This document shows, piece by piece, positions 1 through 64,000 of a stretch of 64,000 nucleotides of DNA. Where the stretch lies: assembly GCF_002797445.1 (NCBI RefSeq), contig NZ_PGEP01000001.1:867001-931000 (forward strand). Reading direction: 5' to 3'. The stretch's first letter is position 1. Each line of letters opens with the position of its first letter. Made by a program: the position numbers and the translations under genes. Under the pieces are notes generated by a model. That model did not search any database. It saw nothing but the letters and a program-made list of their open reading frames with translations, and was not told where the DNA came from. The DNA comes from Acidovorax sp. 69. GTDB taxonomy: Bacteria > Pseudomonadota > Gammaproteobacteria > Burkholderiales > Burkholderiaceae_C.

Positions 1-42
1 GCAGCGCAAGGCAGCCGCGCAGGTGACATGTTTGCGGCCTGA
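1..42 (+). CDS. possible 3' end of an upstream gene
   Basis: An open frame runs in from the left edge and ends at a TGA at 40..42, encoding thirteen residues ending GDMFAA. It lies directly upstream of the ahcY promoter region, so it could be the tail of a preceding gene. The fragment is too short to identify and might be chance. Confidence 0.2.
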   Translation, partial: AAQGSRAGDMFAA

Positions 43-83
43 TGGGTTGTGGGGTGCTGCGGCCCCACCGTTTGCCAGGGATG

Positions 84-112
84 TTTCACCGCCGCGCACT
101 TGCTTTTATAAT
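84..112 (+). promoter_or_regulatory. putative sigma70 promoter of ahcY
   Basis: A perfect TATAAT lies at 107..112, about ten bases before the riboswitch begins. A weak -35 (TTTCAC, 84..89) sits 17 bp upstream of it. Transcription starting near 120 would place the riboswitch at the very 5' end of the message, which supports the call. The -35 assignment is tentative. Confidence 0.6.
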
Positions 113-120
113 GCGCCGAT

Positions 121-190
121 CCGAGGAGCGTTGCAGCGTCCCCATTTCTGGCGGGGCGTGAGGCTCGGAGTCATCTAGCAACGACGCTCA
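121..190 (+). ncRNA. S-adenosylhomocysteine (SAH) riboswitch
   Basis: The segment matches the conserved SAH riboswitch core: CCGAGGAGCGTTGC at 121, AGGCTCGG at 161..168 and AACGACGCTC at 180..189. P1 can form between 121..125 and 164..168. The pseudoknot can form between GAGCG (126..130) and CGCTC (185..189). SAH riboswitches are known to turn on ahcY when SAH accumulates, and this one sits 75 bp ahead of the ahcY start. Identity is from the consensus and pairing, not a covariance-model search. Confidence 0.93.
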
Positions 191-264
191 TCCACTTCTC
201 GTGTGGTGAGCTTTTTCACTCCCGCGACCAGTGGTTTTTCAAACATGCTTTGGAGCACACCCTC

Positions 265-1698
265 ATGAACGCACGCGTCAACGCCCCGGTCAACACCGAC
301 TGCATCATTGCCGACATCGGCCTGGCCGCCTGGGGCCGCAAGGAAATCCGCATCGCCGAAACGGAGATGCCCGGCCTGATGGCCATTCGCGAGGAATTCG
401 CTGCCAAGCAGGCGCTCAAGGGCGCCCGCATCACTGGCAGCCTGCACATGACCATCCAGACGGCGGTGCTGATCGAGACCCTGCAAGCCCTGGGTGCCGA
501 GGTGCGCTGGGCTTCTTGCAACATCTTCTCCACGCAAGACCACGCTGCCGCTGCGATCGCCGCTGCCGGCACGCCCGTGTTCGCTATCAAGGGCGAAACC
601 CTGACCGAATACTGGGATTACACCCACCGCATTTTTGACTTCGGCCCCGCAGGCAGCGAAGGCGAAGGCCCCAACCTGATCCTGGATGATGGCGGCGACG
701 CCACGCTTCTGATGCACCTGGGCAAGCGCGCCGAAAAGGACGCCTCCCTGATCGCCAACCCCACCAGCGAAGAAGAAACCTGCCTGTTCGCCTCCATCAA
801 GGCCAAGCTGGCCGTGGACCCGACCTGGTACAGCCGCAAGAGCGCCCAGATCATCGGCGTGACCGAAGAGACCACGACAGGCGTGCATCGTCTGAAGGAA
901 ATGTCGGCCAAGGGCTCGCTGATGTTCCGCGCGATCAACGTGAACGATTCGGTGACCAAGAGCAAGTTCGACAACCTGTACGGTTGCCGTGAATCGCTGG
1001 TGGATGGCATCAAGCGCGCCACCGATGTGATGATTGCGGGCAAGGTGGCTTGCGTGGCCGGCTACGGCGACGTGGGCAAGGGCAGTGCCCAGGCCCTGCG
1101 TGCCCTGTCTGCCCAAGTGTGGGTGACCGAGATCGACCCCATCAACGCCCTGCAGGCCGCGATGGAGGGCTACAAGGTCGTGACCATGGAATACGCCGCC
1201 GACAAGGCCGACATCTTCGTGACCACCACCGGCAACAAGGATGTGATCACCCACGACCACATGAAGGCCATGAAGGACCAGGCCATCGTCTGCAACATCG
1301 GCCACTTCGACAACGAGATCCAGGTCGCGTCGCTCGAACAGTACGAGTGGGAAGAGATCAAGCCCCAGGTGGACCACGTGATCTTCCCGGACGGCAAGCG
1401 CATCATCCTGCTGGCCAAGGGCCGTCTGGTGAATCTGGGCTGTGGCACCGGCCACCCCAGCTTCGTGATGTCGTCGAGCTTTGCCAACCAGACCATTGCC
1501 CAGATTGAGTTGTTCACGCACAGCGACTTCTACGAAAACGGCAAGGTCTACGTGCTGCCCAAGCACCTGGACGAAAAGGTGGCGCGTCTGCACCTGAAGA
1601 AGGTCGGCGCGATGCTGACCGAGTTGAGTGACGAACAAGCCGCCTACATCGGCGTGCCCAAGCAAGGCCCTTACAAGCCTGATACCTACCGGTATTGA
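265..1698 (+). CDS. ahcY: adenosylhomocysteinase (S-adenosyl-L-homocysteine hydrolase)
   Basis: The 477-residue protein hydrolyses SAH to adenosine and homocysteine in the cytosol, relieving product inhibition of methyltransferases. The N-terminal substrate domain contains [12 protein letters not shown] and [14 protein letters not shown]. The NAD-binding segment reads [17 protein letters not shown], and the C-terminus ends in the family's KPDTYRY signature. I chose ATG 265 because GGAG at 252..255 is well spaced for it; the in-frame TTG at 250 adds only five residues. The SAH riboswitch upstream confirms the function. The next genes (tlyA, metF) also touch SAM and one-carbon metabolism. Confidence 0.98.
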
Positions 1699-1837
1699 TG
1701 TCCATGGAGCGGTCGTGTGCCGCTCCCTGTCGAGGGGCCACCCGTGGATCGGCAACGCCCGGTTTGCCGGTGGCGCTGGCTTTTGTGGTGCGCCCGTTGC
1801 ATGCACGTGGGAGTCGCCGCGGGGTTACTCCTGAAAC

Positions 1838-1889
1838 AATAGCTGTTAGCGCTTTATGTATAAGCGCTAGAGGCTGTTTTCATTCAAAA
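1838..1889. repeat. dispersed palindromic repeat, copy A
   Basis: An inverted repeat with core arms TAGCGCTT/AAGCGCTA around a short loop, flanked by AATAGCTG and GAGGCTGTTTT. It lies between ahcY and tlyA. Closely related copies occur near 16.07, 18.42, 21.96, 25.70 and 60.25 kb. The stem followed by a T-rich tail could act as a terminator. Confidence 0.85.
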
Positions 1890-1899
1890 AGGATGGCGC

Positions 1900-2898
1900 A
1901 TGCGCGCAGATGTTTTTTTGGTAGAGGCTGGTCATGCGACCACCCGCTCGCAAGCGCAGCGGCTCATTGCGGCAGGCGTGCAATGGCGACTGTCGCCTTT
2001 GTCCCCCTGGCAGAAGGTGTCCAAGAACGGCGACGATATTCCGTCCATCGCTGAGGTTCATCTGCTGGATGACGCTGAGGCCAAATACATTTCGCGCGGG
2101 GGGCTCAAGCTCGAAGGGGCTTTGCAAGTGGCTCGCGTACCGGTGAAGGGGTTGCGTTGCCTCGACGTGGGGCAGAGTACCGGTGGCTTCACGGATTGCC
2201 TGTTGCAACAGGGCGCGGCCCAGGTCATTGGCGTGGACGTGGGGCACAACCAGTTGCATGAGCGGATGCGCAGCGATCTGCGGGTGATCTGCGTGGAGGG
2301 CATGAACGCACGCTCCCTGACGCCGCAGGCACTGCAGGACGCCTGTGAACTGTCCCTGTCCGAAGTCATCGAGACCGAAGAGGACAACGAGACCCAGCCC
2401 GAGGCACCCTACAGCTGGATGCGCAATGGTGGGCAGGTGGACGAGGAGTACGACGACAGCAACGACGCCAAGGACAAGGACATCGAAAACTTCAAGTCCG
2501 AGCGCGCAGCCAGGGCCAAGGCGCGCGAGCAAGGCACGCTGCCGGTAGAGCGCCGCCGCCGACCCGAATGCGCCGATGCCGACATCACGCCAGTGTTTGA
2601 TGTGGTGACGGGAGACCTGTCGTTCATCTCGCTCACTCTGGTCTTGCCCGCGCTGGTGCCCTTGTTGGCGCCGTCCGGTGACCTCCTCATGCTGGTCAAG
2701 CCGCAGTTCGAGCTGCAACCCGGGCAGGTGGGCAAGGGCGGCATCGTGCGCGACGAGTCTTTGTATGCGGTGGTAGAAAAGCGCATCCGCGACTGCTGTG
2801 CCGAGCTGGGCTTGGCCGTGGTGGAGTGGTTTGAGAGCCCCATCCAGGGGGGCGATGGCAACCGTGAATTCTTTATCCATGCAAGGAGCGCCGCATGA
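1900..2898 (+). CDS. TlyA-family RNA methyltransferase / hemolysin-like protein
   Basis: The 332-residue protein has an N-terminal S4-type RNA-binding domain (about residues 1-60). A Rossmann methyltransferase domain follows, with SAM motif LDVGQSTGGFTDCLLQQGA and a later KPQFELQPGQVGKGGIVRD segment typical of TlyA/FtsJ-like proteins. Members 2'-O-methylate rRNA; the exact target here is not shown. It is longer than usual TlyA (about 250-270 residues) because of a charged insert at roughly residues 150-222 that is rich in D, E, K and R. Its stop overlaps the metF start (ATGA), so the two are translationally coupled. An AAGGA ribosome-binding site precedes ATG 1900. Confidence 0.9.
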   Translation: MRADVFLVEAGHATTRSQAQRLIAAGVQWRLSPLSPWQKVSKNGDDIPSIAEVHLLDDAEAKYISRGGLKLEGALQVARVPVKGLRCLDVGQSTGGFTDCLLQQGAAQVIGVDVGHNQLHERMRSDLRVICVEGMNARSLTPQALQDACELSLSEVIETEEDNETQPEAPYSWMRNGGQVDEEYDDSNDAKDKDIENFKSERAARAKAREQGTLPVERRRRPECADADITPVFDVVTGDLSFISLTLVLPALVPLLAPSGDLLMLVKPQFELQPGQVGKGGIVRDESLYAVVEKRIRDCCAELGLAVVEWFESPIQGGDGNREFFIHARSAA

Positions 2899-3746
2899 AT
2901 GCCGCCAACGCACAGGGCACCGGATTTCCGGTGAGTTTTGAGTTTTTCCCGCCGAAGACGCCGGAAGGTGCCGACAAGCTGCGTGTGGCACGGCAACAGC
3001 TGTATGCGTTGCACCCTGATTTTTGCTCCGTGACATATGGTGCCGGTGGTTCCACGCAGGAGGGCACCTTTGGTACCGTGCGTGAAATCCTGGCAGAAGG
3101 CGTGGGGGCGGCCTCGCATTTTTCCTGCATCGGCGCCACGCGGCAGTCCGTGCGCGAGCAGTTGGCAACGCTCAAGGCCATGGGCGTCAAGCGCCTGGTG
3201 GCATTGCGCGGCGACCTTCCCAGTGGCTACGGAGCGGGCGGGGAGTTTCAGTACGCCAGCGACCTGGTGGCCTTTATCCGTGCAGAGACGGGACGCGACT
3301 TCCATATCGAGGTGGCGGCTTACCCGGAGGTGCACCCTCAAGCCAAGTCGCCCGAGTCCGACCTGAAAGCCTATGTGGCCAAGGTGCAGGCGGGTGCTGA
3401 CTCGGCCATTACCCAGTATTTCTACAACAGCGACGCGTATTTCCGCTTTGTTGAAGATGCCCAGCGGCTCGGCGCCGGCGTGCCCGTGGTGCCGGGCATC
3501 ATGCCCATCGGCAGTTCCACGCAGCTGATGCGTTTTTCGGATGCCTGTGGTGCCGAGATCCCCCGCTGGATTCGCCTGCGCCTGCAGGCGTTTGGTGACG
3601 ACACGGCCAGCATCAAGGCGTTTGGCCTGGATGTGGTCACCGACTTGTGTGACCAGTTGCGCAGCGCGGGCGTACCAGCCCTGCATTTCTACACGATGAA
3701 CCAAAGCACCGCGACGCTGGAGATCTGTCGCCGGCTGGGGATTTGA
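2895..3746 (+). CDS. metF: methylenetetrahydrofolate reductase
   Basis: The 283-residue TIM-barrel flavoenzyme reduces 5,10-methylene-THF to 5-methyl-THF, the methyl donor for methionine synthesis. Family signatures are SFEFFPPKT near the N-terminus, FCSVTYGAGGST, the LRGD segment (VALRGDLPSG) and GIMPIGSSTQL. Length matches bacterial MetF. It overlaps tlyA by four bases and its TGA overlaps the next start as TGATG, so tlyA-metF-rlpA-like form one unit. With ahcY it places homocysteine release and remethylation side by side. Confidence 0.97.
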   Translation: MNAANAQGTGFPVSFEFFPPKTPEGADKLRVARQQLYALHPDFCSVTYGAGGSTQEGTFGTVREILAEGVGAASHFSCIGATRQSVREQLATLKAMGVKRLVALRGDLPSGYGAGGEFQYASDLVAFIRAETGRDFHIEVAAYPEVHPQAKSPESDLKAYVAKVQAGADSAITQYFYNSDAYFRFVEDAQRLGAGVPVVPGIMPIGSSTQLMRFSDACGAEIPRWIRLRLQAFGDDTASIKAFGLDVVTDLCDQLRSAGVPALHFYTMNQSTATLEICRRLGI

Positions 3747-4306
3747 TGGGGGCATTGGGCCTGCCAACGCTGGCATGCCGTGGGGAGGCTCTGTATGGGC
3801 TGGCGCGGTGTGTGGCGGTGGTGTGGCTGCTGGGTGGCGCTCCGGTTTCGGCGCGCTCGCAAGGGTTGTTGGCAGAGCCTGAGGCGCTGGTGCCCCATTT
3901 GTTGACCGTCCCGGGGGAGGCGATGTTGATCGATCCAGCCCCCCCGTCAGCACCGCCTGTGGCGGATGTCACGTCGCTGGGCCTGGCCGCCGACGAGGTG
4001 GGGCTTGCGTCCTGGTATGGCGCGCAGTTCCACCGGCGGCGCACGGCCAGCGGGGAGTTGTTTGACATGAGGGCACTCACGGCGGCACATCCCACCCTGC
4101 CATTTGGTTCCCGGGTCTGTGTGCGCAGCCAGATGACGGGGCGGTCGGTGGTGGTGCGGATCAATGACCGGGGGCCGCACGTTCGTAACCGGGTGATCGA
4201 CCTCAGTCGGGGGGCCGCTGAAGCCCTGGGAATGATTGGCCTGGGGCTCAAGCCGGTAGAGCTGTTTGCCCTGGATGACGACGAGAAGGACTGCCCCGGG
4301 CCCTGA
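3746..4306 (+). CDS. RlpA-like double-psi beta-barrel protein
   Basis: The 186-residue protein starts with a hydrophobic stretch resembling a signal peptide (about residues 15-40). It then carries an RlpA/DPBB domain at about residues 88-175, recognisable by GLASWYGAQFHRRRTASGE, LPFGSRVCVRS, VVVRINDRGPHV and VIDLSRGAAEALGM. RlpA proteins are periplasmic or outer-membrane lytic transglycosylases that act on denuded glycan. This one lacks a SPOR domain and has no obvious lipobox. The start overlaps the metF stop, implying translational coupling. Confidence 0.88.
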   Translation: MGALGLPTLACRGEALYGLARCVAVVWLLGGAPVSARSQGLLAEPEALVPHLLTVPGEAMLIDPAPPSAPPVADVTSLGLAADEVGLASWYGAQFHRRRTASGELFDMRALTAAHPTLPFGSRVCVRSQMTGRSVVVRINDRGPHVRNRVIDLSRGAAEALGMIGLGLKPVELFALDDDEKDCPGP

Positions 4307-4358
4307 CCGGAGATGCCGTCGTGGGATTTTTGTCCCTCGGCGGCGGGGCGTCCTTGTG

Positions 4359-5246
4359 TCAGCTCCCTGATTCGAGCGTGTGTGTGGCGTGTTTGTCCTG
4401 CGCCAGCAGCTCCGCCATTTGCGGCAGCGCGTCTTTCAGGGCGGCTTTCAGTGTGAAGGGCGGGTTGATCAGGAACATGCCGCTGGCAGGAAGGCCGGGG
4501 CGTTTGACCTCTCCGGCGGCGTTTTCGGTCAGCTTGCTGTTCTTGACGGTCAGCGTGGCGTGCAACCAGCCCTTGCCAGCCTTGGTGGCCAGCGTCTTGA
4601 GGCGGCGGGGCAGGTCGTGTGCTTCAGGGCGGGGAATGATGGGATACCAGAACGCGTAGGTGCCCGTAGCAAAGCGCTTGAGCGAATCCGCGGCCATGTC
4701 CAGCACCTTGGCATAGTCGCTCTTGATTTCATAGCTAGGATCGCACAGTACCAATGCGCGGCGGGCGGGTGGGGGTAGAAATTTCTTGATCCCCTCAAAC
4801 CCGTCTTCGTGCAGAACGGCCACTTGGCGGCCAGCCTCTAGCTGGGCGACGTTGCCCGCCAGTGCCCGCAGGTCGGTGGGGTGCAGTTCAAACAACTTGA
4901 GCTTGTCGCGCTCGCGCAAGAGGCGCTGCGTGATGAAGGGCGAACCGGGATAGACCCGCAGGGTCTTGCCCTGGTTAAAGGCGCCCACCATGTCCACATA
5001 GGCCTGCAGGGCCGGGGTGAGGGGGGGCGCCGTTGGCGCAAACAAGCGGGCGATGCCGTCTGCGGCCTCGCCGCTGGTGCTGGCGTAGTCACCGTCCAGC
5101 CGGTACAGGCCAGCGCCTGCATGGGTGTCGAGCACGGTCAGTGCCGCGTCTTTCTCGGTAAGGTGTTGCAATGCGGCAATCAAAACCGTGTGCTTGAGCA
5201 CATCGGCGTGATTGCCTGCGTGGAAGGCGTGGCGATAACTGAACAT
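4359..5246 (-). CDS. rlmJ: 23S rRNA (adenine(2030)-N6)-methyltransferase RlmJ
   Basis: The 295-residue SAM-dependent methyltransferase has the RlmJ start MFSYRHAFHAGNHADVLKH, the SAM loop DTHAGAGLY and the catalytic DPSY motif (LCDPSYEIKSDY). The C-terminal segment SGMFLINPPF is also family-typical. It modifies A2030 of 23S rRNA. It is convergent with the RlpA-like gene with only 52 bp between them. It appears monocistronic. Confidence 0.95.
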   Translation of the reverse strand: MFSYRHAFHAGNHADVLKHTVLIAALQHLTEKDAALTVLDTHAGAGLYRLDGDYASTSGEAADGIARLFAPTAPPLTPALQAYVDMVGAFNQGKTLRVYPGSPFITQRLLRERDKLKLFELHPTDLRALAGNVAQLEAGRQVAVLHEDGFEGIKKFLPPPARRALVLCDPSYEIKSDYAKVLDMAADSLKRFATGTYAFWYPIIPRPEAHDLPRRLKTLATKAGKGWLHATLTVKNSKLTENAAGEVKRPGLPASGMFLINPPFTLKAALKDALPQMAELLAQDKHATHTLESGS

Positions 5247-5549
5247 GTCCCAATGGTAACGAGTGTGCTGCGGCGCAGGGCAGAGGCCCGTTTGCCCGGG
5301 GGCTGCATGAGGCCGTCAGGCGGCAGGTCGGACATGGTTTCTGCAGGGGGCCCTTGGGTGATCTTTCCGGGTCACGGCACAATCGGGGCTTGTCTGTTTG
5401 TCGCGAGCGTGATGTTTTTGGCAGACAGGAAGCCATTTGTTTCGATATCACGGGTTGCCATGCTTCATGATCGCGCCTGCGGCAGTGCTGGCGCCCCGTT
5501 GCCTTCCTGATTCGCTTTTGATACCGCAAGCACGCCACGTTTTCTCACC
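5247..5549. other. intergenic region between rlmJ and the kinase gene
   Basis: About 300 bp between divergent genes, presumably carrying both promoters. A short inverted pair (TGTCTG near 5392 and CAGACA near 5423) is visible, but I cannot assign a regulator. No credible gene was found here. Confidence 0.4.
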
Positions 5550-7510
5550 ATGACCGAAAGCCCCCGCCAAGCCCCAGCCAGTGGTGTCAGCCACATTGAT
5601 GCGCTGCCGCCTGGCACCCGCTTGGCTGAGTTTGAGATCCTGGCGCTCCTGGGGGTCGGGGGGTTTGGCATGGTCTACAAGGCGTTTGACCATTCGCTGC
5701 ACCGCGCCGTGGCGATCAAGGAGTACATGCCATCCGCCCTGGCTGGACGCTCCGAAGGGCAGTCACTGTGGGTGCGCTCCTCGGCCGATCAGCAGACCTT
5801 CCATGCCGGATTGGCCTCGTTTGTCGATGAGGCGCGTCTGCTGGCCCAGTTTGACCACCCGTCGCTGGTCAAGGTGTTCCGCTTCTGGGAGGCCAACAAC
5901 ACGGCCTATATGGTCATGCCGCTCTACAGTGGCATGACCTTCAAGCAGGCGCGCACGCAAATGCGCACACCGCCCCCGGAAGTCTGGTTGCGCAAACTGC
6001 TGTGGTCGGTGCTGGATGCTCTGAGGGTGCTGCATGACGGGAGTACCCTGCACCGCGACATATCGCCCGACAACATCTTTCTGCAGGACAACGGGCCTCC
6101 GGTGCTGCTGGATCTGGGGGCGGCCCGCCATGCGATCAATGACCAGGACCGCAAGCACACTGCCGTACTCAAGGTGAACTACGCGCCGATCGAGCAGTAT
6201 TCGGATGGCGACGAAGAGTTGCGCCAGGGGCCCTGGAGCGACCTCTACTCGCTGGCTGCCGTCATGCACGGATGCCTGTCCAACGACACCCCATTGCCCG
6301 CCACCTTGCGCTCGATCCGGGACCGCATGGTGTCGTTCTCCCGGATCGCCAAAACCGTCAAGCGCCAGTTTGGCGTGGAGTATTCGGCGCCTTTTGTGGC
6401 CGCGATTTCCCAGTCTCTGGCGCTGCGGCCCGAAGACCGGCCGCAGAGCATCGATGCCTTTTTGCAGGCCATGGAGATGACTTCGGCGCCGGACGACGTT
6501 CAGCACTTTGACTTCCGGGCCGAGCTGGGTGACATCTGGGTGGAGCCCGCCGACCAACCGGGTCTCGATTTGCTCACGCCCACGGTGGACGTCACCTCTG
6601 CCCCGCAGGTCGTGGCCGAGATGCAAGCCCAGGCCAGGGGGGGAGTCGATACCGCCGCTGTGGCTGACGATGATGATGAGGCCCGGCAGGCAATGGGCAG
6701 TGGCGGAGACACTGTCATGCTCGCGGGGCCCGACACCGTGGCGGCCGATTCCGGGGACACCGTGTTCATTGATGCGGGGGACACCGTGGCGGCCGACGAC
6801 TCGCGGTATGACGATCTGGTCAATCGCGGTCCGCATGGCATGACGTCGCGGCATGGCGGCGAGCATCATTCCCGACCGCTGGAGCGGGACGTCGTGCGTG
6901 CTGCAGGCAAACCCGTCAAAACCGCGCGGCGTTCGCCCCTCGTTGCGGGGCTGGTGGTGGCGGTTGTGGTGTTGCTGGCGTCTGCGGCTGGTTTGCGTTG
7001 GGCCCAGAGCAGCAAGGCCCCCCGTGATGACATCATTACCGAGATGGCCGACCGGCCGGCCGCCATAGCCGCAGTGGATGCCGCTCCGGTACAAACCGCT
7101 GCGAGCGTGCCTGCCGCAGACACCCCCACCCCATCTGGTCCGGAGGGGGTGGGGGCAGTCGCCGCTGCCGTGGCGTCTGCGCCACCTCCTGCCTTTGTGG
7201 CGGCCTCGGCGGCCCGTGTGCCCCCCCGCACCTCCAAACGTGTGGTGGCTGAGCCTGCGGCCGCGCCCATCGTGGTGCGAGAGGAGTTCGTTCCGCCCCC
7301 CCTCCGGTGGTGGCCGAACCCAAACCCAAGCCCGCACCGCCGCGCACCCCCTCACCGCAGGAGGCCTGTGCCGACGCCAATTTCCTGTCTCGCCCTATGT
7401 GTATTCATCAAGAATGCCAGAAACCATCGCAGGCGGGGCAGTCCATTTGTGTGGAAAACCGTCGCCGTTACGAGGCCGAGGAGCAGCGCCGTCGCCAGAC
7501 GCCCTACTAG
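5550..7510 (+). CDS. serine/threonine protein kinase, reading frame broken at a C7 tract
   Basis: This is a Hanks-type kinase: glycine loop GVGGFGMVYKAF, invariant lysine in VAIKEYM, catalytic HRDISPDN, and DLG in place of DFG. A linker follows with four GDTV/PDTV repeats (about residues 385-415). One transmembrane helix comes next (about residues 461-484), then an Ala/Pro-rich outer region. At 7296..7302 the frame shifts. The upstream frame runs on to 7577 as arginine-rich nonsense, while the cysteine-containing tail (ACADANFLSRPMCIHQECQ) is in the next frame, ending at 7510. One extra C would join them into 653 residues. Whether this is sequencing error or real slippage is unresolved. Confidence 0.85.
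7296..7302 (+). other. C7 homopolymer at the kinase frame break
   Basis: Seven cytosines encode part of a poly-proline stretch. Adding one C converts VPPPLRWW into VPPPPPVVAEPKPKPAP and opens the cysteine-rich C-terminus. It marks the point of the apparent frameshift. Confidence 0.8.
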
Positions 7511-7548
7511 GAGCGGGAAGGATGTGGCGGCGCTTTGTAACAGGCCAC

Positions 7549-7578
7549 TTGCGTCCGTGTGGGGCAAATTCGTATAAT
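7549..7578 (+). promoter_or_regulatory. promoter of rplM-rpsI
   Basis: TTGCGT (7549..7554) and a perfect TATAAT (7573..7578) are separated by 18 bp. The leader of about 115 nt before rplM is long enough for ribosomal-protein autoregulation, but I do not recognise a specific structure in it. Confidence 0.75.
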
Positions 7579-7701
7579 CAAAGGCTTCGCAGCGCTTTTG
7601 TGGTCCCGCGGCGAAGACTTTACGCCACCTAAGAGGCTTCCTTCAGAGAAGCACCGACCGTGGAAAAGGACCCGCCAAACCCTCTTTTGAAGAGAAAACT
7701 C

Positions 7702-8133
7702 ATGACTACTACTTTCAGCGCAAAGCCCGCTGAGGTTGTGCACGAGTGGTTTGTGATTGACGCGACCGACAAGGTCCTCGGACGAGTAGCCAGCGAAGTT
7801 GCTCTCCGTTTGCGCGGCAAACACAAGGCCATTTACACGCCTCACGTCGATACCGGTGACTTCATCGTCATCATCAACGCCGCCCAGATCAAGGTCACCG
7901 GCACCAAGTCCCTGGACAAGGTGTACTACCGTCACTCGGGTTACCCCGGCGGTATCACGGCCACGAACTTCCGCGACATGCAAGCCAAGCACCCCGGCCG
8001 CGCGCTGGAAAAGGCTGTCAAGGGCATGCTGCCCAAGGGTCCCCTTGGCTACGCGATGATCAAGAAACTCAAGGTGTACGGTGGTGCAGAGCATCCCCAC
8101 ACCGCCCAGCAGCCTAAAGTGCTGGAAATATAA
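7702..8133 (+). CDS. rplM: 50S ribosomal protein L13
   Basis: The 143-residue protein matches L13 throughout, including [33 protein letters not shown] and [18 protein letters not shown]. An upstream in-frame start would add 14 residues, but MTTTFSAKP is the normal family start, so ATG 7702 was chosen. L13 binds 23S rRNA early in 50S assembly. rpsI follows after 11 bp, the conserved L13-S9 operon. Confidence 0.98.
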
Positions 8134-8144
8134 GGAGCCTTGAG

Positions 8145-8537
8145 ATGATTGGTGAATGGAACAATGGCACCGGCCGTCGCAAGTCCAGCGTCGCCCGCGT
8201 GTTTCTGAAAAAAGGCTCCGGCAAGATCACGGTGAACGGCAAGGACATCCAGTCCTACTTTGGCCGCGAAACCTCGATCATGATTGCCAAGCAGCCGCTG
8301 ATGCTGACCAACCACGCTGAAACCTTCGACGTGATGATCAACGTGCACGGCGGTGGTGAATCCGGTCAAGCGGGTGCTGCCCGCCACGGTATCACCCGCG
8401 CTCTGATCGACTACGACGCGACGCTCAAGCCCGTACTGAGCCAAGCCGGCTTCGTGACGCGCGATGCCCGCGAAGTGGAACGTAAGAAGGTCGGTCTGCG
8501 CTCTGCACGCCGCGCCAAGCAGTTCTCCAAGCGTTAA
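8145..8537 (+). CDS. rpsI: 30S ribosomal protein S9
   Basis: The 130-residue protein carries the S9 signatures [20 protein letters not shown], the [15 protein letters not shown] loop, and the C-terminal RRAKQFSKR tail that reaches the ribosomal P site. An AAGGAG site precedes the start. It is co-transcribed with rplM and followed by a strong intrinsic terminator. Confidence 0.98.
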
Positions 8538-8610
8538 GCTCTGGGCCTGCCCGGATGTCGCCTTGCGCGGCATCCGCTGCAAAACACTCCTCGGGGTGCT
8601 TTACAGACAG

Positions 8611-8633
8611 AAACCGCCTTCGGGCGGTTTTTT
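8611..8633 (+). terminator. intrinsic terminator after rpsI
   Basis: AAACCGCC, loop TTCG, GGCGGTTT form a perfect 8-bp stem followed by a T run. This closes the rplM-rpsI operon. Confidence 0.92.
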
Positions 8634-8693
8634 CGTTTAAGGTGCGCTCTTTTCTTTTGGGGCTGTACGTCCGATGACGCGCCTGCCGACCCT

Positions 8694-9404
8694 ATGCGTT
8701 TTCGCCTGCTTCGCCGCCGATTGACCATCAGTGCCCCCCGGGTGGCCATTCGCAGTGCCTTGCCTTGGCCGTTTCGCTGGTTGGCCTTGGCCGTGGTGCT
8801 GGGCTTTTGTGCTGCTGTGGCGCTGTGGGCGTTCGAATTTGGCAAATCCATCGCAGGGCTTGACACGGTCTCGAGCGACGAGATGCTCAGGATGAAGACC
8901 GAGATCACGCGCCTGCGCGACGAGGGCCAGGAGCAGCAAACCGTGGCGCTGACCGCCGAAAGCCTGCTCGCCACGGAGCGCGCAGCCAAGGAAAGCCTGA
9001 TGGCGCAGGTACGGCAGCTCGAAATAGACAACCGGACGCTGCGTGAAGACCTGGGGTTTTTTGAGAAGCTCATTCCAGCGGCCAAGACCGACGGCCTGGC
9101 GATTCGGGCTCTGCAGGCCGAAGTGCTCGGTGGAATGCAACTGCGTTGGCAGGTGCTGGTCATCCAGGCGGCCCGCAACGCACCAGACTTTGCGGGCCGC
9201 CTGGAGTTGGTGCTGGCGGGTACCCAGGATGGCAAGCCCTGGACGCAGACCCAGCCCCCCCAGGGACAGCCGCTTCAGGTCAAACAATATCGCCGTATTG
9301 AGGGCGTCCTCGATCTGCCTCCCAATGCCGTGGTAAAAACCGTCACCGCGCGGGTGCTGGATGGTACGAGTGTCCGCGCCACGCAAACCATGGCAATGGA
9401 GTAG
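8694..9404 (+). CDS. membrane-anchored coiled-coil protein, DUF6776-like
   Basis: The 236-residue protein has a basic N-terminus and one transmembrane helix (about residues 28-48, WLALAVVLGFCAAVALWAF). A coiled-coil of about residues 60-115 follows (rich in E, R, L and A), then a beta-rich C-terminal domain. This layout matches the DUF6776 family found next to bactofilins in beta-proteobacteria; the family name is from memory. The adjacent bactofilin suggests a cell-envelope or scaffold role. No catalytic motif is visible. Confidence 0.7.
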   Translation: MRFRLLRRRLTISAPRVAIRSALPWPFRWLALAVVLGFCAAVALWAFEFGKSIAGLDTVSSDEMLRMKTEITRLRDEGQEQQTVALTAESLLATERAAKESLMAQVRQLEIDNRTLREDLGFFEKLIPAAKTDGLAIRALQAEVLGGMQLRWQVLVIQAARNAPDFAGRLELVLAGTQDGKPWTQTQPPQGQPLQVKQYRRIEGVLDLPPNAVVKTVTARVLDGTSVRATQTMAME

Positions 9405-9591
9405 CTGGCGTCGTCATGAAGCGGCAATCAGTGCGTACCGCTGACCCCCCCGACCCTCACCTTGTCCGCCAGGCTGCCCTCGGCTGGCTTCGGCCCGGGG
9501 TCGCAGGTGTGGCCCTTGATGCAGGGGTACTGTTTCCATTCAATCGGCATGCTGCCCCTCGGGCCAGCCAGTCTCTCCAGGAGTCCTGACC

Positions 9592-9990
9592 ATGTTTTCG
9601 CGTAAGAAGCAGCCTCCCATCAAAAGCCTCATTGCTCAGGGCACGAAGATTGAGGGCAATGTGCATTTTTCCGAAGGCATGCGCATTGATGGAGAGGTTG
9701 TGGGGGATATCCGCGCGGGCGCTGAGCAGCCCAGCATCCTGGTGATCTCCGAGACCGCACGTGTCGAGGGGGCTGTGCATGCCGATCATGTGATCATCAA
9801 TGGCCAGGTATTGGGCCCGGTGCATGCCGGTGAGTTGCTGGAGCTTCAGCCCAAAGCGCAGATCACGGGCAATGTGCACTACAACGCGCTGGAGATGCAC
9901 CAGGGCGCCGTGATTGCGGGGCAGCTGTTCCCGACGGCGGTGCTGGTCGAGGAAAAGCCCCCACTGAAGTTAGCGTCAAACAGCCAGTGA
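9592..9990 (+). CDS. bactofilin-family polymer-forming protein
   Basis: The 132-residue protein has a short basic N-terminal tail and a right-handed beta-helix of hexad-like repeats. Examples are SLIAQGTKIEGNVHFSEGMRIDG, LVISETARVEGAVHADHVIING, and LQPKAQITGNVHYNALEM. Bactofilins polymerise without nucleotide into membrane-associated scaffolds for wall enzymes. An AGGAG site lies just before ATG 9592. It probably works with the upstream membrane coiled-coil protein. Confidence 0.93.
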   Translation: MFSRKKQPPIKSLIAQGTKIEGNVHFSEGMRIDGEVVGDIRAGAEQPSILVISETARVEGAVHADHVIINGQVLGPVHAGELLELQPKAQITGNVHYNALEMHQGAVIAGQLFPTAVLVEEKPPLKLASNSQ

Positions 9991-10006
9991 TCTGAATTCC
10001 CGAGCG

Positions 10007-10031
10007 GTTTGCAGTAGTATTCCCTGCAAAC
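10007..10031. promoter_or_regulatory. inverted repeat upstream of erpA
   Basis: GTTTGCAG and CTGCAAAC form perfect 8-bp arms around a 9-nt spacer, 21 bp before the erpA start. It has no T tail, so it reads more like an operator or leader hairpin than a terminator. The cognate factor is unknown. Confidence 0.5.
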
Positions 10032-10051
10032 ACTGAACCCGGAGTATCCCC

Positions 10052-10417
10052 ATGAGCGCTGTTGCCGAAAACATCCAGACCGAAATGCCCGCCCCCATTC
10101 TGTTCACCGACAGCGCGGCGGCCAAGGTAGCGGACCTGATTGCCGAAGAAGGCAACCCCGACCTCAAGCTGCGCGTTTTTGTGCAGGGTGGCGGTTGCTC
10201 TGGCTTTCAGTACGGCTTTACCTTCGATGAAATCACCAACGAAGACGACACCACCATGACCAAGAATGGCGTGTCGCTGCTGATCGACGCCATGAGCTAC
10301 CAGTATCTGCTGGGTGCCGAGATTGATTACAAGGAAGATCTGCAAGGTGCCCAGTTCGTGATCAAGAACCCGAACGCCACCACCACCTGCGGCTGTGGCT
10401 CCAGCTTTTCAGCCTGA
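10052..10417 (+). CDS. erpA: iron-sulfur cluster insertion protein ErpA
   Basis: The 121-residue A-type carrier has the three conserved cluster-binding cysteines: Cys49 in [11 protein letters not shown], and Cys113 and Cys115 in [10 protein letters not shown]. ErpA delivers Fe-S clusters to apo-enzymes such as those of isoprenoid synthesis. Length and C-terminus match ErpA rather than IscA. It is followed by an intrinsic terminator. Confidence 0.95.
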
Positions 10418-10455
10418 TCGTGTGCGTGCCAGGTAAAGACCTGCACCCTTGAATG

Positions 10456-10485
10456 AAACCGCCGCCTTCGGGCGGTTTTCTTTTT
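10456..10485 (+). terminator. intrinsic terminator after erpA
   Basis: AAACCGCC (10456..10463) and GGCGGTTT (10471..10478) form an 8-bp stem with a 7-nt loop, followed by a T-rich tail. It uses the same arms as the rpsI terminator. Confidence 0.88.
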
Positions 10486-10525
10486 GGGACGCCCTTTTTC
10501 TTGTTCTTTGAAAGTGTCGTGCACC

Positions 10526-11952
10526 ATGCCCGTGCCGCAGGAACCCTCTCAAAAAGTGCTGCTGTGGCTGGTGGCTGTCGGGTTTTTCATGCAGACGCTG
10601 GACGCCACCATCGTCAATACCGCCTTGCCCGCGATGGCGCAGAGCCTGGGCGAGAGCCCGCTGCGCATGCAGTCGGTGGTGGTGGCCTATTCGCTGGCCA
10701 TGGCCATGCTGATTCCCGCGTCCGGGTGGGTGGCCGACCGGTTCGGAGCGCGCCGCGTCTATTTTTGGGCCATCGTCTTTTTTGTGGCGGGTTCGGTGCT
10801 GTGCGCCCTGTCGCGGAGCCTGACCGAATTGGTGGCCGCTCGGGTGATCCAGGGTTTGGGCGGTGCGCTGCTGCTGCCGGTAGGGCGGCTCGTGGTCTTG
10901 CGCACCTTCCCGCGCGAGAAGTTTTTGCAGGCCATGAGCTTTGTGGCCATTCCGGGACTGATCGGTCCGCTGATCGGCCCGACGTTGGGGGCTGGCTGGT
11001 CGAGGTGGCCTCCTGGCACTGGATCTTTCTGATCAACGTGCCCGTGGGGCTGTTGGGCTGTGCTGCCACCATGCGCTATATGCCCGGGGCGCCCGCACCA
11101 GCTGTGGCGCGGTTTGACCTGGCGGGCTACCTCATGCTGGCCTTTGGCATGGTGGCGCTGTCGCTGGCGCTGGATGGCCTGGCCAGCCTGGGCCTGCGGC
11201 AGGCCAGCGTGCTGGTGCTCATGATCTTTGGATTGGCCAGTCTGGTGGCTTATTGGCTGCATGCTGCGCGGCGGGCTGACCCGCTGTTTTCTCCCCGGCT
11301 GTTCTCGGTGGATACGCTGCGCATTGGGCTGCTGGGCAATCTGTTTGCGCGGTTGGGCAGCTCGTGCATGCCTTTCCTGATCCCGTTGTTGTTGCAGGTC
11401 ACCATGGGTTATTCGCCGCTGCAGGCCGGCATGATGATGCTGCCCGTGGCGGTGGCTGGCATGTCGATGAAGCGGTTCACCACCACGCTGATCACCCGCT
11501 TTGGCTACCGGCAGGTGCTGGTGGGTAACACGCTGCTGGTGGGCGTGACCATGGCCAGCTTTGGGCTGGCGGCGCCCACGCAGCCGCTGTGGGTGCATGT
11601 GGTGCAGCTCGCGGTGTTTGGAGCGGTGAATTCGCTACAGTTCACCGCCATGAACACCGTGACCCTCAAGGACCTGGGGCATGACATGGCCAGCAGCGGC
11701 AACAGCCTGCTGTCGATGGTGCAGATGGTGGCCATGGGCATGGGGGTGGCTGCGGCGGGGGCTGTGCTGGCAGCGTTCACCGATTTTTTCCAGCCCCCAG
11801 GCACAGCCCAGACCCTGCAGGCCTTTCAGGCCACGTTCGCCTGCATGGGGCTGATCACGGTGGCTTCGGCGGGCATCTTCTGGCAACTGTCGCCCCAAGA
11901 CCGCTCCGGCAGTCAGGCAGGGGCCTCGGGGGATGCGGGTGACCACGGCTGA
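10526..11952 (+). CDS. MFS transporter, EmrB/QacA (DHA2) type, frame broken near 10987
   Basis: Both halves are clearly one drug:H+ antiporter. The first frame starts [10 protein letters not shown] and contains the DHA motif [14 protein letters not shown] and the motif-A segment [12 protein letters not shown]. It continues to GPLIGPTLG at 10987. The second frame resumes at [21 protein letters not shown] and runs through the remaining helices to 11952. The break is at a run of five G (10987..10991); a sixth G would restore a 475-residue protein. Members export hydrophobic or toxic compounds across the inner membrane. A sequencing slip is the simplest explanation, since no other decay is visible. 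Confidence 0.85.
10987..10991 (+). other. G5 run at the MFS frame break
   Basis: The upstream frame reads TLGAGWSRW and then stops at 11032. Adding one G gives [14 protein letters not shown], which continues the family sequence. It marks the apparent one-base deletion. Confidence 0.8.
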
Positions 11953-11985
11953 TTGCCCCGCCCAGGGCTGGGTAATTCGGAGGCC

Positions 11986-13095
11986 TCAGGCTGGGTACAC
12001 CGCGCCCAGCACACGGGCACCGGCTGCGCCCGTCACGCTGGGCAGGTTGCCTGGTGCACCGCGCTGCGTCTGGCGTGCCAGCCAGGCAAAAGCAGCGGCC
12101 TCTACCTGCAGCGCGGGCAGCCCCAGCGCATCGGTGGCCACCACCTGCAACGAAGGGCAGGCGGCTTGCAGCCGCTGCATGAGCTGGTGGTTGAGCGCGC
12201 CACCGCCGCACACGGCCAACATTTTGCTATTTGTTTGATAGCTATTGGCGCATATTGCACCGGCGCATGCAGTGAATTCGGTCAAAGTGGCCTGCACGTC
12301 TGCGGCTGCCGCCTGCGCAAAGGGCTGCAGGTGCGCGGCCAGCCAGGCGGGGTTGAACAGGTCGCGCCCCGTGCTTTTGGGGGGCGCTTTGTGCAGATAC
12401 GGTTCCTGCAGCAACGATGCCAGCAGGCCCGGCAGCACCCGGCCGGTGGCGGCCCACGCGCCGTCCCGGTCAAACGGCTGGCCGGTGTGTTGCTGGCACC
12501 AGTGGTCCATCAGGGCGTTGCCCGGGCCGCAGTCAAAGCCCAGCACGCTGCCGTCCGCCCCCAGCACGCTGAGGTTGGAGATGCCGCCAATGTTGAGCAC
12601 CAGCACGGTTTCACTTGGCCGCCCGAAGACGCCTTGGTGGAAGGCGGGCACCAGCGGTGCCCCCTGGCCACCCGCCGCCACATCGCGGCTGCGCAGGTCT
12701 GCCACCACGGTGATGCCTGTCAGCTCCGCCAGCAGGGCAGGGTTGCCCAGTTGCAGGGTGTAGCCCGTGCCATCGAACTCGTGTGGGCGGTGCCGTACGG
12801 TCTGGCCGTGGGCGCCGATGGCGCGGATGGCGCTGGCGGGCAGGCCGCTGCGTTGCAGCAGGTTGTGCACTACTTCGGCATAGGCCCGCGACAGGGCGCT
12901 GCCTGCCAGGGCAGCGCGGTGCAACTCGTTGTCGCCGGGGGTGTTGAGGGCCAGCAGCTCGGCGCGCAGCGCCGGCGCAAAGGCAGCGCTGGCGTGGTGC
13001 GTGACCCGCATGCGCGGGCCTGAAAAATCGGCCAGCACCCCGTCGATTCCGTCGAGCGATGTGCCCGACATCAGACCGATGTACAGCTCGGACAT
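11986..13095 (-). CDS. anmK: anhydro-N-acetylmuramic acid kinase
   Basis: The 369-residue enzyme phosphorylates and opens 1,6-anhydro-MurNAc during peptidoglycan recycling. Motifs are the phosphate loop LMSGTSLDGIDGVL, AHGQTVRHRP, VADLRSRDVAAGGQGAPLVP, NIGGISNLS, and FDCGPGNALMDHW. A segment near the C-terminus (TEFTACAGAICANSYQTN, then SKM, before LAVCGGGALN) is unusual and coincides with a degenerate copy of the palindromic repeat. It sits 35 bp downstream of the M23 peptidase gene on the same strand, a sensible wall-metabolism pair. Confidence 0.95.
   Translation of the reverse strand: MSELYIGLMSGTSLDGIDGVLADFSGPRMRVTHHASAAFAPALRAELLALNTPGDNELHRAALAGSALSRAYAEVVHNLLQRSGLPASAIRAIGAHGQTVRHRPHEFDGTGYTLQLGNPALLAELTGITVVADLRSRDVAAGGQGAPLVPAFHQGVFGRPSETVLVLNIGGISNLSVLGADGSVLGFDCGPGNALMDHWCQQHTGQPFDRDGAWAATGRVLPGLLASLLQEPYLHKAPPKSTGRDLFNPAWLAAHLQPFAQAAAADVQATLTEFTACAGAICANSYQTNSKMLAVCGGGALNHQLMQRLQAACPSLQVVATDALGLPALQVEAAAFAWLARQTQRGAPGNLPSVTGAAGARVLGAVYPA
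12221..12275. repeat. degenerate palindromic repeat inside anmK
   Basis: TTTGATAGCTATTGGCGC, ATATTGCA, then CCGGCGCATGCAG resembles a decayed copy of the dispersed repeat family (tail TTTGATAGC; arm TAGCTAnnGGCGC). It is read through in frame in anmK. Confidence 0.55.
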
Positions 13096-13130
13096 GGCCT
13101 GTTGGGTGGTGCGTGGAACGTGCGCTGGTG

Positions 13131-14489
13131 TCAGTCTGCGCTGGCTTGTTCGATCAGTGCGGCCGCAGACAGTTGAACCCGCATGTTGGAGGCCAGGCGG
13201 TCAAACGCAGGGCGCCCCGCCGCCGACACCGGTGCCGCAGCATCGCTCTGGGCCACGATGGTCATGGGGTCCTGGTGTACGCCGTTCACGCGGAACTCAA
13301 AATGCAGGTGGGGGCCCGTGGCCCAGCCCGTGGCGCCCACGGCGCCAAGCGTCTGGCCTTGCTCGATCGACTGGCCCTGGCGCACATCAATGCGGCTCAG
13401 GTGCGCATACACCGTGACATGCTGGTTGCGGTGCTTGACGAAGACCACGTTGCCATAGCCGTTCTGCACGCCGGCAAATTCCACCACGCCATCGCCCACG
13501 GTGCGCACGGCAGTGCCTGTGGGGGCTGCGAAATCGGTGCCCAAATGGGCGCGCCAGGTTTGCAGAATGGGGTGTAGGCGCATCTTGAAGCCGCTGGTCA
13601 CGCGCGAGAACTCCACCGGGGAGGTGAGGTAGGCGCGGCGCATGCTTTCACCGTCCAGCGTGTAGTAGGCGCCCTTGGTTGCACCGGGTTCCTGGAACCA
13701 GATGGCCTGGTGGGTCTTGCCGTTGTTGACGAATTCAGCGCTCAGCACGCGGCCGCTGGAGAGGGGCTCGCCGTCTGCCTCCAGAGTTTCATACACCACC
13801 GAAAAACGGTCGCCCTTGCGCAATGCACGGCGAAAGTCGATATTGCCGGAGAAAAGTTCTGCCACCTGTACGGCCACCGCATCAGGGATGTTGGAGGCAT
13901 CGGTGGCGGCGAACAGGGAGCTGTGGATGGTGCCGCCAGCCAGGCGGCTGCTGGTGGCCATCTTGGCGGTTTCGATGCGCGTGGCGAACTTGTCGCCCGT
14001 GCGCTCGACGATCAGGCGGCGGAAGTTGCCGCTGTCATCGGGCACCCAGCGCACCGTCAGGCGCACCAGGCGGTGGTCGTCGGTGGTTTCTGCCGACACG
14101 ATGCGGCCTGTGCGGCCAAGCACATTTTGTCGGACAGGCGTGTCACTGCGCATGAAGGCGGCGGCTGCGGGATCGGCCACGCCCATGCGCTGCAGCAGGG
14201 ACTCGGGTGTATCGCTGCTGCGCACCTGCTCCGAGCGGAACAGTGAGAAACCGGGGGCGTCCAGCTCGCCCAGCACCAGGTTTGTGGCCAACGATTCCAC
14301 AGGGTAGTTCACCAGGCGCACAGGCAATTCGGCCGGATCGGGGGCAAAAGACGCTACGGCGAATGCGCCGCCGCCGCCGGTCAGCAGCAGGGCTGCGATG
14401 GCGGCAGTGATACGTTTGGGGTGTTGTTGGATGGTGCGGGACAGTCGGTCAAGCAAAGCCGAACTGGCGGTGGTCAAGCCGTGAATCAA
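13131..14489 (-). CDS. M23-family peptidoglycan metallopeptidase
   Basis: The protein is about 452 residues. An N-terminal membrane anchor (ITAAIAALLLTGGGGAFAVAS) leads into a periplasmic region and a C-terminal LytM domain. Zinc and catalytic residues are visible in AHLGTDFAAPTGTAV (H-x3-D) and GPHLHFEFRVNG (HxH). It cleaves or regulates cleavage of peptide cross-links. I prefer TTG 14489 (MIHGLTTASS), preceded by GGGGAT; an in-frame start at 14561 would add 24 unconserved-looking residues. It is upstream of anmK in a probable operon and divergent from tyrS. Confidence 0.9.
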   Translation of the reverse strand: MIHGLTTASSALLDRLSRTIQQHPKRITAAIAALLLTGGGGAFAVASFAPDPAELPVRLVNYPVESLATNLVLGELDAPGFSLFRSEQVRSSDTPESLLQRMGVADPAAAAFMRSDTPVRQNVLGRTGRIVSAETTDDHRLVRLTVRWVPDDSGNFRRLIVERTGDKFATRIETAKMATSSRLAGGTIHSSLFAATDASNIPDAVAVQVAELFSGNIDFRRALRKGDRFSVVYETLEADGEPLSSGRVLSAEFVNNGKTHQAIWFQEPGATKGAYYTLDGESMRRAYLTSPVEFSRVTSGFKMRLHPILQTWRAHLGTDFAAPTGTAVRTVGDGVVEFAGVQNGYGNVVFVKHRNQHVTVYAHLSRIDVRQGQSIEQGQTLGAVGATGWATGPHLHFEFRVNGVHQDPMTIVAQSDAAAPVSAAGRPAFDRLASNMRVQLSAAALIEQASAD

Positions 14490-14693
14490 AGGTCTATCCC
14501 CAGGGTGATTGCGGACCCCAGACACTCCCCCGGTGTGAATGCGGGGCGAGACGGGAACCACAGACTGTCAGGCTGCAGCCATTCGACAGGATGGTTAAAA
14601 ACAAGTCGAAACGGCGGGCCCACTAGAATCCGCCTCTGCAATGTGGGCTGAAGTATAGCGGCGCATGCTGTCTAGACATCCCAAAAAACCCTT

Positions 14694-15932
14694 ATGAATC
14701 AATCTGCTGTTACAACAACCCCGGTCTCCGATGGTGTAGGACGGGCCCTCGAAATCTCGCTGCGCGGTGTGCAAGAGCTGCTGCCGCAGGACGAATGGGT
14801 CAAGAAGTTGACGCGTTCGGAGGCCACGGGCCAGCCATTGCGCATCAAGCTGGGGCTCGATCCCACCGCCCCCGACATCCACATCGGCCACACCGTGGTG
14901 CTGAATAAGATGCGGCAATTGCAAGATCTGGGCCACCAAGTGATTTTTTTGATCGGGGACTTCACCAGCCTGATCGGTGACCCCTCGGGCCGCAACAGCA
15001 CCCGCCCGCCGCTGACGCCTGAGCAGATCAAGGTGAACGCCGAAACTTATTACAAGCAGGCCAGCATGGTGCTGGACCCGGCCAAAACCGAGATTCGCTA
15101 CAACAGCGAGTGGAGCGAGCCCCTGGGCGCCAGCGGCATGATCCAGCTGGCGTCCCGGTACACGGTGGCGCGCATGATGGAGCGCGATGATTTCCACAAG
15201 CGCTTTACCACCGGCCAATCCATTGCCGTGCACGAGTTTTTGTACCCGCTGATGCAGGGCTACGACTCGGTGGCCTTGAAAAGCGACCTGGAGCTGGGCG
15301 GCACCGACCAGAAGTTCAACCTGCTCATGGGCCGCCATCTGCAACAGGAATATGGCCAGGAGCCGCAGTGTGTGCTCACCATGCCGCTGCTGGTGGGGCT
15401 CGATGGTGTGGACAAGATGTCCAAGTCCAAGAACAACTACATCGGCATTGCCGAAGAGCCCAACACCATGTTCGCCAAGGTGCTGTCCATCTCCGACACG
15501 CTGATGTGGGACTGGTACACGCTGCTGTCGTTCAAGAGCCTGGCCGACATTGCCGCGCTCAAGGCAGAGATCACAGCCGGGCGCAACCCGAAGGACGCCA
15601 AGGTCATGCTGGCCAAGGAAATCACCGCGCGTTTTCACAGCGCGGCAGCGGCCGATGCGGCCGAGCAGGATTTCATGAACCGCAGCAAGGGTGGCGTGCC
15701 GGATGAAATTCCTGAAGCGACCCTGTCCGGCGCCCCGCTGGGCATTGCCGCCTTGCTCAAGCAGGCCAACCTGGCGCCATCGGGCAGCGAGGCCAGCCGC
15801 CTGATCGATGGTGGCGGTGTGCGCGTGGACGGCAGCGTGGTCAGCGACAAGGGCCTCAAGCTCGACGCTGGCACCTACGTGGTGCAGGTGGGCAAACGCA
15901 AGTTCGCCCGGGTGACGCTCGTCGCCCCCTGA
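14694..15932 (+). CDS. tyrS: tyrosyl-tRNA synthetase
   Basis: The 412-residue class I synthetase has the HIGH-type motif [11 protein letters not shown] and the KMSKS motif [12 protein letters not shown]. It ends in a C-terminal S4 RNA-binding domain ([16 protein letters not shown]). The TyrRS type with KMSKSK is the longer, TyrRZ-like group common in beta-proteobacteria. It charges tRNA-Tyr in the cytosol. It is divergent from the M23 peptidase gene across about 200 bp. Confidence 0.96.
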
Positions 15933-16065
15933 GCGGCTGCGCCGCTTCCCCCTGAGGTGTAAGCACACGGAGGCCCGGCGAAGCCGGTTCTACGGGTGCG
16001 CTGGTATGGGGCGCGTCGGTTTTGACTGCTGCGCTTTGTGGTTCTGCCCGTTTTTGGGTAGGTAT

Positions 16066-16119
16066 AAAAATGGCTTCTAGCGCTTGATGGATAAGCACTA
16101 GAAGCTATTTTTTGATAGC
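16066..16119. repeat. dispersed palindromic repeat, copy B
   Basis: AAAAATGGCTTCTAGCGCTT, loop, AAGCACTAGAAGCTATTTTTTGATAGC. One arm carries a G-to-A change (AAGCACTA). It lies 3' of tyrS, with a T run after the stem. The 15933..16203 gap otherwise holds only a short GCGGC/GCCGC hairpin just after the tyrS stop. Confidence 0.88.
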
Positions 16120-16203
16120 GATTGATGGTGGGTGCAGCGACCTCTAATTTGCTGCCCAGGGTGCTTCGGTGCTTCGTTGCCTTGCTATCCGGCCCGCCCA
16201 CCT

Positions 16204-17199
16204 TCAATCCAGGTTGTCATTCAAATCCGGGTCGGGCACATCCCCAATCGCTTCCCGCGTGGCCTGGGCCTGGATCTCCAGCCAGGCGCAGAATGCCTTG
16301 ATCTCGGGCCGCTGTGCGCTGCGCGGACCCACCATGAGCCAGTAGGCCAGGGGCGAGTCGATGCGGTGGCCGGGCAGCACCTCGACCAGGTCGCCGGCGG
16401 CCAGTGCATCGGCAATCAGGGGCATGCGCGCCAGCGCCAGCCCCTGGCCGGCCAGGGCGGCTTGCACGATCTGGTGCGCGTAGTTGAAGTACAGCCACCG
16501 CTCTGGTTGCAGCTTGGCCAGGTCCCGGGCGTCGAACCAGCGGCGCCAGCTCAGGTATTCCAGGTACTGCGTGCGGTGTGCGTCACCGGCTTCGATCAAT
16601 GTGAACTGGGCCACATCGGCTGGTGTGCGCAGCGGCTTGCCGCTTTTCAGCAGCCAGGGGCTGGCCACCACCGCCAGCTGCTCGCCGAAGAGGCGAACGC
16701 CACCGCTTGTGGCGCCGCCGGGCATGGCGTAGCGCAGGGCCAGGTCCACGTCAGATGTTTCCAGGTCAATTTGCACATCGCTCGCATCAATGCGGATATC
16801 GATGCCGGGGTTGTCGCGCTGGAACTCTTCCATGCGCGGAATCAGCCACATCGACGCAAAGCTGGCCCAGGTGGTGATGGCCACGCTGCGGCGCCCCGCC
16901 GTCTGACGCACCAGGCGCACGGCGGCGTCCATGCGCTCCAGCGCCGGCGCCACGGCGCGTTGCAGTTGTGCACCCGCACTTGTCAGCTCTACCGCACGCG
17001 TGTGGCGCAGAAACAGCGCCACACCCACTTCTTCTTCCAGGGCCTGGATCTGGCGGCTCACGGCCGATTGGGTGAGGGCCAGCTCATCCGCAGCAGCGCG
17101 AAAGTTCAGGTGGCGCGCCACCGCCAGAAAGGCGCGCCAGTGGCCGGTGGCTACGGGCCGGGTGCGAAGGACGGCGGGGGCGTATTCGGCAGTGGTCAT
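16204..17199 (-). CDS. LysR-family transcriptional regulator (GcvA-like)
   Basis: The 331-residue protein has the LysR wHTH at about residues 20-80: FLAVARHLNFRAAADELALTQ, SAVSRQIQALEEEVGVALF. A periplasmic-binding-like effector domain follows, with the WLIPRMEEFQRDNPGIDIRI segment seen in GcvA-type regulators. It is divergent from the first DUF2917 gene (17332), the usual arrangement for a LysR target. The effector is not evident. Confidence 0.93.
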   Translation of the reverse strand: MTTAEYAPAVLRTRPVATGHWRAFLAVARHLNFRAAADELALTQSAVSRQIQALEEEVGVALFLRHTRAVELTSAGAQLQRAVAPALERMDAAVRLVRQTAGRRSVAITTWASFASMWLIPRMEEFQRDNPGIDIRIDASDVQIDLETSDVDLALRYAMPGGATSGGVRLFGEQLAVVASPWLLKSGKPLRTPADVAQFTLIEAGDAHRTQYLEYLSWRRWFDARDLAKLQPERWLYFNYAHQIVQAALAGQGLALARMPLIADALAAGDLVEVLPGHRIDSPLAYWLMVGPRSAQRPEIKAFCAWLEIQAQATREAIGDVPDPDLNDNLD

Positions 17200-17252
17200 G
17201 GCAGCAGCTCTGTGGATGATTCATGCGTGGACGGAATGAATAGCGTACCCCG

Positions 17253-17288
17253 TTTTCATTGGACTGTGGGGGGGCTAAAGCGCACTAT
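17253..17288 (+). promoter_or_regulatory. promoter/operator element of the first DUF2917 gene
   Basis: TTTTCATTGGAC (17253..17264) is followed after 18 bp by CACTAT. The same 12-mer with the same spacing to CACCAT recurs before the second DUF2917 gene. TTGGAC could serve as the -35, with CACTAT as the -10. Confidence 0.55.
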
Positions 17289-17331
17289 GCGTCCATGGCA
17301 ATGCTTTATTGCTGAATTTTAGGAGTCTGTC

Positions 17332-17871
17332 ATGTCACCCCGCAACGTTCTGGAATCGCAACAATCCGTTCAGGCCAGCGTGGCTGACCGACCTGCGGCC
17401 GGTTGCTGGAAACTGGCCACGGGCCAGGCGCTGTCGCTGCGTCCGCGCACGCAGGGTGTGCTGGAGATCGCCCGGGGGCAGGTCTGGCTCACGTTGACAG
17501 GGGCTTTGGCAGACAGGCCGGGGGCTGCGGCGGACTACGTGCTGCGGGCAGGCGACCGGTTGGTCGTCGCACCGGGCCAGCATGTGGTGATGGAGGCCTG
17601 GAACCCCCGCAAATACCCCGGCGCCGTGGCTTTTCGCTGGGACGGTGCGGCGGCTCCAGTGGCGGCCCAGCCTGCCGGCGGGACGGCCCGTGATTGGGAG
17701 TCTGGCGTGGTGTTGCCCCTGCGTGATCTGGTGCAGGCGTTGGCGCAGGGCGGGCGAGCAGTGGTTGACGCCCTGGCGCAAGTCGCCGGCGCGGGCGGGC
17801 GTTTTGCGGTGGGTTTTGCCCGCTTTGCTCTCTATCGGATAGCACCGCAGCGCCAGCGCAGGACAGCTTGA
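17332..17871 (+). CDS. DUF2917 domain-containing protein
   Basis: The 179-residue protein has a cupin-like beta domain at about residues 25-100, with LATGQALSLRPRTQGVLEI, ARGQVWLTLTG and LRAGDRLVVAPGQHVVMEAW. This is the DUF2917 pattern. A C-terminal helical extension follows, rich in Ala, Arg and Val. No signal peptide or catalytic motif is visible. An AGGAG site precedes ATG 17332. The next gene is a shorter paralogue, and a LysR gene is divergent. Function is unknown. Confidence 0.8.
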   Translation: MSPRNVLESQQSVQASVADRPAAGCWKLATGQALSLRPRTQGVLEIARGQVWLTLTGALADRPGAAADYVLRAGDRLVVAPGQHVVMEAWNPRKYPGAVAFRWDGAAAPVAAQPAGGTARDWESGVVLPLRDLVQALAQGGRAVVDALAQVAGAGGRFAVGFARFALYRIAPQRQRRTA

Positions 17872-17908
17872 CGACGACATGCAGGAAAAGCATCAATGGG
17901 TGCCGTGC

Positions 17909-17944
17909 TTTTCATTGGACCTTGTTCTGCAACCCGAGCACCAT
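17909..17944 (+). promoter_or_regulatory. promoter/operator element of the second DUF2917 gene
   Basis: TTTTCATTGGAC (17909..17920), then 18 bp, then CACCAT (17939..17944). It is an exact match in motif and spacing to the element at 17253. It suggests common control of the two paralogues. Confidence 0.55.
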
Positions 17945-17976
17945 ACACACCTACTAGGGTTAACCCGGATATCACC

Positions 17977-18363
17977 ATGACTACCTCTCACGCTCTTTCG
18001 CTGTTTTCGCCATCCCGCGCCAGTGGCGCCGCTGTTGACACCGCCGGCACCGTCGCCCCAGGTACTGCGCTCAGCCTGGCTCCCAGCGCCGCCATGACAC
18101 TGCGCATCGCCGAAGGCCAGGCCTGGGTCACTCTGGGCAAGGGCCCGGGTGACAGCAGCGATGTGTTTTTGTGCGCAGGGCAGTCGCTCGTTGTGGCCGC
18201 AGGCCAAACGGTGGTGGTCGAGCCCCTGGGTGGCCGCCGCCTGCAGTACCGCTGGACGCGCGGCGATGCCGCCAGTGCCCGCCCCGCATCGTGGTGGCGC
18301 CGTGCGTCCTTTGGCAACGGGGCTCCCGCCCACGGCGCCTGGGGCGACGCCTGCTGCGCCTGA
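17977..18363 (+). CDS. DUF2917 domain-containing protein (paralogue)
   Basis: The 128-residue protein shares the DUF2917 layout with its neighbour: APGTALSLAPSAAMTLRIAE, GQAWVTLGKGPGDSSDVFLC, and AGQSLVVAAGQTVVVEPL. It lacks the long helical tail. I chose ATG 17977; an upstream in-frame ATG at 17896 would add 27 residues that run through the shared promoter motif. No strong ribosome-binding site is visible. Function is unknown. Confidence 0.75.
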   Translation: MTTSHALSLFSPSRASGAAVDTAGTVAPGTALSLAPSAAMTLRIAEGQAWVTLGKGPGDSSDVFLCAGQSLVVAAGQTVVVEPLGGRRLQYRWTRGDAASARPASWWRRASFGNGAPAHGAWGDACCA

Positions 18364-18415
18364 CCTGAACCGAAGGGGCTTGCCCCTCTCTGGAGAGGGT
18401 TATGAATGGGGCTTT

Positions 18416-18470
18416 AAAGAGCTGCTAGCGCTTGATCATCAAGCGCTAGTAGCTCTTTTTTTGATAGCAT
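18416..18470. repeat. dispersed palindromic repeat, copy C
   Basis: This is the most perfect copy. AAAGAGCTGCTAGCGCTTGA and TCAAGCGCTAGTAGCTCTTT pair around a very short loop, followed by TTTTGATAGC. It lies between convergent DUF2917 and TetR genes, a position suited to bidirectional termination. Confidence 0.92.
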
Positions 18471-18501
18471 CTGTGCCGGCAACACGTGCAGCGCAGGCGG
18501 C

Positions 18502-19125
18502 TCAACCTTCCGGGCCTTGGCATGGCGCTTCACCCAGCAGCCCGATCAACTGGGCCTGCAGCGTCGCCAGTATGTCATCCGACAACGCCGGCCGCGCCGC
18601 CGCAGTGGCGCGGGCCAGCACCAGCCCGCCGACCAGGGTGGCCAGCACTTGCATGGCGCGCGCCCGGTCTTGTGCCGGTAGGGAGGCGCTGCCCACCCCA
18701 GCGCTGCTGTCTGCCAGCAACTGCGCAAAACGCCCGATGTTGCGCTCGATGCCCTGGGCAAACACTTCCGACAGCTCGCCGCCAGCCCGCCCGGCGTCCA
18801 CCGCCAGCGCGGCCACCGGGCAGCCCGTGCCCGGCGAATCCCGGTGCTGGGGCGAGAGATAGCTCTGGATGCGCTCGCCCACAGTGGTGTTCGGCGTGGC
18901 GCCGTCCAGCGGGGCGATGGACCAGTCGAACGCCCGTGCACATGCCTCCTGCACCAGCGCGTCCTTGGAGGCAAAGTGCCGGTACAACCCACCATGTGTG
19001 AGCCCGGCATCGCGTGTGATGTCGGCCACGCCCACTCCGGTCAGCCCCCGCTCGCGGTACAGACGGGCTGCCGCGTCCAGGATGCCCTGCCGGTTTTCAG
19101 CGGCCTGTGCTTTGGATACCTTCAT
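18502..19125 (-). CDS. TetR/AcrR-family regulator
   Basis: The 207-residue protein has a TetR HTH at about residues 10-55: NRQGILDAAARLYRERGLTG, then DAGLTHGGLYRHFASKDAL. A C-terminal ligand domain of the AcrR type follows, with the GCPVAALAVDAGRAG segment. ATG 19125 has an AAGAGG site; longer in-frame starts lack one. It is divergent from a FabF-like gene, and a palindrome lies between them, so it probably represses both. The ligand is unknown; a fatty-acyl or lipophilic compound is plausible. Confidence 0.92.
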   Translation of the reverse strand: MKVSKAQAAENRQGILDAAARLYRERGLTGVGVADITRDAGLTHGGLYRHFASKDALVQEACARAFDWSIAPLDGATPNTTVGERIQSYLSPQHRDSPGTGCPVAALAVDAGRAGGELSEVFAQGIERNIGRFAQLLADSSAGVGSASLPAQDRARAMQVLATLVGGLVLARATAAARPALSDDILATLQAQLIGLLGEAPCQGPEG

Positions 19126-19170
19126 GTTGCCTCTTAATGATTGTGGTCGTACGCAAAATGCAGGCATACC

Positions 19171-19196
19171 TTTATGATGATGATTGCAATCATAAA
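19171..19196. promoter_or_regulatory. TetR operator candidate between tetR and fabF-like gene
   Basis: A perfect 14-bp palindrome ATGATTGCAATCAT (19180..19193) lies inside a longer inverted pair TTTATGAT/ATCATAAA. A related half-site (AATGATTG) sits near 19136, just before the TetR start. The placement between the divergent genes fits TetR repression. Confidence 0.65.
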
Positions 19197-19272
19197 GCTG
19201 CGGGGCATGTACCCCGCGCATCTCCGCAGTGCCCGGGTGCTGCGCTCTTTCTGTGTCTCAAGAGGTGAATCC

Positions 19273-19350
19273 ATGAAGATGATGAAGAACAACGGCCAAA
19301 GTGCCAAGCTGTGGCCTGGTGTGCGGGGTGACGAAGGGGTAGCCGCTTGA
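19273..19350 (+). CDS. short leader peptide ORF coupled to the fabF-like gene
   Basis: A 25-codon frame, starting MKMMKNNGQSAK and ending GDEGVAA, has a good AGAGGTG ribosome-binding site. Its TGA overlaps the next ATG as TGATG. The downstream gene has no convincing site of its own, so translation of this peptide probably feeds the synthase start. It is too short to assign to a family. Confidence 0.5.
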   Translation: MKMMKNNGQSAKLWPGVRGDEGVAA

Positions 19351-20624
19351 TGCGCCGCGTTGTGGTCACGGGCATGGGCCTGGTGTCGCCGCTGGGCTGT
19401 AGCGTGGAACTGGCCTGGCAGCGCCTGCTGGCCGGGCGCTCGGGCCTGTCGCGGCTGCCTGACGCCGTGACGGAAGGTATTGCTGCCAAGGTGGCTGGCC
19501 GGGTGCGGGATGTGGCGGAGGACCCCGAGGGCGGGTGGGATGTGGATGCCATCGTCTCTGGCAAGGACCAGCGCAAGATGGACCGCTTCATCCCCTTTGC
19601 GCTGGGCGCCGCGCAGCAGGCGCTGGCGCAGGCCGGCTGGCCGCCTGCCGATGAGCGTGCGCGCGAGCGCACGGCCACGGTGATCGCTTCGGGCATTGGC
19701 GGCTTTGGCGCGATTGCCGAGGCGGTGCGCACCACCGACACGCGCGGCCCGCAGCGCCTGTCGCCGTTCACGGTGCCATCGTTCCTCGTCAATCTGGCGG
19801 CAGGGCAGGTGTCGATCCGCCATGGCCTCAAGGGGCCGCTGGGGGCACCGGTCACCGCGTGCGCCGCCAGCGTGCAGGCGATTGGCGATGCCGCGCGCCT
19901 GATCCGCAGCGGCGAGGCTGATGTGGCCCTGTGCGGCGGTAGCGAGGCGGCCATTGACCGCGTGAGCCTGGGCGGTTTTGCGGCCGCCAAGGCGCTCGGC
20001 ACGGCGTTCAATGACACCCCCGAGCAGGCCTCGCGCCCGTTCGATGCGCAGCGCGACGGCTTTGTGATGGGCGAGGGCGCGGGCATGCTGGTGATCGAGG
20101 CGCTGGACCACGCCATCGCGCGCGGCGCCAAGCCACTGGCCGAGCTGGTGGGCTACGGCACGTCGGCCGACGCGTACCACATCACCTCGGGCCCCGAAGA
20201 CGGCGATGGCGCCGCCCGCAGCATGGAGGCCGCGCTGGCACAGGCGGGGCTCACGGCGCAAGAGGTGCAGCATCTGAACGCACACGCCACGTCCACCGGC
20301 GTGGGCGACCGGGGTGAGCTGGCCGCCATTCGCCGCGTTTTTGGCGCGGGTGGGCAGGTGGCCATCAGCTCCACCAAGGCCGCTACCGGCCATCTGCTGG
20401 GGGCGGCGGGCGCGGTGGCAGCGATCTTTACCACCTTGGCATTGCGCGACCAGGTGGTGCCCGGCACCCTGAACCTGCACACTCCCGATGTGTTGGCCGA
20501 GGGGCTCGACATGGTGGCGCTGCGCCCCCGACCGATGGCGCTCACGCACGCCATGCTCAACGGGTTTGGTTTTGGGGGCGTGAACGCCACGCTGATCCTG
20601 CGGCGCTGGCCCGAAGCCGCATGA
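19350..20624 (+). CDS. beta-ketoacyl-ACP synthase II (FabF-like)
   Basis: The 424-residue thiolase-fold enzyme has the Cys-His-His set: Cys171 in VTACAASVQAIGDA, His in LNAHATSTGVGD, and His in KAATGHLLGAAGA. It condenses malonyl-ACP with acyl-ACP. It is not in a fab cluster; instead it stands alone under a divergent TetR gene. This points to a dedicated acyl chain or stress-responsive lipid role rather than the housekeeping FabF. I use no gene symbol for that reason. Confidence 0.92.
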   Translation: MRRVVVTGMGLVSPLGCSVELAWQRLLAGRSGLSRLPDAVTEGIAAKVAGRVRDVAEDPEGGWDVDAIVSGKDQRKMDRFIPFALGAAQQALAQAGWPPADERARERTATVIASGIGGFGAIAEAVRTTDTRGPQRLSPFTVPSFLVNLAAGQVSIRHGLKGPLGAPVTACAASVQAIGDAARLIRSGEADVALCGGSEAAIDRVSLGGFAAAKALGTAFNDTPEQASRPFDAQRDGFVMGEGAGMLVIEALDHAIARGAKPLAELVGYGTSADAYHITSGPEDGDGAARSMEAALAQAGLTAQEVQHLNAHATSTGVGDRGELAAIRRVFGAGGQVAISSTKAATGHLLGAAGAVAAIFTTLALRDQVVPGTLNLHTPDVLAEGLDMVALRPRPMALTHAMLNGFGFGGVNATLILRRWPEAA

Positions 20625-20639
20625 TGGGCTGGCGCCTGT

Positions 20640-21038
20640 TCAGAGCACCAGTTCGCCGCGCACGACTTCAAATGCGGCGAGTGCTGCGTCCCCGTCCAGC
20701 TGCTCCATGCGGGCCAACGCATCCACATCTTCGACGGTGCTGAAGGCCAGGCTGAACCGATGAAAACGCCGCCCCGCCAGCGGGCCGTGGTGCAGCACCT
20801 CGATGTTGACGTGGCGAGCGTCGTTGCGGATGCGCTCGATGAGTTTGAGCACGGCCTTTTGCGGGCCCTCCAGCTGCTGGCAAAACCGCTGGCCGTCAAA
20901 AATCAGCAAGCCCGTGATGCCCAGCTCTGCGTTGACCTGGCGCGCGCGCCTGGCAATGTCGGCCACCACGCTCAAGGGTTGTTCGGGCGCCAGTGTGCTC
21001 ACGTAGAGGACTTCATACAAGGTTGCAACTATGTTCAT
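20640..21038 (-). CDS. BLUF-domain blue-light photoreceptor
   Basis: The 132-residue protein is a single BLUF domain. Tyr12, Asn36 and Gln54 are spaced exactly as Tyr21, Asn45 and Gln63 of AppA. Other BLUF features are GITGLLIFDGQRFCQQLEG and the RNDARHVNIEVLHHGPLAGRRF segment. It should bind FAD non-covalently and sense blue light. There is no fused output domain, so it must signal to a partner; a Crp/Fnr gene is divergent and a GGDEF cyclase lies 3.5 kb away. Confidence 0.93.
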   Translation of the reverse strand: MNIVATLYEVLYVSTLAPEQPLSVVADIARRARQVNAELGITGLLIFDGQRFCQQLEGPQKAVLKLIERIRNDARHVNIEVLHHGPLAGRRFHRFSLAFSTVEDVDALARMEQLDGDAALAAFEVVRGELVL

Positions 21039-21105
21039 AGATGCGGCCCACTGTAGAAGCTGCGCGGTCTGCGCACAATGTCAAAAGACGTAACGGCGAC
21101 GGGGC

Positions 21106-21145
21106 TGTAGCGCAGGCAAAAAATGCCGCGCTCAGAAGCGCTACA
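21106..21145. repeat. possible degenerate palindromic repeat upstream of crp/fnr gene
   Basis: TGTAGCG (21106..21112) and CGCTACA (21139..21145) are perfect 7-bp inverted arms resembling the inner arms of the dispersed repeat, but the outer arms are lost. It lies between the BLUF and Crp/Fnr genes. Confidence 0.35.
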
Positions 21146-21176
21146 CCCTTCGGCGGCTCCCTAGAATGGCGCCACC

Positions 21177-21932
21177 ATGACCGCCTCTTCCACGTTCCAC
21201 GCGTGCCCCCCGTCCTGTCACGACTGCCGTTTGCGAAAGACCGGCGCCTTCACGGCGGTGAAGCCCGAGGTGCTGGACTTCATCGAAGGGTTTCGCACCA
21301 ACACCATGGTGGTCGAGGCTGGCGGCGCGCTGGTGCGCGAGAACCAGACCAACGCCAAGCTGTTCACGCTGTATGCGGGCTGGGCGTTTCGCTACAAAAC
21401 GCTGAGCGATGGGCGCCGCCAGATTCTCAATTTTTTGCTGCCTGGCGACCTCGTGGGCCTGCAGCAGGAGTTTGGCGACGTCTCCACCCACGGCATCGAG
21501 GCGCTGACCGATTGTGCGCTGTGTGTGTTCCAGAACGACAGTCTGTGGGATCTGTTTCGCGCGCACCCGCGCCTGGGCTACGACATCACCTGGCTGTCGG
21601 CCCACGAAGAAGGCCATGTGGACGACAACCTGCTGACCACCGGCCGCCGCAACGCCACCGAGCGCGTGGCCATGCTGCTGATGCACCTGTACCGGCGGCT
21701 GGATCGCATCGGGCTGGTGGAGGACGGCTCGGTGGTGTTCCCGCTCAACCAGCAGCACATTGCCGATGCGCTGGGGCTGTCGTTGGTGCACACCAACAAG
21801 ACGCTGCGGCGCTTGTCGCTGCTGGGCCTGCACGAGCTGAAAGGCGGGCGGCTGCGGCTGCTGAACACGCGGGCACTGGCGCGCATTGCCGAGTACTACG
21901 ACACACCGCCGCGGCTGATGCCGCTGCTGTAA
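21177..21932 (+). CDS. Crp/Fnr-family transcriptional regulator
   Basis: The 251-residue protein has an N-terminal cyclic-nucleotide-binding fold (about residues 25-145; FTLYAGWAFRYKTLSDGRRQ) and a C-terminal HTH_Crp domain (FPLNQQHIADALGLSLVHTN, then KTLRRL). The N-terminus has Cys10, Cys14 and Cys17 (CPPSCHDC), with Cys113 and Cys116 later. This is reminiscent of, but not identical to, FNR cysteine spacing. Oxygen or redox sensing is possible but unproven. It is divergent from the BLUF gene. Confidence 0.92.
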   Translation: MTASSTFHACPPSCHDCRLRKTGAFTAVKPEVLDFIEGFRTNTMVVEAGGALVRENQTNAKLFTLYAGWAFRYKTLSDGRRQILNFLLPGDLVGLQQEFGDVSTHGIEALTDCALCVFQNDSLWDLFRAHPRLGYDITWLSAHEEGHVDDNLLTTGRRNATERVAMLLMHLYRRLDRIGLVEDGSVVFPLNQQHIADALGLSLVHTNKTLRRLSLLGLHELKGGRLRLLNTRALARIAEYYDTPPRLMPLL

Positions 21933-21959
21933 ATGGCCTGTGGTGGAAAAAATTGGATG

Positions 21960-22013
21960 AAAATGGCCTGTAGCGCTTATTGCATAAGCGCTGGTAGCTA
22001 TTGTTTGAGTAGC
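21960..22013. repeat. dispersed palindromic repeat, copy D
   Basis: AAAATGGCCTGTAGCGCTTA, loop TTGC, ATAAGCGCTGGTAGCTATTG then TTTGAGTAGC. It lies between the Crp/Fnr gene and glmU, 27 bp past the regulator stop. Confidence 0.88.
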
Positions 22014-22098
22014 GTTTTGTGGTGGGTGGGCTGCAGCCGATAATCCACGCCATGCCCGTGCGCCGGGCCTTGGCGGCGCGCACAACCCCATTTGTTTC

Positions 22099-23529
22099 AT
22101 GACCCCACTCGACATCCTCATCATGGCGGCCGGCAAAGGCACGCGCATGAAAAGCCGCATCCCCAAAGTGCTGCAGCGCCTGGCCGGGCGCCCGCTGCTG
22201 CACCATGTGCTCGACCAGGCCGCGCACCTTCAGGCGCGCAGCGCCATCGTCATCACCGGCCACGGCGCTACAGAAGTAGAAGCGGCTACCGCAGGTGCAG
22301 CAAGCGCTGGAGGCACTTTTGATCTGAAATTCGTGCGCCAGGAGCCTCAGCTGGGCACCGGACACGCCGTGCAGCAGGCCGTGCCGCTCCTGCGCGATGA
22401 CGGCACGGTGGTGGTGCTGTCGGGCGACGTGCCGCTGACGCAGGCCGACACGCTGCGCGCGCTGGTGGATGCCGGTGGTGCGGAGTGCCTGGCGTTGCTC
22501 ACCGTCACGCTGCCCGATCCCACCGGCTACGGCCGCATCGTGCGCAATGCCGAGGGCGCCGTGCAAGGCATCGTCGAACACAAGGACGCCAGCGAGGCCC
22601 AGCGCAGCATCACCGAGGTGTACAGCGGCATCATGGCTGTGCCCGCGCGGCGGCTCACGCCGTGGCTGGCGCGGCTGACCAATACCAACGCCCAGGGCGA
22701 GTACTACCTCACCGACATCGTCGCCATGGCCGTGGCCGACGGCGTGCCCGTGGTGGCGCACCGCATCAGCGATGCGCTGCAGGTGGCGGGCGTGAACAGC
22801 CCGCTGCAACTGGCCGAGCTGGAGCGCGCGCACCAATTGCGCCAAGCCCGCGCACTGATGGAGCAGGGCGTGCGCCTGGCCGACCCGGCACGGTTCGATG
22901 TGCGCGACGACGCCCGCACCGGCTTGCGCGGCGCGCTGGTGTGTGCGCAAGACGTCGAGATCGACGTGAACTGCGTCTTCACTGGCCGCGTGGAGCTGGG
23001 TGAGGGCGTGACCATTGGCGCGCACTGCTGCATCGCCAACGCGACCATTGCGGCGGGCGCGGTAATCCATCCTTACACCCACATCGATGGCGAGAAGCTG
23101 GGCGCCACGGTGGGCGAGGGCGCCCTCATCGGCCCCTTTGCCCGCCTGCGCCCCGGCGCCCAACTGGGCCGCGAGGTGCACATCGGCAACTTCGTGGAAG
23201 TGAAAAACAGCACGCTGGCCGATGGCGCCAAAGCCAACCACCTGGCCTACCTGGGCGACGCCACCGTGGGTGAGCGCGTGAACTACGGCGCGGGCAGCAT
23301 CACCGCCAACTACGACGGCGCCAACAAGCACCGCACCGTGATCGAGGCCGATGTGCATGTGGGCAGCAACTGCGTGCTGGTGGCGCCCGTCACCATCGGC
23401 GCGGGTGGCACGGTGGGCGGTGGCAGCACCATCACCAAGAGCACGGCGCCGGGCGCATTGAGCGTGGCGCGGGGTAAGCAGATCAGCATTGCGAACTGGG
23501 CCCGGCCCGCCAAACAAGCCAAGCCATGA
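22099..23529 (+). CDS. glmU: bifunctional UDP-GlcNAc pyrophosphorylase / GlcN-1-P acetyltransferase
   Basis: The 476-residue enzyme makes UDP-GlcNAc for peptidoglycan and LPS. The N-terminal uridylyltransferase has LIMAAGKGTRMKSRIPKVL, PQLGTGHAV and VLSGDVPLT. The C-terminal left-handed beta-helix acetyltransferase has RPGAQLGREVHIGNFVEVK, KANHLAYLGDA and NYGAGSITANYDG. A short loop near residues 65-78 looks inserted and coincides with a half-copy of the dispersed repeat. Its last four bases overlap a histidine kinase gene. glmS lies 3 kb downstream. Confidence 0.97.
   Translation: MTPLDILIMAAGKGTRMKSRIPKVLQRLAGRPLLHHVLDQAAHLQARSAIVITGHGATEVEAATAGAASAGGTFDLKFVRQEPQLGTGHAVQQAVPLLRDDGTVVVLSGDVPLTQADTLRALVDAGGAECLALLTVTLPDPTGYGRIVRNAEGAVQGIVEHKDASEAQRSITEVYSGIMAVPARRLTPWLARLTNTNAQGEYYLTDIVAMAVADGVPVVAHRISDALQVAGVNSPLQLAELERAHQLRQARALMEQGVRLADPARFDVRDDARTGLRGALVCAQDVEIDVNCVFTGRVELGEGVTIGAHCCIANATIAAGAVIHPYTHIDGEKLGATVGEGALIGPFARLRPGAQLGREVHIGNFVEVKNSTLADGAKANHLAYLGDATVGERVNYGAGSITANYDGANKHRTVIEADVHVGSNCVLVAPVTIGAGGTVGGGSTITKSTAPGALSVARGKQISIANWARPAKQAKP
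22300..22330. repeat. half-copy of the palindromic repeat inside glmU
   Basis: CAAGCGCTGGAGGCACTTTT followed by GATCTGAAAT closely resembles the right arm of copy E (AAGCGCTACAGGCACTTTTG). It is read in frame in glmU as ASAGGTFDLK. Only one arm is clear. Confidence 0.5.
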
Positions 23530-24320
23530 ATGCGCCCGCCGCCAACGCCGAACACGAGTTGCAGTTACTGCGCGCCGAGCTGGCCCGCAGCCAGCAGCAA
23601 GTGGCCGACATGGCTGCCGCGCAGGAGGAGTTTCTGCGCGCGGTGTCGCACGACCTGCGCGCGCCGCTGCGGCATGTCACGTCGTACGGCACGCTGGTGC
23701 GCGAGGTGCTGGGCGACCTGCCGCCCGAGGTGTTGCAGGGCGCCGAGGTGCAGGAGGCGCTGGGTTTTCTGGCCACCATGGACCAGTCGGCACGCCGCAT
23801 GGGGCTGATGATTGATGGCTTGCAAGCCCTGGTGCATGTGGGGCGTGCGCCGCTCCGGGTGCACGCAGTGCCATTGGGCGCGGCAGTAGCTGAAGCGCGT
23901 GCTGCCGTGGCGAGGCTGGAAGCGGGCCGTGCCGTCGAATGGTGCCTGGGCGCTGATTTGCCCACGCTGCACGCCGACCCCACGCTGCTGCAGGAACTGC
24001 TGGTGCAACTGCTGGGCAATGCGATCAAGTTCTCGCGCCCCGTGGCGCAGCCCTGCATTTCTGTGCAAGCCGATGTGGCGCCTGCGGGTTACCTGGCCTT
24101 CAAGGTGCAGGACAACGGCGTGGGATTTGACCCGGCGCGGGCGGGTGCCTTGTTCGGCGTGTTCCAGCGCCTGCACCGCGAGACCGAGTTTGAGGGGGTG
24201 GGAACAGGGCTGGCACTGTGCCGCGCGATTGCGCAGCGGCATGGTGGTGAGATCACCGCGTCGGCGTTGCCGGGCGGCGGTTGCACAGTGCGTGTGCAAT
24301 GGCCTGTGCAGCGGTCGTAG
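23526..24320 (+). CDS. soluble sensor histidine kinase
   Basis: The 264-residue protein has a short coiled-coil N-terminus and an H-box with His42 (AVSHDLRAPLRHVTSYG). An HATPase_c domain follows: N box in LVQLLGNAIKFS, G1 box VQDNGVGFD, and G2 box GVGTGLALCRAIAQRHGG. It resembles the bacteriophytochrome-type HisKA/HATPase module (LFGVFQRLHRETEFEG) without the photosensory part. It has no transmembrane helix. It overlaps glmU by four bases, with no response regulator adjacent. Confidence 0.92.
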   Translation: MNAPAANAEHELQLLRAELARSQQQVADMAAAQEEFLRAVSHDLRAPLRHVTSYGTLVREVLGDLPPEVLQGAEVQEALGFLATMDQSARRMGLMIDGLQALVHVGRAPLRVHAVPLGAAVAEARAAVARLEAGRAVEWCLGADLPTLHADPTLLQELLVQLLGNAIKFSRPVAQPCISVQADVAPAGYLAFKVQDNGVGFDPARAGALFGVFQRLHRETEFEGVGTGLALCRAIAQRHGGEITASALPGGGCTVRVQWPVQRS

Positions 24321-24432
24321 TCCGACCCCGGGTCTTCCGCGATTCATCGGCGCGCGCCAGGCTTCTTCGCCTTGCCATCCGCCATTCGCCAGCGGCAGGT
24401 GCGTTTCTGTCGCGCCGTCAGGCGGTTTCGCC

Positions 24433-25485
24433 TTACACCACAGGCGCCAGCTCGCGCTCTATGTGTCCCGCCACCTGGTTGCGTCCACCGTGTTTGGCGG
24501 CGTACAAAGCCGCGTCCGCCGCGTCAATCCAGGCGCGCAGGTTGTTGTGGCGGTGGTCGGCAGGCGCCACGCCAATGCTGCTGGTGATGCGCAGATCGGG
24601 CAGGCTGCGCAGGCGCACGCCTTCGGTTTGTTCGCGAATGCGGTGGGCAATGGCCAGCGCGTCCTTGGCCAACATGCCGGGCAGCACGATGGCAAATTCG
24701 TCGCCGCCGTAGCGGCCCGCGCAGTCGCCCGCGCGCACGTTGCCGCGCACCACGTGCGCCAGCGCGCGGATCACTTCGTCGCCCACGGTGTGGCCGTGGG
24801 TGTCGTTGATCTCCTTGAAGTGGTCAATGTCCAGCATCAGCATGCAGGCGGGCTCGTCGGTGGTGTGGTGGCGGCGCAGTGTGGCCTCGGCCTGCTCTTG
24901 CCAATGGCCACGCCCGAACAGGCCGGTGAGCGCGTCCACACGCCGCAATTCATCCAGCATCTGGTTCTGCTGTGCGGTTTTGCGAATGAGCTGGTAGCTG
25001 ACCACGCTGACGGACAGGGTGTGCAGCACCATCACCGGCAAGCACGCCACCATGACGCGCATAGAGGTCTCTGGTGCCCAGTGCAGGCCCGCCAGCGCTG
25101 CGCCCACCAGCCCCCCGGCGAGCATCGCAGGCACCGAGCGCGCCCACAGCCCGCGGACGCCGGTGGTGATCTTGTCCACCATGGTGAGCGTCAGCAGCAG
25201 CACGCTGGGCAGCAGGTTGAAGTGGATCAGGGGCACAAAACTGGCGGCCATGGCCGAGTCGATGAGCAAATTGCGCGTTTCAGCGCGGTACGGGTCGGCA
25301 CTGCGCCGTGTGATCAGGTAGGCCACATGGGGCCACACAAAGGCGGGCAGCACCATGGCCAACCATGCGTAGATGCTGGCCTGGCGCTCCCACAGCACCA
25401 TGCCGACGACCATGCCGCCCAGCCCCATGCCCAGAATGCGCAGGGGGTAGATACGGCGGGGCATCTGGCGGCGGGGTGTGGGCAT
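24433..25485 (-). CDS. diguanylate cyclase with N-terminal MASE2 membrane domain
   Basis: The 350-residue protein has several transmembrane helices in its first ~170 residues in the MASE2 pattern. A full GGDEF domain follows: DALTGLFGRGHWQ, MLDIDHFKEINDTHGHTVGD and the active site GRYGGDEFAIVL. An inhibitory I-site RAGD lies five residues before GGDEF. It should make cyclic-di-GMP from GTP and be product-inhibited. It is convergent with the histidine kinase gene. Confidence 0.94.
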   Translation of the reverse strand: MPTPRRQMPRRIYPLRILGMGLGGMVVGMVLWERQASIYAWLAMVLPAFVWPHVAYLITRRSADPYRAETRNLLIDSAMAASFVPLIHFNLLPSVLLLTLTMVDKITTGVRGLWARSVPAMLAGGLVGAALAGLHWAPETSMRVMVACLPVMVLHTLSVSVVSYQLIRKTAQQNQMLDELRRVDALTGLFGRGHWQEQAEATLRRHHTTDEPACMLMLDIDHFKEINDTHGHTVGDEVIRALAHVVRGNVRAGDCAGRYGGDEFAIVLPGMLAKDALAIAHRIREQTEGVRLRSLPDLRITSSIGVAPADHRHNNLRAWIDAADAALYAAKHGGRNQVAGHIERELAPVV

Positions 25486-25700
25486 GAATGGCGAAGGGTT
25501 GTGTTGCTCGGTGCGATCGGCAGGCGCCCGATGTCCGGTTGATTTGAGGGATGGTGGCGCGGGAGCTTACATGCCGCCGCCGCGCGCTGCCAGCGGCAAA
25601 TGACCAGATGCGATCACGTCCGCCGTGCCAGCGGACGCGGGCACGGTGTTGCGACCGTGGGCGTGTGGGGCAGTGGGAGGTGCGATTTGCTCCATTGAAT

Positions 25701-25761
25701 TATCAAAAATCATAGCTGCCTGCGCTTATGCAATAAGCGCTACAGGCACTTTTGTATCAAA
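25701..25761. repeat. dispersed palindromic repeat, copy E (overlaps lrp 3' end)
   Basis: CATAGCTGCCTGCGCTTATG and CAATAAGCGCTACAGGCACT, flanked by TATCAAAAAT and TTTTGTATCAAA. The last eleven codons and the stop of the Lrp-family gene lie inside it. T runs on both strands would allow termination in either direction. Confidence 0.9.
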
Positions 25762-26217
25762 TTTAGCCCGCCGGGTCGCAAAAAACGCCTTCACGTTGCG
25801 CACATTCGCATCGCCCGTGAACAGGCGCTGCGACAGCGCCAGGTAGCCCGGCATGTCCCGTGTATGCACCACCAGCACAAAGTCGGGCCCGGGCGATACG
25901 CGCCAGCATTGCTGCACGGCGTGGTCGGCCACGGCGCGGGCTTCAAACGCGTCCAGCTGCTCGGCGCCCTGGCGGTCCAGCGACACCTCCACGATGCACG
26001 CCAACCCGTGGCCCTGGATGGCGGCCAGCCGGTCGGGTTGCAGGATGGCGACCTGGCGCTCGATCAGTCCGGCATCGTGCAGGCGCTTGACGCGTCGCAG
26101 GCAGGTGGGTGGCGAGACATGAACCTGTTCGGCCAGGGCCTGGTTGCTTTGCGCGGCGTCGGTTTGCAATAGGTTGAGCAACTGCAGGTCAATGGTGTCG
26201 AGTGATATGGATTCCAT
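25726..26217 (-). CDS. Lrp/AsnC-family transcriptional regulator
   Basis: The 163-residue protein has an N-terminal HTH (LDTIDLQLLNLLQTDAAQSN, then VSPPTCLRRVKRLHDAGLIE) and a C-terminal RAM ligand domain. ATG 26217 gives the usual start MESISLDTID; earlier in-frame starts run into the AT-rich intergenic DNA. The last eleven residues, FDTKVPVALIA, are encoded by repeat copy E. It is divergent from glmS and may act on the shared control region. Confidence 0.93.
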   Translation of the reverse strand: MESISLDTIDLQLLNLLQTDAAQSNQALAEQVHVSPPTCLRRVKRLHDAGLIERQVAILQPDRLAAIQGHGLACIVEVSLDRQGAEQLDAFEARAVADHAVQQCWRVSPGPDFVLVVHTRDMPGYLALSQRLFTGDANVRNVKAFFATRRAKFDTKVPVALIA

Positions 26218-26253
26218 ATTGACTGTCAATTTGATCGAAAATTTCATTGCTTG

Positions 26254-26296
26254 TGATTGATGAAATTTAAATTCAAATTTATACATAAATCAATCA
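26254..26296. promoter_or_regulatory. AT-rich inverted repeat between lrp and glmS
   Basis: TGATTGAT and ATCAATCA form perfect 8-bp arms around a 27-nt spacer made of AAATTT-type tracts. AT-rich, widely spaced sites suit Lrp-type octamers. Both divergent promoters probably lie here. Confidence 0.5.
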
Positions 26297-26355
26297 TTAA
26301 TTTTTTTCGTCGATGCCTACCATCGCGCCATCGCTCTCCAACCAAGGCAACCACC

Positions 26356-28305
26356 ATGTGCGGCATCGTCGGCGCAGTCTCCACGCGCAACATCGTTCCC
26401 ATCCTCGTGCAGGGCCTGCAGCGGCTCGAATACCGGGGCTATGACTCTTGTGGTGTGGCGGTGCATGCGTCCAGCCTGGACGCTACGCGCGCAGCAGGCC
26501 TGCAGCGCGCCCGCAGCACCGCCCGCGTGGCCGAGCTGCTGGAGCAAGTGGCGGCCGACCACGTTGACGGGGCCACCGGCATCGCCCACACCCGCTGGGC
26601 CACGCACGGTGCGCCGCTGGTGCACAACGCCCACCCCCACTTCAGCCACGGCACGGGCGAGGCGGGTGCCACACCCGGCCAGAACGAGGGAAGCGACCCG
26701 GTCAAGCCGGGTCGCGTAGCCCTGGTGCACAACGGCATCATCGAAAACCACGAAGAACTGCGCGCCGCCTTGCAGGCGCGCGGCTATGTGTTTGTGAGCC
26801 AGACAGACACCGAAGTCATTGCCCACTTGGTGGACAGCCTCTACAACGGCGATCTGTTTGATGCCGTGCAGGCCGCTGTGGCCCAGCTGCATGGCGCCTA
26901 CGCCATCGCCGTCATCCACAAGGACGAGCCCCACCGCGTGGTCGGTGCGCGCGCGGGCTCGCCGCTGATCCTGGGTGTGGGCAAGGATGGCTCCGAGCAC
27001 TTTCTGGCCAGCGACGCCATGGCACTGGCCGGTGTCACCGACCAGATCGTCTACCTGGAAGAAGGCGACCTGGTGGACCTGCAACTGGGTCGCTACTGGA
27101 TCGTGGGCAAGGGCGAGAGCACCCGCCAGGCACTGACTGCCGCCCAGCGCCCGGTGCGCACCGTGCTGGCCCACAGCGGAGCGGCCGAGCTGGGGCCGTA
27201 TCGCCACTACATGCAAAAGGAAATCTTCGAGCAGCCCCGCGCCATCGCCGACACGCTGGAAGGCGTGGAAGGCATCGTGCCCGAGCTGTTTGACGGCGCA
27301 GGCCAACACGGCGAGCCCGGCGCCGCCGCTTGGCGCGTCTTCAAGGACATCGACAACGTTCTCATCCTGGCCTGCGGCACCAGCTACTACAGCGGTTGCG
27401 CCGCCAAATACTGGCTCGAAGACATTGCAGGTATCCCCACCCAGGTGGAAGTGGCCAGCGAATACCGCTACCGCACCAGCGTGCCCAACCCGCGCACCCT
27501 GGTCGTCACCATCAGCCAAAGCGGCGAAACGGCCGACACCCTGGCCGCACTGCGCCACGCGCAGTCATTGGGCATGCTGCACACGCTCACCATCTGCAAC
27601 GTGGCCACCAGCGCCATGGTGCGCGAATGCAAGCTGGCCTACATCACCCGCGCGGGTGTGGAGATCGGCGTGGCCAGCACCAAGGCCTTCACCACGCAAC
27701 TGGCGGGCCTGTTTCTATTGACGCTGGCGCTGGCGCAAAGCAAGGGCCGCCTGAGTGAGGAGCAGGAGGCCGGCCACCTCAAGGCCATGCGTCACCTGCC
27801 TGTGGCCTTGCAGGCCGTGCTGGCGCTGGAGCCGCAGATCATCAGCTGGTCCGAAGATTTTGCGCGCATGGAAAACGCCCTGTTCCTGGGCCGGGGCCTG
27901 CACTACCCCATTGCGCTCGAAGGCGCCTTGAAACTCAAGGAAATCAGCTACATCCACGCCGAGGCCTACCCGGCGGGTGAACTCAAACACGGCCCCCTGG
28001 CGCTGGTCACCAGCAGCATGCCGGTGGTCACCGTGGCGCCCAACGACGCGCTGCTCGAAAAACTCAAAAGCAACATGCAGGAAGTGCGCGCCCGTGCCGG
28101 TGTGCTCTACGTGCTGGCTGACGCCGACACCCACATCGAAAGCAGCGAAGGCATCCACGTGATCCGCATGCCCGAACACTACGGCCCCTTGAGCCCGCTG
28201 CTGCATGTGGTGCCGCTGCAGTTGCTGGCGTATCACACGGCGTGTGCAAGGGGGACGGATGTTGATAAGCCCCGGAACCTCGCCAAATCGGTCACTGTGG
28301 AGTGA
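26356..28305 (+). CDS. glmS: glutamine-fructose-6-phosphate aminotransferase (isomerizing)
   Basis: The 649-residue enzyme makes glucosamine-6-phosphate. Cys2 (MCGIVGAV) is the N-terminal nucleophile, so ATG 26356 is certain. The glutaminase domain has [11 protein letters not shown]. The two SIS domains have [35 protein letters not shown] and the terminal [11 protein letters not shown]. It is about 40 residues longer than E. coli GlmS, partly through an insert near residues 98-115. A glmS ribozyme is not expected or seen in this lineage. Confidence 0.97.
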
Positions 28306-28599
28306 TGGGCGAGGAGCAAATTGTGCGCAGTGATCTGACGAGGATAGTTTCGGAAAACGGCTCGGCGCAATGAGCGACGAGGGCGTCACCGGGCGTCACC
28401 GGGCGCCACAGGGGCTACGGCGAGCGCTCTGAGCCCCCTATCGACAGGCCGTATCTCATCTCTGTTCCAAAGGGTGTTTCTCTTGTCCTCGTGCGATCTC
28501 AGGAAACGCAGAAGGGCTTTGAGCGGTGCCTGATGTTGAGCGCGCCGTCAAAAGTTTGCTGGCCTCAAAAAAAAATATCCATGACTCAGGCTCCCGCGA
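28306..28599. other. gene-free stretch with a short tandem repeat
   Basis: About 290 bp after glmS without a convincing gene. A tandem duplication GGGCGTCACC occurs at about 28382..28402. No hairpin terminator was evident. It marks the change from core genes to the catabolic cluster. Confidence 0.4.
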
Positions 28600-28992
28600 T
28601 CATGTGATGCTCATCTCAAGCGGTGTGGTCTGGAACGCAATTTGCCGCCATGGGCCGCCGTCCTCTTGCGTCCATACCTGCAGCACGCGCGAGTCGATGC
28701 GCACGGTGCCGGTGCCGTTCTTGCGCACGGCTACCAGCAATTGGCGGCCGGTCATCACGGCGCAGGTGCCCAGCACCTGCACATGCAGCTCAGACCGGTC
28801 GATCACCTGGTAGTCGACATGCGTGCCGCCGGAGCGGAAATAGCTGTCGTAGTCGTCGGTCTGCCCCTTGGCATGCACATGGGTGAGGCCGGGGTGCAGG
28901 ATCTCGCGCAGGCGCGCAAAGTCGCCACGTTTCATGGCGTCGCAGCGCTGGGCTTCGAGGTCCAGCAGCAGGGATTCGGTGTGGGTGGTCAT
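28600..28992 (-). CDS. NTF2-like / SnoaL-fold protein (DUF4440-like)
   Basis: The 130-residue protein fits the NTF2-like cone fold: N-terminal helices (LLDLEAQRCDAMKRGDFARL), REILHPGLTHVHAKGQTDDY, and a beta-sheet ending VRIDSRVLQVWTQED. Such small proteins are ketosteroid-isomerase-like enzymes or accessory binding proteins. No specific activity can be read. It is the last gene of a minus-strand unit below a Bug protein and the FAD monooxygenase. Confidence 0.75.
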   Translation of the reverse strand: MTTHTESLLLDLEAQRCDAMKRGDFARLREILHPGLTHVHAKGQTDDYDSYFRSGGTHVDYQVIDRSELHVQVLGTCAVMTGRQLLVAVRKNGTGTVRIDSRVLQVWTQEDGGPWRQIAFQTTPLEMSIT

Positions 28993-29030
28993 GGGGTGTG
29001 GAGTGAAGCAGGGTAAAAACAGATGTGCGC

Positions 29031-30014
29031 TCAGTCGAGCTGGATGCCGGTGCTGGCCACCAGGCCGCGCCAGCGGTCCTGGTCCTGCTGCACCAGCCGC
29101 GCCAGCGCAGCGCCATCCTCGTAGCGGGGCACCACCTCCAGCCGTTTGGCGGCGGCGAGCATCTCGGGTGACGCCATGGCGCGGCGCACCTCGCTGCCCA
29201 GGCGGGTGGTGGTGGCGGCCGCTACCTTGGCGGATGCGAACAGCCCATACCACTCCACGAGCTGAAGGTTGGGGTGGCCTGCCTCGGCGAAGGTGGGTAC
29301 GTCGGGCAAGCTGGCCAGCCGCTGCGGGCTGGTCACGGCCAGGATGCGGATGCGTCCCGCGCGGTGGTACTCCAGCATGGTGGGCAGTGGGTTGAAGGTG
29401 CAGGCCACCTGGCCGCCCATCAGGTCCTGCAGCCCGGGCACCACGCCGCGGTAGGGCACATGGACCAGGGGCGCGCCCAGCTCACGGCCCATCATGGTGC
29501 CCAGAAAGTGCGGGCCGCTGCCGGGGCCGGGTGTGGCGTAGGTCGTGGCCGAGGGGTTGGCCCTGGCCCAGGCCATGAAGGCGGCCACGCTGGTGTGGGG
29601 CGACGTGCCGTTCACGGCCAGCGCAAAGGAGTGGTCGCACACGCAGGCCACGGGCACGAAGTCGCGCTGCGTGTCGTACATCGGCTTCTTGTACAACTGG
29701 GGCACCAGCGTCATCACCGATGAGGGCGTCAGCAGCAGGCTGCCACCGTCGGGTATCGCCAGGCGCACGGCATCGGCGGCCAACTGACCGGATGCACCGG
29801 TCTTGTTCTCCACCACGTAGCTGGCGCTGGCGTCGGCCAGTTGCTGTGCCAGCGCGCGGCCCAGGCTGTCCGCCGTGCCCCCGGCAGGGAAGCCCACGAA
29901 GAGCTTGCGCATGCCGGCTGGGGCCTGTGGCCATGCCGGGCGGGCGATGGTGGCGGCGGCCATGGCTGCGGTGGCGGCCAGAAGGCCGCGCCGGGAATTG
30001 AGTGGGATCGGCAT
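29031..30014 (-). CDS. Bug/TctC-family tripartite tricarboxylate transporter solute-binding protein
   Basis: The 327-residue protein has a Tat-like signal (NSRRGLLAATAAMAAATIARP) and a TctC fold with FPAGGTADSLGRALAQQL. Further family segments are VENKTGASGQLAADAV, HVPYRGVVPGLQDLMGGQVA and AVTSPQRLASLPDVPTFAE. It should bind a carboxylate in the periplasm. No TctA/TctB membrane partner is in the window. Its position beside the monooxygenase suggests it captures the cluster's substrate. Confidence 0.93.
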   Translation of the reverse strand: MPIPLNSRRGLLAATAAMAAATIARPAWPQAPAGMRKLFVGFPAGGTADSLGRALAQQLADASASYVVENKTGASGQLAADAVRLAIPDGGSLLLTPSSVMTLVPQLYKKPMYDTQRDFVPVACVCDHSFALAVNGTSPHTSVAAFMAWARANPSATTYATPGPGSGPHFLGTMMGRELGAPLVHVPYRGVVPGLQDLMGGQVACTFNPLPTMLEYHRAGRIRILAVTSPQRLASLPDVPTFAEAGHPNLQLVEWYGLFASAKVAAATTTRLGSEVRRAMASPEMLAAAKRLEVVPRYEDGAALARLVQQDQDRWRGLVASTGIQLD

Positions 30015-30103
30015 GCTGGAGTCTCCGTTGTGTGAGGGGGACACGCTGGCGCCTGGTGGCACGCCGTGTGCGACGCCACCAGTCGTTGCGGGGTGTGAAC
30101 ACG

Positions 30104-31702
30104 TCAGTGCAGTGTGGCGGGCTGCCCTGCCAGGTGCTCGCAGGTGCGCTGCAGCAGGTCGGTGGTCTGCGCCGCCCCCTGCGCAACGCCGTAGACGATG
30201 TGGTCGGGTCGCACCAGGGCTGCGCTGCATCCGTGCTGGCCGAACCAGCGCGCAAGGATGCCGTCGGCCTCATGCAATGCCTGCACGCCGGCCACCGCGC
30301 GCGCGGTGGTGTCGATGCACGCCACCTGCGCCTGCAAGCGCTGCAGCGCGTCGATCCATTGCACCAACTGTTCTGCCGAGGGCGCATCGCGCAGGACCAG
30401 TACGAAACCGTGCCCCAGCAGGTCGTCCATCATTAGTTCATGGCCTGCCGTGCCGGATTGACAGACCGGCTGCGGGAACGGTGTTCCCATCGGTGCTTCA
30501 TCGCGGTCGATGAGGCCATGGTGCACCCCGGGCAACAGGCTTTGGCGCAGCTGCATCCGCACCTGGTGGCCCTGCTGGGCGCGCAGGTGCTCGTCGCGCT
30601 CGCGGGCACGGGCCGGGTCGCGCTCGCAGATGATCTGCCCCAGGCGCTTGACGGTGGCGGTGATCGCCTCCACCTGCGGGCCGCGCTCGGTGCCGTAGCT
30701 GTCCAGCAATTCCTCACCCGCATGGCCCTTGAGCACCCAGTCGAGCTTCCACGCCAGGTTGGCGGCATCGCGCAGGCCCTGGCACATGCCCTGGGCCAGA
30801 AAGGGCGGCATCTGGTGGGCGCTGTCGCCCGCCAGCAGCACCGGGCCCTGGCGCCACTGCTCCAGCACCACGGCGTGGAAGCGGTAGGTGGCGGCGCGCC
30901 AGATGGTGGCCTCCCCGGGGGCAATCCATGGCTCCAGCAGTTGCCAGATGGCGTCGGGCGGCATCTCGCGCTGCTCGGCCTCGTGCGGCAGCAGCAAAAA
31001 CTCCCAGCGCCGGTGCGTGCCCGGCCCGACGACATAGGTGCAGGGCCGTGCCGGGTTGCAGTACTGGATGTTGGTGTCGGGCAGCCGGGCCAGCACGGAT
31101 TCGTTCACATGCATGTCCACCACGATCCAGGGTTCGTCGAAGTCCAGGCTCTTGAGGCGCAGGCCCAGGCGCTTGCGGGCAGGGCTGGTGCCGCCGTCGC
31201 AGGCCACCACATAGCGCGCATGCACTTCGCGCGGACTGCCGCCGGCTGCCTGCACCGTGAGCGCCGCGCCGCCATGCGCCTCCTGGACATCGGTGACCTC
31301 GTGGCCCAGATGCACCTGCACGTTGGGCAGTGCGCCCACTGCCGCACGCAGAGCGGTCTCCAGCGCCGGCTGGTTGAAGGTATACGACGGTGCCCAGGCC
31401 AGCGGGTAGGGCGCAGGCCCCATGTCGAAATGCTGGATGGGCTGGCCGTCTGCGCCCCGGTAGATGGTGGGGCGGTAGGGCGTGATGTGCGCCGCCAGCG
31501 CGCCGGCAATGCCGATCTGCTGGAAGGTGCGCATGGCCTCATGGTCCAGCGCGAAGGCGCGGGGCAGGGGGTAGATCTGCTCGGACTTGTCAAAGACCGC
31601 CACGCGGCACCCGCGCTGCCCCAGCAGGGCGGCCAGGGATGCGCCCACGGGCCCGAAGCCGATGATGGCGACGTCTACAGAAGAGGGGGTGTGTCTGGTC
31701 AT
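30104..31702 (-). CDS. FAD-dependent aromatic monooxygenase (MhpA-like)
   Basis: The 532-residue class A flavoprotein hydroxylase has the dinucleotide motif VAIIGFGPVGASLAALLG and the DG motif VVACDGGTSPARKRLG. The GD motif is LLAGDSAHQMPPFLAQGMCQ. A C-terminal thioredoxin-like domain brings it to MhpA size. MhpA hydroxylates 3-(3-hydroxyphenyl)propionate; the substrate here is unknown. It is divergent from an MDR gene across a control region with strong palindromes. Confidence 0.92.
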   Translation of the reverse strand: MTRHTPSSVDVAIIGFGPVGASLAALLGQRGCRVAVFDKSEQIYPLPRAFALDHEAMRTFQQIGIAGALAAHITPYRPTIYRGADGQPIQHFDMGPAPYPLAWAPSYTFNQPALETALRAAVGALPNVQVHLGHEVTDVQEAHGGAALTVQAAGGSPREVHARYVVACDGGTSPARKRLGLRLKSLDFDEPWIVVDMHVNESVLARLPDTNIQYCNPARPCTYVVGPGTHRRWEFLLLPHEAEQREMPPDAIWQLLEPWIAPGEATIWRAATYRFHAVVLEQWRQGPVLLAGDSAHQMPPFLAQGMCQGLRDAANLAWKLDWVLKGHAGEELLDSYGTERGPQVEAITATVKRLGQIICERDPARARERDEHLRAQQGHQVRMQLRQSLLPGVHHGLIDRDEAPMGTPFPQPVCQSGTAGHELMMDDLLGHGFVLVLRDAPSAEQLVQWIDALQRLQAQVACIDTTARAVAGVQALHEADGILARWFGQHGCSAALVRPDHIVYGVAQGAAQTTDLLQRTCEHLAGQPATLH

Positions 31703-31710
31703 GGTGTTTT

Positions 31711-31757
31711 TAATGCAATAAATGTGAATTGTGCATAAAAAAATAAAATGTGCATTA
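31711..31757. promoter_or_regulatory. GntR-type operator region, site 1
   Basis: TAATGCA (31711..31717) and TGCATTA (31751..31757) are inverted. TTGTGCATAAAA and AAAATGTGCATTA lie between them. The TGTGCAT/TGCATAAA words recur at the other control points of this cluster. It lies just before the monooxygenase start, on the divergent promoter. Confidence 0.65.
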
Positions 31758-31796
31758 GGGGTTGATCCCGATGCCGGCGTCCGTGCTTCGATCAAA

Positions 31797-31824
31797 AAAT
31801 GCACAAAATTTTATTTGTGCATTT
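31797..31824. promoter_or_regulatory. GntR-type operator, site 2 (perfect palindrome)
   Basis: AAATGCACAAA and TTTGTGCATTT are perfect 11-bp arms with a 6-bp spacer, 15 bp before the MDR gene start. It is the clearest operator of the cluster. Confidence 0.75.
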
Positions 31825-31838
31825 AACAAGGAGACGAC

Positions 31839-32948
31839 ATGTCGATGATGAAAGCGGCCCGCCTGCACCAGGTCGGCGCCCCCATGGCGATCGAGCAATT
31901 GCCCATCCCCCAGCCAGCGGCCAACGACGTGCAGGTGCGTGTCAGGGCCTGCGGCATCGTGCCCAACCTGGGCAACATATTGGCCAACTGGACCACCTGG
32001 TTTCCCGAGCTGCCGCTGCCCCCGCTGCCGGCCGTGTTCGGGCTGGATCCCGCGGGAGAAGTGACGGCAGTAGGCTCCCACGTGCATGCCTGGAAGCCGG
32101 GCGACCGCGTGTACGTGAACCCCAGTCTGTACTGCGGCGGCTGCCGCGCCTGCCGCAACGGCGACCTGATCAACTGCACGCACTATGCGTTCAGCGGCTA
32201 CTTCGGTTTCTCGCAGAACTCGCTCAAGCTCTATGAGAACTACCCCAACGGCGGGCTGGCCGAGTACATGATCGCCCCGCAATACGCGCTGGTGAAGCTG
32301 CCTGACAACGTAGGCTTCAACGAGGCGGCGCGCTTCGGCTACCTGGGCACCATGTACTCTGCCATGCGCAAGGCAGGCGTGGGGCCGGGCAAGAGCGTGC
32401 TCATCAACGGCATCAGCGGCACGCTGGGCATCGGCGGCGCACTGTTCGGGCTGGCCATGGGGGCCACTCGCATCCTGGGCACTGGCCGCAACCAGGAACT
32501 GCTGGACCGCGTCAAGGCGCTCGCGCCCGGCCGCATCGAGGTGTTCTCTAATGCCGATGGCGGCGCCATCGATACCTGGGTGAAGTCGCGCACCGAGGGC
32601 CTGGGGGTCGATGCCTTCTTCGACGCGCTGGGCCCCGGCGCCTCGCACGATGCGCTGCAGCAGGGTGTGCGCGCCCTCAAGCGCGGCGGGCGGGCCTACA
32701 ACATTGGCGCCATTGCTGGCATGGTGGGCATGGACCTGCACACCATGATGGACGAGCAGCAATCCATCGAAGGCTCGGCCTGGTTCACCGCAGGCGAGGG
32801 CCAGGACATTGCGGACATGGCCGAGGCGGGAACGCTCGACCTGTCGGTCTTCGAGCATGTGTGCTATCCGCTGGACCGTATCAACGAGGCGATCTCGGGC
32901 ATTGCGGGGCGCAATGGCGGGTTCAGTAATTTCGTCATCAACCCCTGA
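31839..32948 (+). CDS. MDR-family alcohol dehydrogenase, atypical zinc site
   Basis: The 369-residue protein has the structural zinc ligands Cys99, Cys102, Cys105 and Cys113 (YCGGCRACRNGDLINC). Its Rossmann motif is NGISGTLGIGGALFGLAMGA. The usual catalytic GHE is GLD at residues 68-70, and the later catalytic cysteine position reads FGYLG. Cys38 remains. It may therefore not be a classical zinc alcohol dehydrogenase. An AAGGAG site precedes the start. It is followed closely by the cupin gene. Confidence 0.85.
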   Translation: MSMMKAARLHQVGAPMAIEQLPIPQPAANDVQVRVRACGIVPNLGNILANWTTWFPELPLPPLPAVFGLDPAGEVTAVGSHVHAWKPGDRVYVNPSLYCGGCRACRNGDLINCTHYAFSGYFGFSQNSLKLYENYPNGGLAEYMIAPQYALVKLPDNVGFNEAARFGYLGTMYSAMRKAGVGPGKSVLINGISGTLGIGGALFGLAMGATRILGTGRNQELLDRVKALAPGRIEVFSNADGGAIDTWVKSRTEGLGVDAFFDALGPGASHDALQQGVRALKRGGRAYNIGAIAGMVGMDLHTMMDEQQSIEGSAWFTAGEGQDIADMAEAGTLDLSVFEHVCYPLDRINEAISGIAGRNGGFSNFVINP

Positions 32949-32960
32949 GAGGTGTCCACC

Positions 32961-33503
32961 ATGCAAATCAGGCGAATCGTCGCGGGGGTCGGTGCCAACG
33001 GCCGCTCGCAGGTGTTCACGGACGGCGTGGCGCCGCGTGCCGTGGAGTTCGAGAGCGCACAGGGCTTTGCCGCTGCCCTGCTGTGGGCCACCTCGGCCGG
33101 CGAGGTGCTGGGCCAGGGGGCTGTGGCCGACCGCACGGGGCAGACCGGTTTCGTGCCTGCAGCGGGCGAGACGCTGCTGATGTTCGTCACCTTCCCGCCG
33201 GACGCGGTGATGATGCGCGCGGATTTCGACGGTGCGGCCTTTGGTGCGGAGTTTGCGCAGAAGGTGCCGGGTCTGGCCGAGCGATTCGAGCAGGACCACC
33301 CGGGCATGCACACCACCGAGAGCATCGACTACGACGTGGTGCTGGAGGGCGAGATCATGCTGGAGCTGGACGACGGCGCTCAGGTGCTGCTGCGCCGGCA
33401 CGACGTGGCGGTGCAGCACGGCAACCGGCACGCCTGGCGCAACCACACCGACCAGCCCGCCACCATGCTGTTCGTGCTGATGGGGGCGCGGCGGGCAGGT
33501 TGA
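32961..33503 (+). CDS. cupin-domain protein
   Basis: The 180-residue protein has a C-terminal cupin at about residues 100-175: HTTESIDYDVVLEGEIMLEL, then RHDVAVQHGNRHAWRNHTDQ. The N-terminal half contains a second, weaker beta domain. I chose ATG 32961 because AGAGGTG is placed correctly for it. It begins 12 bp after the dehydrogenase stop, so the two are an operon. A metal-dependent activity is possible, but no substrate can be named. Confidence 0.85.
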   Translation: MQIRRIVAGVGANGRSQVFTDGVAPRAVEFESAQGFAAALLWATSAGEVLGQGAVADRTGQTGFVPAAGETLLMFVTFPPDAVMMRADFDGAAFGAEFAQKVPGLAERFEQDHPGMHTTESIDYDVVLEGEIMLELDDGAQVLLRRHDVAVQHGNRHAWRNHTDQPATMLFVLMGARRAG

Positions 33504-33546
33504 TTGCCATGACGGGGCTTGCAGGGGCGGCAGGCCCCTGCGTGCA

Positions 33547-34134
33547 TCACGCCTGCTGGCGCGCGGCCTGGAGCCAGCGGATCTCGCTGAGCAGGTCCAC
33601 CAGGCCGGCCTGGATGAAGCCCAGGGTCGGCTCGTCCACCAGGAGGCCGTCCTGGATGCGGCTGGCCACGCCTGCGATGGCGATATGCTGGCGAACCAGC
33701 GGCCGGGCCAGCGTGGCGGCCAGGGCATCGCGGATCTGGGCCTGCGCGCGCACGCCGCCGGCCGTGCCGGGCGATGCGGTCATGACCAGCACCGGCTTGC
33801 CCTTGAGCGGCGAGGCGAAGCCCGGGCGCGATGCCCAGTCGATGGCGTTCTTGAGCACGCCGGGGATGCCGTAGTTGTACTCGGGCGAGCAGATCACCAG
33901 GCCGTCCGCAGCCGCGATGTCAGCCTTGAGCTGCGCGACCGCGGCCGGCGGGCTGTCGCCATCGAGGTCGGCGTTGTACATGGGCACGTCGTCCAGCGGA
34001 AACAACTCCAGCGTGGCTGTGGGTGGCAGCAGCGGTGTGAGGCTGCGCAGCACGGCCGTGCAGTGCGATGCGCGGCGGATGCTGCCCGATATGGCAACGA
34101 GGCGGGTGGGGGCGGCGTTCGGGTTGGCGGTCAC
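33547..34134 (-). CDS. NAD(P)H-dependent FMN reductase
   Basis: The 195-residue flavodoxin-like protein has the FMN phosphate loop AISGSIRRASHCTAVLR and the family signature ICSPEYNYGIPGVLKNAIDW. It reduces free FMN or quinones with NAD(P)H. It could protect against quinones from ring hydroxylation or supply reduced flavin. It is divergent from the GntR gene over the 34166 palindrome. Confidence 0.93.
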   Translation of the reverse strand: MTANPNAAPTRLVAISGSIRRASHCTAVLRSLTPLLPPTATLELFPLDDVPMYNADLDGDSPPAAVAQLKADIAAADGLVICSPEYNYGIPGVLKNAIDWASRPGFASPLKGKPVLVMTASPGTAGGVRAQAQIRDALAATLARPLVRQHIAIAGVASRIQDGLLVDEPTLGFIQAGLVDLLSEIRWLQAARQQA

Positions 34135-34165
34135 TGGGGTTTGCTCCTTCTTTCAATTGTTTTAG

Positions 34166-34177
34166 TTTATGCATAAA
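34166..34177. promoter_or_regulatory. GntR operator at its own start
   Basis: TTTATGCATAAA is a perfect 12-bp palindrome that overlaps the first ATG of the GntR gene (34169). It lies between divergent gntR and FMN reductase genes, which suggests autorepression. Confidence 0.7.
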
Positions 34178-34885
34178 ATTCAAAACATGTACAAAAAAGA
34201 AACGCCCACGCGCACACCGCCCCTGGTTGACCAGGCGTTTGCACAACTGCGCCACGATGTGCTCAGCGGTACCTATGGTGCCGGTGCCAAGCTCAAGCTC
34301 GACGAGCTGCAGACGGCGTATGGCTTTTCCAGCAGCCCGCTGCGCGAGGCCCTGAGCCGCCTGGCCCAGGAGGGCCTGATCCGGGCCGACGAGCGGCGCG
34401 GCTTTCGGGTGGCCGCCATTTCGGAGGAAGACCTGGCCGACATCACCCGCATGCGCGTGATGCTGGACGTGCAGGCGCTGCGCGAATCCATCGCCCATGG
34501 CGATGATGCGTGGGAGGCCTCTGTGGTGGGTGCCTACCACCGGCTTGAAAAAATGGAGGGCCGCCTGGGCGATGGGCCGGTCATCCTGGACAACGATTGG
34601 ACCGAACTGCACACCGCCTTCCATACCGCGCTGATCTCCGCCAGCCCGTCGGAGCGCCTGCGCACCTGGAGCGCCAGCCTGTTCGACCAGGCCGAGCGCT
34701 ACCGCCGCTACTCGGCCCGCTTTCGCAAGACCTCGCGGCGCAAGTCGAACGAGCACCGCAAGCTCATGGACGCCACGCTGCGCCGCGATGCGGACACCGC
34801 CTGCGCGCTGCTTGAAGAGCACATCCTGAGCACCCAGCGCAATGTGATGGCGGTGCTGGCCCAGGTCGAGCAGCAGGAGGGCTGA
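34169..34885 (+). CDS. GntR-family regulator, FCD (FadR) subfamily
   Basis: The 238-residue protein has a GntR wHTH at about residues 15-75 (LRHDVLSGTYGAGAKLKLDE, then SSSPLREALSRLAQEGLIRA). A helical FCD effector domain follows, with metal-ligand-like residues in TELHTAFHTALISA and NEHRKLMDATL. The start is uncertain: ATG 34169 lies inside the operator palindrome, and ATG 34187 would drop six residues. Neither has a clear ribosome-binding site. It is the evident local regulator of the 28.6-39.4 kb cluster. Confidence 0.93.
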   Translation: MHKIQNMYKKETPTRTPPLVDQAFAQLRHDVLSGTYGAGAKLKLDELQTAYGFSSSPLREALSRLAQEGLIRADERRGFRVAAISEEDLADITRMRVMLDVQALRESIAHGDDAWEASVVGAYHRLEKMEGRLGDGPVILDNDWTELHTAFHTALISASPSERLRTWSASLFDQAERYRRYSARFRKTSRRKSNEHRKLMDATLRRDADTACALLEEHILSTQRNVMAVLAQVEQQEG

Positions 34886-35315
34886 ACCTGCAGCCAGGGC
34901 TGAAAGGCTCCTGGCTGTCCCAGCATCCAACTGACCGGTAGCGGGCTGCACGCACCGCCTACATGCTGGCGGCCATCGCGGCCCCGCGCATCCCTTTCAG
35001 CCTTTCTCTTCGCGCACCCCCAGCGCATCTGCACCCACGCAGCCCAGGCGAAACACCGCTGCGGGCTTTCCCCTGCCTGCCTGGCGCACGCGGGGTCGGG
35101 TGCCGGCCACCAGTAACTTCCCCCCTGTTGATTACTTGAGGCGCCGCCGCTGGCAGGCTCTTTCGTGCCTCTTCAGTTTTGTGCTTGGTGTAAACCACTA
35201 TGCATTTACAATGTTTTATGCATAAAAATAACTTCATGCACCAATTCGTGCGGCTGGAAAAAGTCACTCCGGGTCGCCGTTCTTTCCACCTCTCCCATCC
35301 CTTTGAAGGAAACCC
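34886..35315. other. intergenic region upstream of the FAH operon
   Basis: About 430 bp with no convincing gene. The last 120 bp carry GntR-type sites (35199..35227). The first 300 bp are GC-rich and featureless to me. Confidence 0.4.
35199..35227. promoter_or_regulatory. GntR operator of the FAH operon
   Basis: TTTTATGCATAAAA (35214..35227) is a perfect 14-bp palindrome, preceded by a TATGCATTTA half-copy at 35199. It has the same core as 34166 and lies 89 bp before the FAH-family gene. Confidence 0.72.
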
Positions 35316-36176
35316 ATGAAACTGATGTCCTACTCGATCGCCGGCCGTGAGACCTGGGGCGTCGTCGTCGGCGACGGCGTGGCCGAGCTGGCCGCGCGCA
35401 CTGGCCATGCCACTCTGGCTGACTTCATTGGCAGCCCCGACTTCGCGCGGCGCGACGCGCTGGTGGCGGGGCTGGGGGCTGACGCGAAGCTGGCCGACGT
35501 GGTCTATCTGCCAGTGATCCCGCGCCCCGAAAAAATCGTCTGCGCCGTGCGCAACTACATGGACCACCACCAGGAGGTGCTGGCCGCTGGCATGCACCGC
35601 GAGCTGTCCGAGCAGCCACCGATCTTTTTGCGCGTGTGGCGCTCGCAGACCCCGCACCAGGGCCCCATCGTGCGCCCGCATGTGTCGGAGTCGCTGGACT
35701 GGGAGGGCGAGCTGGCCGTGGTCATCGGCAAGGAAGGGCGCGACATTGCCGAGGCCGATGCCTGGGCGCACATTGCCGGCTACAGCTGCTACAACGATGC
35801 CAGCGTGCGCGAATGGCAGTTCCATGCCAAGCAGATCGCGTCGGGCAAGAATTTCGAGTCCACCGGCGCCTTCGGCCCGTGGATGGTGACCGCCGACGAG
35901 ATCGCTCCGGGCCGCGAACTCAAGCTGGAGACGCGGCTCAACGGTGCCGTGGTGCAGTCCAGCCACACGGGTCACATGATTTTCTCGATCCCGCGCCTCA
36001 TCGCCTACGCCTCGACCATCTTCACGCTGGTCCCCGGCGACGTGGTCATCACCGGCACCCCGGCCGGTGTGGGCTGGAGCAAGAAGCCACCGCAGTTCAT
36101 GAAGCCCGGCGATGTGGTGGAGGTAGAGATCGAAGCCATCGGCCTGCTGCGCAACCCCGTCGTCGCGCAGGGCTGA
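35316..36176 (+). CDS. fumarylacetoacetate hydrolase (FAH) family protein
   Basis: The 286-residue protein has the FAH metal site: RNYMDHHQE, LDWEGELAVVIG, and CYNDASVREWQ. It also has the catalytic lysine region SGKNFESTGAFGPWMV and the TPAGVGWSKKPPQFMKPGD signature. Family members hydrolyse C-C bonds of beta-diketo ring-cleavage products or decarboxylate oxo-acids. It leads an operon with a Bug protein, DUF1185, an MDR and a VOC protein. AAGGAAA precedes the start. Confidence 0.93.
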   Translation: MKLMSYSIAGRETWGVVVGDGVAELAARTGHATLADFIGSPDFARRDALVAGLGADAKLADVVYLPVIPRPEKIVCAVRNYMDHHQEVLAAGMHRELSEQPPIFLRVWRSQTPHQGPIVRPHVSESLDWEGELAVVIGKEGRDIAEADAWAHIAGYSCYNDASVREWQFHAKQIASGKNFESTGAFGPWMVTADEIAPGRELKLETRLNGAVVQSSHTGHMIFSIPRLIAYASTIFTLVPGDVVITGTPAGVGWSKKPPQFMKPGDVVEVEIEAIGLLRNPVVAQG

Positions 36177-36262
36177 GGCCGGGCCTCCCACCCACCCATC
36201 CATCCACCCCACCCGGGCAGAGCGCAGCCCCAAGACGGCCGCCGCCCCTGGAGACAAACAGC

Positions 36263-37234
36263 ATGAACAGAAGACATCTCCTGGCCGCCTGCAGTGCGGC
36301 TGCCGTGGCATGGCCGGCCTTGCCGGCGCTGGCCCAGGCCTACCCGGAGCGGGCCATCAAGCTCTACCAGGGATTTGCCCCCGGCGGCAATGCCGACGCC
36401 ATCGCCCGTGCTGTGGGGCTGGAGATGGGCAAGGCCCTGGGCCAGCCCATGGTGGTGGAGGCGCAGTCCGGTGCCGGCGGCACCATTGCCGCCACCACGG
36501 TGGCCCGTGCCAAGCCCGATGGCTACACCCTGCTGCTGGCCACCGGGGGCCATGCCGTGGCGGGGGCGCTGTACAACACGCTGCCGTACAAGTCGGTGGC
36601 CGATTTCGAGATGGTCTCCACGGTCACCTACTTCCCCTTTCTGGTGGTGGTCAACACCAACTCCAAGGTGCAGGGGCTGCGCGAGGTGATCGCCAGCGCG
36701 CAGGCCGCGCCCGGCACGGTGGCCTATGGCACGGCGGGGGTGGGCTCCACCCACCACCTGGCGGGCGAGCTGCTGGCCAAGCTGGCCCGTGTGAACCTGC
36801 TGCACGTGCCCTACCGGGGCGATGCTGCAGCGCTCACCGCCTTGCTGGCGGGGGATGTTCCCTTCATCATCGCGCCACCCACGGCGGTGATGTCCAACAT
36901 ACAGGCCGGCAAGCTGCGCGCCATTGCCACCACCGGCCCGCAGCGCTGGCCGGGCCTGCCCAGTGTGCCTACGGTGGCAGAGCAGGGCGTGGCGGGCTAC
37001 GACGTGCGCTCCTGGGCGGGCCTGATGGCGCCGGCCGGCACCCCGCGCGCCGTGGTGGAGCGGCTGAACGCCGAGGCCCTGCGCGCGCTGCAGGCGCCGG
37101 CCGTGCGCCAGCGGTTGGAGGACATGGGGGGCGAGGCGCGCGGCAGCACGCCCGACGAGATGAAGGCCATGGTCAGCCATGAGCTGGAAAAATGGCAGCA
37201 GGTCGTGGCCGATGCCAAGATCCCGAAACAATGA
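36263..37234 (+). CDS. Bug/TctC-family solute-binding protein
   Basis: The 323-residue protein has a signal peptide (MNRRHLLAACSAAAVAWPAL, then PALAQA). TctC segments are FAPGGNADAIARAVGLEM, HVPYRGDAAALTALLAGDVP and GPQRWPGLPSVPTVAE. It is a periplasmic carboxylate receptor without a permease in the window. It lies inside the FAH operon, so it probably delivers the substrate of this pathway. An in-frame upstream extension is not a credible start, since it would remove the signal peptide from the N-terminus. Confidence 0.93.
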   Translation: MNRRHLLAACSAAAVAWPALPALAQAYPERAIKLYQGFAPGGNADAIARAVGLEMGKALGQPMVVEAQSGAGGTIAATTVARAKPDGYTLLLATGGHAVAGALYNTLPYKSVADFEMVSTVTYFPFLVVVNTNSKVQGLREVIASAQAAPGTVAYGTAGVGSTHHLAGELLAKLARVNLLHVPYRGDAAALTALLAGDVPFIIAPPTAVMSNIQAGKLRAIATTGPQRWPGLPSVPTVAEQGVAGYDVRSWAGLMAPAGTPRAVVERLNAEALRALQAPAVRQRLEDMGGEARGSTPDEMKAMVSHELEKWQQVVADAKIPKQ

Positions 37235-37256
37235 ATTCACCGAAAGACTTTTCCGC

Positions 37257-37835
37257 ATGACCTTGATCGCCATTCGCAAACGCAGCCTCAGCATCGAAAC
37301 CATCTACCACGAGGGCGGCCCGCCGGCAGACCAGCCGCTGCGCGTGGCCGCCGCCTGCGCGGTGATTCGCAACCCCTATGCGGGCCGCTACGAGCCCGAT
37401 CTGCTGCCCTTCATGGCCGAGCTGCGCAGCCTGGGCACCCTGCTGGCCGAGGAACTGGTGGCCACGCTGGGCAAGGAGAACGTGCAGGCCTACAGCAAGG
37501 CCGCCATCGTCGGCGTCAACGGCGAGCTGGAGCACGGTGCCGTGTGGCATGAGGCCGGCGGCTGGGCCATGCGCCAGGTGCTGGGCGAGCCCAAGGCCAT
37601 CGTGCCGGCGGCCAAGGCCGTGGCGGCCACGGGCTACCGGCTGATGGTGCCGCTGCACTACATCCATGCGGCCTACGTGCGCAGCCATTTCAACAGCACC
37701 GAGGTGGGCATCCAGGACGCGCCGCGCCCCGACGAAATCCTGTTCGCCCTGGTGATGGCCGACGGCGGGCGCATCCACTCGCGCCTGGGCGGTCTCACGC
37801 GCGAGCAGGTTGCCGTGCACGACGGGCAGCGCTGA
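37257..37835 (+). CDS. DUF1185 (amino acid synthesis) family protein
   Basis: The 192-residue protein resembles the DUF1185 group: IETIYHEGGPPADQPLRVAA, NPYAGRYEPDLLPFMAELR, GELEHGAVWHEAGGWAMR, and the closing MADGGRIHSRLGGL. The 'amino acid synthesis' label has no secure biochemical basis that I know of. It starts 22 bp after the Bug gene and is followed after 2 bp by the MDR gene. It could be a ring-opening or hydrolytic step. Confidence 0.8.
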   Translation: MTLIAIRKRSLSIETIYHEGGPPADQPLRVAAACAVIRNPYAGRYEPDLLPFMAELRSLGTLLAEELVATLGKENVQAYSKAAIVGVNGELEHGAVWHEAGGWAMRQVLGEPKAIVPAAKAVAATGYRLMVPLHYIHAAYVRSHFNSTEVGIQDAPRPDEILFALVMADGGRIHSRLGGLTREQVAVHDGQR

Positions 37836-37837
37836 CC

Positions 37838-38851
37838 ATGCAGGCCCCTGACATGACGACGATGAAGGCCGTGCAACTGCAGGTCACCGGTGGCCCCGAG
37901 GTGCTGGCGCTGGTCGACCTGCCCGTGCCCCAGCCCGGCCCAGGCCAGGTGCGGGTGCAGGCCCACGCCATTGGCGCAGGCGGGCCGGATGTGCTGATCC
38001 GCAACGGTACCTACAAATGGATGCCGCCGCTGCCGGCCGTGCCCGGCAATGAGCTGGCCGGCGTGGTCGAGGCCGTGGGCCCGGGCGTGGCGCGCCTGGC
38101 CGTGGGCGACCGCGTGCTGGTCAGCGCGCGCGAGCTGCCCCAGCGCGGCGGCTGCTATGTGCAGTACATCTGCGTGGACGAGGCCGTGCCCTTCGTGCTG
38201 CCCGCATCCATCGCCTTCGAGGACGCGGTGAGCCTGGGCAACTTCCAGCTCGCGCTGGCGCTGCTGGCCAGCAACGGCAACCTGCCGGCGCAGGCCATCC
38301 TGGTGCCGGGTGCTGCCGGCGGCGTGGCCACCGCGCTGGCGCAGGTGGCCCGGGCGCGCGACCTGCGGGTGATCGGCACCGCGTCCACGCCCGAGAAGCG
38401 CGCCTTTGCGCTGGAGAACGGGGTGAGCGACCTGGTCGACGGCGATGTGCAGGCCCTGCCGCAGCGGGTGATGGAGCTCACCGGCGGGCGGGGCGTGGAC
38501 ATGGCGTTCGACCATCTGGGCGCGGGGCTGTTCATTGCCTGCCTGCGCTCGCTGGCGCCCTCGGGCATGGCGGTGTCGTACAACATCCTGGCCGGCCCGC
38601 CGTCGAACGATGTGTTCGACGAACTGCGCAAGCTGCTGGCCAAGAGCCTGGCCATCCGCACCTTCTCCATCCACGCGGTGGATGCCGACATCGCGCAGCG
38701 CCGCGGCCTGATGGAGCAGGCCATCGCACTCATGGCTACCGGCCAGGTGCGCGCACCTCGCGCCATGCGCATGCCACTGGCGCAGGCGCGCCAGGCCCAT
38801 GAGCTGCTGGACAGCGGTGGCACGCTGGGCAAGCTCGTCCTGATCCCCTGA
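37838..38851 (+). CDS. zinc-binding dehydrogenase / quinone oxidoreductase family (MDR)
   Basis: The 337-residue protein follows the quinone oxidoreductase pattern: VPGNELAGVVEAVGPGVARL, VGDRVLV, then the Rossmann segment LVPGAAGGVATALAQVARAR. AFDHLGAGLF lies near the C-terminal half. There are no structural zinc cysteines. It would reduce a quinone or an alpha,beta-unsaturated carbonyl with NADPH. ATG 37838 begins 2 bp after the DUF1185 stop; ATG 37853 is an alternative. Confidence 0.9.
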   Translation: MQAPDMTTMKAVQLQVTGGPEVLALVDLPVPQPGPGQVRVQAHAIGAGGPDVLIRNGTYKWMPPLPAVPGNELAGVVEAVGPGVARLAVGDRVLVSARELPQRGGCYVQYICVDEAVPFVLPASIAFEDAVSLGNFQLALALLASNGNLPAQAILVPGAAGGVATALAQVARARDLRVIGTASTPEKRAFALENGVSDLVDGDVQALPQRVMELTGGRGVDMAFDHLGAGLFIACLRSLAPSGMAVSYNILAGPPSNDVFDELRKLLAKSLAIRTFSIHAVDADIAQRRGLMEQAIALMATGQVRAPRAMRMPLAQARQAHELLDSGGTLGKLVLIP

Positions 38852-38871
38852 ATCCCGTGGAGCCCGCCACC

Positions 38872-39435
38872 ATGACCCAAGCCTATGCCGCCAACCTGTC
38901 GCACTGCGGCATCTTCTGCCGCGACCTGGAGGTGATGAAAGCCTTCTACACCGGCGTGTTCGACATGCAGGAGACCGACCGGGGCGAGGGTGTCACCTTC
39001 CGTTTCGAGATCGTTTTCCTCAGCGGGCGCGAGGACCAGCACCACCAGCTGGTGCTGGCCGGCGGGCGCGGCGCGGATGCGCCCAGCACGGTGATGCAGC
39101 TGTCCTTCAAGGTCAAGACCATCGACCACCTGCGCGAGGCGCGCCGCCGCGCCCTGGCCATGGGCGCGACCAGGATGCGCGGGCTCAACCATGGCAACGC
39201 GATCTCCATCTACTGCATGGACCCCGAAGACAACACCGTGGAGGTGTACCTGGACACGCCCTGGTACGTGAGCCAGCCCCACGGCGACCCGCTGGACCTG
39301 GACCTGGACGACGAGGCCATCTGGGCCCAGACCGAGCGCGTGGTGCGCACCGATCCAAGCTTCATGCCGGTGTCGGAATGGGCGGCACGCTTCGCATTGC
39401 GCAGCGAGGCGTTGAAGACATCCAACCTTAGTTGA
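38872..39435 (+). CDS. VOC-superfamily protein, extradiol dioxygenase-like
   Basis: The 187-residue protein has two paired VOC modules. Putative metal ligands are His11 (NLSHCGIFCRDLEVM), His57 or His58 (QHHQLVLAGG) and Glu124 (NTVEVYLDTPW). This is the 2-His-1-Glu set of extradiol dioxygenases. With the upstream monooxygenase it would give a hydroxylate-then-cleave route. ATG 38872 has GTGGAG upstream; a GTG at 38857 is less likely. It closes the FAH operon. Confidence 0.88.
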   Translation: MTQAYAANLSHCGIFCRDLEVMKAFYTGVFDMQETDRGEGVTFRFEIVFLSGREDQHHQLVLAGGRGADAPSTVMQLSFKVKTIDHLREARRRALAMGATRMRGLNHGNAISIYCMDPEDNTVEVYLDTPWYVSQPHGDPLDLDLDDEAIWAQTERVVRTDPSFMPVSEWAARFALRSEALKTSNLS

Positions 39436-39755
39436 GGTGGACAGGAGCACCGTCGGCTTTGATCGCGGATCCACGGACGTCTGACGCTTGCCACGACTCG
39501 CAGGTAATTGCAAGGGCATGGACACGCCAATAACACGGGCTTCCCAAGGGGAGCCCCGTTTGCTCTGGTCTCAGTGCGGGTCAAAAAACACTCCCCATGG
39601 CAGCAGCACCCGCACATGCGAAGTGCCACCACCATGGGAAGGCCCGCAACTGGCTCAATGACATGGCGCCGATTTCGCCAAGCTGATTGAGTTCATGCAA
39701 GCCTTGATCAGGGAATCGCAGGACACGAAGATATTGCTGAATCTGGATAACCTAA
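39436..39755. pseudogene. gene remnant interrupted by the IS5-type element
   Basis: No intact gene is present. Just before the insertion an open stretch encodes FAKLIEFMQALIRESQDTKI, then LLNLDNL. If the IS and one CTAR copy are removed, it continues as APF and a stop. An upstream frame (NWLNDMAP) joins only with an indel. The family is not recognised. The strand is plus for the remnant, but its 5' boundary cannot be set. Confidence 0.4.
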
Positions 39756-39776
39756 GGATGGCCTGCACGAATCCCT
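39756..39776. repeat. left terminal inverted repeat of the IS
   Basis: GGATGGC followed by CTGCACGAATCCCT. It pairs with the reverse complement of 40922..40942 at 18 of 21 positions. Confidence 0.85.
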
Positions 39777-39890
39777 TTTGACCGCGCCACTGCGGTATCT
39801 GATCTAAAACCCGGCCTGCTTTGAGTGAATGGCGCACTCATCGCCCATTCGCGCCCTGCGCAAGGGCCATCTACCCCATGTTTAGGGGCA

Positions 39891-40876
39891 CTACGCCCCC
39901 TGCGCGCGCACCTGTCCCAGGACTTCCAATAGCTTTTTCCTAGCCATCCACAGATTGCCCAGCCCAAACAGCGTGACGAGCTGTGCCGTGTTCTTCTTGA
40001 GCCCCCGGTAGCGCACCTTCACGTACCCGAACTGTTGCTTGATTACCCTGAACGGGTGCTCAACCCTGGCCCGGATGCTGGCCTTGGTTCGTTCCAGTTG
40101 ATCGATCAGAGCCTCAAGAGGGCTGTCTTTGTCCAAAGCCCGGCGCAATCCCGGCCGCATGGCCACATGCCAGCGCACGTTCTTGTTGGCATCTGGCCGC
40201 TTGTCCACCCCTTGGTAGCCCGCATCTCCAAAGGCATCAGTTTCTTGCCCGTGCAGCAGACTGTTTGCTTCGATCACGTCGTTCATATTGCCACTGGTGC
40301 CTCGCACGCTGTGCACCAGCCCCGAGTCTGCATCCACCCCAATGTGGGCCTTCATACCGAAGTACCACTGGTTGCCCTTCTTGCTCTGGTGCATCTCGGG
40401 GTCGCGCTCGCCGCTTTGGTTCTTGGTGGAGCTGGGCGCGGCAATCAGCGTGGCATCCACCACCGTGCCCGCTTTGAGTTGCAGCACTTTGGCTTGCAGC
40501 AGTGCATTGACCGTGGCCAGAATCTGATCGGCCAGCTTGTGGCGCTCCAGCAGATGTCTAAAGCGCAGGATGCTCGATTCACTGGGGATGTGTTCGTCCC
40601 AGTGGGACAAACCTGCAAAGTCCCGAAAGGCTGGCACGTCGTGCAGCGCTTCCTCCATGGCTGGGTCGCTGAGCTTGAACCAATGCCGCATGAAGTGGTA
40701 CGCAGCAGGGTCTGCACTGCAAAGGGCTGCTGGCCCCTGCGCCCACCTTCGGGTGTGTAGGGCTCTATCAGCGAGACCAGTTCAGCCCAGGGCACCACGA
40801 GTTCCATGGCATCAAGGAATTCACGCTTGCGGGTGCGCTTGGTGGTGTTGCTCAGGCCCAAACTGCTTTGCTTCAT
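39891..40876 (-). pseudogene. IS5-family transposase, one-base frameshift
   Basis: The first part starts at 40876 (MKQSSLGLSNTTKRTRKREF) and contains EPYTPEGGRRGQQPFAVQTLLR. The frame then breaks at about 40700. The second part resumes as HFMRHWFKLSDPAMEEALHD and runs to 39891. DDE positions are visible in VDATLIAAPSS, DAGYQGV and ARVEHPFR, and the DPEMHQSKKGNQWYFGMKAH block is diagnostic of IS5. One added base would give 328 residues. The element is probably inactive unless the break is a sequencing slip. Confidence 0.9.
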
Positions 40877-40921
40877 GCTCGTATTGTCTGGGCTTGCGCC
40901 CGCTGTGCAATCACATCGCTC

Positions 40922-40942
40922 AGGGATTCGTGCAGAGAATCC
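40922..40942. repeat. right terminal inverted repeat of the IS
   Basis: AGGGATTCGTGCAGAGAATCC, whose reverse complement matches the left end. It can also fold on itself (GGGATTC/GAATCCC). Confidence 0.85.
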
Positions 40943-41026
40943 CTAGCCCCGTTTTAGAAATGAATCAACACTTGATGGCCATGGTGCGGGAAGGCGCTCT
41001 GACCTTCGCACATATCGGCCCCTCGA

Positions 41027-41509
41027 CTACATTTTGCGCACCAGCGACTGGCGGATTGCTTCGGCCTTGGTTGTGGTGAATACACCGCTGGCCAGAAGGT
41101 CCAAGATGGAGGTGACGCGGCCGCGCGACCCCCAGCTTCCTTCGTCGATGACTCGGAAGTTAACCCACCAGGTGGGAGATGGCGCGTTCAGGCCGCATGC
41201 CGAGGTCATGGCTGAGAGGGTGTTTTCGATGACTTGCTTGCGCACCAGTGGCGACCAATCTCCCTCCATGACGCAGATGTCGATCGTGGCCAAATCGGGC
41301 ATTGGGTGTTGATCGCTCAGCAAGACACCGGCGATGGCGACCTCGCTGGGCGCGCGTTCGACGAAGTGCACCTGGAACCCGACACGGGCTGCCACCGCCA
41401 GTTGCCCCACCTCCGGGATCAGCACCGCATCGGTAAGTGTTTGTGCCAGCTGGCGGCGTTGCTCGACTGATAGACGGCCTTTGGGTGTCGCGATGGTAAT
41501 GATGGTCAT
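41027..41509 (-). CDS. tautomerase-superfamily-like protein lacking Pro1
   Basis: The 160-residue protein looks like a 4-oxalocrotonate tautomerase-type fold in two parts: MTIITIATPKGRLSVEQRRQ, LAQTLTDAVL, and a second half around SPLVRKQVIENTLSAMTSA. Canonical tautomerases use an N-terminal Pro exposed after Met removal; here residue 2 is Thr. The activity is therefore uncertain. It is divergent from a TetR gene with a palindrome between them. Confidence 0.6.
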   Translation of the reverse strand: MTIITIATPKGRLSVEQRRQLAQTLTDAVLIPEVGQLAVAARVGFQVHFVERAPSEVAIAGVLLSDQHPMPDLATIDICVMEGDWSPLVRKQVIENTLSAMTSACGLNAPSPTWWVNFRVIDEGSWGSRGRVTSILDLLASGVFTTTKAEAIRQSLVRKM

Positions 41510-41603
41510 GGTTTTCCCTCTTTTTGGGAGTGGTCTGCTGAATGTGGGCGGCGCAGGGATCCTCGCCCTCAGCGCGCAGATGCTGCGTTTGTCCTAAACT
41601 AGC

Positions 41604-41619
41604 TATGTCGTTTGACATA
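41604..41619. promoter_or_regulatory. TetR operator, site 1
   Basis: TATGTC and GACATA are perfect 6-bp arms around GTTT, between the tautomerase-like gene and the TetR gene. The neighbouring TCCTAAACTA (41592..41601) is also repeated at the second site. Confidence 0.7.
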
Positions 41620-41631
41620 TAAGCACCAGGA

Positions 41632-42261
41632 ATGTTGTCCTCTACCAAGGAAAAGATGATTGCCGGCGCGGCTGACTTGATCAGTCGCCAAGGCGTAGCG
41701 GCCACCAGCTTGCGAGACGTTGTTCACCACACAGGCACCCCTCGTGGATCGCTTGCACACCACTTCCCGGGCGGAAAGCAACAGATGCTGGAAGAGGCTG
41801 TTGCGTATGCGGACCACGCGGTTGCAGGACCACTCGCGGATTTACTCCACACGCACGGTCCCGTTGAAGGCTTACTAGCATTCATCGCCTGGTGGCAACA
41901 TGTCCTAGAAGTGTCGGATTTCGAAGCAGGGTGTCCTGTCTTGGCTGTTGCCATAGAGCAAGGCAGCGTGATGGATACGTTGGGAGATGAGGAGGTTGGT
42001 GCGCGCGAACGCCTGCGCCTTCTGGTGCATGGTGCATTCAGCAGCTGGCAGGGTATCTTTGCGGGTTCTTTGGTTAAAGCAGGCGTGGAAGATGAACGAG
42101 CCAAAAGCCTGGCAGCACTGGTGGTCGCGTCTGTGGAGGGAACTGTTGCCATGTGCCGCGCGGCGCGCAGCCGAGAGCCGCTGGACTCTGTGACCCGGGA
42201 GCTACATGCCATTCTGAAACTTACCTTGCAGCAGGTGCCCACTTCTGAAAAAAATGAATGA
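41632..42261 (+). CDS. TetR/AcrR-family regulator
   Basis: The 209-residue protein has an N-terminal HTH (MIAGAADLISRQGVAATSLR, then TGTPRGSLAHHFPGGKQQML). Its C-terminal domain resembles the LmrA/YxaF type (FEAGCPVLAVAIEQG). It lies between two minus-strand genes that share its probable operator, so it likely represses both and itself. The ATG lies 12 bp downstream of the palindrome. Confidence 0.92.
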   Translation: MLSSTKEKMIAGAADLISRQGVAATSLRDVVHHTGTPRGSLAHHFPGGKQQMLEEAVAYADHAVAGPLADLLHTHGPVEGLLAFIAWWQHVLEVSDFEAGCPVLAVAIEQGSVMDTLGDEEVGARERLRLLVHGAFSSWQGIFAGSLVKAGVEDERAKSLAALVVASVEGTVAMCRAARSREPLDSVTRELHAILKLTLQQVPTSEKNE

Positions 42262-42294
42262 GATACGGCTGACACCGTCGCTTGGGCGCGCATT

Positions 42295-43212
42295 TCAGGA
42301 TGCAGTTTCTGGGCGGTTGTGAGTGCGGCCGGATCGTGCCAGCCATCCCAACGCTTCATCCCAGAATACCTGGGAGGATGCTCTGAAATAGCCCATGTGT
42401 CCGATGCCTCCGGAGGGCGCTGTCGGGTGGATGTCGCTGGTAGACAGCGGCGCATTCCGATAGCCGCTCATGAAAGCGTCGCGCGAACTCGCCGTAGCCC
42501 AGCGGTCGTCGACCGCGTTGACCGCCATGATCGGAACCCGCACCCGTGCATATCGATCCTCGATACCCAACATCGCTGGGTCATCGAAGAAATAGCGCGG
42601 ATACCGGCACCAGTGCCGCCATTGCCAGAAGACGTTGCGTGGAAGATCCTCGCCCATGCCCAGCATTCTCCAAGGACAGTAGCCCTTCCACCAAGTCAGC
42701 AAGGGGAGCACCAAATGCCACATGGGTAGTACCTTCCACTGCTCCGAGCTTGGCATCCAGCCATGCCACCCTGCGCCAATGCCGAAGCCATAAAAACCGG
42801 CCAGCTTGTCATGGTTTGGGAGCAGCCCCAAAGCGTGGCCTCCATAAGAATGACCGACCATGTAGAGCGGTAGCCCGTCGCCTTGGGACATGTGCTCCAC
42901 CGCGGCGGCAAGGTCGAGCTGGCCCCAGTCCAGCAGCGACATCTCAAAGCCCTTGAGCGATGAAGGACGCGACTTTCCGATGCCCCGGTAATCGAATGTC
43001 AGTGTCTCAAAGCCTCTCTCCGCAGCAAACTCTGCGAACTTGCGGTAGAAGCCTTGCGGCACCGCAGTAGCGCCCGCGACAATCAGTCGTCCTACAGGAC
43101 GCGTGATGGTTGAATATAGGGTGGCGGACAATAAAAACCCATCATCCGCTGTGAGAGCGAAGGAATGCGGCGACGGGCGTGGTGCATCAGTTTGTTGTAT
43201 GTCGTCTGTCAT
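42295..43212 (-). CDS. alpha/beta hydrolase
   Basis: The 305-residue protein has an oxyanion segment, the nucleophile elbow LPLYMVGHSYGGHALGL (Ser in GHSYG), and an acid-bearing strand PIMAVNAVDDRWA. A C-terminal histidine is in GGIGHMGYFR. It would cleave an ester, thioester or similar bond in the cytosol; no signal peptide is visible. Its promoter carries the same palindrome and flanking decamer as the tautomerase-like gene. Confidence 0.88.
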   Translation of the reverse strand: MTDDIQQTDAPRPSPHSFALTADDGFLLSATLYSTITRPVGRLIVAGATAVPQGFYRKFAEFAAERGFETLTFDYRGIGKSRPSSLKGFEMSLLDWGQLDLAAAVEHMSQGDGLPLYMVGHSYGGHALGLLPNHDKLAGFYGFGIGAGWHGWMPSSEQWKVLPMWHLVLPLLTWWKGYCPWRMLGMGEDLPRNVFWQWRHWCRYPRYFFDDPAMLGIEDRYARVRVPIMAVNAVDDRWATASSRDAFMSGYRNAPLSTSDIHPTAPSGGIGHMGYFRASSQVFWDEALGWLARSGRTHNRPETAS

Positions 43213-43687
43213 AGACTGAAATCCTAAACTATGACAATCGACATATCAACTTTCAAGGGACGCCAACGCGACTGATGACGAGGAGTGAAAAGTCAACAGG
43301 CTATTTTCAGTTGGATCAAGTCTAGCCATGGGCACCAGGCCGCCAATTTCACGGTGCGACCGGTGCAAGTTGTGGTGGTGTCAGTTTCCAATGGCGACAC
43401 GGACCATGAGGCGTCGGCTCCGGTTTGATCTGAGTCATTTGCGGCGCATGGTCCGAGCGGCCCAGATCGGTTGCTCGGTGGACGATCATTCGAAACACCT
43501 TGCATGGTCATGAATAGTTGGCGAACACACGGATCATTGGCGCCAGATCATGAGCTCGTCGAGCACCACATTCAGTTTGTTAGCTAGACGGTGCGTCCCT
43601 GAATTACTTCAGCGTGAATGATCGTTCGCGGTGCCTTGTCTCTGACGAAGTCTTGGTGGCATGGCGTGGGTATGGGAACTGTCGCAG
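43213..43687. other. gene-free stretch with a TetR site
   Basis: About 475 bp with no credible gene; short frames here lack ribosome-binding sites and family features. The 5' part holds the operator of the hydrolase gene. The rest may be decayed coding DNA. Confidence 0.4.
43230..43245. promoter_or_regulatory. TetR operator, site 2
   Basis: TATGAC, AATC, GACATA: the same palindrome as at 41604 with one mismatch. It is preceded by the identical decamer TCCTAAACTA (43222..43231). It lies 18 bp upstream of the hydrolase start. Confidence 0.65.
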
Positions 43688-44563
43688 TCATGGGCGGCGC
43701 GTGGCAACACCGTCTAGCTCGGCCATCACGGCCGCCGAAAGCTCGACGTCTGCGGCAGTAAGGTTCTCCCGCAGATGTCCGAGGGAAGACGTCCCGGGAA
43801 TCAGAAGAATGTTGGGCGATCTTTTCAGGAGCCACGCAAGGGCCACTTGCAATGGCGTCGCACCAACGCTTCGCGCGACCGCCGACAATCCTGCTGATTG
43901 GAGTGGGCTGAATCCGCCCAGCGGGAAAAATGGCACGTACGCGATGCCTTCTTGCGACAGGGTGTCGATCAAAGCGTCATCTCTGCGATGGACCAAGTTG
44001 TACTGGTTCTGCACGCACACCACCGCACAGATGCGGCGAGCCTGCACGACCTGATTAGCCGTGACATTGCTCAGGCCGATATGACGGATCAGGTCCTGCT
44101 GCTGGAGGGCGGCAAGTACTGTCAACGGTTCTTCGATGGAGCCTTCGGCGGGGCCGAACATGTCGAACATGGCGCGGAAGTTGACGACCTCCAGCCTGTC
44201 CAGGCCCAGATTGCGCAGGTTATCGTGCACGGCCGTCGTCAAGGCTTCGGCGGAAGCTGCTGGCAACCAAGCCCCCTGTTCATCTCGCACAGCACCAATC
44301 TTGGTCACGATCGTCAGGTCATGGTGGTAGGGACTGAGGGCTTCGCGGATCAGCTGATTGGTGATGTGAGGGCCATAAAAATCACTGGTGTCGATGTGGT
44401 TCACGCCAGCTTCTATGGCGGCACGAAGGACTGCCAAGGCCGCGTTGCGGTCATTCGGCGGGCCGAAGACATGGGGGCCCGCCAACTGCATGGCGCCGTA
44501 GCCCAGACGGTAGACCTTGCGGTCGCCAAGATGGAAGTATCCGGCTTTGGAGATGTGGTTCAT
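43688..44563 (-). CDS. aldo/keto reductase
   Basis: The 291-residue TIM-barrel NADPH oxidoreductase has the tetrad region GVNHIDTSDFYGPHITNQLI (Asp, Tyr), a lysine in VTKIGAVRD, and the C-terminal cofactor segment LIPGTSSLGHLRENL. It resembles the E. coli YdbC subgroup. The usual active-site histidine position reads VNFRAM, which is unusual. It is divergent from a LysR gene that likely controls it. Confidence 0.9.
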   Translation of the reverse strand: MNHISKAGYFHLGDRKVYRLGYGAMQLAGPHVFGPPNDRNAALAVLRAAIEAGVNHIDTSDFYGPHITNQLIREALSPYHHDLTIVTKIGAVRDEQGAWLPAASAEALTTAVHDNLRNLGLDRLEVVNFRAMFDMFGPAEGSIEEPLTVLAALQQQDLIRHIGLSNVTANQVVQARRICAVVCVQNQYNLVHRRDDALIDTLSQEGIAYVPFFPLGGFSPLQSAGLSAVARSVGATPLQVALAWLLKRSPNILLIPGTSSLGHLRENLTAADVELSAAVMAELDGVATRRP

Positions 44564-44659
44564 GTCAGTGTCCTTGTGATGATCTCGCTCCAGTCTAGGG
44601 GCTGCGTGGATGCTTGATAAGCTCCACTAGTTTGCACAGGCTGTGCATAATTCTGGACA

Positions 44660-45553
44660 ATGAAAGCTAACCTGAGTGATCTGAATGCGTTTGTCGCGGT
44701 GGTGAAGGCGAAGGGCTTTCGCGGCGGTGCTCGCCAAAGTGACATCAGCGCTTCAGCGGTCAGCGACGCGGTTCGGCGGCTTGAAACGCAACTGGGCGTT
44801 CGCCTGCTCAACCGCACTACGCGGACCGTCGCTCCGACCGAGGCTGGGCAACGTCTGCTGGAGAAGCTCGTCCCCGCGCTTCGAGAGGTCGAGGCCGCGC
44901 TGGAAGTGGTCAATGGCTTTCGCGACCAGCCCGCCGGAACGCTCAGGCTGAACGTGCCGGTCTCCGCGTTGAAGCTGGTGCTGCCGGGCATCGTTCCCAG
45001 GTTTCGTGCGGCCTACCCGGACATCCTGCTGGAGGTGATTGCCGAAGACGGCTTCGTCGATGTCTTGGCTGCAGGATGCGACGCGGGCATCCGCTACGGA
45101 GAGCGTCTGCAGCAGGACATGATTGCGGTGCCCATCGGCCCGCGTGTACAACGATTTGCCTGTGCAGCAGCGCCCGAATACCTGGCGCGCTGCGGTTTGC
45201 CCCGCCATCCCAGGGATTTGTTAGCCCATGAGTGCCTGCGCCTTCGTTTCAACAGCGGTGCCATGCCGCCTTGGGAGTTTGAGCGTGGCAAGGAGACGTT
45301 GCAGGTCGATCCGAAGCCAGCGCTTATCGTGCAGGCTGGTGCTGCGGCTGACTTGGCGGTTGACGCTGCCATCGGTGGCATGGGCCTGGTTTACTTGTTC
45401 CAGGAGTGGCTGCAGCCACATCTAGACAGCGGCGCCCTGCAGCCCGTTCTACAGGAATGGTGGCCAAAGTTTTCCGGGCCATTCCTGTACTACCCGGGTC
45501 GGCGTCTGCTGCCAGCGCCGCTACGGGCGTTCGTGGATTTTGTTCGGGCGTGA
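44660..45553 (+). CDS. LysR-family transcriptional regulator
   Basis: The 297-residue protein has a wHTH at about residues 5-62: LNAFVAVVKAKGFRGGARQS, then SASAVSDAVRRLETQLGVRL. The effector domain has the LRLNVPVSALKLVLPGIVPR pattern of the CrgA-like group. It is divergent from the aldo/keto reductase gene across 96 bp, consistent with activation or repression of that gene. Confidence 0.93.
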   Translation: MKANLSDLNAFVAVVKAKGFRGGARQSDISASAVSDAVRRLETQLGVRLLNRTTRTVAPTEAGQRLLEKLVPALREVEAALEVVNGFRDQPAGTLRLNVPVSALKLVLPGIVPRFRAAYPDILLEVIAEDGFVDVLAAGCDAGIRYGERLQQDMIAVPIGPRVQRFACAAAPEYLARCGLPRHPRDLLAHECLRLRFNSGAMPPWEFERGKETLQVDPKPALIVQAGAAADLAVDAAIGGMGLVYLFQEWLQPHLDSGALQPVLQEWWPKFSGPFLYYPGRRLLPAPLRAFVDFVRA

Positions 45554-46042
45554 GCTGCCTCTAGTGCTTTCAAATCAACCTGATGTCGTGGCTGCTGTTC
45601 AGGGCGGGTGTCGCCGAACCGTGTTGTCTTCTAGATGAACGCCTGCCGGGCTGCAGAGCCTTCGATGACGTAAGTTTTTCAGGAGACCGCTGTGGAAGTG
45701 GACATCGAGGCAGCAGCCCGCTTGCAACAGGCAGCATTCTTCCTGTTGCGGCCAATGAAAATCAGACCATTTTTGCGGGATCTGCCGACCGCGGACTGAC
45801 CCGTGATCTCTTGCCTCAAGTCTTTGTCTAAGCGCGTGGCGGTGCCCCTTGGCTGGTCAGTGGGAATTTTGCGCATGTAGTGAACACAAGGTCGGCCGCA
45901 ACACCCAGAATACTTGCTCCAGGGCGAGCTGGACGGTGGCGGCAACCATCGCCAACACGCTGATGCCGTCGCCGCGCGCGTTGCGCTATCACGTAGTGTG
46001 GCTGCCCATGTGGGCTATCCATCGCTGAGCCGTGCGCAATTT
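45554..46042. other. gene-free stretch
   Basis: About 490 bp between a LysR gene and the 3' end of the binding-protein gene. No frame has a credible start, domain or ribosome-binding site. A short hydrophobic frame near 45920..46010 might be a decayed membrane-protein fragment, but I cannot identify it. Confidence 0.4.
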
Positions 46043-46795
46043 TCAGTTCGACAAGGCCTGTGCGGCTGCAGCGGGTGCCACCGAGGCGCCCTGGATACCG
46101 TGGCGTGCCAGGGCCTCGGCCACAAAGCCGCTGGCCTTCATGTCTTCGACAAACTGGGCCAGCACGGCCTGTGCGGCCGCGCCCCGGCCCTTGGGCGTGC
46201 CCATGGCCTGCTGTATGACCATGAAGCGCCCCGGCAGCAGGCGTAGGCCGCTCAGGCGCTGTGCGTCGGCTTCCAGTTGCTGCTTCACGCCCGCCGCCAC
46301 ATCGTGCCCGTGAGTGATGAAGGTGTCGACCACGGCGGGCGAGGTGGGGGCGCGCTCGATGGTGGCGTGCTTGAGTTCACGGCTCAGGAACAGGTCGTAC
46401 GCGCTGCCCCTGCCCACCGTCACGGTGCGGCCGCTCTGGTCCACCTCGTCGTTGGTCTGCAGGGGCGAATCAGCCCGCACGAGGTAGCTGCCCTCGATCA
46501 GCACATAGGGTGCGGTGAACGCAATGCCTTCGCCGCGCACTGGGTCGATGGCGAAGAAGCCGATGTCGGCCTGCTCGCCGCGCACGGCCTCGACCGACTT
46601 GCCTGCGGCGTCAAACACCACCAGCTCCAGCCCCACACCCAGGCGCTGGGCAAAGGCGCGTGCCAGGTCAATGGACACGCCCTTGGGTGCACCTTGCGCG
46701 TCCACGCCCGCCAGGATGGGGTTGCCCAGGTTGATGGAGGCGCGCAGCACGCCCTGAGGGGCCAATGCGCGGATGGTTTCAGCAGACACAGTCAT
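46043..46795 (-). CDS. family-3 solute-binding domain protein without signal peptide
   Basis: The 250-residue protein matches bacterial extracellular solute-binding family 3: LRASINLGNPILAGVDAQGA, GVSIDLARAFAQRLGVGLEL, and ADIGFFAIDPVRGEGIAFTA. It starts directly with the mature domain and lacks a signal sequence. It may be cytoplasmic or use another route, or be enzyme-like. It is the third gene of the acnA-gntR operon, 26 bp after the GntR gene. Confidence 0.85.
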   Translation of the reverse strand: MTVSAETIRALAPQGVLRASINLGNPILAGVDAQGAPKGVSIDLARAFAQRLGVGLELVVFDAAGKSVEAVRGEQADIGFFAIDPVRGEGIAFTAPYVLIEGSYLVRADSPLQTNDEVDQSGRTVTVGRGSAYDLFLSRELKHATIERAPTSPAVVDTFITHGHDVAAGVKQQLEADAQRLSGLRLLPGRFMVIQQAMGTPKGRGAAAQAVLAQFVEDMKASGFVAEALARHGIQGASVAPAAAAQALSN

Positions 46796-46821
46796 GGCAG
46801 TGATGAAAAAGAAGTGACGCG

Positions 46822-47805
46822 CTAACGGGCGCGGGGCCGCCGGACGAGCCGGGGGGAAGGTGTGGGGTTGGCCGTGGCATCTGGGGCCGTGGCCGCGCCT
46901 TGCAGCAGGCCTGAAATTTGTCCCAGGTTGCGCAGCGTGCTTTGCAGGTGGCTGCGCAGGGCCTCTGCGGCTTCGGTTTGGCGTTCGCGCTCCAGCAGAT
47001 CGAGGATGGCCAGGTGCTGGTCGCAGTGCTCGCGGTAGCGCTGGCGGTTTTGCATCGATCGGTACGACAGCAGCCGCCGCACACGGTTCACGCGGCGGAT
47101 GGTGTCAATGAAAAACGGGTTGCCCGAGGCCTCGACCAGCGATTCATGAAAGCGCACGCCGCGCTCGTGCAGCTGGTCGGCGGTGTCGGTTTCAATGCCT
47201 CCACTGAGCAAATGCTGCTCGGCCGCGCGGCAGCGCGCAATCACCTGTGCGTCGAGCCGGTAGCCGGGCTCAAGCAGGGCGGCGGGCTCCAGCGCCAGGC
47301 GCAGGCGGTAGGACTGCAGCAGGCTGTCGGACGTGGTGAGCATGGACGAAAACGCCCAGCCGTAGCCGGGGCGCTTCTCGATCCAGCCTTCGTGGGCCAT
47401 GCGCGATAGCAGGGTGTTGAGCTGCGCAGGCGTGAGGCGGTAGCGCTGCTTGATGGCGGTCTCGGTGAACTCGTCGGGCAGTTGGCCGCGCAGGCGGTCG
47501 TCCGCCAGCTGAAAGTACACGGCGGTGACCTGGTCTTCGGCTTCCAGGCCCAGCGATTCGGCCAGTGCTGCCACAGGCTTGTCTACCGGCCGTGCCAAAA
47601 AGTAGCCCCGGTTGGGCTCGCGCACCAGCACGCCCTTGTCGTGCAGCAGGGCCAGGGCGTCGTTGACGGGGGAGCGCGAGACGCGCAGCTGGTCGGCCAG
47701 CTTTTGGGCGCCCAGGTGGGTGCCCGCAGGCCATTGCTGGCTGTGGGCCATCTCTAGCAGTTGCAGGGGGATCGGTTTTTCCGGAGTCATCCCCAAAGTA
47801 TGCAT
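46822..47805 (-). CDS. GntR-family regulator with two winged-helix segments and FCD domain
   Basis: The protein is about 327 residues. The first wHTH is QKLADQLRVSRSPVNDALAL, then LVREPNRGYFL. A second wHTH-like stretch follows at about residues 120-165 (RYRLTPAQLNTLLSRMAHEG, then WIEKRPGYGWAFSS). The C-terminal FCD effector domain includes RRLLSYRSMQNRQRYREHCD. ATG 47805 is a compromise; 47820 (GTG) and 47790 (ATG) are also possible. It lies 44 bp after the aconitase gene and probably regulates it. Confidence 0.88.
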   Translation of the reverse strand: MHTLGMTPEKPIPLQLLEMAHSQQWPAGTHLGAQKLADQLRVSRSPVNDALALLHDKGVLVREPNRGYFLARPVDKPVAALAESLGLEAEDQVTAVYFQLADDRLRGQLPDEFTETAIKQRYRLTPAQLNTLLSRMAHEGWIEKRPGYGWAFSSMLTTSDSLLQSYRLRLALEPAALLEPGYRLDAQVIARCRAAEQHLLSGGIETDTADQLHERGVRFHESLVEASGNPFFIDTIRRVNRVRRLLSYRSMQNRQRYREHCDQHLAILDLLERERQTEAAEALRSHLQSTLRNLGQISGLLQGAATAPDATANPTPSPRLVRRPRAR

Positions 47806-47849
47806 GGCGGGCCCAGGCACTGGCTTGGTGACGCGTGGTGTACGCAGGC

Positions 47850-50504
47850 TCAGGCCGCGACGGTCAGGCGCTCGCGCGTCTGGTGCAGGATGCGTGGCAT
47901 CACGCCGCCCTGGCGCAGCAGCTCCACCTCTAGCCGCGTTTCCACCGCTGCGGTGCAGGGCAGGGTGTCCGTGCGCCCATCGGCGCGCAGCACGCGCACC
48001 GTGATGGCGCCGCGTGGCTGCAGGCGGTCGGCGTTGGCGTGGACTTCCAGCCGGTCGCCTGCTTGCAGGGCCAGCGTGTCGGGGTGCACGCCCGCAGGCA
48101 GCTTCACCGGCAGGATGCCCATGCCGATGAGGTTGGAGCGGTGGATGCGCTCAAAGCTGCAGGCCACCACGGCGCGGATGCCCAAGAGGCGCTGGCCCTT
48201 GGCGGCCCAGTCGCGCGACGAGCCCGTGCCATAGCGCTCGCCCGCCACCACCACCACCGACTCGCCCGCGTCGCGGTAGCGCTGGGCCACTTCCCAGATG
48301 GGCTGCACCTCGCCACTGGGCACATGCAGCGTGTGGGCCACGGGCAGGTTCGGGTGCAGGCGGTTGCCCACCGTCTTGCTGTGGAAGGCGGCGCGCACCA
48401 TCACCTCCCAATTGCCCCGGCGCGAGGCAAACACGTTGAGGTCGTTGCGCGACTCGCCGCGGGCCACCAGGTAGTCGGCCACCAGGCTGTCGGGCGGGAT
48501 GGCGCTGGCTGGCGAGAGGTGGTCGGTGGTGATGTCGTCGCCCAGCAGCATCAGCGGCCAGGCCGTGTAGGTGCCCAGCTGGCTGCCTTCGCTGAACGAG
48601 GCAAAGGGCGGGCGGCGCAGCGCGTTCGATGCCGCATCCCACGGAAAGCGTGGCGTGCGCGGGGCCTCCAGCGCGTGCCACAGGGGGTTCTGGCTGGCGA
48701 TGGCGAAGTCACGCCGATAGTCGGCAGGCTCAGCCGACAGCGCCAGGTGCTGCGCCATCTCCGCATCGGTGGGCCACAGGTCGCGCAGGTACACGGCACG
48801 GCCGTCGGGCGTGGTCTGTACGGGCTCTTCGCGCAGGTTCACATCGGCGCGGCCCGCCAGGCCAAAGGCGATGACCAGAGGCGGCGACATGATGAAGCTC
48901 AGCTCCAGATCGGGGTGCACGCGGCCAGGAAAGTTGCGGTTGCCCGAGAGGATGGCCACGGGCAGGCTCTCGCCCGCCGCAATCGCCTCGCGCACCGGCG
49001 CGGTGAGCGGGCCGGGGTTGCCAATGCAGGTGGTGCAGCCAAAGCCCACAATGCCAAAGCCCATGGCAGCCAGGTCGTCCGCCAGCCCCGCGCGCTGCAG
49101 GTAGCTGGCAGCGGCGGGCGATCCGGGCGCCATCGAGGTCTTGACCCAGGCGGGCGCCTTCAGCCCCAGCGCGCGCGCCTTTCGCGCTAGCAGGCCGGCG
49201 GCAATCAGCAGCTTGGGGTCAGACGTGTTGGTGCAGCTGGTGATGGCCGCGATGGCCACGGCGTGCTGGGGCAGGGCGCCTTCGCGCACCGTGTGGGGCA
49301 CAAAACCCACGGCGGCCAGCGCTTGGGCGGTGTCGCCATGGTCCATTTGGTCTTGCGGGCGGCGCGGGCCGGCCACATGGTGGCCGATGGAGGGCAAATC
49401 CACCGTGATGCTGCGCGTGTAGCGTGGCGTGGCGGCCGGGTCAAACCACAGGCCCAGAGCGCGGGCACCGGCCTCGACCAGGGCCACCTGCCCATCGCTG
49501 CGGCCAGTGGCGCGCAGGTAGGCCAGCGTGGCGGCATCGATGGGGAAGAAGCCCGTGGTGGCGCCGTACTCAGGTGCCATGTTGGCCACCACGGCGCGGT
49601 CACCGGCCGACAGCGTGGACACGCCGGGGCCGTAGAACTCCACAAACTCACCCGAGACACCGATCTCGCGCAGGCGGCGCGTTACCGTCAAGGCCAGGTC
49701 GGTGGCCAGCACGGCCGGGGGCAGGGCGCCCGTGAGCTGCACGCCAATCACATCGGGGATGCGCAGCATGGTGGGCATGCCAAACATCACCGTCTGCGCC
49801 TCCAGCCCCCCCACGCCCCAGCCCAGCACACCAATGCCGTTGATCATGGGGGTGTGGCTGTCGGTGCCGATCAGCGTGTCGGGCACCAGCCAGTCGCCAT
49901 CGCTGCGCGCTTCGGTGGTGACCACGGTGGCCAGCTGCTCCAGGTTCAGCGTGTGCATGATGCCCGTGCCCGGCGGGTGGATGCGCACGCCCTTCAGCAC
50001 CTGCGAGGCCCAGCGCAAGAAGCTGTAACGCTCGCCATTGCGGCGAATCTCATGCTGCATGTTCTGCTGCGGCGCATCGGGCGTGGCGTACACCTCTACG
50101 GCCAGCGAGTGGTCGACCGACACATCCACGGGCAGGCCGGGGTTGAGCACCGTGGGGTCCAGCCCCGCTTCGGCCAGCGCGTCGCGCATGCCCGCAATGT
50201 CCACCAGCGCGGGGGTGCTGGTGGTGTCGTGCATCAACACCCGCCCGGGCTGGAAGGCCACCTCGGCCTCGCTGCGCCCACTCTCCAGCCAATCTGCCAA
50301 AGCCTGCGCAGCGGCTGCACGTTCATCGCCCTGCAGGTGGCGCAGCGCGTTTTCCAGTAGCAGGCGCAGCACCACGGGCCAGCGCGGCAAGCCGGCCCCC
50401 AGCAGGGCGGGCAGGTTCACAAAACGCAGCGTGCGGCCCTGCAGCGACAGGCTGCCGATGGCGTGATCTAGGTTCAGTTGTGGCGTAGGTGCGGGGGAAT
50501 TCAT
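47850..50504 (-). CDS. aconitate hydratase (AcnA type)
   Basis: The 884-residue protein has 4Fe-4S ligands in AITSCTNTSDP and FGCTTCIGNPG. Other aconitase motifs are GTDSHTPMINGIGVLGWGVG, SGNRNFPGRVHPD, DDITTDHLSPASAIP, and AGERYGTGSSRDWAAKG. It isomerises citrate/isocitrate or a related tricarboxylate. As the head of an operon with GntR and binding-protein genes, and divergent from a Bug gene, it looks like a specialised rather than housekeeping aconitase. ATG 50504 (MNSPAPTPQ) was chosen; longer frames run through the operator. Confidence 0.93.
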   Translation of the reverse strand: MNSPAPTPQLNLDHAIGSLSLQGRTLRFVNLPALLGAGLPRWPVVLRLLLENALRHLQGDERAAAAQALADWLESGRSEAEVAFQPGRVLMHDTTSTPALVDIAGMRDALAEAGLDPTVLNPGLPVDVSVDHSLAVEVYATPDAPQQNMQHEIRRNGERYSFLRWASQVLKGVRIHPPGTGIMHTLNLEQLATVVTTEARSDGDWLVPDTLIGTDSHTPMINGIGVLGWGVGGLEAQTVMFGMPTMLRIPDVIGVQLTGALPPAVLATDLALTVTRRLREIGVSGEFVEFYGPGVSTLSAGDRAVVANMAPEYGATTGFFPIDAATLAYLRATGRSDGQVALVEAGARALGLWFDPAATPRYTRSITVDLPSIGHHVAGPRRPQDQMDHGDTAQALAAVGFVPHTVREGALPQHAVAIAAITSCTNTSDPKLLIAAGLLARKARALGLKAPAWVKTSMAPGSPAAASYLQRAGLADDLAAMGFGIVGFGCTTCIGNPGPLTAPVREAIAAGESLPVAILSGNRNFPGRVHPDLELSFIMSPPLVIAFGLAGRADVNLREEPVQTTPDGRAVYLRDLWPTDAEMAQHLALSAEPADYRRDFAIASQNPLWHALEAPRTPRFPWDAASNALRRPPFASFSEGSQLGTYTAWPLMLLGDDITTDHLSPASAIPPDSLVADYLVARGESRNDLNVFASRRGNWEVMVRAAFHSKTVGNRLHPNLPVAHTLHVPSGEVQPIWEVAQRYRDAGESVVVVAGERYGTGSSRDWAAKGQRLLGIRAVVACSFERIHRSNLIGMGILPVKLPAGVHPDTLALQAGDRLEVHANADRLQPRGAITVRVLRADGRTDTLPCTAAVETRLEVELLRQGGVMPRILHQTRERLTVAA

Positions 50505-50513
50505 GCTTGCATT

Positions 50514-50541
50514 ATTGCATTTATAGAATATAAAATGCAAT
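50514..50541. promoter_or_regulatory. operator between aconitase and Bug genes
   Basis: ATTGCATTTATA and TATAAAATGCAAT form a near-perfect inverted repeat with a short spacer, 10 bp upstream of the aconitase start. TATAAT-like words overlap it. The GntR encoded two genes downstream is the likely binder. Confidence 0.65.
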
Positions 50542-50698
50542 TTGAGTTGACGCGATTCTGGTACCAAGGCGTACAGATCCACGCAGGCCACAGCGCTTGC
50601 ATGGGTAGCCTGGCCAAAGCCCCTCCTGCACAGAGCGTTGTCACAAAGCCATTTCACGTCGTCACCCACCATCACTACAAAGAGAAAGAGAGACAAAC

Positions 50699-51679
50699 AT
50701 GAACCGTCGTCACCTCATTGCCAGCACTGCCGCGATGGCTGCTGTCTTGATTGCCCCCATGGCTGTGCATGCCCAGGCCGCTGACTATCCGGCCAAACCC
50801 ATTACGATCATTGTTCCCTTTGCAGCGGGGGGCAACACCGACGTGAAAACGCGCCTAGTGGCGCTTCAATTGAGCAAGTTGCTGGGTCAGCCGGTCATCA
50901 TTGACAACAAGCCCGGAGCGAGCGGCAACATTGGTATGGAGTTGCTTGCCAAGGCTCCGGCTGACGGCTACACCATCGGAATGGGCAGCTTCGGGCCGCT
51001 GGCGGTGAACCCTTCGATCTACCCAAAGATCAACTTCGACCCGAAGAGCATGGTGCCCATCTACTTGCTGGAGAAAAGTCCGCTTGTGTTGGTGACCCCG
51101 AGCGACCGGCCGTTTCGTGCAGTGAAAGAAGTGGTGGCTGCCGCAAAGCAAAAGCCCGGGGTGCTGAGCATTGCCAATGCAGGTCCTGGCGGCGCGCATC
51201 ACCTGTCCGCGGAGCTGTTTGAACAATCTGCGGGCGTCGAAATGCTGGGTGTGCCATACAAGGGTGGCGGTCCCGCTTCAACCGCTCTCCTGGCAGGTCA
51301 GGTGGACCTGATGTTCGAGCAGACCGGTGCAGCGCTGCCCTCCATCCAAGCTGGCAAGATACGCCCCCTTGCCGTGACATCGCCCAAGCGGCTGAGCAGC
51401 CTTCCCGACGTACCCACATTCACCGAACTGGGCTACCCACAGGTTCAGGTCTCCAACTGGATGGGCTATGTGGCCCCCAAAGGAACACCCAAGTCCGTCA
51501 TCGACAAATTGAGTGGTGCCTTTGTGCAGGCTGCAGCGCACTCAGAGGTGAAAGATCGCATCCTTTCTCAAAGTAACGAACTGGGAGGTGGTACTCCAGC
51601 GGACTTTGCCGCGTTCATCGACGCAGAAAGCCAGAAGTGGTCCCGTTTGGTGAAGGAACGCAACATACGGATTGAATGA
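50699..51679 (+). CDS. Bug/TctC-family solute-binding protein
   Basis: The 326-residue protein has a signal peptide (MNRRHLIASTAAMAAVLIAP, then MAVHAQA) and TctC segments VPFAAGGNTDVKTRLVALQL, DNKPGASGNIGMELLAKA and GVPYKGGGPASTALLAGQVD. It is divergent from the aconitase gene, so a tricarboxylate ligand such as citrate or aconitate is a reasonable guess. A good AGAAAGAGAG-type site precedes the start. Confidence 0.94.
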   Translation: MNRRHLIASTAAMAAVLIAPMAVHAQAADYPAKPITIIVPFAAGGNTDVKTRLVALQLSKLLGQPVIIDNKPGASGNIGMELLAKAPADGYTIGMGSFGPLAVNPSIYPKINFDPKSMVPIYLLEKSPLVLVTPSDRPFRAVKEVVAAAKQKPGVLSIANAGPGGAHHLSAELFEQSAGVEMLGVPYKGGGPASTALLAGQVDLMFEQTGAALPSIQAGKIRPLAVTSPKRLSSLPDVPTFTELGYPQVQVSNWMGYVAPKGTPKSVIDKLSGAFVQAAAHSEVKDRILSQSNELGGGTPADFAAFIDAESQKWSRLVKERNIRIE

Positions 51680-52238
51680 TCCGAATCGGCGCAAGACCAA
51701 GCAGGAGCAGCGGTTTGGTGGGGCGCGGTGGCCACCAGGATACGTGGCCATCTGCAACTCTATGGCGGAGCGAAGGGCTCTGTCGCTATGCATAGCCACG
51801 GATGGGCGATTGAGTTCTTGACCGCTGCTCACTGCCGCTGCGGCGATCAAGGCGACAGCCCGCAGAAGGGCTGGGCCAGCGTAATTCTTTACACCGCCCT
51901 GCTGAGCCACAACCTGTTGCTTCGCCCAGTGACTGGAACGTCGAATACACCGTGCACTGGTACAGCTGTGCCGGGCGATGTAACCGCTGTGGAGCTGACC
52001 TTGAAGTGACCGAATTCACCCCGCTGAGCGATGGTTTGGGCCGCTGATTTGAGTGACTTGCAACAACGGGTCGGGAGCACCTTTTCCGCAGTCGTTGGCA
52101 GCAGAGGCTGCAATGCCCACACCGATATCGAAGCGTCGGCTCTGAGCAATCGAGATTGGGGATTTTGCGAATTTTAATAGACGATCGGTCTATTTTGTGC
52201 ACAATGAGACCCAACGGTCTAATTTGCCACTTTGCCTC
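51680..52238. other. gene-free stretch upstream of acuR-like gene
   Basis: About 560 bp without a credible gene. Only the last 65 bp are clearly functional (TetR palindrome). Short open frames on both strands show no domain. The stretch may be decayed coding DNA. Confidence 0.4.
52178..52192. promoter_or_regulatory. AcuR-type TetR operator
   Basis: TAGACGATCGGTCTA: arms TAGAC and GTCTA around GATCG. This closely matches the TAGAC-n-GTCTA operator I associate with AcuR regulators. A further GGTCTA half-site is at 52213..52218. It lies 46 bp upstream of the TetR start. Confidence 0.8.
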
Positions 52239-52892
52239 ATGACTTCAATAACACCGCTGCTACCACAAGCGCGTCGACGCGGCCGGCCACCCAAGAATTC
52301 GGATGTTCCACGTCAGGATATTCGCGCGCTGCTGATCCGAACTGGCGTAGCAGTCCTGACCGAGAAGGGTTACTCGTCGGTTGGCATTGACGAAGTTCTG
52401 CGTGCGGTGCAAGTCCCCAAGGGTTCCTTCTATTACTACTTCGACAGCAAGGAAGCGTTCGGACAGGTGCTGATCACCGCCTATGCCGACTACTTTGCCC
52501 GCAAGCTCGACCGATGGTTTCTTGACACAGCGATCTCCCCTGTTCAACGCCTTCGCAACTTCATACAAGATGCCACGGAGGGCATGGCCCGCCACGACTT
52601 CAGGCGCGGTTGCCTTGTGGGAAACCTCGGCCAGGAAATGGGCACGCTGCCCGAGTCTTTCCGCCCAAAGCTAGAGCAGGTCTTCCTCGACTGGCAGGCG
52701 CGCACGGCAACCTGCCTTGCCGAAGCCCAGCGGGCCAAAGAGATTGCTGCACACCACGACTGCGCGAGGCTCGCGCAGTTCTTCTGGATTGGCTGGGAGG
52801 GCGCTGTGCTGCGCGCCAAACTGGATCGATCGCCGACACCTTTGGACGTCTATGCCGAAGGCTTTTTCGAAATGCTGCGCGCCAAGCGCTGA
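52239..52892 (+). CDS. acuR: TetR-family regulator, AcuR-like
   Basis: The 217-residue protein has an Arg-rich leader (RRRGRPPKNSD), an HTH (GVAVLTEKGYSSVGIDEVLR, then PKGSFYYYFDSKEAFGQVLI), and a C-terminal domain with GCLVGNLGQEMGTLPESFR. These are typical of AcuR/YxaF-like regulators. ATG 52239 was chosen; a GTG at 52197 would add 14 residues. It is followed after 31 bp by an acuI-like gene, matching the known acuR-acuI pairing in acrylate metabolism. The symbol rests on that context. Confidence 0.82.
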   Translation: MTSITPLLPQARRRGRPPKNSDVPRQDIRALLIRTGVAVLTEKGYSSVGIDEVLRAVQVPKGSFYYYFDSKEAFGQVLITAYADYFARKLDRWFLDTAISPVQRLRNFIQDATEGMARHDFRRGCLVGNLGQEMGTLPESFRPKLEQVFLDWQARTATCLAEAQRAKEIAAHHDCARLAQFFWIGWEGAVLRAKLDRSPTPLDVYAEGFFEMLRAKR

Positions 52893-52923
52893 CCCCTAAC
52901 TCTTCCCCCTCTGAAAGATCACT

Positions 52924-53913
52924 ATGTTCCGTGGCGTTCTCATCGACAAACAGGATGGACAACAGTCGGCTTCAATGCAGATGTTGTCCGAGGACTCACT
53001 CCCCGAAGGCGACGTGACCGTTCGCGTCGCCTATTCCACACTCAATTACAAGGATGCCTTGGCCATCACGGGCCGCTCCCCCGTGGTGCGCAAGTTTCCA
53101 ATGGTGCCAGGCATTGACTTTTCGGGCACCGTGGAGGCATCAGCCAATCCGGACTTTGCTGTTGGCGATCAGGTGGTCCTCAATGGTTGGGGCGTCGGCG
53201 AAGGGCACTGGGGCGGGCTTGCCGAGTTGGCTCGCGTCCCGGGCAAATGGCTTATTCCGCTGCAGTCGCCATTTACCTTGCGTCAGGCCATGGGGCTCGG
53301 TACTGCGGGCTATACCGCGGCGCTGTGTGTGCTGGCGCTGGAGCGCCACGGCGTGACGCCGGACAAAGGGCCGATCGTTGTGACAGGCGCCGCAGGCGGA
53401 GTGGGAAGCGTGGCGGTGGCCATGCTCTCCAAGCTGGGCTACGAAGTCGCCGCAGTGACGGGGCGGCCGCAGGAGGCTGAATTTCTGACGTCGCTGGGGG
53501 CGCGGCAGATCCTTGAGCGCGCCGAGTTGTCCAACCCTGGCAGGCCGCTGGAAAAAGAACGTTGGGCGGGTGCGGTAGATGTCGCCGGCGGGCAATTGCT
53601 CGCCAATATTTGCGCGGCGATGCGCTATCGCGGTGTGGTGACGGCTTGCGGCCTTGCGGCCGGCATGTCCTTGCCGGCAACCGTGGCGCCATTCATCTTG
53701 CGCGGCGTGACCCTTGCAGGCGTCGATAGCGTCATGGCGCCAATCGCTGAGCGCATCGAAGCATGGCGGCGTCTTGCCAAGGATTTGGACATTCATTTGC
53801 TGGAGAGCTTGCTCCGGGAAATTGCCCTTGAAGACGCGATCGCGGTTGCGCCAGAGCTCCTTGCCGGGCAAGTTCGTGGGCGCGTTGTCGTCCGTGTAGG
53901 CCCATCCCGATAG
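52924..53913 (+). CDS. acuI: acryloyl-CoA reductase-type MDR oxidoreductase (AcuI/YhdH)
   Basis: The 329-residue protein matches the YhdH/AcuI group: [52 protein letters not shown], and the Rossmann motif [20 protein letters not shown]. AcuI reduces acryloyl-CoA to propionyl-CoA with NADPH, removing a toxic electrophile. There are no zinc ligands, as expected. It is preceded by acuR, which should be induced by acrylate or a related compound. Confidence 0.9.
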
Positions 53914-53989
53914 TCCCCATCATCCCGTTCCCTCGTACAACGTTGCGTTGTTGACGAGGCACTACTTACCCATGAAATCGGAGCTTTTT

Positions 53990-54571
53990 ATGCCTGCAAC
54001 CACCCCTTTCCAAATCAATCGCTTCCCTGTCCCTGAAATCAAGGACCTGCCCGAAGACATTCGCAACCGCATTCTCGCGGTGCAGGAGAAGTCAGGATTC
54101 GTGCCCAATGTATTCTTGGTGCTGGCGTACCGGCCTGAAGAGTTTCGCGCCTTCTTTGCTTATCACGACGCTTTGATGGAGAAGAAAGGCAATCTGACCA
54201 AAGCGGAGCGCGAGATGATCGTCGTGGTAACCAGCAATGCCAACCAGTGCCAATACTGCGTGGTGGCACACGGCGCCATCCTGCGAATCCGTGCCAAGAA
54301 CCCGCTCATCGCGGATCAGGTGGCGGTTAACTACCGCAAGGCCGATATCACGCCGCGGCAGGAGGCCATGCTCGACTTCGCGATGAAGGTCTCGGCTCAG
54401 GCCTACGCCGTCGGCGATCAGGACTTTGAGGTGCTGCGCACGCACGGCTTCGACATGGACGATGTCTGGGACATTGCCGGCATTGCAGCCTTCTTTGGCC
54501 TGTCGAACCGCATGGCCAACGTCACGAGCATGCGGCCCAACGACGAGTTCTACAGCCTGGGGCGGTCCTAA
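53990..54571 (+). CDS. peroxidase-related protein (AhpD/CMD-like)
   Basis: The 193-residue protein has the AhpD-like core: MIVVVTSNANQCQYCVVAHG with redox Cys87 and Cys90 and His94. It also has the N-terminal RFPVPEIKDLPEDIRNRI stretch of the 'peroxidase-related' family. ATG 53990 has a GGAG site; longer in-frame starts lack one. It could remove peroxides with a thiol donor. It follows acuI by 76 bp and may be co-transcribed. Confidence 0.9.
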   Translation: MPATTPFQINRFPVPEIKDLPEDIRNRILAVQEKSGFVPNVFLVLAYRPEEFRAFFAYHDALMEKKGNLTKAEREMIVVVTSNANQCQYCVVAHGAILRIRAKNPLIADQVAVNYRKADITPRQEAMLDFAMKVSAQAYAVGDQDFEVLRTHGFDMDDVWDIAGIAAFFGLSNRMANVTSMRPNDEFYSLGRS

Positions 54572-54749
54572 CCGCTTCCCGTCAAGAAGCTGAGGCGGGG
54601 GTCAACCGAGGCAGCATGCAGCGAGCAAAGACGCGATGTCTAACCCCCGTTGCCTGGACGGGCATCTGGCGTTTGCGCCAGGTCGCCAGGCGCGCGTGAT
54701 GACGAGCCGGACAGTGCGCTGAGCGTTGGGCTGCACGCTGCCCGGGAAT

Positions 54750-55691
54750 TCAGCCGACCGGAAACTCAGCGGCTGGCGGTGGCGGCAGCGGCATCTCGGG
54801 TGCAGTGGAAAAGCCCAGGGCATGTTCGGTGAAACGTTCCACGAGCCGGCTCGTATTGCCCTGCAGCCGCGCCAAGGCGATGCCGACATGAAATCCCGTG
54901 GGGTTGTCGGTCAGCGCTAGACATTTCACGCCGCGCGGCACCACCAGCCGCGCCACGCCAGCCACCAGCCCAACGCCCAAGCCCGAGGCCACCAGACTCA
55001 TGATGGTCTGCACCTGCATGGCTTCCTGGGCTACGCGCGGCGTAAAACCTGAGAGCTGGCAGCGCATCAGTGCCAGGGTCGAGAGGCCGGGCACCTTGTC
55101 CTGCGGGTACATGATGAAAGGCTGGTGGGCCGCGTCTGACAGGGCAATCGTGTCCTGGGCCGCGAGCGGGCTGTGCTCCGAGACAGCGAGCACGAAGTCG
55201 TCGCGGTCCATGGGCAGCAGCTCGAACGGTGCCGGATGCAGCACCGGGTAGCGCACAAAACCCACATCAAATCGGCGCGAGACCAGGCCATCGAGGATCT
55301 CGGACGAGGTGGCCTCGGTCAGCTCGAGTTCAATCTTGGGGAAACGCTCGCGCAGCGAGGGGATCAGCTCCGGTAGTAGCGCATATGTCGCCGAGCCGAT
55401 GATGCCGATGCGCAGCAGCCCGCCCTGGCCCTGGCGCGCATCCATCACGGCCTGGCGGCATTGCTCGGCGTGGAACAACGTGAGCCGCGCATCAGCCAGC
55501 ATGGCCTCGCCCACCGGGGTGAGGAGGACGCCCGTGGAGCGGCGCTCGAACAGCGCATCGCCCATTTCTTCTTCGAGTTTGCGGATGGATACCGACAACG
55601 GCGGCTGCGCCATGTGCAGCAGCTCGGCCGCGCGGTGGAAGTTGCCTGTTTCCGCGAGCGTGACAAATTGGCGCAGCTGGCGCAGGTTCAT
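54750..55691 (-). CDS. LysR-family transcriptional regulator
   Basis: The 313-residue protein has a wHTH at residues 1-60 (MNLRQLRQFVTLAETGNFHR, then AQPPLSVSIRKLEEEMGDAL) and a PBP-like effector domain. It is divergent from the Bug gene that opens the CoA-thioester operon, so it is the likely activator of 55.8-64 kb. Ligand candidates are the imported acid or its CoA ester pathway products. Confidence 0.94.
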   Translation of the reverse strand: MNLRQLRQFVTLAETGNFHRAAELLHMAQPPLSVSIRKLEEEMGDALFERRSTGVLLTPVGEAMLADARLTLFHAEQCRQAVMDARQGQGGLLRIGIIGSATYALLPELIPSLRERFPKIELELTEATSSEILDGLVSRRFDVGFVRYPVLHPAPFELLPMDRDDFVLAVSEHSPLAAQDTIALSDAAHQPFIMYPQDKVPGLSTLALMRCQLSGFTPRVAQEAMQVQTIMSLVASGLGVGLVAGVARLVVPRGVKCLALTDNPTGFHVGIALARLQGNTSRLVERFTEHALGFSTAPEMPLPPPPAAEFPVG

Positions 55692-55821
55692 GTGATATCC
55701 AAAAAGTATTGGCTTTTCAATTCTTAATATTAGACGACGCTAGTCCCGCTGGCTAGAGTGCGAGCCAAGGCCCCATGGAGGGCCCGGCAAACCTGCCACC
55801 CATTCAAGGAGACAAATTCCC

Positions 55822-56805
55822 ATGCATAAGCGCAGAACCACTCTGGGCGCCCTGGTTGGCGCCGTCTTGCTGACGCTGAGCGCCACACTCGCGCCCGTCG
55901 CCCAAGCGCAGACCTTTCCATCGAAGACCATCAAATTCGTTGTGCCCTTCGGTCCAGGCAGTGGTACCGACACTTCCGCGCGCTATTTCGCCAGGAAGCT
56001 GCAGGACATGACTGGCCAGGCCGTAGTGGTCGAGAACAAGCCGGGCGCCAACGGCTTCATCGCCGTCAAGCAGGTGCTGACGGCGCCAGCCGATGGCTAC
56101 ACCGTGTTCATTGGCAGCAACTCCACGCTCGCCGTGAACGCTGCGCTGTTCAAGGAGCTGCCCTACGACCCGGTCAAGGACTTTGCCCCGCTGACCATGA
56201 TGATGCGCTCGCCCGCCATGCTCACCGTCACCCCGCAGGCGCCGTATCAAGACCTCAAAGGCCTGCTGGCCTATGCCAAGGCCAACCCCGGCAAGGTCAA
56301 CTTCGGTGCGGGGTCGGCGGGTTACCAACTCATGGGTGAATTGCTCAACGATGCGGCCCAGGTGCAAACCGTGCATGTGCCGTTCAAGGGCGCTGGTGAG
56401 ACCATGACGGCGGTGGCTTCCGGCACGGTGGACTATGCCTTTGCCGAGGTGACCGCCGTACAGGAGCTGGCCAAGGGTGGCCGCGTGAAGGTGCTCGCCG
56501 TGGCGGCCGACAAGCGCGTGGCCTCGTCGCCCGATGTGCCCACCGCCAGCGAGGCCGGCCTGCCCGGCTTTGAGGCTTACACCTGGGTGGGCGCGATGGT
56601 CAGCGCCAAGACACCTGCGGCCGAGACGGCCAAGCTGGCGGAGTTGTTCACGGCGATCTCCAAAACGGATGAAACCCGCGCCTTCTACGAGCGCATTGGC
56701 GCCACGCCCATGACCGGTGGCCCCGCGCAGATGCACGCATTCCAGAAGAACGAGATCGCGCTGTGGACGCGCATCGTGCAGCAAGCCAAGGTGCCGCAGC
56801 AATGA
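55822..56805 (+). CDS. Bug/TctC-family solute-binding protein
   Basis: The 327-residue protein has a signal peptide (TLGALVGAVLLTLSATLAPV, then AQAQ) and TctC segments VPFGPGSGTDTSARYFARKL, VENKPGANGFIAVKQV and HVPFKGAGETMTAVASGTVD. The stop overlaps the next start (ATGA). As first gene of the operon it probably captures the acid that the CoA transferases then activate. Confidence 0.94.
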   Translation: MHKRRTTLGALVGAVLLTLSATLAPVAQAQTFPSKTIKFVVPFGPGSGTDTSARYFARKLQDMTGQAVVVENKPGANGFIAVKQVLTAPADGYTVFIGSNSTLAVNAALFKELPYDPVKDFAPLTMMMRSPAMLTVTPQAPYQDLKGLLAYAKANPGKVNFGAGSAGYQLMGELLNDAAQVQTVHVPFKGAGETMTAVASGTVDYAFAEVTAVQELAKGGRVKVLAVAADKRVASSPDVPTASEAGLPGFEAYTWVGAMVSAKTPAAETAKLAELFTAISKTDETRAFYERIGATPMTGGPAQMHAFQKNEIALWTRIVQQAKVPQQ

Positions 56806-58049
56806 GCGACGGAGCCGCCAAGCCGCCAGGCGCGCTCCAGCATGTGAAGGTGCTGGATCTTTCGCGAGTACTCGCAGGTCCGTGGGCCGCGCAGACGCTG
56901 GGGGATCTGGGGGCTGAGGTCATCAAGGTCGAGCGCCCCGGCACCGGCGACGACACCCGCGCCTGGGGCCCGCCGTATGTGACGGACCCGGCGGGCCAGC
57001 CCACGGGCGAGTCGGCCTATTACATGTGCACCAACCGCAACAAGCAGTCGGTGACGGTGGATTTCACGCGGCCCGAGGGCCAGCAGATCGTGCGCCAGCT
57101 CGCGGCGCAGTGCGATGTGCTGATCGAGAACTTCAAGACCGGCGGCCTCGCGCAGTACGGGCTCGACTACCCGAGCCTGAGCGCGCTCAACCCGCGCCTG
57201 GTCTATTGCTCGGTCACCGGCTTTGGGCAAGACGGGCCGTATGCGCAGCGTGCGGGCTACGACTTCCTGATTCAGGGCATGGGCGGGCTGATGAGCGTCA
57301 CCGGCCAGCCCGACGGCGCGCCCGGCGGCGGTCCGATGAAGGTGGGCGTGGCGCTCACCGACATCCTCACTGGCCTGTATGCCAGCACGGCCATCCTGGC
57401 CGCGCTGCAGGCGCGCGAGCACACGGGCCGGGGCCAGCACATCGATCTGGCGCTGCTCGACGTGGGTGTGGCCTGCCTGGCCAACCAGGGCATGAACTAC
57501 CTGTATGGCGACCAGGTGCCGCAGCGCATGGGCAACGCGCATCCCAATACGGTGCCGTATCAGGATTTCCCCACCGCCGACGGCCACATGATCCTGGCCA
57601 TTGGCAACGACGGCCAGTTCGCGCGCTTCTGTCAGGCCATCGGCCAGTCGGACTGGGCCCAAGACCCACGCTTCACACGCAACGCGGCGCGGCTGGCAAA
57701 CCGCGACGAGCTGGTGGCCCGCATCCGCGCCGTCACCGTCTCGCGCAGCACGCGCGACTGGATCACGCTGCTGGAGCAGCATGCCGTGCCCTGCGGCCCC
57801 ATCAACACCGTGCGCGACGTGTTTGAAGACCCGCAGGTGCGCCACCGCGGCCTGCAAATCTCGATGCCGCACCCCCAGGCCGGCGCCGTGCCGCTGGTGG
57901 CCAGCCCCATCCGGCTGTCGGACACGCCCGTTACCTACCGCCATACACCGCCGCAACTGGGTCAGCACACCGACGAGGTGCTGACCCGCGTGCTGGGACT
58001 TTCGCCTGCGCAATTGCAGACCTACAAAGACAACGGAGTTTTGGGATGA
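56802..58049 (+). CDS. CaiB/BaiF family III CoA transferase
   Basis: The 415-residue protein has VKVLDLSRVLAGPWAAQTLG, DLGAEVIKVERPGTGDDTR and the catalytic-Asp region ALTDILTGLYASTAILAALQ. The GRGQHIDLALLD signature is also present. It moves CoA from a donor such as succinyl-CoA to a carboxylic acid. ATG 56802 overlaps the Bug stop, and its own TGA overlaps the next start. It therefore belongs to a tightly coupled operon. Confidence 0.94.
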   Translation: MSDGAAKPPGALQHVKVLDLSRVLAGPWAAQTLGDLGAEVIKVERPGTGDDTRAWGPPYVTDPAGQPTGESAYYMCTNRNKQSVTVDFTRPEGQQIVRQLAAQCDVLIENFKTGGLAQYGLDYPSLSALNPRLVYCSVTGFGQDGPYAQRAGYDFLIQGMGGLMSVTGQPDGAPGGGPMKVGVALTDILTGLYASTAILAALQAREHTGRGQHIDLALLDVGVACLANQGMNYLYGDQVPQRMGNAHPNTVPYQDFPTADGHMILAIGNDGQFARFCQAIGQSDWAQDPRFTRNAARLANRDELVARIRAVTVSRSTRDWITLLEQHAVPCGPINTVRDVFEDPQVRHRGLQISMPHPQAGAVPLVASPIRLSDTPVTYRHTPPQLGQHTDEVLTRVLGLSPAQLQTYKDNGVLG

Positions 58050-59202
58050 GTACCCTCGATTCACTCGCGCTCACGCGCATTCCCGCACAAGACGAGGCAC
58101 TGCGCGCCGAGGTGCGTGCCTTTTTGCACCGGGCGATTGCCGACCTGCCTGCGCACATCCGCGCGCGGTCCTGGGGGGCTACAGCAGCGAACTGAGCCGC
58201 CAACTCGGGCAAAAGGGCTGGCTGGGCATCACCTTGCCCACGCAATACGGCGGCGGCGGGCGCAGCGCGTTCACGCGCTACGTGCTGGTCGAGGAGTTCC
58301 TGGCCTGCGGCGCCCCCGTGGGGTCGCACTGGATCGCCGACCGCCAGAGCGCGCCGCTGATCCTCAAATACGGCACCGAGGCCCAAAAGCAGTTCTACAT
58401 TCCGCGCGTATGCAAGGGCGAGGCCTTTTTCTGCATCGGCATGAGCGAGCCCAACGCAGGCTCGGACCTGGCGAGCGTCAAGACGCGCGCAGTGCCCAAC
58501 GACCAGGGTTTTGTGCTCAACGGGCAAAAGATCTGGACCACCAACGCCCACCACTGCCAATACATGATTGCACTGGTGCGCACCTCGGGCACCACCGAAG
58601 ACCGCCACAAGGGCCTGTCGCAGGTCATCGTCGACCTGTCGCTGCCCGGTGTCACCGTGCGGCCCATTGAAGACCTCTCGGGCGACAGCCACTTTTGCGA
58701 GGTGTTCTTCGACAACGTGCAGCTCGGTGCCGACGCGCTCATCGGCGCCGAAGGCCAGGGCTGGGAGCAGGTCACCGCCGAACTCGCTTTCGAGCGCAGC
58801 GGGCCCGAGCGCCTCTTCTCCTCCATCGTGTTGTTCGATCAATGGCTCGACTACGTGCGCACGCCCCAGGGCCGCAGCGACTCGGCGCGGCAACTGGCGG
58901 GCAAGGTGCTCACGCAGCTGGCGCCGCTGCGTGCCATGTCGGTGTCGGTGCAGGAAAAGCTCACCCAGGGCGCCAGCCCCATCGTCGAGGCCGCGCTGGT
59001 CAAGGAGCTGGGCACCACGCTGGAGCAGATGATCCCCGCCGCCATTGCGGAAGACCTGTTCTCGCGCGAGACGGAAGACGTGCCGGTGGAGCTTTTGATG
59101 ACCCTGAAGTACGTGACGGAGGCGTCGCCCTCGTTCTCGCTGCGCGGCGGCACGCGCGACATCCTGCGCGGAATGATCGCCCGCGGCCTCGGCTTGCGTT
59201 GA
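58046..59202 (+). CDS. acyl-CoA dehydrogenase, frame broken near 58173
   Basis: The first 44 codons (MSTLDSLALTRIPAQDEALR to ARSW) are in one frame. The remainder (GYSSELSRQLGQKGWLGITL, PTQYGGGGRSAFTRYVLVEE and onward) is in another. The break is in a G6 run (58173..58178); one more G gives 385 residues. Middle-domain motifs FCIGMSEPNAGSDLASVKT and LNGQKIWTTNAHH are clear. The C-terminus reads RGGTRDILRGMIARGLG. It oxidises an acyl-CoA with FAD. Probably a sequencing slip, since no other damage is seen. Confidence 0.88.
58173..58178 (+). other. G6 run at the acyl-CoA dehydrogenase frame break
   Basis: The upstream frame reads SWGATAAN then stops at about 58192. One extra G gives SWGGYSSELSRQLG, which joins the downstream frame. 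Confidence 0.8.
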
Positions 59203-59215
59203 TTGGGAGAGATAC

Positions 59216-60250
59216 ATGACCACAAACAACAACGACCTGTTTGCCGATGCCGCCCGTGATGTGCTGGCAGACCAGTGCTCCCCGCAAGTGGTGCGCGCCA
59301 TTGAAGAGGGCGGCCGCGCGGCCGAGGGCACCACGGCCTTGTGGGAGCAGCTGGAAGCCACCGGCCTGGCCGATGCGCTGCTGAGCGAAGACGACGGCGG
59401 CGCCGGCCTGGGGCTGGGCCAGGTGTTTGGTGTGCTGGAACAATGCGGCGCACATGCGCTGCCCTTGCCTTTGGGCGACACCATGGTGGCGCGCGCACTG
59501 CTGGCGCAGGCCGGCGTGGCGCGGCCCGCAGGCTGTATCGCGCTGGCCCGCGGCGAGCGCCTGGCCGATGGCGGCCTGCGCTGCGCGCTGGTGCGCAGTG
59601 GCCAGGTGGCCGCTGCAGTGCTGGTGCAGGCGGGCACTGAATGGCGCTTGCTGAGCGCCGAGGATGCACAGGCTACCCCGCAGGCCTTGGCGCTCGACAT
59701 CGCGCTAATGTGGACCGCGGCGCAGGTGCAGGCCGCACCCGCCGTCGCCGTAGATGGCGCGCTGGACGTGCGCACCCTGCAGGCCGCCGTAGTGGCGCCA
59801 CAAATGGCGGGGGCGCTCAGCAGCGTGTTTCAGCGCACCTTGCAATACGCCAACGAACGCCAGCAGTTTGGCCGCCCCATTGGCAAGTTCCAGGCCATCC
59901 AGCACCAGCTGGCGGTGATGAGCGAGCACGTGTTTGCCGCACGCATGGCCGCGCAACTGGGCTGCAGCGGTGCGGGTGTGGTGCCCGACCGCCTGCGCGT
60001 GGCCACGGCCAAGGCGCGCTGCAGTGAGGCGGCGCTGGTGGTGTCGGAGCTGGCGCACGCCATCCACGGCGCCATCGGCTTTACCGAGGAGTACGACCTG
60101 CAGCTGTTCACGCGCCGGCTGCATGCCTGGCGCCAGACCGCAGGCAGCGAAGCCTACTGGTACGGCGTGGCGGGCGAGGCCCTGCTGCAGCACCCGGGCA
60201 TGACCCTGGACATCGTGCGGCGCATCACCGACGTAGACGCAGTGCTTTGA
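59216..60250 (+). CDS. acyl-CoA dehydrogenase, second (partner) subunit
   Basis: The 344-residue protein is a short acyl-CoA dehydrogenase. Its C-terminal domain is intact (YANERQQFGRPIGKFQAIQH, AHAIHGAIGFTEEYDLQLFT), while the N-terminal and middle domains are reduced. Pairs of one full-length and one shorter gene are known from heterotetrameric dehydrogenases of steroid and related side-chain degradation. It begins 13 bp after the first dehydrogenase, which suggests a mixed complex. That is inference. Confidence 0.9.
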   Translation: MTTNNNDLFADAARDVLADQCSPQVVRAIEEGGRAAEGTTALWEQLEATGLADALLSEDDGGAGLGLGQVFGVLEQCGAHALPLPLGDTMVARALLAQAGVARPAGCIALARGERLADGGLRCALVRSGQVAAAVLVQAGTEWRLLSAEDAQATPQALALDIALMWTAAQVQAAPAVAVDGALDVRTLQAAVVAPQMAGALSSVFQRTLQYANERQQFGRPIGKFQAIQHQLAVMSEHVFAARMAAQLGCSGAGVVPDRLRVATAKARCSEAALVVSELAHAIHGAIGFTEEYDLQLFTRRLHAWRQTAGSEAYWYGVAGEALLQHPGMTLDIVRRITDVDAVL

Positions 60251-60347
60251 AAACCATAGCTGCTGGCGCTTTATTTGCAAAGGTTTCAATATGAAATCCA
60301 TTGGAAAACAATGTTTATCAAGCGCTGGCAGCTCATTTTTTTGATAT
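60250..60347. repeat. dispersed palindromic repeat, copy F, with enlarged loop
   Basis: Left arm CATAGCTGCTGGCGCTTTA and right arm TATCAAGCGCTGGCAGCTC then TTTTTTTGATA are separated by about 44 nt of unrelated AT-rich sequence. Other copies have loops of about 4-8 nt. It lies between two operon genes. Confidence 0.8.
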
Positions 60348-60359
60348 TGGAGACACCCC

Positions 60360-61148
60360 ATGGCCTTTCTGACCATTGAACGCGACGGCGGCATTCTCAC
60401 CGCCACCATGAACCAGCCCGAAACGCGCAATGCGCTCACTGGCAACACAGCGGTGCAGGAGTTCGTGCAGTTGTGCGAGGACGTGCGCAAGGACGCCAGC
60501 GTGAAGGTGCTGATCCTCACGGGCGCCGGCCCCATCTTCAGTTCGGGCGGCAACGTCAAGGACATGAAGCGCTTCTTTGACGACGCGCTCACGCCCGATC
60601 TGATCCGCGAGGAATACCGCCAGGGCATCCAGCAGATTCCCAACGCGCTTTATCAGCTCGACGTGCCCGTGATCTGCGCCGTCAACGGCCCGGCCATCGG
60701 CGCGGGCCTGGATTTGACTTGCATGTGCGACATCCGCATCGCCAGCGAGACGGCCACCTTTGCCGAAAGTTTTGTACGCGTGGGCATCGTGCCCGGCGAC
60801 GGTGGCGCCTGGCTGCTGCCGCGTGCAGTCGGTATGGCCAAAGCGTCCGAGATGGCGTTCACCGGCGAGGCCATCAGCGCACAAGAGGCGCTGGCCTGCG
60901 GCCTGATCAGCCGCGTGGTGGCCGCTGACCAGCTGCTGCCCACCGCCCGCGCCCTGGCCGCCAAGATCGCCGCCAACCCCGGCGCCGTGATGCGAATGAC
61001 CAAGCGCCTGCTGCGCGAAGGCGAGCACGCGTCGCTGGCCTCGCTGCTTGAAATGTCGGCGGGCTACCAGGCTATCGCACACAAGACAGCCGACCACCGC
61101 GAGGCGGTCACCGCGTTCATCGAAAAACGCGCCCCCACGTTCCAGTAA
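60360..61148 (+). CDS. enoyl-CoA hydratase/isomerase family protein
   Basis: The 262-residue crotonase has the oxyanion-hole loops GAGPIFSSGGNVKDM and NGPAIGAGLDLTCMCDIRIA, and the active-site segment VGIVPGDGGAWLLPRAVG. The acidic position common before GG is Asp here. It hydrates or isomerises the enoyl-CoA made by the dehydrogenases. Repeat copy F separates it from them. A GGAG site precedes the ATG. Confidence 0.94.
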   Translation: MAFLTIERDGGILTATMNQPETRNALTGNTAVQEFVQLCEDVRKDASVKVLILTGAGPIFSSGGNVKDMKRFFDDALTPDLIREEYRQGIQQIPNALYQLDVPVICAVNGPAIGAGLDLTCMCDIRIASETATFAESFVRVGIVPGDGGAWLLPRAVGMAKASEMAFTGEAISAQEALACGLISRVVAADQLLPTARALAAKIAANPGAVMRMTKRLLREGEHASLASLLEMSAGYQAIAHKTADHREAVTAFIEKRAPTFQ

Positions 61149-61196
61149 ACAAGCAACGCGAGCCCCGCCCGCCCAAGCGTTCTCGGAGAACACACG

Positions 61197-62387
61197 ATGA
61201 AGCCGTTGCAAGGCCTGCGCGTCCTGGACCTGTCCAGCGTGATTTTCGGCCCCCTGGCCAGCCAGATCCTGGCCGACTACGGGGCCGAGGTGATCAAGGT
61301 CGAGCCGCCCGAGGGCGACTCGACACGCCACACCGGCCCGTCAAAAGAAGCGGGCATGGCGGCCATGTTCCTCGGTGCCAACCGCAGCAAGAAGAGCGTG
61401 GTGCTGGACCTCAAGCAGGCCGACGCGCAAGAGGCGCTGGGCGCTCTGGTCGCCACGGCCGATGTGCTGATGCACAGCATGCGGCCCCAAAAGCTGGCAG
61501 CTTTGGGCCTTGCGCCCGATGCGCTGCGCCAGCGTTTTCCGCGCCTGGTGTATGCCAGCCTGGTGGGCTTCCTGCCCGGTCCCTATGCAGGCAAACCGGC
61601 GTATGACGACGTGATCCAGGGCATGTCGGGGCTGGCCGACCTGATGGAACGGCAGGGCGGCGAGATGCGCTACCTGCCCACCATTGCCGCCGACAAGACC
61701 TGCGCCCATGTGGCCGCGCACGCCATCCTGGCGGCGCTGTGGCAGCGCGAGCGCACGGGCCAGGGGGCATTTGTCGAAATCCCCATGTTCGAGTCCATGG
61801 TGGGTTTCAACCTGGTTGAGCACTACTACGGCCAGCATTTCGAGCCACCGCTGTCAGGGCCCGGCTACCCGCGTGTGCTGGCTCCCTGGCGCCGGCCCTA
61901 CCGCACAGCCGATGGGGCGGTGGCCATGATGCCGTACACCAATGTGCACTGGTTGCGCTTCTTCACCGAAGTGGGCGCGCCGGAGCTGGCGCACGATGCG
62001 CGTTTTGTCGATATCGCCAGCCGCACGCGCCACATCGCCGAGCTGCTGGAGCTTGCCTCGGGCTTTACCGAGCGCCACACCACGGCCCACTGGATCGCGG
62101 TGTGCGATCGGCTGGAGATTCCCGCAGCGCCCGTGGCCCGGCTGCAGGACCTGCCGCTGGACCCGCATCTGGTGGCCACCGAATTTTTTGAAACCGTGGC
62201 CGACCCGGACCTGGGAGACGTGCGCTTTCCTGGCGTACCGGTGCGTTTTGACGGGCAGCGCCCCGCCATCACCATGCCGCCGCGGCTGGGCCAACACACG
62301 CGTGAACTGCTGGCCCAGGCTGGGCTCAGCGATGCCCACATCGAGGCACTGCGGGGCCCCCGCGCAGCCAGTACACCCGCTTCTTGA
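61197..62387 (+). CDS. CaiB/BaiF family III CoA transferase (second)
   Basis: The 396-residue protein has LRVLDLSSVIFGPLASQILA, DYGAEVIKVEPPEGDSTR and the catalytic-Asp region IAADKTCAHVAAHAILAALW. TGQGAFVEIPMFE follows. It is only distantly similar to the first transferase in this operon, so the two probably act on different acids or at different steps, for example substrate and product. Confidence 0.94.
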   Translation: MKPLQGLRVLDLSSVIFGPLASQILADYGAEVIKVEPPEGDSTRHTGPSKEAGMAAMFLGANRSKKSVVLDLKQADAQEALGALVATADVLMHSMRPQKLAALGLAPDALRQRFPRLVYASLVGFLPGPYAGKPAYDDVIQGMSGLADLMERQGGEMRYLPTIAADKTCAHVAAHAILAALWQRERTGQGAFVEIPMFESMVGFNLVEHYYGQHFEPPLSGPGYPRVLAPWRRPYRTADGAVAMMPYTNVHWLRFFTEVGAPELAHDARFVDIASRTRHIAELLELASGFTERHTTAHWIAVCDRLEIPAAPVARLQDLPLDPHLVATEFFETVADPDLGDVRFPGVPVRFDGQRPAITMPPRLGQHTRELLAQAGLSDAHIEALRGPRAASTPAS

Positions 62388-62401
62388 AAAGGACCGCTTC
62401 C

Positions 62402-62917
62402 ATGACCCGACAGAACACACCCTTGGCCCCTCACAGCAACGCCGTCCTCGCGGGCGTGGATCGCGATTTGCCGCGTCTGGGTCAGGGCTTTGTGTGGCAA
62501 GACCTGAGCGTGGGCCAGCGCTTTCGAACTTTCCGGCGTACCGTCACGGAGACGGACCTGGTCAGCTTCATCGGCGTCACTGGCATGCTGGAAGCCATCT
62601 TCATCGAAGACGGTTACGAAGGCGGCGCCATGGCCGGGCGGCCCGTGCCGGGGGCGCTGACCTATGCGCTCATCGAGGGCTTCATCCTGCAGACCATGAT
62701 CCAGGGCACGGGCCTGGCGATGCTGGAGCTGCACCAGCAGATTCTGGCGCCCGTGCAGGTGGGCGACACCATCGAGGCGGTGGTGGAGGTGACGGAGATT
62801 CGCCCCACGTCCAAGAGCGGCCGTGCCGTCGTGAGCTCTCGCATTGACGTCTTCAATCACCGCGGCGTGATGGTCATGACCTACACGGCCACCCGGTTGC
62901 TGGCCGGACGCGTGTGA
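62402..62917 (+). CDS. MaoC-like hot-dog fold protein
   Basis: The 171-residue protein has a MaoC-type layout: LSVGQRFRTFRRTVTETDLV, SFIGVTGMLEAIFIEDGYEG and VPGALTYALIEGF, then VGDTIEAVVEVTEIRPTSKS. The R-hydratase Asp-His motif (D-x4-H) is not evident in the expected place, so hydratase activity is uncertain. AAAGGA precedes ATG 62402. It lies 14 bp after the second CoA transferase. Confidence 0.88.
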   Translation: MTRQNTPLAPHSNAVLAGVDRDLPRLGQGFVWQDLSVGQRFRTFRRTVTETDLVSFIGVTGMLEAIFIEDGYEGGAMAGRPVPGALTYALIEGFILQTMIQGTGLAMLELHQQILAPVQVGDTIEAVVEVTEIRPTSKSGRAVVSSRIDVFNHRGVMVMTYTATRLLAGRV

Positions 62918-62958
62918 ACCGGTTTTCCGTTCCGACAACAACTCAGGAGACAAGCACC

Positions 62959-63978
62959 ATGAAAAAAATCGATACGAACACAGCGCTGCGTTCACAGAAG
63001 ATGCGGCGTCTGTGTCTGGCCGTGCTCAGCTGCGCCGCTGGCGTGGTGGGCCTCGCCCCCATAGGCTTTGCACAGGCGCAGAGCTACCCTACCAAGCCCA
63101 TCACCCTGGTGGTGCCTTTCCCACCGGGCGGGCCCACCGACCAGGTGGCGCGGGTGCTGGCGCAAAAGCTGACCGAGCAGATGGGCCAGTCCGTCATTGT
63201 CGACAACAAGCCAGGGGCTAACGGCAACATCGGCGGCACGCAGGTCGCCAAGGCGGCGGGTGACGGGTACACGCTGCTCTACAACACGTCATCAATCACC
63301 TTGAGCCCGGCACTCTATAAGAACCTGAGCTACGACGTACAGAAAGACTTGGCACCCGTGGCCCTGACCGCTGTGGTGCCGCTGGCCCTTGTGGTCCACC
63401 CCAGCATTCCTGCCAACACAGTGCGTGAGTTCGTGGAGTACGCCAAGGCCAACCCGGGCAAGCTCTCCTATGGCTCTGCGGGTAATGGCAATGTGACCCA
63501 CCTAGCGGCTTTCCAGTTCACCAAGACTCTGGGGATCGATGCCACGCACGTGTCGTATCGGGGCAGTGCGCCAGCAGACGTGGACCTGGTGGCGGGCCAG
63601 ATCCAATTCATGACAGACACCATCAACTCGGTGATGCCGTTCGTGAAGGACAAGCGGCTGAAGCTGCTGGCGGTTACTACCGCCAAGCGCATGTCCCTCT
63701 ACCCTGATGCGCCCACGCTGGCGGAAACCGTCATGCCCGGTTTTGAGGCCGGGGCTTGGCAGGGTGTCATGGTGCCGGCCAAAACGCCCGCAGCGCTTGT
63801 GCAGCGACTCAATGCCGAGATCAACAAAGCGCTGCAAAGCGACGATGTGCGCGCCAAGCTGGCTGTGCAGGGCGCAGAGCCACTGGGCTCGACGCCCGAG
63901 GAGTATCGAACCTACGTCAGTTTAGAACTCCAGCGCTGGGCTGGCGTTGTCAAATCGACTGGCGTCACGCTCGATTGA
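62959..63978 (+). CDS. Bug/TctC-family solute-binding protein
   Basis: The 339-residue protein has an N-terminal signal (CLAVLSCAAGVVGLAPIGFA, then QAQS) and TctC segments VPFPPGGPTDQVARVLAQKL, DNKPGANGNIGGTQVAKA and HVSYRGSAPADVDLVAGQIQ. CAGGAG precedes ATG 62959; an earlier in-frame start at 62914 would bury the signal. It is the second Bug gene of this operon and ends 22 bp before the window edge. Confidence 0.94.
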   Translation: MKKIDTNTALRSQKMRRLCLAVLSCAAGVVGLAPIGFAQAQSYPTKPITLVVPFPPGGPTDQVARVLAQKLTEQMGQSVIVDNKPGANGNIGGTQVAKAAGDGYTLLYNTSSITLSPALYKNLSYDVQKDLAPVALTAVVPLALVVHPSIPANTVREFVEYAKANPGKLSYGSAGNGNVTHLAAFQFTKTLGIDATHVSYRGSAPADVDLVAGQIQFMTDTINSVMPFVKDKRLKLLAVTTAKRMSLYPDAPTLAETVMPGFEAGAWQGVMVPAKTPAALVQRLNAEINKALQSDDVRAKLAVQGAEPLGSTPEEYRTYVSLELQRWAGVVKSTGVTLD

Positions 63979-64000
63979 GAGGGTTGGCGAGGTGGTAGGC

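Follow-up and report, generated by a model that had tools for sequence, protein, structure and literature searches.

The closest described system is hcdABCDEFG of Pseudomonas mandelii 7HK4, which serves 7-hydroxycoumarin degradation and, in the available parts of the published accounts, consists of an FAD hydroxylase, an extradiol dioxygenase, an FAH-type hydrolase, a DUF1185 protein, an MDR ene-reductase, a cupin and an FMN reductase (PMC6222606, PMC7913881). The same portions place hcdDEFG contiguously on one strand over about 3 kb, beside hcdABC on one strand, and leave the function of the cupin open (PMC6222606, PMC7913881). The available text of the 2018 paper gives HcdA, HcdB and HcdC as 62, 31 and 20 kDa "respectively", yet also calls HcdC 31.2 kDa; HcdB is assigned there to class II of the type I extradiol enzymes (PMC6222606).

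Two flavonoid pathways can be compared by description. The ifc cluster of Variovorax sp. V35 also joins an FAD hydroxylase, a VOC protein and cupins in a member of the Comamonadaceae, and in the available text it has an alpha/beta hydrolase and two IfcD cupins that share 65% identity, with IfcA specific for isoflavone aglycones (PMC11069340). In the fde naringenin cluster of Herbaspirillum seropedicae, an FAD hydroxylase and a VOC protein are likewise described as acting on ring A, but the substrate is a flavanone (available parts of PMC11069340, PMC11303751).

Results

The window analysed here is a stretch of 64,000 nucleotides from Acidovorax sp. 69, and at 28600-39435 it contains twelve genes on both strands that the original prediction had read as a self-contained ring-catabolism cluster. 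All twelve were confirmed by ORF reading, Pfam and NCBIfam scans of ten of the products returned the predicted families, and the two Bug genes were assigned by inspection and from matches between loci. On the minus strand are genes for an NTF2-like (DUF4440) protein of 130 aa (28600-28992; PF14534, 62 bits), the Bug-type periplasmic binding protein Bug1 of 327 aa (29031-30014), an MhpA-type FAD hydroxylase of 532 aa and 58.1 kDa (30104-31702; PF01494, FAD_binding_3) and a member of the NADPH-dependent FMN reductase family (33547-34134; PF03358, FMN_red, 124.8 bits). The first two are shorter than the longest ORFs and likely start near 28992 and 30014, and the hydroxylase scored 504 bits against the MhpA subfamily model NF004829 (cut-off 390). 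The plus strand encodes MDR1, a zinc-type MDR reductase (31839-32948; ADH_N and ADH_zinc_N), a cupin (32952-33503), a GntR/FCD regulator of 238 aa (34169-34885; PF00392 and PF07729), an FAH-type hydrolase of 286 aa and 31.0 kDa (35316-36176; PF01557, FAA_hydrolase, 226.9 bits), a second periplasmic binding protein, Bug2, of 323 aa (36263-37234), a DUF1185 protein (37257-37835; PF06684, AA_synth), MDR2, which the family scan placed among PIG3-like quinone-oxidoreductase-type MDR proteins (337 aa; 37838-38851), and a single-domain VOC protein of 192 aa and 21.6 kDa, a putative extradiol dioxygenase (38857-39435; PF00903, Glyoxalase). The hydroxylase, VOC, FAH, DUF1185, MDR1, cupin and FMN reductase proteins are read as counterparts of HcdA to HcdG, in that order.

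The borders of the cluster are sharp, and nucleotide similarity to the nearest relatives stops close to the limits first proposed. With blastn, Acidovorax radicis N35 matched 28598-28979 and 30114-39680 and has no Bug1 there, and the match to Acidovorax soli extends discontinuously over 28599-39417; no flanking match at 1e-20 was seen in either genome within the 21 kb compared for each. The MDR1 gene was found in 3/47 genomes of the genus. The genome tallies of 2/299 and 20/298 are lower bounds because at most six candidates were scored per genome, unlike a further tally in which all or nearly all candidates were scored.

The original prediction also raised the question of whether the genes are scattered in relatives. 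Around 80 MDR1 relatives, the partners found were the cupin in 71 loci (within 10 kb), FAH in 62, the hydroxylase in 53, GntR in 49, DUF1185 in 40, VOC in 38, Bug2 in 18, MDR2 in 16, the NTF2-like protein in 15 and Bug1 in 5. All seven core genes (hydroxylase, VOC, FAH, DUF1185, MDR1, cupin and GntR) stood together in 34 of these loci, so the clustering held there, and the others had only partial sets. Of twenty other window proteins used as a control set, 13 were absent from all 80 loci and none was present in more than 20, and the gene grouping exceeds chance.

That the cluster is GntR-governed had been proposed, and the proposal gained support from related half-sites and from a palindrome, TTTATGCATAAA, that precedes both gntR and fah and is seen again in relatives from Pseudomonas. 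The two copies are putative GntR operators, one at 34166-34177 overlapping the predicted gntR start codon and the other at 35215-35226 upstream of fah. The divergent promoter gap between the hydroxylase and MDR1 (31703-31838) carries the half-sites, three copies of TGCAYAAA at 31732, 31800 and 31814, along with a perfect inverted repeat of 11 bp whose arms lie at 31797-31807 and 31814-31824. Binding of GntR to these sites is predicted. With at most one mismatch, the palindrome occurred in 35/54 loci with a GntR at least 45% identical compared to 4/46 other loci (0.015 expected per locus), and although many of these loci are close kin this is a better test than the count within the window, where 7 motifs were found against 0.86 expected with five of the seven in the three gaps, a count that is not independent because the motif was picked after inspecting the gaps. 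Only the form TGCAYAAAA / TTTATGCATAAA was enriched; a second pattern, TGTGCATTT, with one mismatch was found 8 times in place of the 14.7 expected. One site with a single mismatch, at 26278, precedes glmS beyond the limits of the cluster and was taken for chance.

In MDR1 the structural zinc cysteines are kept, the catalytic-zinc His is replaced by Leu69 and the third ligand by Tyr168, and Arg217 is invariant. This loss of two of the three catalytic-zinc ligands together with retention of Arg217 was seen in 107/107 rows of MDR1 relatives, and MDR1 therefore fits an NADPH ene-reductase. Two natural cupin-MDR1 fusion proteins were found (P0098 and P0111). The cupin itself, with a Cupin_2 score of 26.0 bits just below the 27.2 cut-off, has conserved residues H120, D126 and H160 and a structure model with a mean pLDDT of 95, and is a candidate lactone-opening enzyme. 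The VOC residues H16, H62/H63, H112, Y119 and E129 are invariant in 69/69 rows, which together with the FAH-type hydrolase and the MhpA-type hydroxylase bears out the reading as ring catabolism with extradiol-type cleavage. The DUF1185 protein is closely related to BB2672, whose structure has been solved (3byq).

Twenty-three Pseudomonas-type loci were examined, 18 of which have gntR, hydroxylase, VOC, FAH, DUF1185, MDR1 and cupin; the palindrome is present in 13 of these 18. In loci of this type DUF1185-MDR1-cupin adjoin an FAH-VOC-hydroxylase set that runs in the opposite direction. Six of the 18 (L160, L161, L167-L170) have DUF1185, MDR1, cupin and FMN reductase together on a single strand over 2.9-3.1 kb, which agrees with the reported hcdDEFG. 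Identity between the window and the 18 loci was 58-61% for MDR1, 60-66% for DUF1185, 44-47% for the hydroxylase, 47-52% for GntR and 38-51% for the cupin. FMN reductase copies, 44-59% identical, were found in 13 of the 23 loci, and none of the 23 had a match to MDR2. Compared to the masses in the available portions of the hcd reports, the hydroxylases are 57.8-60.4 kDa (62 on the gel for HcdA), the FAH proteins 30.3-31.0 kDa (31.2 for HcdC) and the MDR proteins about 40 kDa (about 40 published), and the VOC proteins at 21-23 kDa fit the 20-kDa band provided that this band is HcdB. Class II type I extradiol enzymes are generally two-domain proteins, and if HcdB is one of two domains, the 192-aa window VOC is not like it.

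Phylogenetic trees put the window hydroxylase, VOC, FAH and MDR1 in lineages apart from the Pseudomonas ones. When proteins of one Pseudomonas locus (L132) were searched against the source genome, the window hydroxylase came first at 476 bits vs 289 for the next match; for FAH a second locus scored 284 bits and the window gene 244, and for VOC a second locus scored 138 bits and the window gene 114. The hydroxylase groups with the loci of this study and E. coli MhpA falls outside, on an end branch of 4.05 for which the program warns of long branches. The mhp cluster of E. coli K-12, which also uses a class A FAD enzyme to hydroxylate a hydroxyphenylpropionate, was rejected as a model since the families differ and E. 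coli MhpA lies far outside the hydroxylase tree. The annotated E. coli mhpB, mhpC, mhpD and mhpR presumably have no same-family counterpart in the window.

Discussion

The gene content suggests that the cluster most likely breaks down coumarin-like plant compounds, though a pathway for the A ring of flavonoids or isoflavones, similar to ifc or fde, has to be weighed against this. Such a pathway would have the hydroxylase act on C8 of an intact benzopyranone, the VOC protein open ring A and the cupin open the pyranone, much as ifc is described to do with the FAD hydroxylase IfcA, the VOC protein IfcB and the pyranone-acting cupins IfcD1/D2, and the available text of that report also lists Acidovorax A79 from soybean root as a daidzein degrader (PMC11069340). 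Gene order is consistent with it as well: several window-type Variovorax loci have the matched genes in the order hydroxylase, MDR1, cupin, gntR, VOC, so that hydroxylase and VOC are four genes apart, and the V35 locus numbers 59390 and 59430 suggest the same spacing (PMC11069340, available text). However, the cluster has one cupin where ifc has two, and it lacks an alpha/beta hydrolase inside its limits. In three Variovorax genomes the window cupin had no second match in the roughly 20 kb flanking the cluster on each side (the hydrolase was sought around these clusters in four conserved ORFs only), and the portion of the ifc report available makes no mention of a DUF1185 gene or MDR reductase (PMC11069340). 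A search among other hydroxylase loci in Variovorax and three other genera gave thirteen stretches that carry a hydroxylase; an FAH match was present in eleven and a VOC match above 40% in three, and no stretch was identifiable as ifc. The ifc and fde readings are ranked below hcd, and a flavonoid substrate is considered unlikely.

Another explanation is that two independent units with different substrates stand side by side, one of reductase, cupin and hydroxylase and the other of GntR, VOC, FAH, MDR2, Bug and DUF1185. Two loci (L034 and L035) have the GntR-VOC-FAH-Bug-DUF1185 part without hydroxylase, MDR1 or cupin, and no ring hydroxylase was found among the seven neighboring ORFs scanned there; the closer kinship of the L132 VOC and FAH proteins to another locus of the source genome points the same way. 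On the other hand, the hydroxylase is accompanied by VOC in A. radicis, A. soli and 13/14 Variovorax loci, operator-like sites are found on both units, and both end jointly at the sharp borders, which makes separate units quite improbable. It is more doubtful still that MDR1 works as a conventional alcohol dehydrogenase in a cluster whose substrate, an aromatic alcohol or a heteroaromatic acid, has no relation to coumarins. The relatives of MDR1, where named among the best 120 matches, are mostly labelled alcohol dehydrogenase, but the replaced zinc ligands, the pairing with the cupin and the two fusions argue against this reading. A wider idea, which we hold only tentatively, is that MDR1 and the adjacent cupin make up a portable front end, reductase plus lactonase, that handles cyclic enones and lactones, sometimes as one fused protein, and that bacteria from Comamonadaceae to Actinomycetota have joined to several different back ends for ring cleavage. 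On that view the window would represent another hydroxycoumarin-type pathway, a second one put together separately and with a different hydroxylation position or substrate, and it would provide a context for the unassigned DUF1185 and cupin families.

For the coumarin-type reading, the following order of steps is proposed, as are the parts given to the cupin and the DUF1185, MDR2 and Bug proteins, and any part for the NTF2-like protein. The substrate, perhaps taken up with the aid of the Bug proteins, would be a hydroxycoumarin or a closely related unsaturated lactone of the benzopyranone type. MDR1 with NADPH would reduce the C3-C4 double bond of the lactone, which would open spontaneously or via the cupin and/or the DUF1185 protein to give a hydroxyphenylpropionate. 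The FAD hydroxylase would add a hydroxyl group to yield a trihydroxyphenylpropionate, the VOC protein would cleave the ring, and the FAH-type protein would convert the cleavage product to succinate and a 2-hydroxy-4-oxopentenoate-type acid. The FMN reductase and MDR2 may return oxidized quinones of the labile trihydroxy intermediate, and GntR would sit on TTTATGCATAAA-type sites until released by a pathway inducer. If this is true, a pathway reported from one Pseudomonas strain extends to the Comamonadaceae and is a trait able to move, marked by a single regulatory signature. The cluster would also provide testable roles for the cupin and for DUF1185, a family with a solved structure, an unproven function and a label of amino-acid synthesis, and the conserved palindrome would be a handle for finding the regulon in other genomes.

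Among the best 120 protein matches listed per search, none carried an Hcd (HcdA included), Ifc or Fde label, and a literature search on coumarins in Acidovorax or Variovorax found nothing on this cluster. The original prediction saw no obvious known equivalent, a claim that does not survive comparison with hcd as described in the available parts of the reports (PMC6222606, PMC7913881), which the cluster matches family for family over the same seven enzymes; the likeness rests on gene content, order, sizes and palindrome, and runs through the Pseudomonas-type loci rather than 7HK4 sequences. Alignment with a characterized pathway, which the original prediction had named as a refuting result, holds at the level of gene families, but exact gene order and close VOC and FAH identity were not found, and for this reason the locus keeps the status of a variant. 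The window VOC is only 35-40% and FAH 45-48% identical to those of the Pseudomonas-type loci, and the gene order differs: DUF1185 is far from MDR1-cupin, the only adjacent pair of the one-strand hcdDEFG arrangement beside hcdABC, and the FMN reductase and hydroxylase are on the opposite strand. MDR2, two Bug proteins and the NTF2-like protein are additions relative to hcd. Two further observations count against the hcd-type reading: among the 80 MDR1 loci the MDR1-cupin pair is also seen next to other genes without VOC and DUF1185, and L034 and L035 have the GntR-VOC-FAH-Bug-DUF1185 part by itself. Taken together, the comparison suggests that this locus is probably a diverged Comamonadaceae version of an hcd-kind cluster, mobile, under GntR control and directed at a coumarin-type substrate.

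Gene content and surroundings of the cluster

The original prediction that twelve genes form a cluster at window 28600..39435 stands, as all twelve were found. Family scans confirmed ten of them, and the other two, the Bug genes, which encode periplasmic binding proteins, were assigned to their family by reading. The named genomes nearest to that of Acidovorax sp. 69 for the cluster are those of Acidovorax radicis N35, with similarity over window 28598-28979 and 30114-39680, and A. soli, with similarity in pieces from window 28599 to 39417. Beyond these limits no match was found in the 21 kb compared from A. radicis or the 21 kb from A. soli, and the locus comparison found A. radicis to lack Bug1. 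The gene for MDR1, a zinc-type MDR reductase, is present in 3 of the 47 genomes of the genus, own genome counted, and in at least 2 of 299 genomes of the family when at most six candidates were scored per genome. Because the matches end near the borders and few genomes of the genus have MDR1, the cluster looks like an accessory unit whose surroundings differ between close relatives.

A DDE transposase gene (window 39891-40691) lies directly outside the right border. Beyond it, window 41027-45553 holds a small group comprising a weak tautomerase match, a TetR regulator, an alpha/beta hydrolase, an aldo/keto reductase and a LysR regulator.

Conserved residues of the predicted enzymes

In the VOC protein, H16, H62, H63, H112, Y119 and E129 are kept in 69 of 69 aligned rows. 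This pattern fits an extradiol enzyme in which two histidines and one carboxylate would bind the metal, individual residues having putative roles. MDR1 and its relatives keep four structural-zinc cysteines and Arg217 in all 107 rows and Cys38 in 96. Leu69 and Tyr168, likewise present in 107 of 107, align with the catalytic-zinc histidine and second cysteine of alcohol dehydrogenase 1rjw. With these ligand replacements and kept residues, MDR1 resembles a zinc alcohol dehydrogenase less than an ene-reductase that uses NADPH. For the cupin, whose structure model is confident, 92 of 93 rows share H120, D126 and H160; the usual cupin motif has a second histidine, which is missing from its consensus. 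Along its whole length, the DUF1185 protein aligns with BB2672, a protein of solved structure, at 345 bits.

A palindrome associated with GntR

The palindrome TTTATGCATAAA occurs twice: at 34166, where it covers the predicted start of gntR, and at 35215, before fah. The gap between the hydroxylase and MDR1 genes contains three half-sites together with a perfect inverted repeat of 11 bp. When one mismatch was allowed, the palindrome was found in 35 of the 54 loci with GntR at 45% or more, in 1 of 10 with GntR at 35-45% and in 3 of the 36 with a lower GntR match or no match, where 0.015 per locus would be expected; exact copies were found in 14, 0 and 0 of these loci, respectively. The three in the last group are L075 and L092, in which it precedes MDR1 and no GntR match was found, and L175, in which it does not lie at any matched gene. 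We infer that GntR binds this palindrome.

Genes found together with MDR1

A search with an alignment of 30 MDR1 relatives gave 80 named loci, the best 80 of 267 confirmed, and contig ends interrupt some of them. Within 10 kb of MDR1, these 80 contained the cupin (71), FAH (62), hydroxylase (53), GntR (49), DUF1185 (40), VOC (38), Bug2 (18), the PIG3-like MDR2 (16), the NTF2-like protein (15), FMN reductase (14) and Bug1 (5), while each of twenty other window proteins used as controls was found in 0 to 20 of them. Two database proteins of 574-575 amino acids (P0098 and P0111) are cupin-MDR1 fusions with the cupin first.

In seven Streptomyces loci (L098, L101, L108, L115, L118, L124 and L129), the MDR1 relative is accompanied by a cupin some 5 kb off and a distant FAH (32-33%); these loci gave no GntR, VOC or DUF1185 match and no half-site. 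The front enzymes, MDR1 and cupin, are perhaps joined there to a different back end. The cluster of Variovorax sp. MHTC-1 contains a branched-chain-type ABC transporter (L059:14278-17579); no Bug1 match was found there but a Bug2 match (69%) is retained, so the uptake genes may be exchangeable.

Lineages of the component genes

Most rows of the hydroxylase tree fall into three lineages: a Pseudomonas, Burkholderia and Duganella kind (32 rows), the window kind in Acidovorax, Variovorax, Pseudorhodoferax and Pigmentiphaga (19 rows), and a third in Ideonella, Aquabacterium, Ramlibacter, Nocardia and others (7 rows). Bradyrhizobium and a second locus in the own genome lie outside all three. In their trees, the VOC and FAH of the window kind take in the copies found with the third hydroxylase lineage and exclude the Pseudomonas ones. 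The window and Pseudomonas MDR1 proteins, about 60% identical, form separate lineages. Hydroxylase-like matches with internal stop codons were seen in two Variovorax genomes (one stop at G805:C15:366919-368466, two stops at G803:C30:128823-130388).

The second locus (L047, G000:C1:2714000-2733500) carries VOC, hydroxylase, an IclR regulator, FAH, Bug and FMN reductase, its VOC, FAD hydroxylase and FAH being 40-47% identical to their window counterparts. When the Pseudomonas locus L132 was compared with the own genome, its hydroxylase matched the window gene best (476 bits, against 289 for the next), whereas for its FAH and VOC the second locus came ahead of the window genes; in the FAH tree the second locus lies weakly on the window side, on a long branch. 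Two further loci (L034:7535-12425 and L035:6655-10480) carry a GntR-VOC-FAH-Bug-DUF1185 unit, with MDR2 added in L034, and lack hydroxylase, MDR1 and cupin. These separate lineages, matches and units indicate that the window cluster is, by sequence comparison, a composite whose parts are also found apart. A DUF1185 tandem pair lies elsewhere in the own genome (G000:C1:4843582-4844798; L001, L002 and L053), 43-46% identical to that of the window.

Comparison with known pathways

A literature search on DUF1185 led to the hcd genes for 7-hydroxycoumarin in Pseudomonas mandelii 7HK4. As described there, the FAD hydroxylase HcdA carries out the ipso-hydroxylation of 3-(2,4-dihydroxyphenyl)propionate, and the MDR enzyme HcdE reduces 7-hydroxycoumarin with NADPH. 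HcdB is an extradiol dioxygenase, HcdC (31.2 kDa) belongs to the FAH family, HcdD is the DUF1185 member, and HcdF and HcdG are a cupin and an FMN reductase (PMC6222606, PMC7913881). HcdB is classed there as class II, and masses of 62, 31 and 20 kDa are given "respectively" for HcdA, B and C, at odds with the 31.2 kDa HcdC of the same paper (PMC6222606); our reading takes the 20-kDa band as HcdB.

Since hcd itself was compared by published description, Pseudomonas-type loci of the same gene content stood in for the Hcd proteins. The 23 examined (three named, plus twenty from 19 genomes of Pseudomonas) include 18 with gntR, hydroxylase, VOC, FAH, DUF1185, MDR1 and cupin all present; the cupin is in 22 and FMN reductase in 13. 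Of the 18 full loci, 13 carry the palindrome, either in the stretch separating FAH from DUF1185 or ahead of gntR. In six of the 18, a single strand holds DUF1185, MDR1, cupin and FMN reductase together in 2.9-3.1 kb, as published for hcdDEFG (PMC6222606, PMC7913881). Computed protein masses also agree with the Hcd masses reported there. Content, order and size thus suggest that the Pseudomonas-type loci correspond to hcd.

Likeness to mhp was rejected, the window hydroxylase being far from E. coli MhpA in the tree. The isoflavone cluster ifc of Variovorax sp. V35, known here by description, has hydroxylase, VOC and cupin families in common with the window cluster, which would allow an isoflavone pathway of that type. 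However, the described ifc genes include a pair of cupins and an alpha/beta hydrolase (PMC11069340), whereas a single cupin and no alpha/beta hydrolase lie inside the borders of the window cluster; one such hydrolase lies outside, at 42295-43212. An ifc-type pathway is the less likely reading. All seven Hcd families described are present in the window, the HcdB counterpart being subject to the unclear published size and class. The claim that the cluster has no obvious known equivalent accordingly fails against the published description, and the cluster is better regarded as an hcd-type variant, whose most likely predicted substrate is a hydroxycoumarin or a close relative.
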